Below, in pieces: positions 1 through 64,000 of a DNA stretch of 64,000 nucleotides. The stretch lies in assembly GCA_963580455.1 (NCBI GenBank), contig OY756961.1, positions 4,569,001 to 4,633,000 on the forward strand, given 5' to 3'. Position 1 is the first letter of the stretch. Each line of letters starts with the position of its first letter. Source of the stretch: Euonymus europaeus (Eukaryota > Streptophyta > Magnoliopsida > Celastrales > Celastraceae). Under the pieces are notes generated by a model. The model ran no database searches. It was not told the origin of the DNA and worked only from the letters and a program-made list of their open reading frames with translations. The position numbers were made by a program, and so were the translations under genes.

Positions 1-3000
1 TTCTAGTATGAATTAACTTCGAAGCGAGAAGGTAATTGTGAGGCTAGATTGTACCTGATTTTCTTCAGCTTGCTGTGAAGCATTCCTTGTCTCTTCTTTT
101 TTCGCACGTTTAGATTTGTCACTTGGTTTAGTTTGGTATTTGGTTCGAACATTAGGTGACAAAAGCTCCAGAGGAACAACCCCTTCAATACCATGATCAG
201 TAAACTGTAGAAAAACAAAATAAAAGTAAATATACATAAAAGCAGGAAAAAAATATAGAAAGAGGGAGGAAAAAAACCCTTAGATTCCACAAACGGAGAG
301 ATTTCAACTAAAATTGTACATAAAGAAAGTTCAGAAGTAAATTATGCATACTCTAGAAAACCCTTCCAAGTCTTGACGAGCAGCAAATCGAAGACCTTTC
401 CAGCAGTAAACCTACAATTTTGGTTTTAAAAAAAGCATTTAGAGTTCACCCTACCAACAAAAAAAAGGAAATGTCTAGCAAACAAGCAAAAATGCTAAAA
501 TAAACGTCCCAAACAAAGGGAGTTCCAAAACTATAAGTAATAAAAAGATTAAAAAAAAAAAACAGCGCAAAATTTACCTAGTCCACAAATATTAGCTTCT
601 TCCCATTAAGAGAATATCTTGTAGGGCTGAATGACAGTGCTAAAAGGCAGTACAGCACAAGTCTTTAAAAACAAATAGAGGTGTTTCTGTTCATGCATAG
701 CAGCAAACAAACAGAACTATTTGACTTTCTACTTTATAGCCTTTTCTAAGTTGGTTTGATTTCAGCATTTTTAGGGCTAGTATATGATACAGTTTAATTC
801 CATGGATGACTTTTCCATGGGAGGATGGCTTATTAGTCAGAACTACAGCTAGAAATCTATTCTAAAAGAAAAAGGTTGGTCATTCCTGTGGCATCCTTCT
901 TAATTGCAAGGTTCTTCAGATTAGGTTTTTGCAACTCAAAATGTGGCTGAGTATATTCATTGCTACACACTCAAAACATGTCTATTTGTATAAACGTTGG
1001 AAAATGTAACAGCTTAAGACCCTATCTTACCAGCGGTCCAGCCCACATGGAGCATGTTATGCCTTCCAATTCACTCCACTCCTAAGCTACCCAGCCCTTT
1101 TCTGGTTAAGTGGCTATGTGGCACTCCATGTTATTCGTCAACTACCGATTGAGTTTACTTCCACATTGACAAAAGCAAAACTCAACAAGCCACACAACTT
1201 TGTGTGACACTACCTTCTGTCTATATAAGCGGTCAGTGTTCTAGAAACACTTTATCCTAATATATTATTTTAAATATAATTTTGTCATCAAAGTGCAGTT
1301 AACATCCAACTGTTATAGAAGTTATTGTTTTTATATTTTAAACCTATAAACTTTCGACACTCCCCTACTGGAGCTCAGATTTTGATACCTTGTCAATACA
1401 ATCAAACCATTATCTTTATATGCGGCTATTCCATAAAATTAGACATTTTTCGTGCAAAAAAAATTCCAACAGGTGGAAACATAGGGAGCTGATGTTATCA
1501 AAATCTACTGAACCTTAAGTTCAAGAATGTAAACTCACCCGATTATTTTTGTGGTGGTACTCAGCCTCTATTCCAGCCGCTGGGTCCATCTGTAGTAACA
1601 ATGAAATGAGCTTACCGGTTAGTAATGTAAATAAATGTCAGTGAAGAGTACAAAACTACCAACACAAGTCCCACATAATATGGAACGAGTAAAGGAAGCT
1701 TAACCAAGATATTAATATTTTATTTTTGAAGGTGGCTTACATCTTCAGCCAGTGGTTTCCAATACTCTGTGATGGCCGGAGTTAGAACACGTTGACGATC
1801 AGTCAAAGCATTCTGCAAAACCAACGACTTTTTTTTTAAGCATTGAGTGAAGACCAAGAAGTATGAAGCTAGTTCTACAATAATATTCCTTGAATTTCAA
1901 AGAATTTCAAAGCTGAAAAACAAGGGTATTAAGGAGCTTTATTTTTTTCCGGAGCTTCAGTCACGGAGGTTCTTTTAGTGCAATTTAGGGGACACATAAA
2001 AAAACACTTTCATGTTTAAGAAACTTTTTTGGAGGATAAAATTCATGCTAATTCATCCAGGCTCAATTCAGCCACATCAAATTGCACTTATCTTTATGAT
2101 TGCCCCCCCAAAAAAAAGGAAAACAAACCAAAAGTACATAAAATACACAATCGATGAAGGTCATTCAGTTTGCCAGGGTATATGCACACTTTTAAAAAGC
2201 AGTTAGTTATACACACCGGGTTTTGATCAGCCCATTTCCACAACTGAGAGAGTTCCCTATTTCCCAGTCTCCATCTTGGCCTACTGGAATATCAAAAAAC
2301 TAAATTTAATGAGAAAATATAAATAGAAGCCAGCAAGCACACTGTAGAAAGATGACCAAAGATAATTTTCTTATACAGCAAGGATACAATAGATACATAA
2401 CCAGAGAGAACATCCATTCATTCAATCATCAATTTTAACAAAAATAAATACATGAACTAAAACTTGGTGGAGCTTTGACCCCACACTACCCTATTTACCT
2501 TACCCATTAAAATGTTAAACTGTCCAATCTTAAACTTCACAAAAAAGTGAATAAAGCATAAAAACTTGTAAATGAATATTGTATGATCCAGTCTAATTCA
2601 ACAAAGATCTTTAGCTGAGCCATATCATCCAAAAATAACCTAAGATTTTTGACACTACGTATAAATAATTCAAAAATATCTATCTGTAGGTCTACTACAT
2701 AACAATTTCTTTTTATTAGAAAAAAAGTATCATGGCCCTAAAGAAATGCATCAATTAAAATATGGGTTACATCATGAAGGTCTTCCACAACATCAATGGT
2801 AGACCATGTGCAATATTAATCTTAAACATTGCAAAGTGAATCCAAATCATTGGTCATGTAATCTAGCAGATTGACTCAATGATTGTTGAAGAGAGAACTT
2901 TCAGGAGCCTTGATAAACGATACCTATTCGATATGTAAAAGAACTATTAGAAAAGAAAAAAACAAGATTTTGATTAGATGCCGTAAGATCATTTATTTCC

Positions 3001-6000
3001 GATCTATATCGTCATAAAAATGCATACAGAACAAAAACAACGAATCCACCAGCTTCCCTACCGTTTTTTAGCTCCCTCTTGGACAGTTTTCTTCTCTGTG
3101 GGTTGCTTTTCAAATGGTGGGCAACCATCACGTTTCCACCAAACCTGAAAGCAATGGAATTTTAAACAAAATAGACTGTAATCATCAAATTGTCAAGCAA
3201 AAATAAAAGTAATTGTGTTTATACGTGTGAGCGAGAGAGGGAACTGCTCACCCAATTCTTTTCACGCTCTAATATATGTTCAATACTACGAAGAAAATCT
3301 TTCCCTTTGGGAGGAGTTACTTCAAGTAATTTCTTAACACGCTCCTCGCAAGATTTTATTTCTTCCTTCTGCAATAAACAAATATAATTTAAAAGTTATA
3401 ATTCTAAGAAGATCTTGGTTTGCATCAGCTGATCTGTACTTAAATATATGATGAAGACTATTCAAATGCAAATAAGTAGAGGAATGTAGTTAACTATATA
3501 CTTCCACAAACTACATAGTCAAACTTAAAGCATATCCAAAGAAGAAACTAAATCTTTGACAGAAGTAAGCATACACAAGATTTCTCGGATACATTGGATG
3601 CCTTTAGGACATGCCACAAGTATTAAGGGAGTAAACTAGTACATAAATGTGAGTACAAATACAGACTCATAGAAGAGTTTTCTGACATCAACTAAAAACA
3701 ACAGGCAGTAATTGTGCCACTTTTTGCAGCATAACCCAACTTAAACCAGATAAATTCTACCAGACAATGTATTACACAAATCACAGTGGAACTGTGAATC
3801 TGGCAGAAAGGCTCCACTTCAAATTTCATACTCTAGAAACCTTGCAAGCATTTTTCACTCTTAGGGTGTGTTCTATAAGAGGGTAATAAATAGGAGTATA
3901 ATATATTACTAGGGTAATCATTACCCACCTCTCCTCATGAGTAATCATTACACCCAAAATACGAAGAAAATTGCATAAAAAAATTACCCGGGTACATAAT
4001 ATACATGCCTACCAAATATGAGTATTTGTTTATCCATGTATATTTAATTACCGTTGTAATCATTACACCCCTATCAAATACACATTTAGTGTCATGAATT
4101 ACCAACGTAAAAAAACCACCAACTTGCTTGAAATCAGTACATATGTCTACCTATTACTTTAAATCAACATAAAAATAGGAGTGAGAACAACTAAGTAGTT
4201 TGAGGCTTTGAGCATTCATCTTTATTTCAGTATTGGCTACTTCAGATAAAGTGAGTAAACACATGCAGTCAGCAGATCTCAACTTTCTGCCAGTATTAAG
4301 TATTAACATACATAATCTCAAGGTTTGATAAGCCATGCCCATCGAGTAGAATATTCTCAGAACACAATGATATCAAACATAAAAGGCTTTTTACTTCAAA
4401 TAGATTTCAAGGTATATTAAAAGGGAAAAGTCCAGTTAGTAAAAGATAAAATAGAAATCAAACAGACTGCATCACTTGCAAGATGAATTAGAAAATAGCA
4501 CTAACCATGCTGTCAGACGCCACATCTTTATCATGTTTTCCGGGAGACTACAGTAAAAACAAGCGAGAGCAAGAGTTACTTAATCAACTCTCACGTACAA
4601 ATAAACATATGAAAGGAAGATCAAATCTAAATGAGAAGTTCAGCAATAACTACCTTCAAATAGTCAAATAGAATAAGGCACTGCACAAGAACATGACGTC
4701 GGAAACTTGGATCTTTTAACTGTTACAAAAGAAAAAAATATATTAAAGAGATACATTGCACAAGCCCTTAAAACACTTGAAAATTATACATAGCTCTAAT
4801 CCCATTGGTTTGCTACTAGCCTACTAATGAAAATATTAAAAGTTGCTGCCTCTTGCGCAAGCCCTTAATATCACATTATCACTTCACAGTTATACATACC
4901 TCTAATCCCATTAGTTTGCTACTAGTAAGATATTTAATATTAAAAATTGCTGCCTCTTCCTCCAAGTTATTAGCATTTCCCTCTTCATCACTCAAAGGCT
5001 GAGCTTCAAAGGTATTCAACACAACCTATGCATCCAAAAGCAAAGAAACAAATTGCGCACAATTTTTATTTTCATGAGAATGATAAAATTGTTGAGAACA
5101 TAACATACATTATCAAATAAGACAGCAGAGAGTCTGACAGAAGACTTACCATCAAACTGGAAGTAAATTTTTGCCACTTGTTAGGAGCGAGAGGGAGAGA
5201 AGCGGGGTTGCAAAAATATTCCTGTGAGCCCAAAATAAACAGATTGATCAAGGAAAGGGAAAAGAAAAATGACACATCTTTCATACATGCTGAATTATTG
5301 AAAAATAACTAAAAGCCATCAATCTAATAACTTTCACATAATGATCCGCCAATACATAGAAGGTGTGGAACATATTAGTTATTCTAGAAATTTGAAAGAA
5401 ACGAAGAAATTTTTTTTGCATATGATTTATTGCATTATAAATTTAAATTATCTTAAATTCTTGTTCCAAGGAAATGAGCTACAACGGATTTAAAAACCAT
5501 ATATTTGGGGAAATGATTGAATTGGTGTTATCTAAGGGAAATTCACAAGTGGTCGACTATTTTTTTTATACGCACATCACGATATTTTATTTTTGCATAA
5601 GAACCAATCTCAAAAAGAAAGAAAAAAAAACACTGAAGTTAGTGATTCATTAGTACGTAATGTTGCAACCAATGAGGTCTCTTTGCCTAGTGGAAGCCTA
5701 TTCCTTAGGTCTTAACCCAGTACAAGGTCCCAGGTTCAAGTCCCCTCTAACGCTATATATCAATAATAAAATAACATAATTTTTCAATAAAAGAATTCTA
5801 CAGTAGCCAACCAATGTACGAAACAATTTAAACTGCTAAAGCACTCAACTAGAAATGACTAAATACTCCAAAACAAAGCCAACGTTCATAATGTCATTCA
5901 TAAGTTAATAATCATTATATCCCAAAAGAAAACTCTCCCTTGCTTTTCCAATCCCATGTCGCCTATAATCATCGTCCATTCTCATTAAAGTAAGTGAAAA

Positions 6001-9000
6001 GAATTTTCGTGCATGCTTCATGTGACATTTTTGGGCAGAGTACGTACACATGAAAGCTGTCAATAGTGCATGGATGGGACTATTTTTATTAGCAGGGTAT
6101 CCATAATTTGCTTCTAATGATGTCACTCCTAATTACATTAAAAAAAGAAGCTCTTTTCTACCACTAACTATGGTTCAAGCAACATTATATACCTGCAAAC
6201 TCCAAAAGGTTTGATAAAAGTTGAAGTCAACAGCAATGCCTGAAATGGAGGACTTCATTAGCACACGTTGGAAAAAAAAACAACTGACACTAATAAGCAA
6301 AAAAAATAAAATAGAGGATGATGTAAAATGCTGCCAAAAGTTAGATGCAGCTAGTATGTACCATCTGCTGGCTCCTTCTCATATTTTGTCTCATTTGACG
6401 TGTTAAAAACTCCTTTTATATTAACAGCTGCATGCAATGATAAGAAACTGATTAACATAACCCAACCAAAAAAAATTGAAAGCAAAGTAAAAAACGAGGC
6501 TATAACAAAATATACCTGAACGTTCAGATAATGGGAAAAAATGAGCCAAAAACATAAGAATTCGTCCACAAAATACCACATCATTAGCCTGCAAATTTGG
6601 ATTTAAGTTACCAGACAAATAGTACTCGAAATACTCTTTTTCAGGGACTAAAATCTACATATGAAGTAAATACAAAGATTTCACCTTATTTAAAAACCTC
6701 CACGACCTAGTATCATAAAAAAGGAAATTTTCAATCATTTTTCCAAGTACAATTTCCAATAAGTGATGATTACAACATGAGGTTGCATAGAGCATCAAAT
6801 ATAAGAATCCCTTTGTATTACGCTATGGAAATTTTGTCATCATACTATAGGAATTACCCCAATAAGTACCCAGCGAGTAAATGCAAGCTTCTTCTCATAA
6901 TTACATCAACCAGTTCAAAGAATTTTTTAAAAGAACTAAAAGAAAGAAACTGTCTGCACTCTACAAAACTACCTTTGACAGGCGCCGAAGAAGTTGATTG
7001 CAAGTTCTCAACATCACTAGTTTTCCACGAGCAAACAGCTCTTGCTGCAAGTATTACATCCATCGCATTTAAAAGCCAAGCAATGCAAAGGAAAAGGTTA
7101 AGAGGAAGATTGCAAGAACTCAAAGGTCATACCTTCCCTAGTATGTCTTGTTTACTCTCTATGTAGCCAAAAGTATCCTTGCAATTTCTCATTGTAGACA
7201 TTTCAGTCAAGTCCTCAAGTAGTTGGAATATCATGCCACCCTCGACATGTTCTTTCTCACAAAGATACAATACAAAGTCTGAAAAACATGTCTAAAATGA
7301 ATAAGACAGAGTGATAGACCATAATTCTAAATCACGACCGAAAAAATGATGCATTTGATTCAAATGTCAGGTGCAAAAGTATTACAGTATTATGACATCA
7401 AGAACAAAAGTCAAAAGACAATTTCAAAAGTAACAAAAAATAAATAAAATATAAAGATCATAGTAATATGTATGATACAGCAAATACCCCAAAACAAGCC
7501 AAACAACTTATTAATAAGACATAAGAATGCAGAAGTTCCTCGGTTCATATCAATGAGATTAATAACGCAAACCATTATAAATCCTCCCATCTCAAAGGCA
7601 GCACAATGGCAAGCACGTGGATTGGTATAAGTTATCCCTATGGATCTTATAACAATTATGAAGAATCCCTACCCCAGTGCATGCAATAACAGTAAACAAC
7701 TACCTCATCATACTTCGCCTAGAAATAAAATTTAATAATGTCGTATGAGAAGCCTGCCAGTCACAGGAAATATTCTATGAAATACCTATTTTCTCTGAGT
7801 TTTGCTGCATCAAAACTGCACCCATCCCATTCACACCTAAAAATAATCCTATATGATGATTTACTAATGGGATCATTTCATTAACATATCCATTTGACGT
7901 AGCGGGCCCACCAGAGCCACTCATTCGTGGGCATAGTGGTTGTCAACCCCTCCGGCCATGGGCCTAGCCCACTAGCACCAGGCCTGCAGCTCAATGGTTA
8001 GCATGTTGGTCTGTAGGCCACATGTTTAAAGCATGCCAGAGTTTGAATTCTGGCATGAACAACCTGCGTGTCCGGAAGTGTCCGGAAGGACGAGTGATGG
8101 GTTGGGGGTGACGGCCTACAGGCTTGGTGCTAGTGGGCTAGGCCCATGGTCGGAGGGGTTGACAGCCACTATGCTCACGAATGAGTGGCTCTGGTGGGCT
8201 AACCATTGAGTGCAGCTCAATGGTTAGCATGTTGGTCTGCAGGCCTTGTGCTCGTGGGCTAGGCCTATAGCCGGAGGGGCAGAGACCCATGGCTGGCCGG
8301 AGGGGTTGATAGCTACTATGCCCACGAATGAGTGGCTCTAGTGGGACCGCTGCATCACCATCTCACTAAATAGGTAGATTGTCAGGAGTCTGGGGGGACT
8401 AACAAGCACATAAAATGGAAATTAAAACTTCTAATCTTCACCATAAACAGAAGTGTGGGCATGCATGAACGGGTATAACATGATACAAACTTCTCGTTCC
8501 CACCGTAGAAATAAAAGAAACCCATTAAAAAGGTCAATAAAAGTAGTCTTATCATCTCTCGTAGCATCTGATGAAGACATGATATGAAAAGCTTTTTCAT
8601 AATCTAGAAAGTAGAAATCAGCAATTACAAGACTGAAAATTATTCGAACCTGGGATCATCTGTTAGTTTGCATCTTTTGCACAACATTACTTTAGTTACT
8701 AGAATATGTTTAAAAGAAAAGAAAACTTTCTAGGAGTCTCCAACTAATCAAGTGTCTTTTCTTGCGATAATAGAAGCCCTTCTTTATTATATTAAAGTGC
8801 CTATTATGACACACAAGTGCCATAGAATATGCGAAAGCTAAGATTTTACAAATGCACAAATATTTTTCTACTTTTCAAATGCTTAATCCGAGCAGAGCAG
8901 TTGAGCACATTTTTCGCTATTGGACTCTAAACTAGAGCCCAAAGCAATAAGTCACTAACTAAAAGCATATTTGGACTTCATAGTATTTGACATAGAATTT

Positions 9001-10128
9001 GTTGATTACATCAAGAGTACTTAAGTACTTTCCCCTCTTAAGTTTTTCATTAGTAAAGTAAATACTTTGACAATTTCTCACTGGTTAAAGACAAGCGTTA
9101 TATATTTTCCATATTTCAAAATCTCATGGATATCCCAGAAAAACAAACACAAAAAAAAATTAATTATGGAAGCAAGTTACAACATCTGTCAGCAGAAAAC
9201 ATATATAAGTTTTGAACAAAGGACGAATATAACCTAGAAGACGAGGAATATGGCCTTGAGCATTCTCCACGTCATCGATTGATTGCCCATACTGCATTAT
9301 TTGCTCCCCTGACTGCACCGCTGTAGACTATACCAAAATTATTCCATAATTAATAAACACAAACTAAATTTCTTGCGTATTAAACAGATGAGGACCAAGA
9401 GAACTGCAACAATTGTTAATGTTTGCAATGTGAGATATCGTATTGGGCAGAGGAAAATTTATATGCAGCTCAATAAACAAGCAAAACTAAAGATGTAAGA
9501 GCTTCTTAAAATTTTGAATGCAAACTTTTTCTTGAATACAGAAGAGCTTCTTAAAATTGAAAAACCAACACCTTACGTTCAACCTAATATACACATGCCC
9601 ATTGAGACTGTCCCTTGACCACAATCAATCAGAAAAAACCTGAAATTTCCAGACTAGTCGCCCAAAAAGCATCACATTAACATACCACCAACTCTTGAAG
9701 CAATGTACGAAGCATATTCTCCAACAATTGGTTCTCATCTTGCACTAGTTTCGTTGGTCTCTGTCAAGGCATAACCAAATTGATCACTAGCGGACGAACT
9801 AACTGTGTTTCAAAAACATAAATACACATGAACCAGTGAATCCAAAGCCTGAATCACAATTACCTGAGGCTTTATCACTTCTTGAACTGTCTGAAGGGCG
9901 AAATTCTCCACTGGCCCTGGCTGCAGTATAGCACTTTTCAATACTTCCTGTCAATCGATACACAAACACATGCAATTAACATATAAACCATTGCAAAATG
10001 ACAACTGTGGAACGAAATTAGAGAACGCAAATCCACAAAAATTTCAAAGCTATAATCAAAGATGAAGCTGAGAAGGAATCAGAACAGCTAAGAAAATCTA
10101 AAAGATTTAGGGCAATTGAAATTACCAT
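1..10128 (-). CDS. THO1: THO complex subunit 1 (HPR1), 3' end missing
   Basis: Nuclear subunit of the THO/TREX complex, which couples transcription to mRNA packaging, export and small-RNA production. Twenty coding exons are visible on the minus strand: 10126-10128 (start codon only), 9864-9947, 9686-9760, 9234-9327, 7133-7278, 6973-7044, 6516-6588, 6362-6427, 6193-6239, 5150-5221, 4900-5025, 4654-4719, 4506-4547, 3252-3368, 3062-3144, 2217-2280, 1741-1812, 1539-1589, 352-411, 55-204. They give 521 codons in one open frame. The translation matches plant HPR1/THOC1 throughout, for example LYLCEKEHVEGGMIFQLL near residue 90, AEYHHKNNRVYCWKGLRF near 445, and a basic KSKRAKKEE stretch near the edge. 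The acidic C-terminus is expected beyond position 1. The gene is divergent from NRPA2, 762 bp away. Family assignment is firm; individual splice sites are hand-called, though all phases agree. Confidence 0.93.
412..1538 (-). other. THO1 intron 18, no further feature
   Basis: AT-rich intron of about 1.1 kb between the exons at 352-411 and 1539-1589. I see no open frame, repeat or RNA gene in it. The same holds for the intron at 2281-3061. Confidence 0.6.
3864..4085. mobile_element. Tourist/PIF-like MITE in a THO1 intron
   Basis: A 222-bp AT-rich block starting GGGTGTGTTCTATAAG, whose far end read in reverse is ATGTGTATTTGATAGG: imperfect terminal inverted repeats. It is flanked on both sides by TTA (3861-3863 and 4086-4088), the TWA-type target duplication of PIF/Harbinger elements. 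The inside has repeated palindromic GTAATCATTAC-type units and no open frame. It sits in the intron between exons 3252-3368 and 4506-4547. Confidence 0.55.
5675..5807 (+). mobile_element. tRNA-derived SINE (family A) with 9-bp target duplication
   Basis: A 133-bp insertion in the THO1 intron at 5222-6192. A pol III A box (TTTGCCTAGTGG, about 5682-5693) and B box (GGTTCAAGTCC, 5733-5743) are followed by an AT-rich tail with an AATAATAAAAT tract. Perfect 9-bp direct repeats CAACCAATG at 5666-5674 and 5808-5816 flank it. It is the same family as the element at 61916-62052, sharing the CAAGGTCCCAG core and the TAA-rich tail. Confidence 0.75.
7899..8353. repeat. fold-back element carrying tRNA-like sequence, in a THO1 intron
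   Basis: GC-richer block inside the 7279-9233 intron. The arm 7899-7985 recurs in inverted orientation at 8114-8200 and again, longer and rearranged, at about 8236-8353. The outer ends match as inverted repeats over about 57 bp (AGAGCCACTCATTCGTGGGC on one side, its complement near 8320). Between the arms lies a tRNA-like segment (about 7984-8065) with an A-box-like GCTCAATGGTTAGCATG and a T-arm-like hairpin CCAGAGTTTGAATTCTGG; its first half recurs at 8211-8245. There is no protein-coding capacity, and I found no convincing target-site duplication. Confidence 0.6.
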
Positions 10129-10890
10129 GGCGCTCTTCGAGCAGACTCAAGCTATGAAGTTACCGTTGAAGCGCAGTGACTCTGACAAGTAGGTTCGCAA
10201 GAGAGCGACCGCAACCGCATCCCTGTAAGGTTGAAGGCTATTTCTTATTGAAATCGGACCAACACTTGGACGGGTCGGGTCTTTCGGTTTTAGATAGTTT
10301 CGGGTCAAGTAGTTTTTGTCGTGACTCGTGACCCTACTTCGACCCAGGTTCCTTCGGCCACTTCTGAATCTCTGATAATAGTCGATCCAGAATCCAGAAT
10401 CCAGAAATAAAATACAGAACTCCCAGAAATGTTTCTAGGTAACCCTAATTCCACCTCCATCCTTCATTTCTCCTCACCTTCAAAGCTTCATATTCCTAGC
10501 TACACGATTTAGTATATTTAGCCTGAGTGACGAATTAACAGAACCATTTGTTTGCAGAATAGCGAACATCTCCTTCAGAAATTCGTGTTCTTTGATACAG
10601 AAACGCTATCTCAATCGCCCGCAGTTCCGTCCGCAGTTCTCTTGGACTCATGCGGGATTCTCTTGGGCTCATGCGGCCCAGCCCATTTAGGTTTAGTCCG
10701 GTACGCCGTCAACGTGCCATGTCTGTAGTTTAAAACCCTAAACCCTCCTTTACAAAAACAGCTTGTCCCCTTATTCCGGCAAGTCAAGACTTCGTTTAGA
10801 ACTCTTCGAGGAGTCGAAAGCCAAGTTGGAGGGAAAAGAGCTTGTTGCACATACAGGCATAAATTATATACACACCAGAGACAGTTTTCA
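10129..10890. promoter_or_regulatory. divergent THO1-NRPA2 promoter region
   Basis: Only 762 bp separate the two start codons, so the genes share an upstream region. It holds a double telo-box (AAACCCTAAACCCT, 10733-10746) and three site II type motifs: TGGGCT at 10664-10669 and the complements of TGGGCC at 10675-10680 and TGGGCT at 10680-10685. Telo-box plus site II is the known promoter signature of plant ribosomal-protein and ribosome-biogenesis genes. The motifs are closer to NRPA2 (about 150-230 bp upstream of its ATG). Motif presence is direct; activity is inferred. Confidence 0.7.
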
Positions 10891-13800
10891 ATGGAAACAA
10901 AGGAAGATCAGATGGTGATGGGGGGATCAGCTGAGTCGCCGGACTACGAGCCTTTGCGTGAGCTGGTGAGGCACCACATAGAGTCCTACGATCACATGGT
11001 GTTGTATGGATTGGAGACCATGTTCGAGTCCATCAAGCCTGTCGAAATATTTGATCCCTCCACCGAGAAAACGCTTAGAAATATCCTTGTTCTTACAAGT
11101 TTCAATTATTGTTTTTTCCCCCTTTCTCGAGTTATTTCAATAACTGTTTGGTTGCTAGGAGAATGCGATAAATTATAGGAATTTCTATTTTTATTGTCAC
11201 TGCATCTCTTTTTGTTGTTACGATCATGAGAAGAGAATTAACCACACCGAACAAATTAAATTGGTTAGAATTGGTACTCTTTTAATGTTTCTACTTAACT
11301 TTATTTTACTCTGGTTGAGTAAGCCTCGACTCTACCATCCTGTAAAGGAAGGTACAATGAAGAAGATTGGCAAGCCTCTGCTTCCTTTTGAAGTGAGTTG
11401 AAGTTCTAGATTTCAAATCTTTTAAGAATTTTTGGTCGTATTTCCATATCTTGTTGTTGCGAATGAGTTGGATTTGTTTCTGTGAAACAGTGTCGCCAGG
11501 CGAAGATTTCATATGCTGGAAAATTCACTGCTGATGTTTGCTTCCAGTATGGTGGTGATGGTGCTGCTATTATACGGGAAAATTTTCATCTTGGGCAGTT
11601 CCCTGTAATGTTAAAGGTTGGTTTTCTTTGTTTTTGATATCTTAAGTTTGCATGTGGTTGTGTTCTGAAAGCTTGAAATAACCTTCTTATTTACTGTATT
11701 TATGTGCTATCATGCAGAAAATTTTCCTGTTAGAAAGAGGTGACATACATATACGCGTTTTTGAGTCATAAATAATATAATGACAATTAAGCTTATATAA
11801 ATTAATGAGGTTCTGCATACACATTTTGTGGCCATTAGTTGCATATTATGACTTTGACAATGCATGCCAGTAAATCCACACTATTTGGCATGTTGAAGCA
11901 ATCGTAACAAATATTAATCAACATTGGGTAAATGTACCTGAGTAGATTTTGCATGTAAAACTTTTATGTGATCTTTGTATTAGTGTTTGAGTAACTTCTG
12001 CTGGTGATTTTTTAATTGATAGTAGTAAAGTCTCGACACCCAATACACTGATAGGCAATAAGTTGACTAGAAGAATATATATATATATATATATAAATTG
12101 GATCATTGGTGGCAGATTTTATGAGTTCGAAACTCTCACTATAGCTTAAACATGCTTCACCTTACTTTGGTTTGTAGGGAGGTTGTTTTTACTGTTTGAA
12201 CACGTAATGTTGAAGTTGAAATAAAGCAACTTTAAGGACATATATTGTACATAATAACACCAAAAAACAATTAGAAACAATACAATTTTAACTCTCTTAG
12301 CAGGCTAAAAAAGTTCTATAAAAAGATCCACAACGCAGTGATTGTAGGACAAGTATGAATGAACAGTAACCATGTGAATGTGAGTAGTAATTTGAAAAGT
12401 AAACAGTCTTTATGACTTATGAGGGTTAAGAACAATATCTTTGAAGAAGTAAACCTAAGCATCACAGGTTCCTAGGAATCTAATCTAGGGTTTTGTTGTA
12501 TCACGCAAACCATAATAGTGAGTAGCTGCAAGCAGTCTTCTTTTCATTAATCATCATTCTCCTCAATAATACTTTACATCCTTTTTTGTATAGGTGTATG
12601 TGCTTAACCCTAGTGGGTTTGGATGCTAAGGCTTACAAAGCAAAAATTAACCCAAAAACATAATTAAACCATAATAAAATCCAAATACCCAAACTAACAT
12701 AAATTGACTGGCCCACACTAGTTATGCAAGCTCGGTCATGAATCTACATTGCATAGATCCTTAAATTTACTTGTGCCAGACCACCTCTTTAGCTTCTTCA
12801 TCACATGGGATATATCTTAGTGAGCCACTTCAACATAATGACAGTTTAAGTTGAACTTTCCACACCGTCAACTGCCCTTGCATTCCTTTACACCTTTTTT
12901 TTTTTTGATAAGTTGTGGGGTTTACTATAATTTTTTGAGTGGGTGAGGAATCGAATGTGCACCTCATGCAAATTATAAGGAGCAAGCCACTTCACCAAAA
13001 TTACAGTTTGACTTGACCATCCACAGTCCTTGAATTCCTTTACATCAATAGACAACAAATCAAGAAAGTGCAAGCAATCCTCTGTGCAGCTGTACTTCTT
13101 TCTCTCCTCCTCTTTTAGAAAAATGTTCCAAGCTACTCCAGATTTGAATTAATAGTTCAGTCTTTTTTTGTTTCTATTTTTTAAGCTCGCTTTTTGTCTG
13201 TTTAAATGTGGTGGCTCAAGCATTGAGAGGGTTACTTCATGTATGTTGTGCCCTCTTTTTAATAAATTAAGTTTCTCATTGTACTAGCCCAAGATGGCCT
13301 GCCATCTGTAGTAGTTGTGGTGTGGCAGTCACCATTGCTATTGGACTAGCTAATTTTGTGTTGTTCTTCGCTCTTGTTTGGTGATTGAAAGTGTTTTGCT
13401 ATGCAGTCTATGCTTTGTCACTTGAAAAGTGCTGATCCGAAGAAATTGGTTTCATGGAAAGAAGAACCATCAGAAATGGGTGGGTAAGTAACTTTCTGCT
13501 TCGTTTTGAGAATTCATTGTCTAAATATTTCATTGGCTTATATGGGCATTGGATAGTAATTTTCATGATGTGTTATCCGGTAACATTTTGATGGAACTTC
13601 TAACTGAACGTATTGGTAAACATATTTTGCATGTTTTGTGGAACATGGAAATAGTTACAATGGTAATGGCAATGTTATCTGGTAATTTCTAATGGAACTT
13701 ATGGCAGGTCAAATGATAAGCTAGCAGAATGTGCTAATGAGCACATATTCATTATGTGGTTTGTGGTGCATGCCACATCATGTTTTGGTTGAGAATCACT

Positions 13801-16800
13801 AGTATGTTTGAGAGAAATTGTTAAAGAATATACCTGGCTGTGCTTTGTGGTAAATGGAGTATGATAGATGCGATGACAAAGCCCACATTTTTTTTTGAAT
13901 GTAAAACAAAACGTATTCTACTGCAGAGGGTGCAAACAGTACACTAGTGTTGTTTGAAGTTCGAAATATATTGCAATTAGTTTCCACCACACCTTTAACC
14001 AAGCACAAAAGATTATGGAACCAGAAACATTCAATAATACACAATGAAGTTTCAACCCCTCTGAAAACCCTATTGCTGAATCTTTTCAGCATCCCTTCTG
14101 ACTCCTGTTATTGATAGGTAAGAAAAAGCTATCATTTGATCTTTGATATCCTCGCAACAAGTCTGCAACCCACTGTGTAGTGTATACTCAACGTCTTTCT
14201 TGTCTTGTGCAATAGATTTTCACTCCATTGACAGTGAAGGAGAATAAGAACATGGTAATGCTCTTTCTTGCATAAATAGCATTTAACCAAGCCTATGTGT
14301 GTCATTGAATGGCCATATATCAATTATAGAAGATTTAAATCATTATTCTCCTCAAAGTTTTTATCTCATATAAATTTGTGCTGGCTTCTTGAATTCGTAA
14401 GAGATTATTTTTTCTAAATTTAATGTTTATTTTGCCACTTTTATGTAGTTACTTCATTTTGAATGGGCTTGAGAGAGTTTTCCGACTTGTAATCTTGCCG
14501 AAGCGGAATTATGTAAGTGACGTTTCTTGTTTTAGGTATACATCTTGTAGTATTTGCAGGTAATTTTAGATGACTGTTTGAGGAAAAAAATTGAGCTATT
14601 CTTTTTAAAAAATTGTTGAATTTTTTAACCAAATATAAGTAACTGATAGTTGCTTATTTGCCATTTTTTTATGGGACTGCTCAGTATGCCGGAATTGATG
14701 GTGGGACTTCCTGATACTTGTGAAGTTCTTGGAATTTTTATTAGTTTCACAAATGTTGTACAGCTTAATGAATGCTTATTTTGCAGCCAATGAGTATGGT
14801 GCGAGGTTCATTTTCTGAACGGCGTGAAGGGTACACTGATAAAGCTGTTGTGATGAGGTTCGAGAGACATTTATTATTACCCCATTTGATTATTCTATCT
14901 GTTTAAATTCAGCTTCTTAGGACATTAATTTAAGATTTAACCTTATGCTGTGATTATGTGCAATTGGATATGTTCAGATTTTCAGATGCATCTGGCTAAA
15001 TATAATTTTGCTTCTAGATGTTAATTTCTCTAAAATCACTTCTTAGTTCTTACTCATCCATATTTCAATATAAACAACTTTGCTGCAGCATTTTAGTCTA
15101 GAAGTTTTGCTTACATCATACCTGGCAAAGTACTGTCCTAGCTGCAATTCATGTTGGTGGAATGTTAACTCTGTTTCCCATAATTCATCTGTGGTTTTCA
15201 CATCAGACTCAATAAAATTTTCTCTGTATTAATTGACTATGTTGGTGAGCCTACTGGCATTCTTATTCTAGGTGTGTAAGAGAGGATTTATCTGCAGTAA
15301 CAGTCAAATTGTATTATCTTCGCAATGGAAGCGCAAGACTTGGATTTTGGTAGGTTATTTCAAGTTTTGATTTGTTACTAGTTGCTTACGTGTTTGAGGA
15401 CTTAGTAGTAACTTCGTGTAAGTTATTTTTTGCAGGATACGAAATAGGGAGTACATGCTTCCTGTTGGCATTGTTCTTAAGGTTTTCCTTATCTATTTAT
15501 TTCCATCGTCTCATGCTTTTGTGCTTCTTAATGTTCTATGTAGTGTTAAAAAATGATAGGTGCTAATGAATTGGGAGGATAATCTCTGGATTGGCTTACT
15601 TATGGTCTCTATCTCAACTTATATTATTTTTGTAATAATGTGTTAATCTTAAGTCATACTTTGCTTGAGGGAAGGTAAAAGAAGACCTAGTCATTTATCA
15701 AAAGGCTTTTATGGGACTGTCTGAAAACAAGGATATGCTTTAAGTTTCGGCCTATTACTTGAGGAGATCAGTATAATTTATATTTTTGGGGCAGAGGGGA
15801 AGATATAGTATGGCTAACCAATCAATTATTCAAATTATGGGCAAGATAAAGGTGATGCTTGCTTAGAGTTACAACAACTAATAGAGCTAATCAGCCACAT
15901 GATGTAACTTGAAACATCCACAGATGTATGATTTGGTGAACCTTTTAATCTTAAGTCCATAACATAATATTCTCCATTAGGTTGTGATTGTTAAAAAATT
16001 AAATTCTTAATATGGGTTATTGTTTATGAGAAATTTATTCTAGATTAGCAGTGGCACTTTTACTGGGACTCTATTGTGATGGTCCTGCATTTTATGATAC
16101 TTAAAAGTATGGTGCAAAAATCATTGTTCGTATGGAATCTTCTATTGTTTTCCGAAATGTTGATGGATTGCTATACTGTCGAGTTTCCAACCCTCGCTGC
16201 TTTTTTCCAAGCCTACTAATTGCTATGCCTTTTTGGCAGGCTCTTGTTGACACTAGCGATCGTGAGATTTATGAGAATTTGACATGCTTCTATGATGAGA
16301 AATATGAGAAGGTAAAGGGCTCTGTTGGGACTCCTCTTGTGGGTGAAAGAGCAAAAATTATCCTTGATGAAGTTCATTTCTTGTCTCTGTTTACTAGGAC
16401 ACAATGTCGACATCACATTGGTATTCGTTACCCTTAAACCTTTTATTATTTTGTCTGAAAAATATTGGCCGCCTGTTTTGATTCCCTTCATCATAATTAC
16501 AGGGCAGCACTTTCGTGAAGTCATGATTGGGCTGGAGAAGAAAAGTTTTTCTGATGTAAGTAACATTCTGTCTTAAAAATATATATACAATCTTTGGTAT
16601 GTGAAAGTTAAGCGAAGGGATATGATTTCTGCTCTAGTATGTCTACTCAGTGTACTGGATTAGATCCTGGAACTCAGTCTACTAGCTTGTCTCTTTTTAT
16701 TTTGTAGGTGGCTGATGCTGTTCTAAAGGAGTACATATTTGTTCATCTAAATAACAATGATGACAAGTTCAATCTGCTCATGTTAGCTGCAACCTCCCTT

Positions 16801-19800
16801 TCTTGATTGTTACTTATTAATATAATTAAGCAACATTGCCGCTTTTCTTGTCGGCTATTCTTTCTTTTATGCTGATTTAGCCTTTTTCTTTAGCTTTATG
16901 GTTCAGAAACTCTTTTCACTTATAGATCAGACATCTGTACCTGACAATTCGGACTCCTTGCAAAATCAGGAGGCCTTGCTCCCTGGTCATCTGATTACTA
17001 TTTATCTCAAGGTGGGTATTGGGAAAAAAATTATATGCTTTCCTTTGTAGTTTGTAGTAGTACTTTACATCTAAAAGATGAACTAACAATGTGCATTAAT
17101 CAGCATGACCTTTGTTCCTTTATTTTCTCTGATTATCTTAATCTTGGTATGATTGAAAGAATTTCTTTTCTGTTCTATGATTTTCAATGTTTTGGGATGA
17201 GCAAAAAATATTGTTGTCTTCCCTTGTAAAATGAATATCTTGTTTTTGCCTTCCTCCTTGAAGTTAAATCTAATGTGGGACGTCAAACCCTGGGTTTTGT
17301 TTTACTGTTTATTTACTGAGATTATTGATGAAGTGGAAGATGTCTGATAATAGGATTTATGCAGCTGAATATAGTGACATTGTTCTAAGGCTCATATGTA
17401 ATCTTTATCTCTTCCTTTTTTTGTTCCCTGCGCCGCTTTTCTATGTTGTAGGTTTTGTGAAATATGGAATGTATTACTTTTTATCACTTAAAAGAAGAAA
17501 ATACCTGGTTCATATTTAACATATTGCATTGTGATTTCTAGGAGAAACTAGAAGATTGGCTACAAAAAGCAAAAAAACTTCTTGAGGATGAAATTAGTGA
17601 CAAAAGCCCAAAAAAAGCTTTTGACTTCTGCAGCTGTATGTTATATTCTTTCCTTGTTTTTTTCTACTCTCTTCCTAGCCTCTCGTGATCCTTGGTTTGT
17701 ATATTTTCATTGATATCTGCTTTTTTTTTATGTTATTCGTCTTGGTAACATGTCTTAGTTTGATAGGCTTTAAAAATGAAAAGAAAAAAAAAACTCTTGG
17801 ACACAAGTCTTGCGCAGTGGGTGGGGTCTGAGACAGACAGATGTACGGAGACCTTAGCCTCACATAATATATGGTGATTAACCTCTAGGTTGCAACACTG
17901 TAACTCTACCACTATGCTACATGTTTGATAGACTTTTTGAAATTTATTATTTATGGAATCCATTAGGAATTTGTAGTTTTCATGACATTCTTAAGCTGGA
18001 AGGAGGTTTCCGGAGGCCACACAGTAGACGACGCCTTTTGTTGAAAGCTTTGCAATGGGCAGGGGAGGGTCACCAGACGTCTTCTTTTTTGTTGTTTAAT
18101 AATTTGCTTAATCAATATGAGAGATACAAAGGCCACATGGTAGGCACCCTTGTTGATCTTGCAGTAAAAGAAAAAATTCCCAAAAAAAGAAAAAAATATT
18201 AGGCCTCTGGATTTGTTTTCCTTCTGTGAAATACTACATTTTACTTGTTTTATTACACTGATTGGATTGGTGTGAGCAGGTTTCCCATCTTTCTTTTAAC
18301 TAAAAGAAATTTATCATCTGTGGAATAGAGTAGTGGAAGTTCCATGCTGCAGAATCTATTGTATTTCACATGGATTTCTGTTTCCTGTGTTAAACTTCTC
18401 CGTCTTTTCTAGCAGTGTTGTACAGCTTTAGGTCCCTGCTTTATTTTCTTGAGTTAATCAATTAAACAATTTATGATAGTATGCATATGGGATTTGAATT
18501 TGTAAGTGTGGGCATGTATTGGCTTATTTGTAGAGCTGGAGAACGTTCCCACCTGCCTTTAGCAGTTGATTGTCATTTTCTAGTTGAAAAGCCAAGTTTT
18601 GATAATATGCTATTTTAGAACCTTATTCAGACGCATAAGTTTCCTACCATAAATGTAAATGAGTGTGTTTGGAATATGTTTCCAAAACTGTTTTTTGTTT
18701 TTCAAAATATAAAATTGGATGAAAATTCATTTGGTGTTACAGTTTTTCAAAATTGTGTTTTTAAAAACAGAAAATCGAAAACAATTAAATCATGTTTTGG
18801 AGAATTTTGAAAATGGATTGGTGGCATTTTTGTGAATAAATTGAAATTCATTTTTTTCCTCTTGCTCTACCTCTTCCTTCCTTTCTCATTAGTTGTTATG
18901 ATCTCTTCTCTCTCATTTCTTCTCTCTCCAACTCTTCTCTCCTTTGTCTCTTCTCCATTATTTCTCCAAATTTATTTGATTTACTTTCTGTCATTGTTCA
19001 TTACTCTTCTTGTTATATTATATAACTAATCTTATTTTGTGTCTAAACGTTGTATTTTTTATTTAGAAAACAGTTTACAAAATAACATAAGCAAACTGAA
19101 TTTTTAACACTTCATTCATTTTAAAAACTGTTTTTGAAAACTATACTCAAAATCGTTTTTAATTATTAAAAACAAAAATAATATCCAAACATACTCTTAA
19201 TTTCTCCATTCTCTTCTGAGATAATGCAGTAGCGCATGTCAAAAAGATCATTGATAAAAATCCTCTGAAGCAAATTGGTCTAGCTGTTGAGACAATGCTA
19301 AGGTCTGGAGGATTAGCTACACAATCAGGCCTGGATTTACAGCAGGTATTGGCTTACTGGCAATCAACGTTTTAGTTTTTCTTTGTTAGACCTTGGCCTC
19401 AACCTCTGTCCAAAAAGCATTCGTTATTGTATGGTAGGACCCTGTGTTACTTATTTGTTTGATCTTGATTTGGATGAAGTTCAACTATAAAAAATGAGAA
19501 AACTAATTGGAAAACTTTTACATAGATTAACTGCGAAGAAATTCCACAAATATTTTTTGTTTTTCAGTACTGCATTAACTAACATTCGTTTGCATTTCCT
19601 TTTTCTATTTGCAAAAAAACCAATCTACCGAATGTAATAATCAAACCACTTCTTCCATTTATATTTTTGCATTGTTGCTTCGAAATTTTTAGTCTATTGT
19701 TTAGGTGAATGGTGGGTAAGCCTTGATGGGTCTTACTGTATGCAATAAGAGGACGCACATGGTAATCAACTGTCAGATATGCATAATCTAGTTTTTCATT

Positions 19801-22800
19801 CGATATGCCTCATTTTCATTGTACAAAACAAATTTATGTTAGCAATTGTAATCCACTTACAAGTTTACTTTTCCAATCTGAAATATTTTTTTAGTCCCTT
19901 CCAAAAAATTGTTAACCAACTTTAACTTCGTATAGAATTTACTGAATCATTCTATCATTTATATATTCATGTCTTCATTTGTTAATTTATTTATTTCTTT
20001 ATCAATACATTTGGGTCCTGATTCGTGTATATGTTGGATGGCCATTTATGAATACCTGATGTTTCATTAGAGAGCGGGCTTCACTGTCCAGGCAGAGCGA
20101 CTTAATTTTCTGAGATTTATTTCATTTTTTCGATCTGTTCACCGAGGAACTTCTTTTGCTGGACTTCGGACAACAAGTGTTCGGAAATTGCTTCCCGAGT
20201 ATGAATCTGTTTTCCCTATTCATGAAGGCTCATGATTTAATCTTGATAGTCATATTTTTACCTTTTCTCTTCATTTATCCTTTTCCTTTTCTGAATTTTA
20301 CAGATCTTGGGGTTTTCTTTGTCCTGTTCACACCCCTGATGGAGAGCCATGTGGATTGTTGAATCACATGACCCGCACTTGTCGTGAGTTATTTTTCCTT
20401 TTCTTCTAATTGATTTATATGTTCTTCAAATGTAAAATACTCTAATGTTGTACATTTTATTTTTTCCCATCTATTATCGGGAAAGTATCCAAGTTTTGAA
20501 AACCCCCACTATATCCTCTCCCCAGCTGCCAGGACAAGTCATGGTGTCAGCTTGGTGCCTGACTTAAGCAATAGGTGCAATTCATTATTTTGTTCAGTAT
20601 AATCATGGAAAATATGTTTCCTCGATTTTAGCATAAATCTTGCTGTGCTTATGAACAAGTCATTTCTTATTGTAATTTCAAATGCTAACTAAGCTACTTA
20701 TCCTTCATGGTGATTGATTTTAGTATTGAAAAGTATGAACACATAATCAGCTTTGTAAGAATGTTGACCTATTGAGGTTTAAATTATTTCTTTTGCAATC
20801 AAAAGGACAAAAAAGTTTGATCCTTCTTTGATAGGTTTCTAATAATGTAGGAATAACTTTTTGCATTCTGTCTTGTGTTTCAGGTATTACATCACACATT
20901 GATTCGGAAAATGAAATCAGGGACTTTTTTAAAATAAGGGTGTCTATTCTTAATGTCCTAGTTGGCATTGGGATGACATCTTCATTACCAAAACTTGTCA
21001 AAGCTGGTCCTCCTCAAATTCTCCATGTTCTTCTAGATGGTCGTGTTGTTGGTGTTATCCCCTCCAGTGAAGCTGAGAAAGTCGTCGGCCATTTAAGGAA
21101 ATTGAAAGTGTTAGCAAGTTCAGTGGTCTGTTTTCATATTATTGCATAATTATCTAGATTTGTTTCATTCGATGTTATTTCCACTGTTATGCTACATTAA
21201 GCATAAGCAATTGCAGATTCCTGATGATCTGGAAGTCGGATATGTTCCTCTGAGCTTGGGTGGTGCATATCCTGGTCTGTATTTGTTCACAAATCCTTCT
21301 AGATTTGTTCGCCCAGTCAAAAATTTATCTATCCCTTCCAGTGAAAGTCAGAATATTGAACTTATTGGACCATTTGAACAGGTGAGTTCTGAAATTCCTT
21401 TTGTATTTGTTTTGGTAAATCATTTTTTAGATAACCATAAAGCAAAGCTCAAAAATTAAGATTGCGAAGTCAAATCTCTCTCTTATAATAGTACTGCACC
21501 CCATTTGATCAAAATTTGTTTTATTTGCACCATACAAGGTTTTTATGGAAATAAGATGTCCTGATGGTGGAGATGGAGGAAGAAAGAATGCCTTCCCTGC
21601 AACTCATGAAGAAATTCATCCAACTGGAATGCTTAGTGTTGTCGCTAATCTCACACCTTGGTCAGAGCATAATCAGAGCCCACGTAACATGTACCAGTGT
21701 CAGGTTTGCTTGTGTTGACCATAGCAAATCGTTAGTTGTTGTATAATGTTATAGCTTTGCCTGGAATCTTCATGTGTTTGTTTCTTACTTTGGTTTGTTC
21801 ATAAATTGTAGATGGCGAAGCAAACAATGGCATTCTCATCAATAGCTCTTCAATTTCGTGCAGATCAAAAGCTATATCATCTTCAGGTATGGTTCATGTT
21901 TTCTACTGTCTTGATTTAGGTATGTTTGACTGCCCGCCCACTATTGCAACTATACAGAAATATCAAATATCTGTGAAATTTTTGACATTTTCTTGCCAAT
22001 GCTTTGAGACTGCTTACTTTTGAAATTAGTGAACTTTAAAATCCTACTTGGTTCCATCTATTAAAGTATTTGTTTGTTGTCCACACTTCATGTTTGCATG
22101 AATTTTTTTTTTTTTGGGAGGGAGCTTCTGTCGTTAGCTTTTATATTGAATTAAGCCATTTTCGCTCAATGAGCCGGCGGGACTCTTCCAACTCCTCTGA
22201 ATGCAAGTTATTGTCTAAGTCACTGTATGGGCCATAAAGAGATGCTCGTCATATAAATCCATGCCAATTTCTTTATTCGTCAATTTTTGGTTTTCTGTGT
22301 TCCAAGATATTAAGCACACTAACTAGTCTTTGATTTTTCCCAATTATATGTGCTTATTCCTTGTGTATACTAATTTATGATATGGCCTAGTGTGTGCACT
22401 CTATGAATAATAAGTACAGGAACTAGTTTTTGATTTCTGAATTTTATGTGCTTATTATTTTTGTATACTGATTTGTGATATTGCACAGTTTCTGTATTTA
22501 CCATTCTTTTTGTTACAATATTCTAAAATGGTTGTAATTAATTTTAGATTATTGACACTATATTGGTAAATATATAAAAAAGATCACATGCACCAAAGTT
22601 ACTAGGTGGACGCTGGCTTGGGAAAAGAGCAAGAATGCGCAACCTTACTCCCTGCATCGGGATAAGCTGTTTCCAGGATTTGAACATGTGATGATTGAGT
22701 TGTGGTGAAACAACTTTAGCTCCAGGCCACATTTTTGCCTTAGTTACATACTCTAGATTATTGCTCTTAAAAAGAAAGAAATCATGCACCATTGATTACT

Positions 22801-25800
22801 TAAGTGTTAAACATGAAAGCTTTTTCCTTTATCTAACTTGTGATTACTGGTGGTGAAAAAAAAAATTAGGGAGTAATTTTTTCGTTGTGCATCTGCTAAC
22901 ATATTATTTTGGGTGAAACAATAGTAAGGATCAGTGTTGTTAAATTATCCTGTATACATTATCTGGATAAAGGGTTTTGGAAAGATAAAATTAACGGATT
23001 GTTGCAATTTGTTTCTGGATGCTCGTTATAACAAAAGTATTTTCATTGTTCAGACGCCTCAAAGTCCCATTGTACGCACAAGTACTTATACTAAGTACAG
23101 CATGGATGAGCATCCATCAGGTACAAATGCAATTGTTGCGGTGCTTGCATATACAGGGTATGTAACTTAAGTACTGCTGTTAAGTTGATTTGTCATCCAT
23201 AAATTTATGAATTAATTTTCTGTACTCTATTCAGATACGATATGGAGGATGCAATGATTCTGAATAAGTCCTCTGTTGATCGTGGGATGTGTCATGGTGA
23301 AATATATCAGGTTTGCCCCCTATTTTTGTTTATTGCTTCTTTGAAAACTAAAATTTCCTGGAGGTTTAGGAATTGGATGATATGTAATAGCTTGCCACAC
23401 TCTGTGTATATGTTTGTTGGTTTTTATGTGCACTTCATCTTGTTGGAATTTAAGCATATTGTTGTTCTATCCCGTTTCTTGATTTTCAATCCACAGCTGC
23501 CGTTCATTTGGATTTTCATATAACTGCAAATTTCCTTTTACATACTTTCTCACTCTTTACAACTTGTAATTACAGTTTATGGGGGAACCTTTTGTGCAAT
23601 ATTCTCGATGGTTTGTGCTATAAATAAGTATGATGTCTTTATATATGTGCCATTGATATTGATCAAGAGTAGATCTATTCAAATGATCCAATCACTGAGA
23701 AAGAACAAAAATAAAAGTGATAACTTGAAAGCTAAGCTATAAAAGGCATGAATCCCGGTAAAGGAGACTGGTATTTCTTTTGTTACTTCTGTTGACTTCT
23801 TACCACTTCCAATGGACGTGGTTTGGATATTTTGTTTTCCATATATATTTTTCATTACTTGGCCATTGGAGATGAAAAAAAAAGGTTTAGTTAAACCCAG
23901 TGCACAATAGTCTTTTCCTTTGGTTATGAGAAGCATCTGTATGAGAAACCTTAGCTCTAACTTGAATTGGGATGTACACATTGAATGCACATGTATACTT
24001 TTTGGATAATGTGCAAGTGTAACCTCTCAAGGTGAGGGCTACACTGGTGGTTCACTCTCTTAAACTATATCTTTCATAGGATTGTAACTTAGATGCTGTT
24101 GTAATTGATATATTCACTGACATTTATCATTTATATGCGGGTATAGTGTTACTTTAGCTAATTATTGCCATCATCATAATATTTGGCAGACTGAGACTAT
24201 TGATTTATGTGATGGGAAAAGCAAGGCAGATAGAATTTTCAGAAGAAGTAACATTGATAAGTCAGCTCATCCCTTGATTGATGCTGATGGACTTCCATAT
24301 GTTGGTCAGGTGGCCTTTTATATATTAGTCTTTCAGTGTTGACTAATTTTTGGACTTTAATATTAATGATTATTTTCTAATTATTTATCTCAATGTGATT
24401 CAGATAATACATCCAAATGAGCCCTATTGTAGCATTTATAATGAGACAACAAGTACAACAAAAACCAACAATCGAAAAGGTTCCGAAACTGTTATAGTTG
24501 ACTATGTCGCGGTCGATACAAAGAACAAGAAGGATATTCAAAAGGTAAGTAAACATCCTTTCAGTATATCTGTTGTTGAATAATTGATTAGAACATGATA
24601 TTTTAGAAACAAAAACTGGTTCTCTTATCATAACATGATTTGTTGGACTGATAAAGATGCTGTTTAGGGTGGTTCATTACCTTCTTCCTCAAAAAAAAAT
24701 AAAAAATGAAGAATATAATTCCATGTAAAAAGAAGAAGAAAAATAAACAACTCTCGTGCACAAGGCTCCCATAGTAGGCGAGGTTGGAGACAAGGATAGA
24801 CAAGATGTATGCAGACCTTATCCCACTAATATTTGGAGAAATAGTTTATAGGTTGTGCCTTTGCAACTTTACCACTGGGCCACTTGTTCTCCTGCATATA
24901 ACCCCATGACTAATAAAAATTTGTTCAACCCTTCCCTCTTTTGCTCCAATCTAATGTCCTCATCTACTATGGATATGTGCAATAAATGCTTTTGATTTGG
25001 ATTTGGCAGGATGTGTCAAAAATAAAATCTGCGGGAATATACCTGGATTAATTGTGGGCATATTCTTTGGCTTATTGATCTGTGTTTCCATCACATTCAA
25101 CTTCCTAATTTCAGAATATTAGGTTTTGAAAGTGAACTTAAGATCTCGTGGTCTATCTTCTCGAGAGCCAGTGAAAATTTTGAGTATCTTTCACTCACCT
25201 GGAATATTCCCTCAAGGAAGGCTTTTGGTTGTAAATCCATTTGTATGGAGGTCATGGTAATTGACTACTGCTAAGAAAACAATTGCACTTCCATTTCCGT
25301 GACTTGTTTGTCCATTATAGAAAAGTTCTGTTCTGTTCGTGTTTTGCTGTTTGCATTTGATTTTTTTGTTGGCTAAACTTCTTTTTTTGAGCAGGTTAAT
25401 ATACGTTTTCGACACCCTAGGAATCCTGTTATTGGCGATAAGTTTAGCAGTAGGCATGGGCAGAAGGGTGTGTGCTCCCAGTTGTGGCCAGATATCGATA
25501 TGCCATTTTCTGGAGTCACAGGAATGCGTCCAGACCTTATTATTAATCCGCATGCTTTTCCTTCAAGGATGACTATTGCAATGCTTTTGGAATCTATTGC
25601 TGCAAAGGTACTACCAGCAAGAAAGTGAAAAACATCAATCTTGATTGTCATTTTATAAATTCTTCAAAGTGAATAGGCAAACTAGTAGGGCTGCTAAGTA
25701 GCATCACAGACATTCTCAATAAAATCCAGTACTATTATTATATTTTAGCACTAAAGAACCAAATTTCTTATCATATTTGGGAAACTTGAAGAGACTTGAG

Positions 25801-27618
25801 CTCTTTTTTTAACAACATAGGCCCTTATTTTACCCGGAAATGTAAATAATTGTTTATAAACAGCCACGCATGATAAGTTGAGGATTTTAGTTATCCCCCT
25901 TGTCCCCCCTTCCCCCAAAATAAAATAAAGAAGACAAGAAAGTTGAGAGCTTTAGATACTTGATAAATAATTTTGCTTTTATACGTTGTGTGTTCTCCTC
26001 ATGTAAACCCGTGGCAGTATCCTCTGTATTTTTACAAAGGAAATTCGTTTATATTTCTTATTTCTTTGTATAATTAATTCCATTCCATACATGATGGCAC
26101 ATGCTTAAGTAAATTATCATAGGGAGGCAGCTTACACGGACGGTTCATGGATGCAACACCATTTGCCAGTTCAGTGAAGGAGAGAGCTAATGAGAAGGAT
26201 ACTTCATCAGAGTCTAAATCTCTAGTCGATGAGCTCGGTGAAATGTTAAGAGAGAAAGGATTTAATTATCACGGTGCTGAGGTATTATATAGTGGGGTCT
26301 ATGGAATGGAACTTACATGCGAAATTTTTATTGGGCCTGTTTATTACCAACGGCTACGGCACATGGTTTCAGACAAATATCAGGTAAGCCCTTTTCTGGT
26401 GTTCCCTTGACAATATTTTTGAAGCTGAAGCGAGTGTTTGAAAGTTGTGAGTCATGACTTATATTCCATGGTTCAAGTCTTATGTCCATTGTATCTATTT
26501 CAAGTGAGGTAGGCTTGCAATGATAATAATGATGGTCATGACGACTCCAATAACAACCATGATAATAATGATGCGAAATTTCTTCTGTTTCTACTTATAA
26601 CTTGTGTCCTTGGCATTTTGCTTTGCTTCTTGTTGGCGGCCAAACAGCTGAAAATTTTCATTTGTGGGTAGATTTTAGAATGTAAATAAAGTTGTTCGTG
26701 CCTTTCAAAAGTGTTCAGTTGTCTGGAAATTTTGTGTTTATTGGTATAAGAATCAACTATCATGTGCTAATGAGCCCCTGATGGATGCAGTGGTGGGCAC
26801 CATTAGTAAGCTGTTTCTCATGATGCCAATTGCTGCCAGGCATTCTAGCATGTGGATTGTCTCAAAATTTGCATGGAAAATGTATTCATAGGTCTAGTAC
26901 ACTCCCCGTAAGTTGAAGCTCAGTGATAGCTGGACTTGAGCTTTATTAGTTTGGTTGATATTTCAGGATTGAATAGTGCCCCTTTGCAAATGCTTATAAT
27001 CAATAATATACTGGTCCTTTATTTGGCGGAAAATTTATGATTCAGTGACCAGGTGTCATTCCTGTCTGAAGAATTAAGTTTATGGAGGACTCTAGAACAC
27101 TAGTTAGTGATCTTCTTTTTCTTGCTCCTTTGTACAGCTCTGTCCAGTAAATGGTCAATCACTGTGTTGCATGTTTATTCACTAATGAGTTTTACATACT
27201 TGGCGTTCAGGTTCGTTCCACTGGAAGGGTTGACCATGCTACTCGACAGCCTATTAAAGGAAGGAAGCATGGTGGAGGTATCCGCTTTGGGGAAATGGAA
27301 CGAGATGCCATGCTTGCTCATGGGGCAGCGTATTTGTTGCATGACAGGCTGCATACATGTTCTGATTACCATATTGCTGATTTGTGTTCACTATGTGGAA
27401 GCATCCTCACAACAGTGTACAACCAGTCACAAAAGCGACCCGTACGACAGATTGGAGGGCTACCTCCTGGAAGGGCTCCCAAGAAGGTCACTTGTAATGC
27501 ATGTCAAACAAGTAAAGGAATGGAGACTGTTGCAATGCCTTACGTTTTTCGATATTTGGCTGTGGAACTGGCAGCTATGAACATAAAGATGACCCTCCAG
27601 TTAAAAGAAGAGCAGTAG
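10891..27618 (+). CDS. NRPA2: DNA-directed RNA polymerase I second-largest subunit
   Basis: Catalytic-core subunit of nucleolar Pol I, which transcribes 45S rRNA. 27 exons: 10891-11080, 11310-11392, 11491-11616, 13407-13483, 14449-14512, 14787-14857, 15272-15349, 15436-15481, 16240-16420, 16503-16555, 16708-16781, 16894-17011, 17542-17635, 19230-19345, 20071-20198, 20304-20383, 20884-21125, 21217-21381, 21539-21703, 21812-21886, 23054-23157, 23235-23310, 24190-24309, 24404-24544, 25395-25607, 26123-26383, 27211-27618. They sum to 3549 bp, 1182 aa, the usual plant NRPA2 length. Visible marks: [18 protein letters not shown] (from 777), [12 protein letters not shown] (from 903), [18 protein letters not shown] near the end, and a C-terminal zinc ribbon with C1106, C1109, C1142, C1145. 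LPPGRAPKK in the ribbon and the overall match point to Pol I rather than Pol II, III, IV or V. Intron 1 is AT-AC; three SINEs and a MITE sit in other introns. Confidence 0.96.
11081..11309 (+). other. U12-type AT-AC intron (NRPA2 intron 1)
   Basis: The intron opens with ATATCCTT at 11081-11088, the full U12 AT-AC donor consensus, and ends in AC at 11308-11309. CTACTTAAC (11291-11299), close to the U12 branch consensus TTCCTTAAC, puts the branch adenosine about 11 nt before the 3' end, the normal U12 spacing. Removing exactly this interval joins phase 1 to phase 2 and gives [14 protein letters not shown], matching the family. A GT-AG alternative (GT at 11089, AG at 11319) puts a stop codon at the join. 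Confidence 0.9.
12074..12095. repeat. (AT)n microsatellite in NRPA2 intron 3
   Basis: About 11 AT units in the 1.8-kb intron between exons 11491-11616 and 13407-13483. Nothing else in that intron is recognisable. Confidence 0.85.
17772..17923 (-). mobile_element. SINE (family B) with 13-bp target duplication, NRPA2 intron 13
   Basis: A 152-bp insertion. Read on the minus strand it has a tRNA-like head with an A-box-like ATAGTGGTAGAG and then a body with GGCTAAGGTCTCCGTACATC, ending in a T-rich tail (the A-rich run at 17773-17792 on the plus strand). Flanking repeats TTTGATAGGCTTT (17759-17771) and TTTGATAGACTTT (17924-17936) differ by one base. The same body recurs at 22555-22753, 24726-24895 and about 31965-32092. 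Confidence 0.8.
18661..19197. mobile_element. MITE-like element, NRPA2 intron 13
   Basis: A 537-bp AT-rich block that begins GAGTGTGTTTGGAATATG, with its reversed end reading GAGTATGTTTGGATATTA. Further inward, AAAACTGTTTTT-type sequence is mirrored on both sides. The centre has a long pyrimidine-rich run (about 18840-18970). There is no open frame of note and I could not fix a target duplication. The end sequence is typical of plant hAT/Harbinger-derived MITEs. Confidence 0.5.
22555..22753 (-). mobile_element. SINE (family B related) in NRPA2 intron 20
   Basis: A 199-bp insertion flanked by perfect TAGATTATTG repeats (22545-22554 and 22754-22763). Read on the minus strand it contains a B-box-like GTTCAAATCCTGG followed by AAACAGC and then GGGAGTAAGGTTGCGCATTC, a body shared by many plant tRNA-derived SINEs. 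It lies in the 1.2-kb intron between exons 21812-21886 and 23054-23157. Confidence 0.75.
24726..24895 (-). mobile_element. SINE (family B) in NRPA2 intron 24
   Basis: A 170-bp insertion. On the minus strand it has an A-box-like TGGCCCAGTGGTAAAG, then GGGATAAGGTCTGCATACAT and a T-rich tail. Flanks ATATAATTCCATG (24713-24725) and ATATAACCCCATG (24896-24908) agree at 11 of 13 bases and are taken as an aged target duplication. Confidence 0.7.
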
Positions 27619-29329
27619 CCTGATAGCTTATATGTTGTAATATAAGTGAAACCATACTTCTCTGAAGAAGATGATTTCGACATGGAACCGACATCCCCTA
27701 TACTTAAAAGAGTCAGTCTTCCAATGAGAGTTTCCAGGTAGAGTCAGGTGGTTCAGAATTCCCGTTCCCCTGCATATTTATCTTTTATTTTAATAGTTTA
27801 TCGATATATTTCTGTTGTATTGGAATTGTTGTGTAATCGTACAAGGGGCCAATCTTTTGACTGCCGACAAATTTCTTCCTGTGGATCTTCTATGCCTTCG
27901 TTGCTATTACATTGTCTCACGTCTACCCGATTCATTATAATGTATTTTTTTTGTATACTTGGTTTGCTAATAAATATTTTTTGGAAAGCCATTATAAATA
28001 TAATGTACTGTTTTATATCTCAATTATACACCAGAAGTCGATACACGCTTATGGTATGAAACATTATTGTGAAGCTGAGAAATCCTTAGAACTGTGTGAG
28101 CTGTTACTAATGTGATGGTTTGTTATGAGCTTTGTTGATGCTGGGCCCATATACTTATTAGATTATTTATAATAGATATTCTTCTCGTACATTTTTTTCA
28201 TCGATTTACAGTTTTTTAAATAAACATCTAAACATCTGTTACTTTAAATTATACTCTAAATCATTTAATTATTCAATTTTACAATCAGTTTTTATTTAAT
28301 TAAGCTCAATCTATTGTTATGTGGTAGTTGATTTGTGTGACCATTAATGTGATAGTTGGATTTTTGTGGTTAGAAATATGGTGCTTGATTGTGTGGTTAC
28401 TTATTGTGAATTTAAAATTAATATTTTTTACGGTATATTTTTATGTATTTAAAATAATACATTTTAAATATGAATTAGTCTAAATCATTTTAATATTTGT
28501 CTGTAAGAAATGGATTAATCAAAATATAATTAATATTATATGCATTAAATATTAATGACTAAATATAAAATTAGTGAATTAATCTGAGTCATTGATCTAT
28601 TGAATCGACGACCTAGATTTAATAGATTTTAATCAAAATAATAGTGAGAGGGAGAAAAGTGAGGTTGCGGCAAAAAATAATAATTTTTTAATAAAAAAAT
28701 CCAATTTTGCTATAGTAATGCTAGAAGTTCAGTCGCACTATGACAAAGTTGGACTTTGCAGTATAAATTACTGTGATTGTTGTGGATCAAATTCTCATAA
28801 AAAGACGTAATAAAAACTCCAAATTAGAGTGCAATGTGTGTATGAATTGACTGATGCAGGTGGTCTTAGGGGTGGCAAAAATTCACGATCATGCGTCATT
28901 AAGCCTAACCGGTTTTACTTGTCTCTTTTTAGGCCCAAACCCATTAACATGTATATATACATGTATTATATACATATGTAAAACTGCGCAAGTGGATTGA
29001 CTACTGCTTATTTTTTGTGTGGTGTTCATCAGGTGAGCTTGAGGCTTGAGTTAAGAGAGCTTTTCAATCTAGGAGAAGCAATAGAATTGTACTCATGGCC
29101 AAGTGACCAACTCCGCTTCTGGTTGTTTCTTTATCGGCCTCACCTCACCGAGTATGAAATATGGAGGTATGTTTCGCTTGACCATGGTATCTAATGCAGA
29201 TGCAGTTTTGAGGCAGCAACAAAGTATATCGATTGACATACATGAGCGACCAATCTGCCATGCAGATCTAATTTCGGGGCAGCTCCTTTAAATTCATTTT
29301 TTGCAAGCGTTTCAACCCTAACTTTGTTT

Positions 29330-29575
29330 GAGCGTCATTTTTAGAGAGAGAGAAACACCTAAAGAGTGGTTGAGAGATTGTGTGAGCTTAAATATTTGTA
29401 TTAGAGTTGTTCTCTTAACTTGTAATCTCTTCTCTAATATAGTGCAACTATCCTCACTGCCCTTGTACATAAGTTTTACGCTAAACCACATAAATCTTGT
29501 CCCCCTTTCATATTTGCTTTGATTTTATGCTATTTGTTAGTGTGGATATTAGGTTTTCGCACACCACCATGTTAA
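29330..29575 (+). mobile_element. degenerate Copia-type LTR remnant
   Basis: Sequence resembling the R-U5 part of plant Copia LTRs: a GAGAGATTGTGTGAG stretch, TGTAATCTCTTCTCTAATATAG, then TACGCTAAACCACATAAATC and TTTTCGCACACCACCA. No internal domain, paired LTR or target duplication was found, so the borders are uncertain. Confidence 0.35.
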
Positions 29576-29671
29576 ATGATTTGATTACATTACAACTCGT
29601 GTTATTTATTTTTCATATTTTGTTTGTCTTGATATTATTCATTGAACCCAATATAAATAAATATATATAAT

Positions 29672-29678
<7 letters not shown>

Positions 29679-29710
<32 letters not shown>
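29679..29710. repeat. (AT)n microsatellite
   Basis: About 16 uninterrupted AT units within a longer TA-rich stretch from about 29650. Confidence 0.9.
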
Positions 29711-29712
<2 letters not shown>

Positions 29713-30251
29713 TCTTATAAAGTAATGATTTTTGTCCCCCTAGTGCTTAGTGAAAGTTTCTTGGGAGATGATCTCTATTGCTTATTTGTTGAGTTTTAAT
29801 TCATTCAAAGTTCAATTAATCAGGTATGTATTTAAAACGAGAAATTCAACTTCGAACGAGATGTCTAAATATCAAATTTAGATTAACAACAAATTTGATC
29901 GAAGATTCCTCCACCAAATATGTTTGGAATGAAGAAATATAACTACTTCTCAAGTTTCAAATCATTCAGAATTCGTTTGTTATATTGAGTATAGTATAAT
30001 AAAGTCAAAAACCCTCTTATAATATCTAGAATGCCGAGCTTGGGAGAGGAAACTAGCAAAGTTATCAACTTTTCATGTGTTAACGGGCAGATGCACATTT
30101 AGCAAAGGCACAAACTTCCAGCACAGGCATTCTCATCCAAGACCCTAACGCAAAAGCAAAATTGAGCGACGGAAATAATAAGATTGGCATGACATAGTTG
30201 CTTTGAAGTGAAGAAAATGCAAACCAGTTTCCGATTCCAATAAAAACTGCT

Positions 30252-33200
30252 CTAAGATAGATTAAATATCTGTGCTGGCCAAGTGAACTTCCGACCACTA
30301 GAACCAACTGCAGTAGTTTCCAATGAAATGTCAATGGTACGGTGCGGTTCAGCACGGACAATGCTGATGCGCAGATGGATCTGGGCAGCAGGATAATCAG
30401 CAGTGCCAACTTTTGAAGACTTATCAGCACTTGGTTTTTCAAGTGATATGGCCATCGGTTCACGGAAGGTAAGGACAGTCTGTGACCAGTGAGTCTTGGG
30501 AGTGTATGGTGATGTAGATAAAACAACTGGCATTTCTTTGCAAAATCTGCTGGTGAAGCCAGTCTCAAACCACAAAACCACCCCATAACACCAGGTCATT
30601 TCAGATTGGAGCTGAGAGGAGTAACTTGCAGGACTTGTCCTCTTTGGTTCCAGCTCAACGCTTGTTGTAAAATCCACCTCATCAGGCTTCATTGTCGCCA
30701 AGTCAAAGTTCTGAAAGGAGGGTGAAGGAAGCAGAGGATACACAATCAATCTTCATTGCTAGATAATCAAAACATAGATTTCCCAATCAACTTTGACATG
30801 CATAACACGCATGATTATAATGACAAGTTCCAATGTGCTTCTTTTTTGGCACTGAAAGTTAATACTTAATAGTGAAAACGAAAATGGCCCAAATCCCAAC
30901 CATAATATGAAAGCCCCTAGCCCATTCTCTTAAGATGGAGAGGATCCCTAGAATTGAAGGGACAATCCATTTCGAAGGGTCATTAGCTCTATTGCCACAT
31001 GTTCAGGTAAGATGTTACGTCAGAGCCTAAGTACTCGAGTCATATCACAAAATATAAGCAATTTCGAATACTGTTCAACAGCACATGCATCTTAGAAGTT
31101 GAAAATGAAATGGATTCCACCTATACCTGGAGAACCACAGTATCAGTTATCAAATCACAATCATCCACAACATCAACAATAGGAAACTTAGCAGCATCTT
31201 GCACAAGTTCCTTGCCAATACAAGACATGTTGAAACTATATACATTTTCCCAGAATGGAAGACTGGTACCACCTCTTCCAAATCCCGCAACAAACTACAA
31301 AAGACGTGAGTTGAGAATTGGGCAGGAAAATCATGACCTTGCATCAGCAAAAGAAAAAACTTCAAAGAAAGAAAAGCACTTACCATTGTTGCTGTGTCAG
31401 GGAGGATGGCACCTCCAGGCTTTAGCCACCGATCTCGTGCAAAGAGCACTGAGTTGAGCATGGACTCATAAAGTAAGCAATATCCCATCCATTCACTTAC
31501 TAATACATCTATACTATGAGGTTGAATTTGGAAGGATTTATGGAGATCTTCCGCCATACTATGAACCACTTCTATCACCCCAGTGCCCCGGTTACTGTCC
31601 GTAGATTGAGACCGCCAAAAACCATTGTCTTTTGCAATCTGCAACATGACATGGCAGAGCAATGGTGAAAAAATAATAAAGAGAACAAACTGAACTATAT
31701 AACTGCTAGAAAAGCTCACCTGAGTAGCCACTGCAGCCATCTTCTCACTAGCTTCAACTGCAATAACTCTTGAAGCCCCTGCTTGGGCTGCAAAGAGACT
31801 ATCACGGAAAATGTAATAAGTAAAAACAATATCCCACGGAGCAACAAGCAGCAGGAAAATGTTATGCAAGAAATTGGCTAATGCTTTTATACATTACTAA
31901 CACACAGATACTAGCCACTCTAATCACTGAATGGATAATGATATAGAAATTTAACTAGATAAAAAAAGATAAACAACTCTCAAGCACAAACCTCCAACTG
32001 CCAACAGTAGGAGACATGCAAGATGTATGCTGATATTACCCCCACATAATATGTGGAGAGGCTGGGTAATGCATCATTTATCTATATGCTACCAAGCGTG
32101 AACATTGTGATAATCGCCAGCACCATAGAAGATTTCTGTGCCAAGCAAGCAGCCTGACTAGGTGTTTAAAAAAATATTAACTGCTTTGTACAGAAGCTTC
32201 ATTGTACCATTTTAACTGTAAAATCAAAAGGAAATCATAATGGAAGCATTTAACAAATTATTGTAAATTTTGAAATAAAATTTTCACTGAAATCTATGCA
32301 GCACTAGGGGGATGCTTGGTTCCAAGTATTTCACAGACCATGAATCCCACTAGAATCATGTTGGCAAAGATTACCCAACAAAGTTGCATGTGGCGGTGCA
32401 ACCGTGACTACTAATGCACTTGTGAAGTACATATACAGAAACTATATATATTACTCATTTGTGGCATTTCATTTTTCTTTTTTATTTTAAAATGTTGCCT
32501 AAGAGGACACTAGAAGTTCATAACTAAAGAATTAAGACATTTTCATGGAGCACATATTTTCACAGGTGAGCTTTCCAGTTGATAATTTAAAGAAAGTTCA
32601 ATCATTGGAAACATTACCAAAGATAATTCCACCATAGAATTAATTGTGTACTGGATAAATCTAGAGGTACACTTTTTTTTTCAAAAAAGAAAACACTAGT
32701 TTCTCTAATAAAAAGAAACCACTCATGGCCATCTTACCTGAGTACGCCAGTGCCACAACCTAAATCCATCACAACTGCACCATTCATCAGAGAAGGATTT
32801 TTCAAAATAGCTTGCCCATAAGCATTCATTCTTACCTGCATAAGCAGAGTATAAAAATCTGAACGGTACAATAAACTTGAGGACCATGTTAAGACTGCAA
32901 GAAAATACCTTATCGCCTATCATCTCTCTGTGGATGCCAAATGAACTATATGCCCCAAAATAATTTTCATTAACGTTCTTGATATCCTTTGCAGCAAGAT
33001 TCACAAGAGATCCCCTGGACAACGTATCTTTCGAATCAGACAACTCTTTGCGTTCTTTCATATCCCCATCACTTTTCAAAGAACGTGCCATGTCCAAGTG
33101 CCCATTGGAAGAAAAAGCAACTTCTGCAATCCCATTGTCATCCAGGGAACCAGAATTTGAGGCCAATTTTTTCCCAGTATTCTCATCATCAATGCAGATC

Positions 33201-34170
33201 TCCTCAAAATTTTCCAGATGGCTCATAAGTTCCTCTTTATGGACAAATGTGTTAGAGTCGTCTTCACCTTCTTCACATTCCCCAAAACTATACAAAAGAG
33301 CATCATCTGGCAAAAAAGGATTTAGATATTTATCATCCTCCAAGCAAACCTTGATATCGTTTAAGTTTCCAGCTTCATGTAAATGATTTAGTAAATCCTG
33401 GTTGTCAAGACATACATGACCGCAACTCCAACATCTTATATCTTTTACCTAGCAACCAAAAGTAAAACAACAGATGAAGTGAAAAAAGAAAAGAAAAGAA
33501 ATCAAAGACATGAACTTCCACTTCGCCATTGAATTCCAATTTTTCCAAACTTAACTGGAATTTCAGGAGTGATGGTAAAAAGTGTTTATCAGGGAACCCT
33601 ATACATGGTTTCTGCTTTCTGATTGATACACACGATAATCATTATAGATTGAGCGAACCATAACCACCTAAATTGGTAACAAGAAAGAGTGTTAAAATTC
33701 CATTGTTCTGCTTCCTGACAATCCGTTAGAAGCTAACTTTTCTAGTAAAGTTTCCTACAAAGTAATCCTCGAATTCAAGTTCATTTCTACACCTAGCATT
33801 CGACTTTGATTTAAATTATAAATTGCAAAACCAAATCAAAAACCAATTTTCTGCTGCTTACCTCAGACCGCACATAGTTGATGAGCTTGAACGAACCATA
33901 GAAATCCAAATTTAAGGCATTCTTAATAGCATAAAAATCAAAGTGGTGGCTTCCACGGCAGTGCTCGAATAGGGCATCGCAGGATGCGTGCATAGAGTCA
34001 CAGAACAAACACACAATATCATCAGAGCCAGAATCTTCTTCTCCTCCCTCTTCATTATCCATCCAATCGTTCCATTCTTCACTACCTTCTCCTCCTTCTT
34101 CGAATTCATTTTCAGATTCTTCAGGTGGAGGTTGTAGTGCGCGTGTCTCGTGATTTTTTGTGCTCGCCAT
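30252..34170 (-). CDS. PRMT3: protein arginine N-methyltransferase 3
   Basis: Type I arginine methyltransferase that methylates ribosomal protein S2 in known systems; plant PRMT3 acts in pre-rRNA processing. Seven exons: 33862-34170, 32909-33448, 32738-32835, 31720-31798, 31384-31638, 31127-31294, 30252-30710; 635 aa, slightly longer than the roughly 600 usual. The N-terminus is acidic, then comes the PRMT3-specific C2H2 finger (C54, C57, H70, H75), a second Cys pair (CWSCGH) at the start of exon 2, SAM motif I VMDLGCGTG (D307), the double-E loop with E391 and E400, and the THW motif at 556-558. All catalytic landmarks are present. I chose the ATG at 34170; an in-frame ATG at 34251 would add 27 residues that look like leader sequence. 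The gene converges on NRPA2. Confidence 0.95.
31965..32092 (-). mobile_element. degenerate SINE (family B) in PRMT3 intron 4
   Basis: Read on the minus strand it shows the family B features in order: CTCCACATATTATGTGGGGG, then GCATACATCTTGC, then GAGAGTTGTTTATC and a T-rich tail. No clear target duplication remains and the head is shortened, so the limits are approximate. Confidence 0.5.
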
Positions 34171-34289
34171 GACTCTCGTCGGTGCAAATAGGGGACGAAG
34201 TTCGTTAAACCCTACTGAAACCCTCGAACCATGAAAATAGATTAAGCTCAAGTTATGGGCTATGGCTTCTAAGGGCCCTTAAAATTCTT

Positions 34290-34376
34290 AAAAGGAGCCC
34301 ATCATCAAAGTCTAGCAAGGCCCAAACTTAAATGTGCTCAATCTGAAGCTAATATCCATCATGGGCCTTGGCCCAG
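34290..34376 (-). promoter_or_regulatory. site II cluster upstream of PRMT3
   Basis: Four GGCCCA/TGGGCC-type motifs lie 125-205 bp upstream of the PRMT3 start codon: AGCCCA 34296-34301, GGCCCA 34319-34324, TGGGCC 34362-34367 and GGCCCA 34370-34375. Such clusters are common in plant ribosome-biogenesis promoters. The function is inferred. Confidence 0.55.
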
Positions 34377-34428
34377 ATTTAGACCTGGCAGTCTGGCACA
34401 TCCAACTTGGCCATTTAGGCCGAAATGG

Positions 34429-36299
34429 ATAGTGAATTAAATTACACATGTGCGCCTTCTCTCTCGCTCGGTTTAACGAGATGTATCTGCAAGAGGGTAA
34501 CTCTGGTGCGGCCGGCGACGGTTTTGTTTTCTCTGGAATCGTTTCTTCAACAGTTAATCCTTCAATGGTTGATCCTTTCTTGTTCCTCTCACTCGCATAA
34601 CATTTTTTATTTCACCTCCTACTCCAATTGTATGTGTTGTGTAATTACGATGTCTGGTTTATGTCAGACTTTGGAATTTCCACTGGTTGGGGCTGCGTAG
34701 TTTGTCAAATTTGGTTTTGGGTGTGAAGCTGAATCGCTCTCATGGTATCTTTAGTAACTGAGTCTCAGTTCATCCAAAGCATTTGTGCTATTGTGGTAAA
34801 GGGTCAGTGGGAATGTCTGTTGAAACCCAAATTCGGTTTGTGTCTCTCGTCGACAAACATTCAACAGCTATTGCTGCAACTTTCTTTATATAACTGCGGT
34901 CCTTCTATTTCGTGGCCATTCTTTAAATGGACTGAATCTTCAATACCCAATTACAAGCACTCTTTGCAATCCACATGGACCATGGTTCACATTCAACAGC
35001 TATTGCTGCAACTTTCTTTATATAACTGCGGTCCTTCTATTTCGTGGCCATTCTTTAAATGGACTGAATCTTCAATACCCAATTACAAGCACTCTTTGCA
35101 ATCCACATGGACCATGGTTCACATTCTCACAGAGTACAAACACTTCAAAACTGCACAGGATTTGCTTGAAAAGATTGCATATAAGGATTTTTTGTCATCG
35201 CCATCTGTTTTGGGTGCTTTAGCGAGGACACATAGTGACCCAGATGTGAATTCTCAGGTTTTGAGTTGGCTTGTGTTATTTTATGCGAACTCGAAGATGA
35301 CCCAGGAGGCCATTCAAGTGTTTGAGCATATGAGACGTCATGGATTTAGTCTGCATTTGCATGCTTGTACTGTATTGCTGAACTCTTTGGCGAAAGAGAG
35401 GCTAACTGATACAGTGTGAAAAATTTATAAGAAGATGGTTAGAGCTGGGATTGTTGCCAATATTCATGTATATAATGTGTTGATTCATGCTTGTTGCAAG
35501 TCCGGTGATTTGGAGAAGGCAGAAAAGTTGCTGAGTGAGATGGAGTTGAATGGTGTTTTTCCTGATCTTTTTACCCACAATACTATGATTTCATTGTATC
35601 GTAAAAAGGGTGTGCATTATGAAGCGTTGTGTGTTCAGGAGAGGATGGAAAGGGGAGGAATTAGTCCTGATATTGTTACTTATAATTCACTTATTTATGG
35701 GTTTTGTAAAGAAGGTAGAATGAGAGAGGCTGTAAGGCTTCTTAAGGAAATTAAGGGCGCTGATGCAAATCATGTGACTTACACTACTCTGATCGGTGGC
35801 TATTGTAGAGCAAATGATCTAGATGAGGCTTTAAGATTGCGTGGGGTGATGGAGGCCAAGGCATTGTCTCCAGGGGTTGTTACATACAATACAATTCTCC
35901 GCAAATTGTGTGCAGAAGTCAGGATAAAGGATGCAAATAAACTTTTGAATGAGATGAGTGAAAAGAAAGTTGAACCAGATAACATTACATGTAACACATT
36001 AATTAATGCTTATTGCAAGATTGGAGATATGCGATCTGCACTTAAAGTGAAGAACAATATGTTGCAGGCTGGATTGAAGCTTGACCAGTTTACTAACAAG
36101 GCACTGATTCATGGGTTCTGTGAGGAGCGGGAGATAGAGAGTGCCAAAGAAATATTGTATGACATGCTCAGTGCAGGACTTTCTCCTAGTTATTGCACCT
36201 ACTCGTGGATTGTGGATGGCTACTGCAATCAAGACGATAAAGAGGCCATTGTTAGAATCCTTAATGATTTTGTGACCAGAGGACTTGGCGTCGATCTCT
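34429..36299 (+). pseudogene. PPR pseudogene, left half of a PPR-KEG chimera
   Basis: Close copy of the intact PPR gene at 41799-43553 together with its 5' flank (homology starts near 34429 against 41471). The frame opens at an ATG at 34742. A perfect 132-bp tandem duplication (34861-34992, repeated 34993-35124) adds 44 codons in frame. A TGG codon of the parent is TGA here (35417-35419). An internal ATG at 35435 opens a 322-codon frame with PPR motifs that runs into the joined KEG DNA and ends at 36403 with about 35 residues of out-of-frame KEG sequence. The copy stops at 36299, equal to parent position 43224, about 110 codons before the parent's stop. The full protein cannot be made. Confidence 0.93.
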
Positions 36300-37880
36300 G
36301 CGGAAATTCATTTGTGTGTGGACTGTACAATGCTCAGTCCGCATTACACTGCTCCAGAGGCATGGGAACCAGCGAAGAAGTCATTGAATCTATTCTGGGA
36401 TGACGCCATCAGTATATCTGTTGAGTCCGATGCTTGGAGTTTTGGTTGTACATTGGTGGAGATGTGCACAGGCTTTGTTTCCTACGTGAAGTACCTAATA
36501 TTTTATTCTACAATTTTTATTTTCTCCGTCTTTTGTTATTTCTCTGTCATTCCATACGTGCTTAGTAGTATGACTCATGCAGGTGGGCTGGTTTGAGTGC
36601 ACAAGAAATTTATCGAGCTGTTCTCAAGACTAAAAAACAGCTTCCCCAGTATGCAAGTGTAGTATGTGTTGGAATCCCTAGGGAATTGTGGAAGATGATT
36701 GGTGAATGTCTGCAGTTCAAGCCATCAAGAAGGCCGACCTTCAGTGCAATGTTGGCAATATTTCTTTAGAACTTGCAGGAACTCCCACGGAGGCCCCCTG
36801 CAAGTCCTGATAAGTAAGAATTTTAATGTTTATTCCTCGAGTCTTCCCTTCAGTGTTATTCTTTTCTTTGAAGTTCTTCAGATCGGATCTGACTTGGTTG
36901 TAGTTGAACCAAAATAAAAACGAGTTCTATGTTATATGAAGTTATGTGTGCGTGAGAGAGAGAGAGACAGAGAGACAGAGAGACAGAGAGAGAGAGACAG
37001 AGAGAGAGAGACAGAGTGACCATGAGATCAAACTTTTAACATCTTATCTGTTTGAGTGCAGTGGATTCGCAAAAAATGCTGGATTAAATGTGACAGAATC
37101 ATCTCTCGCACCTGATTTTGATGTTTTACAGAGCAATCCGAATCATCTACATCGACTTGTGTCTGAAGGGATTCTGTGCAGTGTTAGGTTAGTGTTATTC
37201 AATTCGAAGTTTTTTGTTTTAGTCTTCGTTTTGGCTTACTTTAGGCTTTATATTTCATCTTCTTTGCTGCCCTGCTTTGTTTGTCTATGCAGGGATATAT
37301 TGGCAAAGGCAGCATCAGGAAATGGTTGTCTCAATATCTATGCTATTAGAAGCACAGAATACTGATGGCCAAACTGCTCTCCAATTGGCTTGCAGACGTG
37401 GTAGTGCAGAACTTGTTGGGGCAATATTAGAGTATGCGGAGGCAAATGTGGATATTCTGGATAAAGATGGAGATCCTCCTCTTGTTTTTGCTTTAGCAGC
37501 TGGTTCTCCGGATTGTGTTTGTGCTCTAATTGAGAAAGGGGCTGATGTTAGATCTAGGTTGAGGGAAGGCTTTGGCCCATCTGTTGCCCATGTCTGTGCC
37601 TACCATGGCCAACCTGATTGTATGCGAGTAGGTTTTCAAAGCATCTGCTGTAGTATATGATTGCTCTGTTTGTTAAATAGTAAATTCTTCCTGCTGAATG
37701 AATTTTTAATTTATGAACAAGAGTTGCTTTTGGCTGGAGTTGATCCCAATGCAGTAGATGATGAAGGTGAATCTGTACTCCAAAGAGCTGTGGCCAAGAA
37801 GTATACTGATTGTGCTATTGTCATATTGGAAAAAGGTGGCTTATGTCAATGGCTATTTTGCTGTTCATATTGGAAAAAGG
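36300..37880 (+). pseudogene. KEG fragment, right half of a PPR-KEG chimera
   Basis: Copy of the KEG gene from within exon 2 (52662) through exons 3, 4 and 5 into exon 6, with all intervening introns retained, so it arose from DNA and not from mRNA. Homology fades near 37856-37880, where a short piece (CATATTGGAAAAAGGTGGCT) is present twice. Breaks: the exon 2 donor GT is CT at 36482; a TAG lies in the exon 3 copy at 36767-36769; 2 bp are missing in the exon 5 copy near 37327; the GA tract in the intron 3 copy has expanded. The fragment covers the kinase C-lobe and first ankyrin repeats. It has no KEG promoter and no start codon. Confidence 0.94.
36953..37018. repeat. GA/GACA-rich microsatellite
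   Basis: Runs of GAGA interspersed with GACA in the KEG intron 3 copy. The parent intron has only a short version near 53329-53348, so the tract expanded after duplication. Confidence 0.85.
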
Positions 37881-38683
37881 TGGCTCGGTGCATCTGGGAT
37901 TAGCGCAGCTACTAAAGGAGTACTTCTAGCTTAGTTGCTGCTATAAATCATCAATCAATCCTTTTTCACTACTTTCTTTCCATTTTTGGTACCTTACCAC
38001 TACCACCACATGAAGGGACCAATAAAGCAATTTTCACTAACAAGTAACCACACATTCACTGTCGTCTATTGTGTTTGACAGCATTTATAACAGAAAAATC
38101 ACACTGCTGATGTTCACAAAACTCATAACTGTCAAAACACATACATAAATAGGTCTTACTGCAACCATATCAAAATCCAGAAAGGAAACGCGTAGGTTCA
38201 AGCAAAGTTCAACACTAGTTCAAAAATGTAAAACTCAGCAGTTTTAACTAAAAAGCAGAACAAATCCAACTTCCCTATCAGATCAGCAAGTCACTGCACC
38301 GGTCTTCCACGTACTCATTCCAACTAATAGTCTTTGTTCACTTGTACAAATACATTTTGCAATCATCAATAAAAACCTCATGAAAGTTACTGCTGCATTT
38401 TTAAATTTCTTATGTTAAAAAGCACAAGCCAAAAACATTCCATCTCAAAATATTGTTTAGGGGGCAATATTCATAGAAAGAAGCAAGCAAAATAATATGA
38501 AACTTTCGGTGTAGTGGTTATGAAAAGGCAAGTTATAGTATCAGAATATGAATGTAAAAATAATTAAGCTGGAAAAAAAATGAAAACGCATGATGGAGAC
38601 CTACTTATCAACAAAAAAGAACGAGAACAGACTAGCTAGATAGATATATACCTTAGAATATGCATATTTTTGCTTTCTCTCAG

Positions 38684-41178
38684 TTATCCCATGCTATGCA
38701 TTTCACTTTCTTGGCCATCAGGTGCAGGCAAGTTCCAAAGCTGAGGAAAAAGGTATATCAATAGCTAGATAATCTAGTTAAACTGCAGCTAATTGAATAT
38801 AATTTAAGAAGATGAGTTGATAATGAATTGGGAGACATACATAATAGAATAGGGTAACACTACTAATACTTACGTCATCAATATCAAGAGCCACATCATT
38901 TTTCTTCAATTGTTCATTTTCCTTTTTCAATTCATCTCTCTCCTTTTTCAATTCTTCTTTCTCCTTATACAGCTCCTGTTGGCATATAAATAGAAAGTAT
39001 AGAATGAATATTATTGTTCAAATTGATTCGAACAGTCATGATAGATGAAGAACAAACAACATTATGTTTCTTCAAAATGAATTATTCAAAAGAAGTGAGG
39101 GAACCATGATCAAGCACAGCTGTAAAAGACAAAAAAAAACATTTATTCAAAAATCCTAAAACTAACACATATTTGAGCCACGCGTGTAATTGAAGATGTT
39201 AGTTAACCATGGATTTGGCAAAGTTTGAAAAGGAAAATTGGAGCAATCACCTGAGTGAAATGATACCAATTTTGGGATTGCTGCTTTTCATGTGCTATGT
39301 CACTCAGCATTGAGGTAACTTGAGACTCATATTGCTGCAGCCGTTGATCCTTCCACTTCAATTGTTCCCTTAAATGCTCACACTCTAAGGTTTTTTTTAG
39401 GAGCTCATTGCAGACTTCAGGGTAATGGTCCGCCTTTCTCTTCATATCCCAACAATTGCCAGCGCCATATAAAAAGATTGGTTTAGATGGTAAAGGTGAT
39501 TAGCGTGTGTGTAACAAGCATACATTTTTTCGTACTCGAATCTAATTAAGGAAAATCATTGAGTTGAATTTACTACTCTCACCTTTCTTTCCTCGCAGTA
39601 CTTCTTATCACTCAGTTTCTGTGTTGGCGTCCTTTCTTTCTTCAGTTTCTTGATAGGTAATTGTCCATCAGCAGTTTCATCAGTGTCTCCCCCGCTTATA
39701 CCAGTATGCACACCCTTTGCACCTGATGATGACCCTTCAACAATGAGTAAATATAAGTACATTACAAGAAATATACAATTATATAATGAACTCAATTAAT
39801 ACACAACTATATTTCAAGGCATAATCCAAAAATAATGAGTTCTTGGCATACACTTCTTAAGGTTCAAATCTTCAGTTGCACCAAAAATAACTACTAATAA
39901 AGTTGCTATTATTCACAGAAAGAAAACACAATAATAACTAAGACTTGAGAAAATCGTTTAAGATGGCATGTGTATGTTTGCGATAGTACATGAGAAGAAT
40001 TGAGAAAATTCATACAGGAGAGAGTACACGAGAAAATTTGAGAAAATTCATATCGGAGATAACTCTCATGAAAGGGTTGAACTTGAATAAGAATTAGGAC
40101 ATATTACAGATAATGATTTAGAAAATATGACTTAGTCAATTGGGAGTTGTTATAGCCAAAATTGAGGCAGGCCCAATTTTCTGACACGTGTACCTAGTCA
40201 AAATTTGACTAGTCAAAGGCCCAGTCAGCCTTAATAATATATCCGCCTCAGCACCAACCCCTATGTTTGATCTGGTGCTCGCCATGGTCATGGGCACAAG
40301 GAGCTAGCCGTTGCAGGTTCTGCTAAATGCTGGATAAACAAATATGAAGTAATTACGAAGCTGCCGAGCCATGAGATCGCCAACAGCGGAGTTCGCCTCT
40401 TCTTAAGGTAGGTCATCCGACATGTCTGACAGACCGCAGGTATTCTTTATAACGTCATATCCTCCATTTAATGTTCTAGTATTACCTTTTGCCTATAAAA
40501 CCGCCTCTCTAGGTGACCTATTATAAAGCGACTGTCACTTCGACATACACCTGTCTTTTCAATGTCAGTTTGTCTTTTCGACGCTAAAATACCCAAAAGC
40601 CCTTACTAAAAATAGTGAAGTGCTATAAATAGAACCCCCTTCCGCTGAAGAAGGGGTTGCGCATTTTTTTCCAAAGAACATTCACAACATTGACATCTCA
40701 GCCAACAAGTTCCCCAAACACTATCCCACTTTTTCGATCTCCACCACGGTTATTGTCTGCTTTTCTTCTTGAAGTTGACTTGATCGTCGGAACCCCAACG
40801 ACCGAACCCCCACAATCCGATCATTGGGATCTTACGGTTTCTTGTTCGATGTGTGTGTAGGACACGGAGCAGAAAAGTGTTTCAGGAGATTGCCAAGACC
40901 CACTGAAAGCTAAGCTGGTAAAGAGAAATTTATGGTAGGTTTTCGGGCTCTACAGGAGTATGGGAGTGCAAATAACTGAATTACTGGACAAACTTCAGCT
41001 CGTTAGATCCGACCAGAGTCAACCTCTGAATCTATAAACCGCAAAATTATCACAATCCGAAAACAAAATAGACTGAGAATATGTACTCACCGTGATTGTG
41101 ATCTGTCAAAGCATCATTAACCCCATCAGTCCCCTTCTTCTCCGGGAGATCAGCTGAAACAGCAGCGGAGGTTTTCAT
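38684..41178 (-). CDS. uncharacterised coiled-coil protein, 195 aa
   Basis: I do not recognise this gene. Five exons with good splice sites and closing phases: 41091-41178, 39583-39734, 39251-39439, 38874-38975, 38684-38740; 588 bp including a TAA stop. The first 50 residues are Ser/Gly/Asp-rich. A basic patch follows (IKKLKKERTPTQKLSDKK, about 57-74). A charged helical region follows (LLKKTLECEHLREQLKWK, about 93-110), and exon 4 is almost entirely heptad-like Glu/Lys/Leu (KEEELKK-type, about 147-169). The basic patch plus coiled coil suggests a nuclear dimerising protein, but no bZIP basic-region Asn/Arg signature is present. Intron 1 holds a solo LTR. The gene is divergent from the PPR gene, 620 bp between start codons. 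Confidence 0.7.
40147..40954. mobile_element. solo LTR with 5-bp target duplication
   Basis: An 808-bp element beginning TGTTATAG and ending CTCTACA, flanked by perfect GGAGT repeats (40142-40146 and 40955-40959). It contains a TATA-like CTATAAATAG (about 40623) and no primer site or internal domain beside it. This is the signature of a full LTR retrotransposon reduced to one LTR by recombination. It lies in intron 1 of the coiled-coil gene. Superfamily is not determined. Confidence 0.85.
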
Positions 41179-41798
41179 TGCTTTTTAATTATTGCAAGAA
41201 GCGAAGGAGTGAGTCACTTACCGCTTTCCCATTTATATTTTTTCTTTACCAGAAAAACATAAAGCTCCGTAAAAGGGCTCTGCTCGAACGATGCTCGTTC
41301 TATTTCGAGAAAATTTCCGCTCTGTCACTTATATGTATATTTTTTCTTTGCCATGTCTGTTTTTAAACATGTAAGAATCGGCCCGGGAATAGTTCATACG
41401 ATTGTCGCGCTGCCGGGTCGGATGAAGTTGTGCCGGGCCTTTTATATATATTATTATATGTTTACAGAAAAGCATAGTGAAGTAAATTACATATGTGCCC
41501 CTTCTCTCTTCGCTCGGTTTAATGGGATGTGTCTGTAATTTTAGGGTAACACTGGTACGCCCGGCGACGGTTTTGTTTTCGCTGGAATCGTTTCTTCAAC
41601 AGGTAATCCTTCACTGGATGATCCTTTCTTGTTGCTCTCACTCGCATTATATTTTTAATTTCTCCTTCCGCTCCAATTGTATGTGTTGTGTAATTACGAA
41701 TTTACGATGTCTGGTTTGTGTCAGACTTTGGAATTTCCACTGGCTAGGACTACGTAGTTTGTGGAATTTGGTTTTAGGTGTGACGCTGAATCGCTCGC

Positions 41799-43553
41799 AT
41801 GGTATCTCTAGGAACTGAGTCTCAGTTCATCCAAAGCATTTGTGCTATTGTGGTAAAGGGTCACTGGGACTGTCTGTTGAAACCTAAATTCGGTTTGTGT
41901 CTTTCGTCGATCAACATTCAACAGCTATTACTTCAAATTTCTTTATATAACTGCGGTCCCTCTATTTCGTGGTCTTTCTTTAAATGGACTGAATCTTCAA
42001 TACCCAATTACAAGCACTCTTTGCAATCCACATGGACCATGGTTCACATTCTCACAGAGTACAAACACTTCAAAACTGCACAGGATTTGCTTGAAAAGAT
42101 TGCATATAAGGATTTTTTGTCATCGCCATCTGTTTTGGGTGCTTTAGCGAGGACACATAGTGATCCAGATGTGAATTCTCAGGTTTTGAGTTGGCTTGTG
42201 ATATTTTATGCGAACTCGAAGATGACCCAGGAGGCCTTTCAAGTGTTTGAGCATATGAGAGGTCATGGATTTAGTCTGCATTTGCATGCTTGTACTGTAT
42301 TGCTGAACTCTTTGGTGAAAGAGAGGCTAACTGATACAGTGTGGAAAATTTATAAGAAGATGGTTAGAGCTGGGATTGTTGCCAATATTCATGTATATAA
42401 TGTGTTGATTCATGCTTGTTGCAAGTCCGGTGATTTGGAGAAGGCAGAAAAGTTGCTGAGTGAGATGGAGTTGAATGGTGTTTTTCCTGATCTTTTTACC
42501 CACAATACTATGATTTCATTGTATTGTAAAAAGGGTATGCATTATGAAGCTTTGTGTGTTCAGGAGAGGATGGAAAGGGGAGGGATTAGTCCTGATATTG
42601 TTACTTATAATTCACTTATTTATGGGTTTTGTAAAGAAGGTAGAATGAGAGAGGCTGTAAAGCTTCTCAAGGAAATTAAGGGCGCTGATGCAAATCATGT
42701 GACTTACACTACTCTGATCGATGGCTATTGTAGAGCAAATGATCTAGATGAGGCTTTAAGATTGCGTGAGGTGATGGAGGCCAAGGGATTGTCTCCAGGG
42801 GTTGTTACATACAATACGATTCTCCGCAAATTGTGTGCAGAAAGCAGGATAAAGGATGCAAATAAACTTTTGAATGAGATGAGTGAAAAGAAAGTTGAAC
42901 CAGATAACATTACATGTAACACATTAATTAATGCTTATTGCAAGATCGGAGATATGCGATCTGCACTTAAAGTGAAGGACAATATGTTGCAGGCTGGATT
43001 GAAGCTTGACCAGTTTACTTATAAGGCACTGATTCATGGGTTCTGTAAGGTGCGGGAGCTAGAGAGTGCGAAAGAAATATTGTATGACATGCTCAGTGCA
43101 GGACTTTCTCCTAGTTATTGCACCTACTCATGGATTGTGGATGGCTACTGCAATCAAGACAATAAAGAGGCCATTGTTAGAATCCTTAATGATTTTGTGA
43201 CCAGAGGACTTTGGGTCGATCTCTCAGTGTACAGGGCACTAATAAGGAGGTTATGTGAAAGAGAGAAGACTGATTGTGCACAAAGAATATTCAGTATCAT
43301 GCAGGAGAAAGGTTTATCAGGAGATAGTGTTATCTACACTAGTCTGGCACTTGCTTACTGGAAGGCAGGGAATGCAAATTCCGCTTCAGATATGTTGGAT
43401 GAAATGTACAAGAGAAGGTTGATGATCAATCTCAAAATTTATAGTTCTTTTAATTCCTCGTACGCTAGAGACAATGTATTAGATATCTTCTGGAATTATG
43501 CCGTTGAAAGACGTGTTATGTCAAAAAGTTTATTAAAGGAAGTGCTCAGATGA
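41799..43553 (+). CDS. P-class pentatricopeptide repeat protein
   Basis: Intronless 584-codon gene. PPR proteins bind RNA in mitochondria or chloroplasts, affecting processing, editing or translation. From about residue 120 to 560 there are roughly a dozen 35-residue motifs, for example VVTYNTILRKLCAESRIKDA and NITCNTLINAYCKIGDMRSA. No E, DYW or SMR extension is present, so it is P-class. The sequence resembles the Arabidopsis At5g38730 type from memory; I give no symbol. The first 100 residues are not repeats and may hold a targeting peptide. The ATG at 41799 has a well-matched counterpart in the pseudogene copy. This is the parent of the copy at 34429-36299 and differs from it by a few percent. 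Confidence 0.93.
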   Translation: MVSLGTESQFIQSICAIVVKGHWDCLLKPKFGLCLSSINIQQLLLQISLYNCGPSISWSFFKWTESSIPNYKHSLQSTWTMVHILTEYKHFKTAQDLLEKIAYKDFLSSPSVLGALARTHSDPDVNSQVLSWLVIFYANSKMTQEAFQVFEHMRGHGFSLHLHACTVLLNSLVKERLTDTVWKIYKKMVRAGIVANIHVYNVLIHACCKSGDLEKAEKLLSEMELNGVFPDLFTHNTMISLYCKKGMHYEALCVQERMERGGISPDIVTYNSLIYGFCKEGRMREAVKLLKEIKGADANHVTYTTLIDGYCRANDLDEALRLREVMEAKGLSPGVVTYNTILRKLCAESRIKDANKLLNEMSEKKVEPDNITCNTLINAYCKIGDMRSALKVKDNMLQAGLKLDQFTYKALIHGFCKVRELESAKEILYDMLSAGLSPSYCTYSWIVDGYCNQDNKEAIVRILNDFVTRGLWVDLSVYRALIRRLCEREKTDCAQRIFSIMQEKGLSGDSVIYTSLALAYWKAGNANSASDMLDEMYKRRLMINLKIYSSFNSSYARDNVLDIFWNYAVERRVMSKSLLKEVLR

Positions 43554-46062
43554 TTTCATGCTCATATGTGGAAACCCTTGGAATTGATAAAGTTTTGCTG
43601 GCTTGAAGTCCTCTATTGCTTGGCATTACAAGTTCGACGTTTATCCCACCATTTATGGCATGCATGGATTAAAACAACCTCGCCCTGGATCTAGTTATGA
43701 TTCTTTTGGGGTCAAAAGTTGTAGACAGCCTTGATATGTTCACAAATGACTCTAACTCCAGGTAATCTTTGCATCTAGCTGATCTCTGCAAGCTTAGGCA
43801 GGCACTTATGGTTCATGTTCGAATTGAAATCATTGTTTTCCTTTTGATGTATACAGAATCATGTTAGTTGAGGTCTCATTATGATTTTTCGAAGCGCGCA
43901 AAGCGAGAGATCAACTATTTTTGGCATTTTTAATCACATTCGTAGGTAAGGCTAAGCAACACTTGAACTTTCTGTTATCTATGTTAATGGGGACACTTAT
44001 ACATGTTGTGGTCTGATCCTTTTCTGGGCTGATTTTGAATACTGCACCTAGAGATTTATAATAATGACAACATTTTGAATGTAAAGACAAACTATCATGG
44101 CTAATTTGTCTGTGAACTTTAGGACTTGCTTGAGAGAGGTGTTGGGAGGGGTTCCCTCCAAATCCTTGCTTGGAGCGAACATATCAAAGGTGTTGGGAGG
44201 GGTTCCCTTTTTCCCAACCCCTCTCATACTAGGCAAGTGTTCATTTTATGAACTCTATCCCTCCCAACCCTCTCTCCAAAGCATAGCCTTAATCTGTTTG
44301 TGTTTGATTGCCTTAAAAAATCTATTTGTGAGACATTGTCACATTGGCAAAGGTTTTCCAGCTATGAACGAGGGGGGAGTAAAGAAGTTAGTCATGATTA
44401 TGCAAGAGTGGAAACACCCTGAACTTGAATTTGTTGCCACCATTGTCAAGTGCCTTCACCAACTGGGCTATCCCTTGATGGTATTCATAAATAGATGCCA
44501 CGCCTAGGCGATTCTCGACTCCTCCAGATCCTCTAGAATCTCATATCGTTTTCATTCCCTGACAAAGTCCACGCCAAAAACCACTTGTTTATCATACTAA
44601 GTCATTGTTAAAAGTCATAGATAAAAGTTAAATCTGTAATAGAAATATGAACACAAACAACATTTAATTAATGCCGATTTTAAATTTTGTAATATATATG
44701 TGAAAAAGTGAATCTTTGTTTGGTATAGGCAGGGGTTGAGAGAGATTGAAGGCTTTTATGAGAGTGAACATCTCATAATAGTTCTTGCCAAATAAAAGTT
44801 TGAAGGGGTTCGTGAATAAACGGACACCTCTCTCAAGTATAGTCTTATTATAAAGAACTTTAGTTTCAAGTTGTCTGTGAATAAGTGCTTGCAAATGTGG
44901 GATGTCACAGTCTCAAGGATTTAAATCTCATACTCAGCAATTTTGGTGTTTTTTATTTATACACGGGAGACGTTCTCCCCGCCTGGGCTTCACTTAGTCT
45001 CAATCGTTTGTCAAGTTAGTACAAGCTGTTTTGGTATGCCTAAGTTTGGATCCAATAGAATTGTCGGGTAGGCACGCCGAACCGGAGATTTTAGACGAGC
45101 CAAAGTCTTATGATTAATTTTTTAAAAAAATAACTTTCTTTTACCTCAATAATATCTATGATTTGAGTGTTGATCTCGACCTTCATATTCGGTTTCCACG
45201 CATGGGTCCCAATCTTTTTCGAATGGGTCCCAGTTTAAGTCAATAGTCAATACAATTGCAAAAGCGTACGGTATGAGATTAATGAGAACAATAATTTGGT
45301 GTATCCGATGTTTGTTCTAGAATTACTATTAGAACTAATCCTATCCAATAAATCCTGGCCACGTATGCGATTATTTAATCCCCTCATCACCACTAAGTTT
45401 CCAAAAGTCAGTCTCCGTAGGCTGCGCACATGCTTTAAATTACTTCTTCCTACTACATTGAACGTAGCCACTTTCAATGTTACAAGAACATTTTCATCGT
45501 ATCTTTTAAACTCGTGTACATAGGTAATAAACTATAAACTCAAAATACAAATTTTCGACAAAAGAAAATTGCATGCATCAATATCTCTTAACAAATCAAT
45601 TCTCTACTTGATTATTTATTAGGATATTTTATTTATTTAGTAGAAGGTAATAGTAGTTTTAAATTTTAAATTAATTTTATAAATATAATAAATAAATTAT
45701 ACTGTATTTTAATTTTTACTTGAAATCAAATAATAATAAAGTAATATTGTAAGTATTTTAATATTTTAGTGATATTTAAGTGCCACAAATCATGCACAAA
45801 CACATACACAATGAGATTACGGGTCTACCAAGTATTTTCTTTTATTTTCTATTCAGAAACTTCTATTCCTCTGCTTCCTTGCCACCTTCCATTTCCCTTT
45901 TCCTTGCCAATTTTTCTATGTCGCTTCTCCTTCCAAGAAACCACCATGTGACCCCAAAATTCAACTTCCGTACTCCTTTATAAATACCTTATCTAAATTA
46001 GGTGATTACATACCAACAAAAATAGAGAAGGAAGGAAAGAAAGCAAAGGCCTTTCTTTGGTT
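43554..46062. other. PPR-VQ intergenic region
   Basis: No gene is recognised. A pair of partly complementary blocks (about 44115-44290 and 44700-44885), sharing CTTGAGAGAGGTGT and flanking about 400 bp, looks like an old element with terminal inverted repeats. A 56-codon stretch inside it (44337-44507) reads like protein but matches no family I know. The promoter of the VQ gene is at the right end. Confidence 0.5.
45977..45986 (+). promoter_or_regulatory. TATA box of the VQ gene
   Basis: TTTATAAATA lies 77 bp before the VQ start codon, which allows for a start site near 46010 and a 5' UTR of about 50 bp. Confidence 0.65.
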
Positions 46063-46494
46063 ATGATGGAGGTGCAAAACATGCAAAGCAAGAGAGAATT
46101 AGTGAGAAGGAGATGTAATAACAAGAAGGCACTCAAGGTTGTCTACATATCAAGCCCTATGAAGGTTAAGACTAGCGCATCCAGATTTAGGGCTCTTGTG
46201 CAAGAACTCACCGGGAAAGACTCCGATACGGCTCGTTTGATGGATGCTAATGGTGGAGAGTATTCTCCCACTGTTTCGGAACTAAGCCCGGTGGATGATC
46301 AGGAAACGCCATCGATGAAGGAGGAGTTATCGCCGACGAAGTTCTCGGATTCTGTATTTGGGGAGACATATGAAGATTACCATAATTTTCTTGTTCCTCG
46401 AATGGATCAGGAGAGTTATTTTGGGATGCTCCCATCAAATTTGTTCCTTGAGAATTCTCAATTTGATGCACTTAGATTCTTAAATGATCAGTAA
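46063..46494 (+). CDS. VQ motif protein, sigma factor-binding protein (SIB) type
   Basis: Intronless 143-codon gene. VQ proteins bind group I/IIc WRKY factors; SIB1/SIB2 also carry plastid targeting and bind plastid sigma factor. The motif FxxxVQxLTG is complete at residues 42-51 (FRALVQELTG), preceded by KVVYISSPMKVKT, which is typical of the SIB subgroup. The remainder is acidic and Ser/Pro-rich with a short aromatic C-terminal half. I chose the first of two adjacent ATGs at 46063; the reading frame upstream has no earlier ATG. The stop is at 46492-46494. The VQ family is certain; the SIB subgroup is likely. Confidence 0.9.
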   Translation: MMEVQNMQSKRELVRRRCNNKKALKVVYISSPMKVKTSASRFRALVQELTGKDSDTARLMDANGGEYSPTVSELSPVDDQETPSMKEELSPTKFSDSVFGETYEDYHNFLVPRMDQESYFGMLPSNLFLENSQFDALRFLNDQ

Positions 46495-46704
46495 GTTTCG
46501 TTAATACGAGTTTGAGCCATATTTTTGTAGTTCCCTTGTATTTATTCATAGTATACTTAACTTTTTTTACTATAGTATTGGTTACTCAAAATTTTACTTT
46601 TGATCGTTATGTATATATAAATCAGAGATAGACATCCCAACAGTTGATATCTCAGTCATTTCCACTGTTGAGTTGTTCGTGTAAGATTTCATAAGAATCA
46701 TCTT

Positions 46705-47097
46705 GGCTGTGTTTGGATTGAGAGTCAAGAGAGTTAAGTGAGCGACAATAAATAAGTTACTTGGATTAAGAGTAGGGGTTTAGAAGGGGATAATAAAGGG
46801 TTAAGTGAGGGAAAAATTTTATTATTTTCATCTATTTTCTTCTCCTCCGAAATTGGAGTGTTAAGGAGAGAGATACATATTTTTTTAAAAAAAACTTAAA
46901 ATATTCATGAGAAGCGTTAAAAGATACTTGCTTTTGCACTTTTATTTAGGGTATTTTAGTAACTATAATATTTTTATCTCTCTCACTCAAGACTCTCAAT
47001 TTAAGTAAAGAGTATAATGTATATATAATTTTTGCTTCCCTTCACTTAATTCTATTTAATTCTCCTTATTTTTTTACCCTCAATCCATGCAAGAGCC
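46705..47097. mobile_element. MITE-like element
   Basis: A 393-bp AT-rich block. The left end reads GGCTGTGTTTGGATTGAG and the right end reversed reads GGCTCTTGCATGGATTGAG. AGTTAAGTGAG-type sequence is mirrored further in. It has no coding capacity. No target duplication could be fixed. Confidence 0.5.
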
Positions 47098-48189
47098 CTA
47101 GAGTTCACATATTCACGTAGATCTTATGAATCAGCAGCAGCTGAGATAATTGAGATTTTTTTATCATTTTAGTTAGTCATGGATAATATGTTGAGTATGT
47201 GTGTGGTGTGCTGTGCATAAGAGGAACAAAGGAATATTTTAAATCAACAAGTGATAAGTGATAAAGTATCTTTTACGTGTCACTTTCTATATTGATACAT
47301 TATTGCGCGCCATTGGAACAAATTGCCTACATGCATGGCTAACTTTATCTATAATCGTGGCACAGTTGAAGCAATAATGTTGAAGAGTTCATCATCATAG
47401 ATAAATATGATCTCAGCATGGCCACGTCGACATAGTAAAGCAAGGTGGCATGATAAAGAGATCATTAATCTCGAAAAAATAATTTTATATGATATAATTT
47501 TCGATTAAAAAATCATCAAGTCAAAGAGAGAGAAAATGATCTTTCTAGGCCCTCCTTTACCTTTTGAGTCTTGGTGTTTCATTTGTCTTTAAAAAACTAT
47601 TACTTTGAATTAACGGCACAAATAATTTTAAGGGTTAAGCGCACAAATGGCACATGTACTTAAAGAAAAGGTCTTTTCAGCCCTTCTACTATGATCTATT
47701 TAGAGATCGATCTCTCCAACGTCACATCTTGATGAAGATGATTGAGTTTATTTCGATACAGTGTTGGCCTAGTACATCCCGATCTTATTCGAGTACATCC
47801 ATATATTGTCTTTATATAATAGTCTTGAGTTTGAGTGCCTATTTTCTTAGGTTTGTGTTTGTAATTTCTTAGGCTGCTAACGGGTGTTAGGTGTAACTGT
47901 ACTCTCATCGTTGAGATTATATTTTTAAAAAAACAAAGCTAGCATATTATTCAAAGTGGGCCAATCCCCAACTAAAGTTAACAATGGGCCAAGACCAAAC
48001 CCATAAAATGATGTGCTAAAGCTTTATCCAAAACTATTAGGTACTTTGGGTTAGCTGGGCCAATGAACCCATGATCACTTCCATGATGATAAAAAAGGAG
48101 CAGAAAATAAAGACCATAATAGTTCTTCTGAATTTAGTCAGTTTAGGTGACCGGCATGTATGAATTGAAACAGAGCCGTTTTATATTTT

Positions 48190-48448
48190 ATGGGGTTGTG
48201 TCTCATGAGATTCCATAATTTATTTTATTATATAATACAATGGAATAACAAATTTTATTATAGTGGAATGCATGTTATTATAATGGAATACGCTATTTCA
48301 TTGTACTAGAATCGTAATTCTATTGTAATAATACAATGAAATAACAAATTATAGTACAGTGTAATGTGTACTATTATAATGGAATCTGTTATTCCATTAT
48401 AATAATACAATGAAATTAAAAATGGGATTTCATAGGATACAACCCCAT
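48190..48448. mobile_element. MITE with 27-bp terminal inverted repeats
   Basis: A 259-bp element. The left end begins ATGGGGTTGTGTCTCATGAG and the reversed right end begins ATGGGGTTGTATCCTATGAA, five mismatches over 27 bp. The interior is built of repeated ATTATAATGGAATA-like palindromic units. There is no open frame and no clear target duplication. Confidence 0.65.
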
Positions 48449-49512
48449 GAGATATATATCATTTTTCGAATCGAAATTAAGACAACACCTGTTCAATCAA
48501 CCACAATAAATACCAACAAAACCTACACTAAAACAAATTCATAAAAACTACTCTTCCAGATCACACCATTCTTGCTTTCAACTGGCCCAACACTAAGCAA
48601 GCATGCATGGAAGAAAAATAAAATTGATTCCGGATCTGACAACATTATTTGTTTATGAAATATGTACATGTTATATCTTAATCCGGATTGTATTTTGACC
48701 ATATATAATTGATAAAACTCAAATTGCTTTAAATCCAAACTAGTAAATCAAAAAATAATATAATCCGGAATTCAAACAAATAAATAAGATAATTTTTTTT
48801 GTGATTGCACTTGAATCCAATTTTTTAAATTTATAACTCATGTCCAATTTAATCCAGACAAATTCGATCATCCATATTAACACCCCTACAAACAAGTGTA
48901 AGCAAGTAATGCGCATATAGTAGTTAGGAATCTTAGGCTCGTTGTAGAGACCTCTTGGGCTTAAATTTTTTATTAAAATTTTTAAAAATTATTTTTGTAT
49001 TTCCATTGACATTTTGATGATATTTTTTGTTTGAAATAAAAAATAAATATTTTTTGTTTGGAATACAAATTAAATATTACATAAAAAATATTTAAACCCT
49101 AAAAGACCTCTATAGTGGGCCCTGCTGGAGAAAATCTACGGAAGGGCCCGAACTTCCATAGCAGTCATGCGCGGCCAGGGAGCCAAAAGCCAGCAACAAA
49201 AGGAAGAGAACCGCATCGAAAACAAACAACCAACAACACGGAAAAGACAACCAACACAGAAACTGAATCTTTTTTGTTTTTCCCAAAATACCCCTCCCTC
49301 GGCATTGCTCTCCCCGATATCTCTAAACCCTCATTCCTCTTCGATTATCCCTCTCTTTTCTCTTCGTGATTTAATTCACTTATATGGATCTACTGAATTT
49401 TAGTCTCCTGTGATGTGATCCTCTAGCGTTGAACTGTAGTTTCGATTGTTGAATTTTCTCTGTAACTTTTTTTGTCTTTCATTTTCCGGGGGAGTTGTGC
49501 TGGTGTGAGAAA

Positions 49513-52500
49513 ATGAAGGTTCCGTGTTGTTCTGTGTGCCAAACGCGGTACAACGAGGAGGAGAGGACTCCGCTGCTGCTCCAATGCGGGCACGGGTTCT
49601 GCAGGGAGTGTCTTTCGAGGATGTTCTCCGCATCGCAGGATACGACACTTCCTTGTCCAAGGTGTCGCCACGTTTCGGTGGTTGGGAACTCGGTGCAGTA
49701 TTTGCGCAAGAACTATGCTGTGCTTGCTCTTGTACACTCCAACGCCGCCGCTGCAGCGAATCTCGATTGCGATTATACTGATGATGACGAGGATGGTGGG
49801 GGCGATGATGATCAGGAGGATGGGGAAATTAATGGATACGGTGATGTAGAGCGGCGAAGCCGTAGGTGTCATGCGACGAGTTCAGGGGCTGGGTGCGGGC
49901 CAGTGCTTGAGCTCGCGACTCACCAAGAGGTGAAGCTGGTAAGGAAGATTGGAGAAGGAAGACGAGCGGGAGTAGAGACGTGGGCTGCAGTGATCGGTGG
50001 GGCTCATTGTCGGTGCAGGCACCGTGTAACTGTAAAAAAGGTGGCATTGAGTGAGGGGATGGAGGTGGATTGGGTGCAAGGGCAGCTGGATAACTTGCGG
50101 CGCGCTACAATGTGGTGCAGGAATGTGTGCACTTTTCACGGGGTTGTGAGGATGGATGGGAGTTTGGGGCTTGTAATGGAGAGTTGTTATGGGTCTGTGC
50201 AGTCTGAGATGCAACGCAATGAAGGCAGGCTCACTCTAGAGCAGATACTAAGGTTTTGTTAAATTTTCGTCTTCACTGTTCTATGTTTAACGCGTTTTGA
50301 TAAATCTGAAATTGATACGTGGTTTTGTACCCATTAAGCTTGATGATGATTACTACTTACTTTGCGCATATGGTGTTACCTTGTGGCCAATTAAGTGCTG
50401 AATATGACATGTGCTTTTCCCTGTTTTTATTTGGCTTGGTTTTTGGTTTATTATAAGTGAATTGGATAACATTACCAGTGGGTGAGGCCGTGAGGGTATT
50501 GATGCATCTAGTAATTTTTTTTATCAAAATCATTGTTTAGGTGACAATTTCCTGCTTTTTCGGAAAATTAAACTTTTAGAATATGTATAAATGATGTGAA
50601 ATGCAAAATTGGATCCACGCCCGAACCCAACAAGTTAATTCGTTGGGTTGAATGACATAATAATTAATCTTACCACGGTATCAGAGCTAGAGGTCTTGGG
50701 TTTAAACCTTAACTTTCGCAATTTTAACCCTCATTTGTTATTGGCCCAAGTGAGAGCTTTGTGTGAGAGTAGTTCTGGTGTGAGGAGTGTTAGAATATGT
50801 ATAATGATGGGAAATGCCTCATCCCAACAAGTTAATTTATGAAGTTGAATGACAGAGTAACTATGTTTAACATAAACAACTAGTAGTATGCGTAGCGCTT
50901 CATTGCCAAAGTTAGTGTTAAGTGTTAACAGTTGGAAATGGAAAGAAAATCATTTTTATTTTTAGAAAATCAGGACGTTATTTGTGTTTTTATTTTTATT
51001 TTTTTAACATTTAAATATATCCTAAGTACATAAATTGAATCTATGAAAATTGATTTTAGAATCTTTTCACTTGGTATCCCAACACTATTGTGAATATTAT
51101 TAATTCATTAAGTTATTTACTAGTAAACAGGAAGTTTTTTGGTATGATGTTTGATGTTTCTGAATTTCACATGGATAAGCAATGGGTGGATTTTGTTCTA
51201 ACAACTCTCAGATGTGAATTAGTTACCAGGAAGAGTGTATGAGGAAAGTGTCAATCTGCTCATGTATTGTAAATACTTAAGTTCACCCCACCATTGTAAT
51301 GCCACCTTGAATTGACAAAAGAAAAAAAAATACTATGTTGTGCCTGGATATGCAGAATATCTACTTTGGAATTACATGTCACAATATTCCAAGTGGAGCA
51401 TTGGAGATATCAATTTATACTTGACATTTATAGTTAGTGATTGGAATGGTGAATTAATTATAGCCACCAATAAACTGTACCCGCTCTACCTTTGTGGGCT
51501 TAATTTCAGAGTGTCAAAGCTTTTATGAATTATTAAATTGAATCGCCAAAATTGTGTTGAGGCTCACATTTCCTGCCCGACAATATAATTCTTGTCTCAT
51601 TTCTTCCTTAAATTCATAAGTCACTTGCTCTAATGATGAATGGTTAGACTAAAGCATCCATTTACAGGGTTCTGTAGAGTTTGGTCCGGAGAATTATTTC
51701 ACAGTTGCAGCAGCTCAATCGATTAGGAATCTATTTCTTGGGCAATGCAAATGGTTTTACCTTTTGTTAGCTAACAAAGATTTCATAATTAAAATGATAA
51801 GGCATGCATGTGACACTAGCATTTGTCATTTGATGTAAAAGATATTAGCCTTATATGTTTAGAATAACATTTCTACTGGAGATGGTTTTTATTTTCTGTT
51901 TAGGCTGCCTTTATTGTTTTGTATGCAGGGAAATGAATGGGTTGATGTGGATCACAAAATGCTTTACTTTATATGAGAGTAAAATGAAGGACAATGAGTA
52001 CCGGTCATAAAAAAAGAAAAAAAGGAAGGAAAAAAAGGCCTAGAAAACACATGGTACTGACTCTGAGATTTATAATGCAAATAAAGTTGGAGATTTCTTT
52101 GACAAGTTTAAATTGCAGTGGAAATTTGTGTGTAGTAGATGCCAAAGAAAGCGATATTAGAATCTTTTTTTGCTATTTTCATCTTAACATTCAAGTGTTA
52201 GTTTGCTAAGTAGATTAATTGCCAAAGTGGTTGAATTTTTTTTCCTTTTCTGCTCATCAAATATTTCATTGGCCTCGAGGTAGCTATTCAAATTATACTG
52301 ATTATATCACCTAGATGGAATTTGCATTATTGCCAATATAGGCTATTTGGGCGAGCACTCTTTAAGTTCTTGGCACAGTCGGAAAGCAAATGTGAATATA
52401 CTTGCCAATTTAAAACCTGTCCGAAAGTTATTGGCTGGCAATGTTTCTTGTCGTGACGTGATAATTGTTGCCAAATGTAGATATGGAGCAGACGTTGCAA

Positions 52501-55500
52501 GAGGGGTTGCTGAACTCCATGCGGCAGGTGTTGTTTGTATGAATATAAAACCTTCCAATATTCTTTTGGATGCAAGTGGTTGTGCAATGGTCTCTGATTA
52601 TGGACTTGCTGCAATCCTGAAAAAACCTGCCTGTCGAAAAGCTCAAACACAGTGTGAGTCTGCGGAAATTCATTTGTGTATGGACTGTACAATGCTCAGT
52701 CCGCATTACACTGCTCCAGAGGCATGGGAACCAGCGAAGAAGTCATTGAATCTATTCTGGGATGACGCCATCGGTATATCTGTTGAGTCCGATGCCTGGA
52801 GTTTTGGTTGTACATTGGTGGAGATGTGCACAGGCTTTGTTCCGTACGTCAAGTACCTAATATTTTATTCTACAATTTTTATTTTCCCCGTCTTTTGATA
52901 TTTCTCTGTCATTCCATACTTGCTTAGTAGTATGACTCATGCAGGTGGGCTGGTTTGAGTGCAGAAGAAATTTATCGGGCTGTTGTCAAGACTAAAAAAC
53001 AGCTTCCCCAGTATGCAAGTGTAGTAGGTGTTGGAATCCCTAGGGAATTGTGGAAGATGATTGGTGACTGTCTGCAGTTCAAGCCATCAAGAAGACCGAC
53101 CTTCAGTGCAATGTTGGCAATATTTTTTCGTAACTTGCAGGAACTCCCACGGAGCCCCCCTGCAAGTCCTGATAAGTAAGAATTTTAATGTTTATCCCTT
53201 GAGTCTTCTCTTCAGTGTTATTCTTTTCTTTGAAGTTTGAAGTTCTTCAGATCGGATCTGAGTTGGTTGTAGTTGAACCAAAATAAAAACAAATTCTATG
53301 TTATATGAAGTTGTGTGTGTGTGCGTGCGAGAGAGAGAGAGAGGACAGAGTGACCATGAGATTAAACTTTTAACATCTTATTTGTTTGAGTGCAGTGGAT
53401 TCGCAAAAAATGCTGGATCAAATGTAACAGAATCATCTCTCGCACCTGATTTTGATGTTTTACAGAGCAATCCAAATCATCTACATCGACTTGTGTCTGA
53501 AGGGGATCTGTGCAGTGTTAGGTTAGTGTTATTCAATTCGAAGTTTTTTGTTTTTTGTTTAGTCTTCTTTTTGGCTTACTTTAGGCTTTATATTCCATCT
53601 TCTTTGCTGCCATGCTTTGTTTGTCTATTCAGGGATATATTGGCAAAGGCAGCATCAGGAAATGGTAGTGTCTCAATATCTATGCTATTAGAAGCACAGA
53701 ATACCGATGGCCAAACTGCTCTCCACTTGGCTTGCAGACGTGGTAGTGCAGAACTTGTTGGGGTAATATTAGATTATGCGGAGGCAAATGTGGATATTCT
53801 GGATAAAGATGGAGATCCTCCTCTTGTTTTTGCTTTAGCAGCTGGTTCTCCGGATTGTGTTTGTGCTCTAATTGAGAAAGGGGCTAATGTTAGATCTAGG
53901 TTGAGGGAAGGCTTTGGCCCATCTGTTGCCCATGTCTGTGCCTACCATGGCCAGCCTGATTGTATGCGAGTAGGTTTTCAAAGCATCTTCTGTAGTATAT
54001 GATTTCTCTGTTTGTTAAATACTTCCTACTGAAATGAATTTTTAATTTATGAACAGGAGTTGCTTTTGGCTGGAGCTGATCCCAATGCAGTGGATGATGA
54101 AGGTGAATCTGTACTCCACAGAGCTGTGGCCAAGAAGTATACTGATTGTGCTATTGTCATATTGGAAAATGGTGGCTGTAGGTCAATGGCTATTCTGAAT
54201 TCAAAAAATCTGACGTAAGGAGAGAGTATTTCTTGTTTCATTTCCTTTGGCCTTTTTTTTTTGGTGGGGGGTGGGGGGGTGGTTTTGGGAATTGAAGGGA
54301 AAAGGCATGGTTTGCACTTGCATGCATTTTTATAATAAAATTTACTTCTACCCTCAACCAAAGCAAATATAATATCCAGTTTGGTAATGATCTAATAATC
54401 GCCCATCTTTTTTTTTCCTTTGGGGATGAGTTCAAAAATATTATTACAAAGACATACTTCATGTTAAGGCATCAATTGCTTCCTTAGTAGACAGCCAATC
54501 ATTCCATATTTTGCTCATTTCTATTTATTCATTAATCTGTCTGAACTTAGGTCTATATATTTTATTATAGACACCTAGCATTTACAATTGATTTTTTTTA
54601 TGTAATCCTTTTTGCATATAAAATACTGTTGTCCTGATTTATTTATGTGCGGGTGCAGCACCTTTTACGATTTTGGCTTTGGGGAGTGGGAATTGGGGCG
54701 GGGAAGAGAGGGCTTGGTGAGTACAAAAAGTTGTAAAAGATTGGAGGGTACAAAAACTTAGTGACTTTATGGTGTTACAACATGAAGTTTGCACAAGTAA
54801 ACACACTCTGAAGGAAAAATTAATTTGACCCCTATCAAGGAAGAAAACAAAAGAAAGAAACATAAGATTCTTGTGGTTTGGGCTCTTCTTGCGAGGGCAC
54901 CTTGCAATGTTGCCTAATGCCTTGAGGATGCAGGTGCCTAGCCTATGTAGTAAAATCCTTCCAAATGAAGCTGAAACTCTTTTTTTAAAAACGGGGATGA
55001 AACGTCCATTCCAACTGGCCAATCAAGAGAGTACTTCTCACTCGTTTGGTTTTGGGGATAGAGCATAAACTTTTCGTTCAATTCTACTTAGACCATTTAA
55101 GTTGCTTGTTGAGGAGCACCACTTGTTCAACTGGTCAAGCTCCTCCCACTCTTTTTCAGGACAGGAGTGTAACTAAAACCCATCTCATAGAAGATTTTGA
55201 AAAAAATTGTAGCATTTGTTTAAGTTTTTAATACTGTTATTTTCTTTTTGATTGTGTAAATGAGTATGGGTTGATGGGATCTGGATGATAGATATTGTTT
55301 ATTTCCATCATGAATATTAGCCTATATGCTCTGTTTTTTTTTTCATGACTCGTGTGCCTGTTTTTGTTGTCATTTCCCCTAATTTCTACTTCCTACATGG
55401 CAGACCATTACACTTGTGTGTTGCAACATGGAATGTGCCCGTTGTAAGAAGTTGGGTGGAGGTTGCATCCCCAGAAGAGATAGGCTATGCCATTGATATA

Positions 55501-58500
55501 CTAAGCCCAGTTGGCACTGCATTATGTATGGCTGCTGCTCTGAAGAAGGATCATGAAACTGGTAATGGCAATATCAAGAAGTATCCAACTTTTCTTAATG
55601 AAATTTCCACCAAAGAAATTTTTTGTTTTTATTTAGTATATTTCTAGCTATTATTTTACTTTCAGTTGATGCTTATGTAATTTTCGAGTATATTCACCAG
55701 AAAATGCCTCTGGGTGCAAGGGAAAGAAGTGGTTGGGGGAAGGGTTCATCTTGGTCTCTCTTACAATATATAAATGCAACTCCTGAATCATGATTCTGAA
55801 GTCTGAACTGTATTGTCAATACCAAAGATTATGGTACAAATGTTATTTTGTTGGAAGGAATGTGGTTGTCTTTGTGAGTAAGGGGAGGGAATACCTTCTC
55901 ACCATTTTGGGGGTTTGGCTCTGAGAAGCTGGATGTTTCATCAATTCTACATTTTAAGTCCCTTCTTCCTTTCTTTTCTGGATCGATCTTCCCTGCTGAA
56001 CTCATTAGTATTACCACTCTCTTCATTGGTGTATTCTGGGAAATAGGTTTAGTGCTGAAAGGAGATGCATAAGCTGAAGCTTTGGCCAAGGCTTTGATTT
56101 TTAGTTCCTACCCCTTGGATGGGTAACAGCCAAGGTAGTTAAAATCGCGATTTTACTCATAAAATCGTTCAATTTTCATAGGTATAATCGTAAAATCGTA
56201 CGTATTGAACTCGGACAAAATCACGTTTAAACTTGCTAAAATCTCGATTTTGTTTACAATTTTATGATTTCAATTACAATTTTATGATTTCAATTAAACA
56301 CTAATTTAAAATGTCAATTAAAGGCTTAAAGCCCAAAATTCCCTGGACATGGATGCTAATCTTGAAAATTTTGAGCTAGGTTATTAGTATATATTTTGGT
56401 TTTCCAATGTGGGATTGAAGTATTGAACTATTTTTATTTGTATGTAACTTTGTGTACTCTATTTGGTATTGCATTATGTGTTTATGAACCTTGCGATTAT
56501 TATTTGATCATGTCTTGGTATTGGTATTTTGAGAACCACACTTAATTTTAAATAATATGAAAAATTTTACGATTACGATTTTACACCCCTTCTCCTATTT
56601 CGATCTGATGGTACGATTTAACTAGTAGCAGAGCATCGCGGGCTTGTGATATCCAATTCAGTTCGGTTTCCGAGGAAAGGGATAGAGATACAGATTGATC
56701 TATTGTCGTTTGCCCTACTTCTTAGTTAATGGTTGTGTCATCAGTAATTTTAATTTGTTCATGGGCATGTGTTACTAATCTGGAACAAAGAAAAGGTGAC
56801 GGTATTATATGGTTCAATGATGGGCAAATTTTTTAAGGAATATCTCAATGATGGTTGATAAGTGCTCATCTTTTTCTAATCATGTTTTGTTGAAGGTTCA
56901 GGTATAGTTGTCTCTCATTTGTTATAGATGGCTGGTTTGTGCAACCATTTTCTTTGATTTTTCCTTTTGATTGTACTTTTTTTTAACCGACAATTAGAAT
57001 TTCTTCTTGTTGCATACTTTGCTATTTCTTTTAATAAGAAATATGATAATATCTGGATATTGTTATTTTGATCTATTTGAGTTCTGTTTATGTACTTTTT
57101 GGTCTATACTTACCATATACTTGTAGAGGGGAGAGAATTGGTCCGTTTGTTGCTTGATGCTGGAGCAGATCCAACTGCGCAAGATGCTCAACATGGGCGA
57201 ACAGCTTTTCATGCGGCTGCTATGGCTAATGATGTGGAGTTGGTTAAAGTAAGCTCTGTATCTTCCCTACAACTTGATATGAGTGCTTTGCTATTTTTAT
57301 GGGGTAGCTCCTGCATTATGTGCATTTGGTGGAGATGTTCTCTTAATTGCAATTCTTTTTTGCTGTTCTTGTTATTTGATTTGTTTAATGTTACTTGCAA
57401 AATATTGAATAGATAATTCTTGATGCTGGAGTGGACGTGAACATCAGGAATGTGCGCAAGACGATATCACTTCATGTAGCATTGGCTAGAGGGGCCAGTT
57501 CATGCGTGGGGTTGCTTTTATCTGCTGGGGCAGATTATAATTTGCAGGTTCTTTTTTCTGATTGCCTTACTTTATTATTGATTCAATTTGTGCTAATTTA
57601 TTACATTTTTCTGCTCATTGGTTCTCTCTCTGGAAGCTTTCAAGCTTTCTAAGATCAAATCTTCATATAGAGAGGAGATTTGTGTGGGAGGAGGTCAGAA
57701 TTCCTTGGACCTCATACTCTAGCTTTGGATAGTTCTCCCAAGCTCTAATTTGCATAAAGGGGTCACCTACAATTGTAGCAAGTGAAGTTCTTATAACTGG
57801 TCTCGACGGGCGAACCTCATAAGGCGGGCATAAATAGGGGCAGTAGGCAGAAAATTTCCTTCGATCCATTGTTCAATCCAGTCTTGATTGACAAGTGTCT
57901 CGAACTCTCAATGCTCCAAAGTCCAAACAAACCTGAAGACACCTAAAATGAAGAACTAGGACTATTGTATTCTAGGGTGTTGATAAGTATGACCAACATT
58001 ACACGGTGTGCGACACAAATCGTCAATCATACACATTTTGACACTAAGAATGTCCTTGTTGATGATTGCGTGGAAACACCGAATCAATACACTATAAATA
58101 ATACTCCCTAGGCTAAAGACACCCTAACACTAGGGGAAGACAGTGGATGTCTTGTACCTGTAATCACAGCTCAACGCACACATCATGAAACCTTAAATTA
58201 TGGGAGCAAATAGAACATGGTATCCAAAGATTTCAATCTAAGGAGCTATCTCGGATCACAAGTAAGACCATAACGTAACATGCCTTCTCACCCTTAACAT
58301 GTACGATCACACCAACAATGATGCAAAAGCAAGGCGTGTGATCAATCCTAATCAAAGATATAAAGCAACCATGAGATCATATCCATAACAACGAATGCAT
58401 AAAATTAACAACCTCACAAATGTGTTTATCAACTCAAATATACATTACTAAGAGTCAAGACTCTTACGAACTTGCTTAGTTTGCTAATTTTATATGGAAA

Positions 58501-61500
58501 TGGAAAAATAAATAATTTCAGGAGATGTGATTCAGTTGTTCTATCCACAATCTTCCATTAATGTCTGTTGTTCTATCATGCTTTTTGCAACTCTCTTACC
58601 CTTTAATCTGAGTTTTTATTGCTCCTATTGGTTTCTACTCCCAATGAATTTTTGGGCACTTTTCCTTCTCCTAATTCACTTATGGGCAATGTCTGTGCTT
58701 GTTAGCAGGATGATGATGGTGACAACGCTTTCCACATTGCAGCAGATGCAGCAAAAATGATTCGTGAAAATCTAGAATGGCTCATTGTTATGCTTAAAAA
58801 TCCTGATGCTGCGGTTGAAGTTAGAAATCACAGGTGATTACTATTTAATACCTTACTTTTTTGGAGTGTTGACATCCATTCTACGGGGTTCTCATGGGTA
58901 CAGTGTACTGTCCTTTGAACTCTGGGTCTGGGGTCTGCAGAAGCTGCTTGGGAAGTAGTATAGATGCTGTGATGTAGATGTTGATCCCTGCCTTACTAAT
59001 TTTGCATATGTTGGTTGACAGTGGTAAGACACTACGTGACTTTTTGGAGGCACTTCCCCGGGAATGGATTTCTGAGGATCTGATGGAGGCACTTACAGAC
59101 AGGGGAGTGCATTTGTCTCCAACAACGTAAGGACAAAATTTCATATCATCGTACTGCGAGAATTTACTGTAAGAAGTTTATGTTTCATAGATGCATCAGT
59201 CTTTGGTATTTCTCATGCTATACAGATTTGAAGTGGGGGATTGGGTTAAGTTCAAAAGAACTGTTACAAATCCTACATATGGGTGGCAAGGCGAGAACCA
59301 TAGAAGTGTGGGCTTTGTGCAAAGTGTCTTGGTCGAGGATAATCTCATTGTCTCCTTTTGTTCTGGAGAGGCTCGTGTATTGACAGATGAAGTTTTGAAG
59401 GTGATTCCATTGGATAGGGGACATTATGTCCAGCTTAAACCCGATGTCAAAGAGGCAAGGTTTGTTTCCTAGCATTGCTCCTTTTTTTTTGGGGCATGGG
59501 TTTAGCTATTGTATGTATGATCTTCATGTTGCAATGGTCGTTGCCTCTTGTTTTAGTTTCACAATGCCTTAACTTGCACTTGAGGCTCTAATTTGTATGA
59601 GGTTGGAACTGTAAATAACTTTATCCAGAAAGCCTATGCTGGAGGCGGACCAAGGTAAATCATTACTTCCAATTAACAAAGTATATCAGAAAATCATCTA
59701 CTTATCTCCACCAACTTGATGCATATTTTCAACAAAGGGAAAACAAATCTTTCTTTCGGCATGGGTGAAAGCTGTGGCAGGTTTAGAGCTACTGCTACTC
59801 TCCCTCTCCCTCCCACCCTCCCTCTCTCTCTCTACTTATCAGAAAATCATCTACTTATCTCCGCCAACTTGAAGACATGCTTTTATAGATGTCTATATTT
59901 ATGGTTCTATTTGTATTATCTACCTATGCCTAAATCTAAATATATTAAATTTCAGTGGGCCCCTATCAAGGATAAGAGTGCTTAGAATACCATCTTTGAG
60001 CTTCTTCATACCCTGCATTTCATTTGTGTCTCTTTTTCTTCTACCTTTTTTCTGGATATCTTCTTATGAGAACACTCTGGCCCTGGTTTCTGCAACTGTA
60101 GCTCCTCCTGACAATTGTGTCTGCAATTTCTAAAAATGTAGATATGTGCTTTCCGTGTTTATGGAACTATATACACGATGATTCCCTAAAATCTTATTTG
60201 CAGGCTTAATGACATAATGCGTGTGCAAAGGAGCCCTTTAATTTTGTTGACAAAAACAAATACATTCCTTTCTATTGATTAATTAGATTGATAAAATCAT
60301 AAAAGTGCCCTGGAGTATGGTGGGGGTAAAGTAGTGTGGATGGGTTGTAGATTCAGATCTCACTATCCAACAAAACATTGTATCATTGAGAAAGAAGATG
60401 GATATATTTTATTTTTCAAAGCAGGGAACAGTGGACGTGGAGCATGCCAAATGCTATTGGGGAGAAGCATCTGATTTATAAAAATGATATGGGCGAACTA
60501 GGTTACTGTATATTTTCTTAGTACTACTGTTATTTATCATGAGCCACTAAGTTACTTAAATCTAGCAGCTGTTAATGGTATTTTACTGTTATCATGGTTC
60601 CAATTTCCTGGTTATTAATAAAAGATGCCAAGCCATCTTCATTTGTTATCAGGTTTGGCTGGCGTGGTCCGTCCCGAGACAGCATTGGTACCGTCTTATG
60701 TGTTGATGATGAAGGCATCTTGCGTGTTGGATTTTCGGGTGCATCCCGTGGATGGAAAGCTGATCCTGCAGAAATGGACAGGGTCGAAGAATTCAAAGTT
60801 GGAGACTGGGTTCGTATTCGCCCCATTCTTACAACTGTAAAGCATGGATTTGGACATGCGACACCCGGGAGCATTGGTATAGTGTATTGCATTAGGCCAG
60901 ACGGTAGTCTGTTGCTAGAGTTGAGTTATCTTCCAAATCCATGGCATTGTGAACCCGAGGAGGTTGAGCATGTTACTCCATTAAGGGTATGAGAAGAACT
61001 TCATATAATGGCCTCTGAATTTCCTTTTTAATTGTGGTTCTAGTTTTCAGTTCAGTTCACCAAGAAAACATTGGAGGGAACGCTAATTTGCATCTCAATT
61101 GTACAGATTGGTGACAAGGTATGTGTGAAGCGATCTGTTGCTGAACCTAGATATGCTTGGGGTGGTGAGACTCATTATAGTGTTGGACGTGTCAGCGAGA
61201 TAGAGAATGATGGGCTCCTAATTATTGAAATTCCAAATCGACCAATACCATGGCAGGCTGATCCATCTGACATGGAAAAGGTTGAAGACTTCAAGGTAAT
61301 ATTCGACTTTTTTTGTAGTTTCATATGTAAGATCCGTCATATCTATTTTGAGAATTTGTTTATTGCTTTTCTGATTATATGTCTGATCTGCCATGAATAG
61401 GTTGGTGATTGGGTAACAGTAAAATCTTCAGTATCTTCTCCAAAATACGGATGGGAGGACATTACACGGAACAGCGTTGGGGTGATTCATAGCTTGGAGG

Positions 61501-63432
61501 AGGATGGTGATACGGGTATTGCCTTCTGTTTCAGAAGCAAACCTTTTAGTTGTTCTGTGACTGATCTGGAAAAGGTACCTCCTTTTGAAGTTGGACAAGA
61601 GATTCATGTGATGCCATCCATCACACAGCCACGACTTGGATGGTCAAATGAAAGTCTAGCATCTGTTGGAAAAATTGCGAGAATTGACATGGATGGAGCT
61701 TTGAATGTAAGTATCTTGACCTTGGATACTAAAATTGATTTATTTCACTCTTTCTTCTATTGATGGACTGACAGATATGGGAACTGTCGTGGAAGTGGAT
61801 TATGACAAGGCACTTGACCATGTCGGATAGTAGTCAGATTCATTGCATTTACAAATCTTGTTTCAATTTCAGTCTCTCTCTCTCTCACACACACTGTGTG
61901 TGATACCAGCACCATTTTTTATTTTGATTAGTTTTATTCTTTTATTATTATTATTATTAGTGTGGGAGGGAACTCGAATAGAATCTGGGACCTTGACCTG
62001 GTTCAAGTCCTTAAGGAGTAAGCTATCACTAGGCCAAGAGCTCCTTGGTTAATGTGATACCAGTACCATGTAATTGGATTGGGTGGCTTACTTTTAATGC
62101 TATCACTATACTAGGAAAACTCATACTTATGCCTACCATTGAAGAATCACCTCCATTTCTTTCTTTTGCACACTTAGTTAATTATTGATCAGCCACTTTA
62201 TGGGGGTATCTTTATAGGTCAGAGTTGCTGGAAGAGAAAGCTTGTGGAAGGTGTCTCCTGGAGATGCGGAAAGGCTTTCGGGTTTTGTAGTTGGTGATTG
62301 GGTACGTTCAAAACCAAGCGTAGGAACTAGACCAAGTTATGACTGGAACACTGTTGGCAAAGAAAGCTTAGCGGTAGTGCAAAGTGTACAAGACACTTGT
62401 TATCTGGAGTTGGCTTGCTGTTTCCGCAAAAGGAGGTGGAGTACTCATTACACAGATGTTGAGAAAGTTCCATGTTTTAAAGTTGGGCACCATGTTCGGT
62501 TTCGACAAGGACTGGTTGAGCCACGGTGGGGCTGGAGAGGGGTGCAGCCTGATTCACGAGGCATTGTAACTAGTGTTCATGCGGATGGAGAAGTAAGAGT
62601 TGCATTCTCTTGTTTGTCAGGGTTTTGGAGAGGTGATCCTACAGATCTCGAGGTAGAGCAGATTTTTGAAGTGGGAGAATGGGTAAGACTGAGGGTAAAT
62701 GCTCATAATTGGAAATCCATTGGACCTGGTAGCATCGGTGTTGTTCAAGGAATAGGGTACAGAGGAGATGCATGGGATGGAACCACTTTTGTTGGGTTTT
62801 CTGGGGAGCAAGAAAAATGGGTGGGGCCAACATCTGATCTTGAAAGAGTGGGCAAGCTCATGGTTGGGCAGAAGGTTAGTGTCAAACTCTCTGTAGAGCA
62901 GCCGAGATTTGGGTGGTCAGGTCATAGCCATGAAAGCGTTGGAACCATATCAGCAATTGATGCTGATGGAAAGCTGAGAATATATACGCCGGTTGGTTCC
63001 AAAACGTGGATGCTTGATCCGTCAGAAGTTGAAGTGGTTAAGGAAGAAGAAATCTGCATTGGCGACTGGGTTATGGTTAAGACATCGGTTTCAGCCCCAA
63101 CATATCAGTGGGGAGAGGTGAGCCGTTCAAGCATTGGGGTGGTGCACCGTATGGAGGATGGGGAACTATGGGTGGCCTTCTGCTTTATGGAAAGGCTGTG
63201 GCTTTGCAAAGCGTGGGAAATGGAACGAGTCAGGGAATTCAAAGTAGGGGACAAAGTGAAAATTAGGGAAGGGCTGGTGTCACCTCGATGGGGGTGGGGA
63301 ATGGAGACTGATGCAAGCAAGGGGCATGTGGTTGGTGTAGATGCAAACGGAAAGTTAAGAATTAAGTTTCAGTGGAGAGAAGGGAAGCCTTGGATTGGAG
63401 ACCCTGCTGACATTGTTCTTGATGAGAGCTAA
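49513..63432 (+). CDS. KEG: KEEP ON GOING, RING-type E3 ubiquitin ligase
   Basis: Multidomain ligase of the trans-Golgi/early endosome that ubiquitinates ABI5 and other targets and so restrains abscisic-acid signalling. 16 exons: 49513-50252, 52481-52843, 52945-53175, 53396-53521, 53633-53969, 54057-54214, 55404-55561, 57127-57248, 57413-57547, 58709-58833, 59022-59126, 59226-59459, 60653-60986, 61107-61295, 61401-61706, 62218-63432. Total 4878 bp, 1625 aa, the Arabidopsis length. Order: RING at 6-51 (C6, C9, C25, H27, C30, C33, C48, C51), acidic linker, kinase-like domain (about 125-440), ankyrin repeats (about 455-800), HERC2-like repeats from 867 to the end. The kinase has CMN at 266-268 in place of HRD and DYG at 286-288 in place of DFG, as in the known family. 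The start is the first in-frame ATG. It is the parent of the fragment at 36300-37880. Confidence 0.97.
50574..50872 (+). mobile_element. TRIM retrotransposon in KEG intron 1
   Basis: A 299-bp miniature LTR element. The left repeat (about 50574-50675) and right repeat (50788-50872) share TAGAATATGTATAATGAT-like, CCCAACAAGTTAATT and GTTGAATGACA segments in order. Directly after the left repeat comes GGTATCAGAGC (50677-50687), the initiator-Met tRNA primer site common in plants. A purine-rich tract GTGAGGAG precedes the right repeat. Perfect TAAAC duplications (50569-50573 and 50873-50877) flank it. It has no protein-coding inside. Confidence 0.85.
54215..55403 (+). other. KEG intron 6, no further feature
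   Basis: A 1.2-kb intron with a G-rich run near 54263-54285. I see nothing else that I can support. Confidence 0.55.
56137..56623. mobile_element. MITE-like element in KEG intron 7
   Basis: A 487-bp block starting AGTTAAAATCG and ending CGATTTAACT, with further AAAATCGTAC/GATTACGATTTTAC sequence mirrored inside. Its frequent AAAATCG words set it apart from the surrounding intron. Borders are approximate and no target duplication was found. Confidence 0.4.
57548..58708 (+). other. KEG intron 9, unassigned insertion-like sequence
   Basis: A 1.2-kb intron whose middle (about 57655-58470) is less AT-rich than neighbouring introns and lacks their T-runs, as if inserted. No terminal repeats, open frame or known family could be assigned. 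Confidence 0.3.
59685..59872. repeat. 35-bp direct repeat around a CT-rich tract, KEG intron 12
   Basis: The 35-bp word beginning ATCAGAAAATCATCTACTTA occurs at 59685-59719 and 59838-59872 with one difference. Between the copies lies a CT/CCCT-rich microsatellite (about 59798-59834). Confidence 0.8.
61916..62052 (-). mobile_element. SINE (family A) with 17-bp target duplication, KEG intron 15
   Basis: A 137-bp insertion. On the minus strand it has an A-box-like TTGGCCTAGTGATAGC, the CAAGGTCCCAGATTC core and a TAA-repeat tail (the TTATTATTA run at 61941-61960 on the plus strand). Flanks TGTGATACCAGCACCAT (61899-61915) and TGTGATACCAGTACCAT (62053-62069) differ by one base. It is the same family as 5675-5807. 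Confidence 0.85.
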
Positions 63433-63682
63433 TCCCACATAACAGGCTTCATGGAGCTCTTGTTTGTGCTGTATGCTCCTCTAGCTGTGGAGTCTACTGC
63501 TTCTGTCGTTAGGACAAGCAAGGGGTTTCTGCTGCAATATATGGCCAGATTTACTGGGCAGTATCCCTGATTTTGCATCGGCCACCCGGAAAGGGCGGTT
63601 CTATTTATTGTTAATAAGCAGTACAGACGTTACAACAATTACGGGGAAGCATGGGAGGGAAATGACTGTCTTGCTCCAGTAC

Positions 63683-63724
63683 GGGGATCTCAGAGCAGCC
63701 GATGGGGATATCAGAGCAGCCGAT
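63683..63724 (+). repeat. 21-bp tandem duplication in the KEG 3' region
   Basis: GGGGATCTCAGAGCAGCCGAT is followed at once by a copy with one base changed (ATC to ATA). It lies about 250 bp past the stop codon and probably within the 3' UTR. Confidence 0.75.
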
Positions 63725-63920
63725 GGAGAAGATGTCGAGGTCATTTGTATCTCATAGATTCACGTTGGCAGTTGACAAGATTTTGAGGTATATATCTACA
63801 CATTGTCATTTTCATGCTCTTTGTACAAAATCAGACACCACATAATCTTGTGAGTTGTAATTTTTCTAGCCTTCACAGCTCTTAAAAGGCAGGTTCTCTT
63901 TGGCCTCGTCACTTTCTTTT

Positions 63921-63926
63921 AATAAA
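63921..63926 (+). terminator. candidate KEG polyadenylation signal
   Basis: A canonical AATAAA lies 489 bp after the KEG stop codon. No other gene follows within the window. The cleavage site itself cannot be read from sequence. Confidence 0.45.
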
Positions 63927-64000
63927 GTATATAGTTCACTTAAGCACACCAAAAACTTGTCATTATTGACTTTCATCTTTTGATTTGGTCTCCAATTGAT

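Follow-up and report, generated by a model that had tools for sequence, protein, structure and literature searches.

The window analysed here, a 64-kb stretch of the Euonymus europaeus genome, harbours the coding region of NRPA2, which encodes the second-largest RNA polymerase I subunit. Its first intron differs from all others of the gene in its end dinucleotides. The features that are relevant for this intron are listed below, with positions counted from the first letter of the window.

10891..27618, plus strand: NRPA2 coding region (RNA polymerase I second-largest subunit), 27 exons and 1182 amino acids in a hand-built model
10891..11080, plus strand: coding part of exon 1, 190 nt, ending in phase 1 (T L R + A)
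11081..11309, plus strand: intron 1, U12-type AT-AC, 229 bp, phase 1
11081..11088, plus strand: 5′ splice site ATATCCTT, an exact match to the U12 AT-AC consensus reported in PMC2831892
11289..11299, plus strand: U12 branch site TTCTACTTAAC, 9/11 to TTTTCCTTAAC, with 11298 or 11297 as candidate branch A
11308..11309, plus strand: 3′ splice site AC, the first AC beyond the one inside the branch site
11310..11392, plus strand: exon 2, protein end PFE, followed by the GT-AG intron 2
11176..11178, plus strand: in-frame TAG within intron 1, at which translation of a retained intron would end after 95 codons

Upstream of the NRPA2 start, a telo-box (AAACCCTAA) is located at 10733 on the plus strand, one of two in the window, and three site-II-like motifs (TGGGCY/RGCCCA) are found at 10664, 10675 and 10680. 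The pairing of telo-box and site II is typical of plant ribosome-biogenesis promoters. Further along the window, Pfam searches revealed a pair of near-identical PPR genes separated by about 7 kb (34645-36403 and 41702-43553), which contain 300-nt blocks that are 97% and 92% alike. The first copy has an in-frame stop at 35417-35419 and, as judged by eye, a different end and a stretch of about 45 residues repeated within it; the second copy has an open frame of 587 codons. A gene for a small VQ-motif protein (PF05678) lies at 46006-46494. The region from 49453 to 63432 harbours, in order, pieces with Pfam matches to a RING finger, ankyrin and the Mind-bomb SH3 repeat, and a kinase-like piece was recognised by eye at 52302-52898; together, these pieces resemble the plant E3 ligase KEG. 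No Rfam match was obtained in the 64-kb window at gathering scores.

The NRPA2 model, for which the exons were joined by hand, could be read through 1182 codons to the stop without internal stops. GT-AG ends were found in 25 of its 26 introns, the sole exception being intron 1, and by their sequence these 25 look like introns of the major-spliceosome type. An extra exon at about 20527-20572 was tried and dropped, as joining exon 16 straight to 20884 restored the family sequence. Among the matches listed, the best was the DNA-directed RNA polymerase I subunit 2 of Tripterygium wilfordii, which also belongs to the Celastraceae (95% identity, 100% coverage), and the second-best protein match stood at 79%. 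The product contains the Pol I-specific Pfam domain RNA_pol_Rpa2_4 (PF06883, 72.5 bits). When solved chains were compared using a patchwork query, RPA2/RPA135 scored highest (about 320 bits), followed by RPC2 (179) and RPB2 (154). The presence of PF06883, the higher scores of Pol I chains compared to those of Pol II and Pol III, and the homologues all support the gene identity that had been proposed from the letters of the window alone.

Exon 1 ends with CTT AGA A at 11080 and exon 2 starts with TC TGG at 11310, which places intron 1 after 63 of the 1182 codons. Within the intron, ATATCCTT at 11081 is followed by TTCTACTTAAC and then by TTTATTTTAC up to 11309, and its 3′ end reads TTCTACTTAACTTTATTTTAC. 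The near-invariant U12 donor is reported to be ATATCCTT (PMC2831892), to which positions 11081-11088 correspond exactly. The other features of the AT-AC class are present as well, namely a conserved branch site (TCCTTAAC) near the 3′ splice site and a terminal AC whose join restores the protein. To score the branch site we used TTTTCCTTAAC, an extended form of the published consensus TCCTTAAC; two mismatches were observed over its 11 positions, and the candidate branch A at 11298 lies 11 nt from the intron end. The sequence-only reading of this locus had described a perfect U12 AT-AC donor, a correctly spaced branch-like motif and an intron from 11081 to 11309, and all three were recovered exactly as described.

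We estimated how often such a combination is expected by chance, requiring an exact ATATCCTT donor, a branch site matching at least 9/11 positions and a spaced AC. In 200 first-order Markov sequences, this signature occurred on average 0.075 times per 64-kb strand, a figure that leaves out the coincidence with an exon border. Over both strands of the window it was observed once, at intron 1 and on the exon border. A weaker case, with ATATCCTT and AG as its ends and a branch site of 8/11, is found on the minus strand at 15736-15664.

To follow the intron in relatives, we compiled 188 distinct plant proteins from three lists, consisting of the best 120 of 1174, 2664 and 2915 matches, respectively; such top-scoring lists favour well-built models. 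Forty-one of these proteins came only from a source tagged 'lgn' with contigs of about 3.6-4.4 kb. As this length just fits the 3.5-kb coding region without introns, we infer that these contigs are assembled transcripts. Among the matches listed, 38 of the 41 transcript-sized homologues are uninterrupted at the intron 1 junction, mostly reading LRIW, and the remaining three begin downstream of it. In the latter (P0179, P0186 and P0187, from the monocot-centred list), the encoded NRPA2 begins past the junction, on contigs of 3728-3944 nt. Contigs of this length could hold the entire coding region, and the three could be intron-retaining transcripts.

The other 147 proteins, all annotated models, were sorted by pattern classification followed by hand correction, by which P0019 and P0051 were assigned to the joined models and P0023 and P0129 were not. 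Among the matches listed, this resulted in 104 joined models, 11 models that read through the donor, and 32 truncated or misjoined models including seven that appear to read out of the 3′ end of the intron, which leaves 25 truncated, misjoined, partial or permuted ones. The exact junction is missing in 43 of the 147 listed models, although the 32 include partial or permuted models (e.g. P0068 and P0077), whose failure need not stem from junction 1. One further model, P0098 of Solanum bulbocastanum, has LRNWF at the junction codon compared to LRIWF in its relatives, which is either a shifted join or a substitution.

The models in which the junction is missing carry residue traces of the intron ends. 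After exon 1, N-I-L, H-I-L or D-I-L was found in all 11 of the listed donor read-through models, which are from Xanthoceras, Erythroxylum, Flemingia, Rhododendron simsii, Musa, Zingiber, Dioscorea and Digitaria, with four of the 11 belonging to the single genus Musa. After a phase-1 exon, these residues are the translation of A/C/G|AT ATC CTN, that is, of an N|ATATCCT donor. A GTATCCT donor would be expected to give S/R/G/C-I-L, which was not found after exon 1 among the matches listed; the R-I-L present in P0129 sits on the 3′ side, ahead of exon 2. In the listed Musa proteins, the joined models have V (GTN) and the read-through models D (GAT), which reflects the same exon base. For the opposite end, seven apparent 3′-end read-outs were picked by eye (P0023, P0042, P0100, P0123, P0125, P0129 and P0139, from Senna, Vitis, Glycine, two Capsicum, Anisodus and Rhododendron molle), of which P0023 from Senna is the least clear. 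In all seven, the junction codon reads L, whereas I stands there in their joined relatives among the listed matches. Since exon 2 starts with TH, an L before it argues against a final G of the intron and fits a final C.

The residue traces in 11 donor and seven acceptor models of the 147 listed agree indirectly with a conserved position and class of the intron in orthologues and none contradicts it, all of these being misannotated proteins. They suggest that the AT donor is common to monocots and eudicots and that the intron has a non-G end in eudicots, the only group among the matches listed in which the acceptor trace was seen. As donor traces occur in both monocots and eudicots, the AT donor probably predates the split between them.

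The failure to annotate this junction was also assessed with a uniform alignment test, in which junction 1 was broken in 40/147 annotated models compared to a median of 2 (range 0-14) for the 25 junctions of GT-AG introns, a contrast that may in part be a position effect because gene 5′ ends are misannotated more often in general. For the same 147 listed models, the automatic count of 40 compares with 43 after hand correction. In the transcript-sized contigs, junction 1 was broken in 4/41, three of which lack the junction, and the maximum elsewhere was 8/41 at junction 13. Ab initio prediction is reported to miss such sites (PMC5716242). In practical terms, 43/147 models remain unjoined at the AT-AC junction, some of them with in-frame nonsense inserts that carry the N/H/D-I-L trace, and with this trace, protein databases by themselves could be screened cheaply for AT-AC introns that were overlooked.

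In one respect the sequence-only reading was wrong, as it had denied that any GT-AG choice would keep the frame. In our enumeration around intron 1, an open frame was kept by 87 GT-AG and 41 GC-AG pairs, which gives some room to the explanation that a GT-AG pair elsewhere forms the real junction and that the AT-AC signals arose by chance. In addition, the exon 1 GT donors at 10966, 11004 and 11022 have strengths of 7.2, 4.5 and 4.4, on par with the donors used in the rest of the gene. We scored the joins with a family profile built from the 38 transcript-sized homologues. On this profile, the AT-AC join 11081/11309 ranked first among 236 in-frame joins (176.4 bits), and joining 11080 to 11310 in frame indeed gave the family-matching protein that had been predicted. 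The second rank was taken by another AT-AC pair, with an AC that falls within the branch site (166.1 bits), while the best GT-AG join reached 161.3 bits, the best GC-AG join 159.0 bits and the retained intron 73.1 bits. The best GT-AG protein is therefore 15 bits under that of the AT-AC join, and its donor is weaker than all 25 used donors; the GT donors in the top eight GT-AG joins scored 1.4-2.1 versus 4.0-11.5 for the used ones, on a matrix trained on these same 25 NRPA2 donors. Joins from 10966, 11004 and 11022 lose exon-1 residues and reached maxima of only 94.9, 125.4 and 137.3 bits, respectively. The GT-AG and GC-AG alternatives were ruled out by the family profile and, where the profile scores were close, by site strength. 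Together with the uninterrupted AT-AC join in 38/41 of the listed transcript-sized homologues, this leaves a GT-AG junction with a probability close to nil.

It could also be argued that the NRPA2 protein starts downstream, which would make intron 1 part of the 5′ UTR and render its class irrelevant to the protein. P0069, P0091 and P0130 do begin at a Met after the intron, and exon-1 residues are absent in 3/41 of the listed transcript-sized contigs. However, exon-1 protein is present in the other 38 of these listed contigs, the Pfam domain RNA_pol_Rpb2_1 begins at residue 24 of the NRPA2 product, and the RPA2 chain of 7ob9, which we take to be the human one, aligns from residue 21. A downstream start is thus highly improbable. 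The same can be said of an intron that has AT-AC ends and is nevertheless removed by the major (U2) spliceosome, although such class-I AT-AC introns are reported (PMC6310983). U12 introns are described as being defined by donor and branch site, with the end dinucleotides not decisive (PMC3584512), and the exact ATATCCTT and a U12 branch site close to the consensus, 11 nt ahead of the AC, both argue against removal by the major spliceosome. With donor, branch site, spacing and homologues in agreement, the class assigned by the sequence-only reading holds, and we consider 11081-11309 to be an old angiosperm U12-type AT-AC intron, the first of 26 in the NRPA2 coding region, with a probability of about 0.96.

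How unusual such an intron is depends on the comparison. It had been called rare even among U12 introns; AT-AC introns are indeed rare among all introns (on average 0.06% in 121 plant species, PMC6310983), but they are reported to have a sizeable share of U12-type introns, with Arabidopsis at 26%, soybean at 23%, rice at 22% and maize at 13% (PMC7367187), so that 13-26% of the U12-type introns in these four plants are of this kind. Similarly, weight had been given to its early placement in the gene. The intron does lie early, after codon 63, but this is typical for U12 introns, which are reported to be enriched in the 5′ parts of genes (PMC2426677), and hardly special. The reported order of minor intron phases in animals and plants is 1 > 2 > 0 (PMC10639083). 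Both the phase 1 and the early position of intron 1 are thus in keeping with its class.

Intron 1 shares with other U12-type AT-AC introns the ATATCCTT donor, a TTAAC branch site 11 nt before the AC and phase 1, and like them it is a single one amid many GT-AG introns near the 5′ end; apart from the two mismatches of its branch site to TTTTCCTTAAC, no further difference was seen. The U12 intron of plant CBP20 (PMC5932401) is likewise described as a single minor intron that land plants have conserved in an RNA-metabolism gene. Gene and position differ from those of intron 1, and the title of that paper indicates that a role of the CBP20 intron was put to the test. The machinery is also the same for U12-type GT-AG introns, whereas NRPA2 intron 1 ends AT-AC and no GT donor was observed in the read-through homologues listed. 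In the papers searched, we found no pairing of NRPA2 with U12 splicing, of POLR1B with a minor intron, or of At1g29940, presumably the Arabidopsis NRPA2 locus, with an intron, and NRPA2 was absent from the papers listed by a broader search. The Arabidopsis, rice, maize and soybean orthologues may well already be present in supplementary tables or in intron databases such as IAOD, U12DB and ERISdb. Intron 1 is an ordinary if neat finding, a probably conserved example of the well-known AT-AC class at which gene models are often wrong.

From the known workings of this class, the U11/U12 di-snRNP would recognise the donor ATATCCTT and the branch site TTCTACTTAAC jointly, after which U11 would give way to U6atac at the 5′ splice site. 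The branch A near 11298 would then attack, and the exons would be joined at 11080/11310 to give a continuous NRPA2 protein. Euonymus europaeus presumably uses its minor spliceosome for intron 1 in this manner. When the intron is retained, the reading frame ends after 95 codons; nearly all of the protein, and with it a full-length Pol I subunit, is therefore expected to require minor splicing, as judged from the gene sequence. Unspliced NRPA2 RNA would probably be decayed or kept in the nucleus, and intron 1 might thereby have an effect on rRNA output.

The sequence-only reading had proposed that the intron would tie Pol I assembly to U12 splicing efficiency. In a similar vein, intron 1 might act as a conserved regulatory valve, in which slow minor splicing would set the level of NRPA2 and link Pol I activity to minor-spliceosome capacity. 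U12 introns are reported to be several-fold slower in vitro, with a proposed rate-limiting role (PMC3584512), and slower splicing, with a rate-limiting role again proposed, is likewise described in PMC8329584. In animal cells, the level of U6atac is reported to gate minor-intron genes (PMC3728624). The stop after 95 codons upon retention and the donor trace in both monocots and eudicots among the matches listed would also fit a valve. On the other hand, a pan-eukaryotic survey suggests that much of the evolution of minor introns may be due to neutral processes (PMC10639083), and nothing observed here sets NRPA2 apart from other minor-intron genes, so that we regard a valve as doubtful. We also think it unlikely that the AT-AC intron at codon 64 was held through angiosperm evolution with minor-spliceosome capacity limiting NRPA2 and hence rRNA synthesis; if true, Pol I would be a plant-wide target by which U12 splicing sets growth. 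Reduced levels of U11/U12 proteins are reported to cause growth defects in plants, with the decisive targets left open in that account (PMC4892727). As an essential gene and a probable target of minor splicing in plants, NRPA2 could help to explain the growth defects of U11/U12 mutants.
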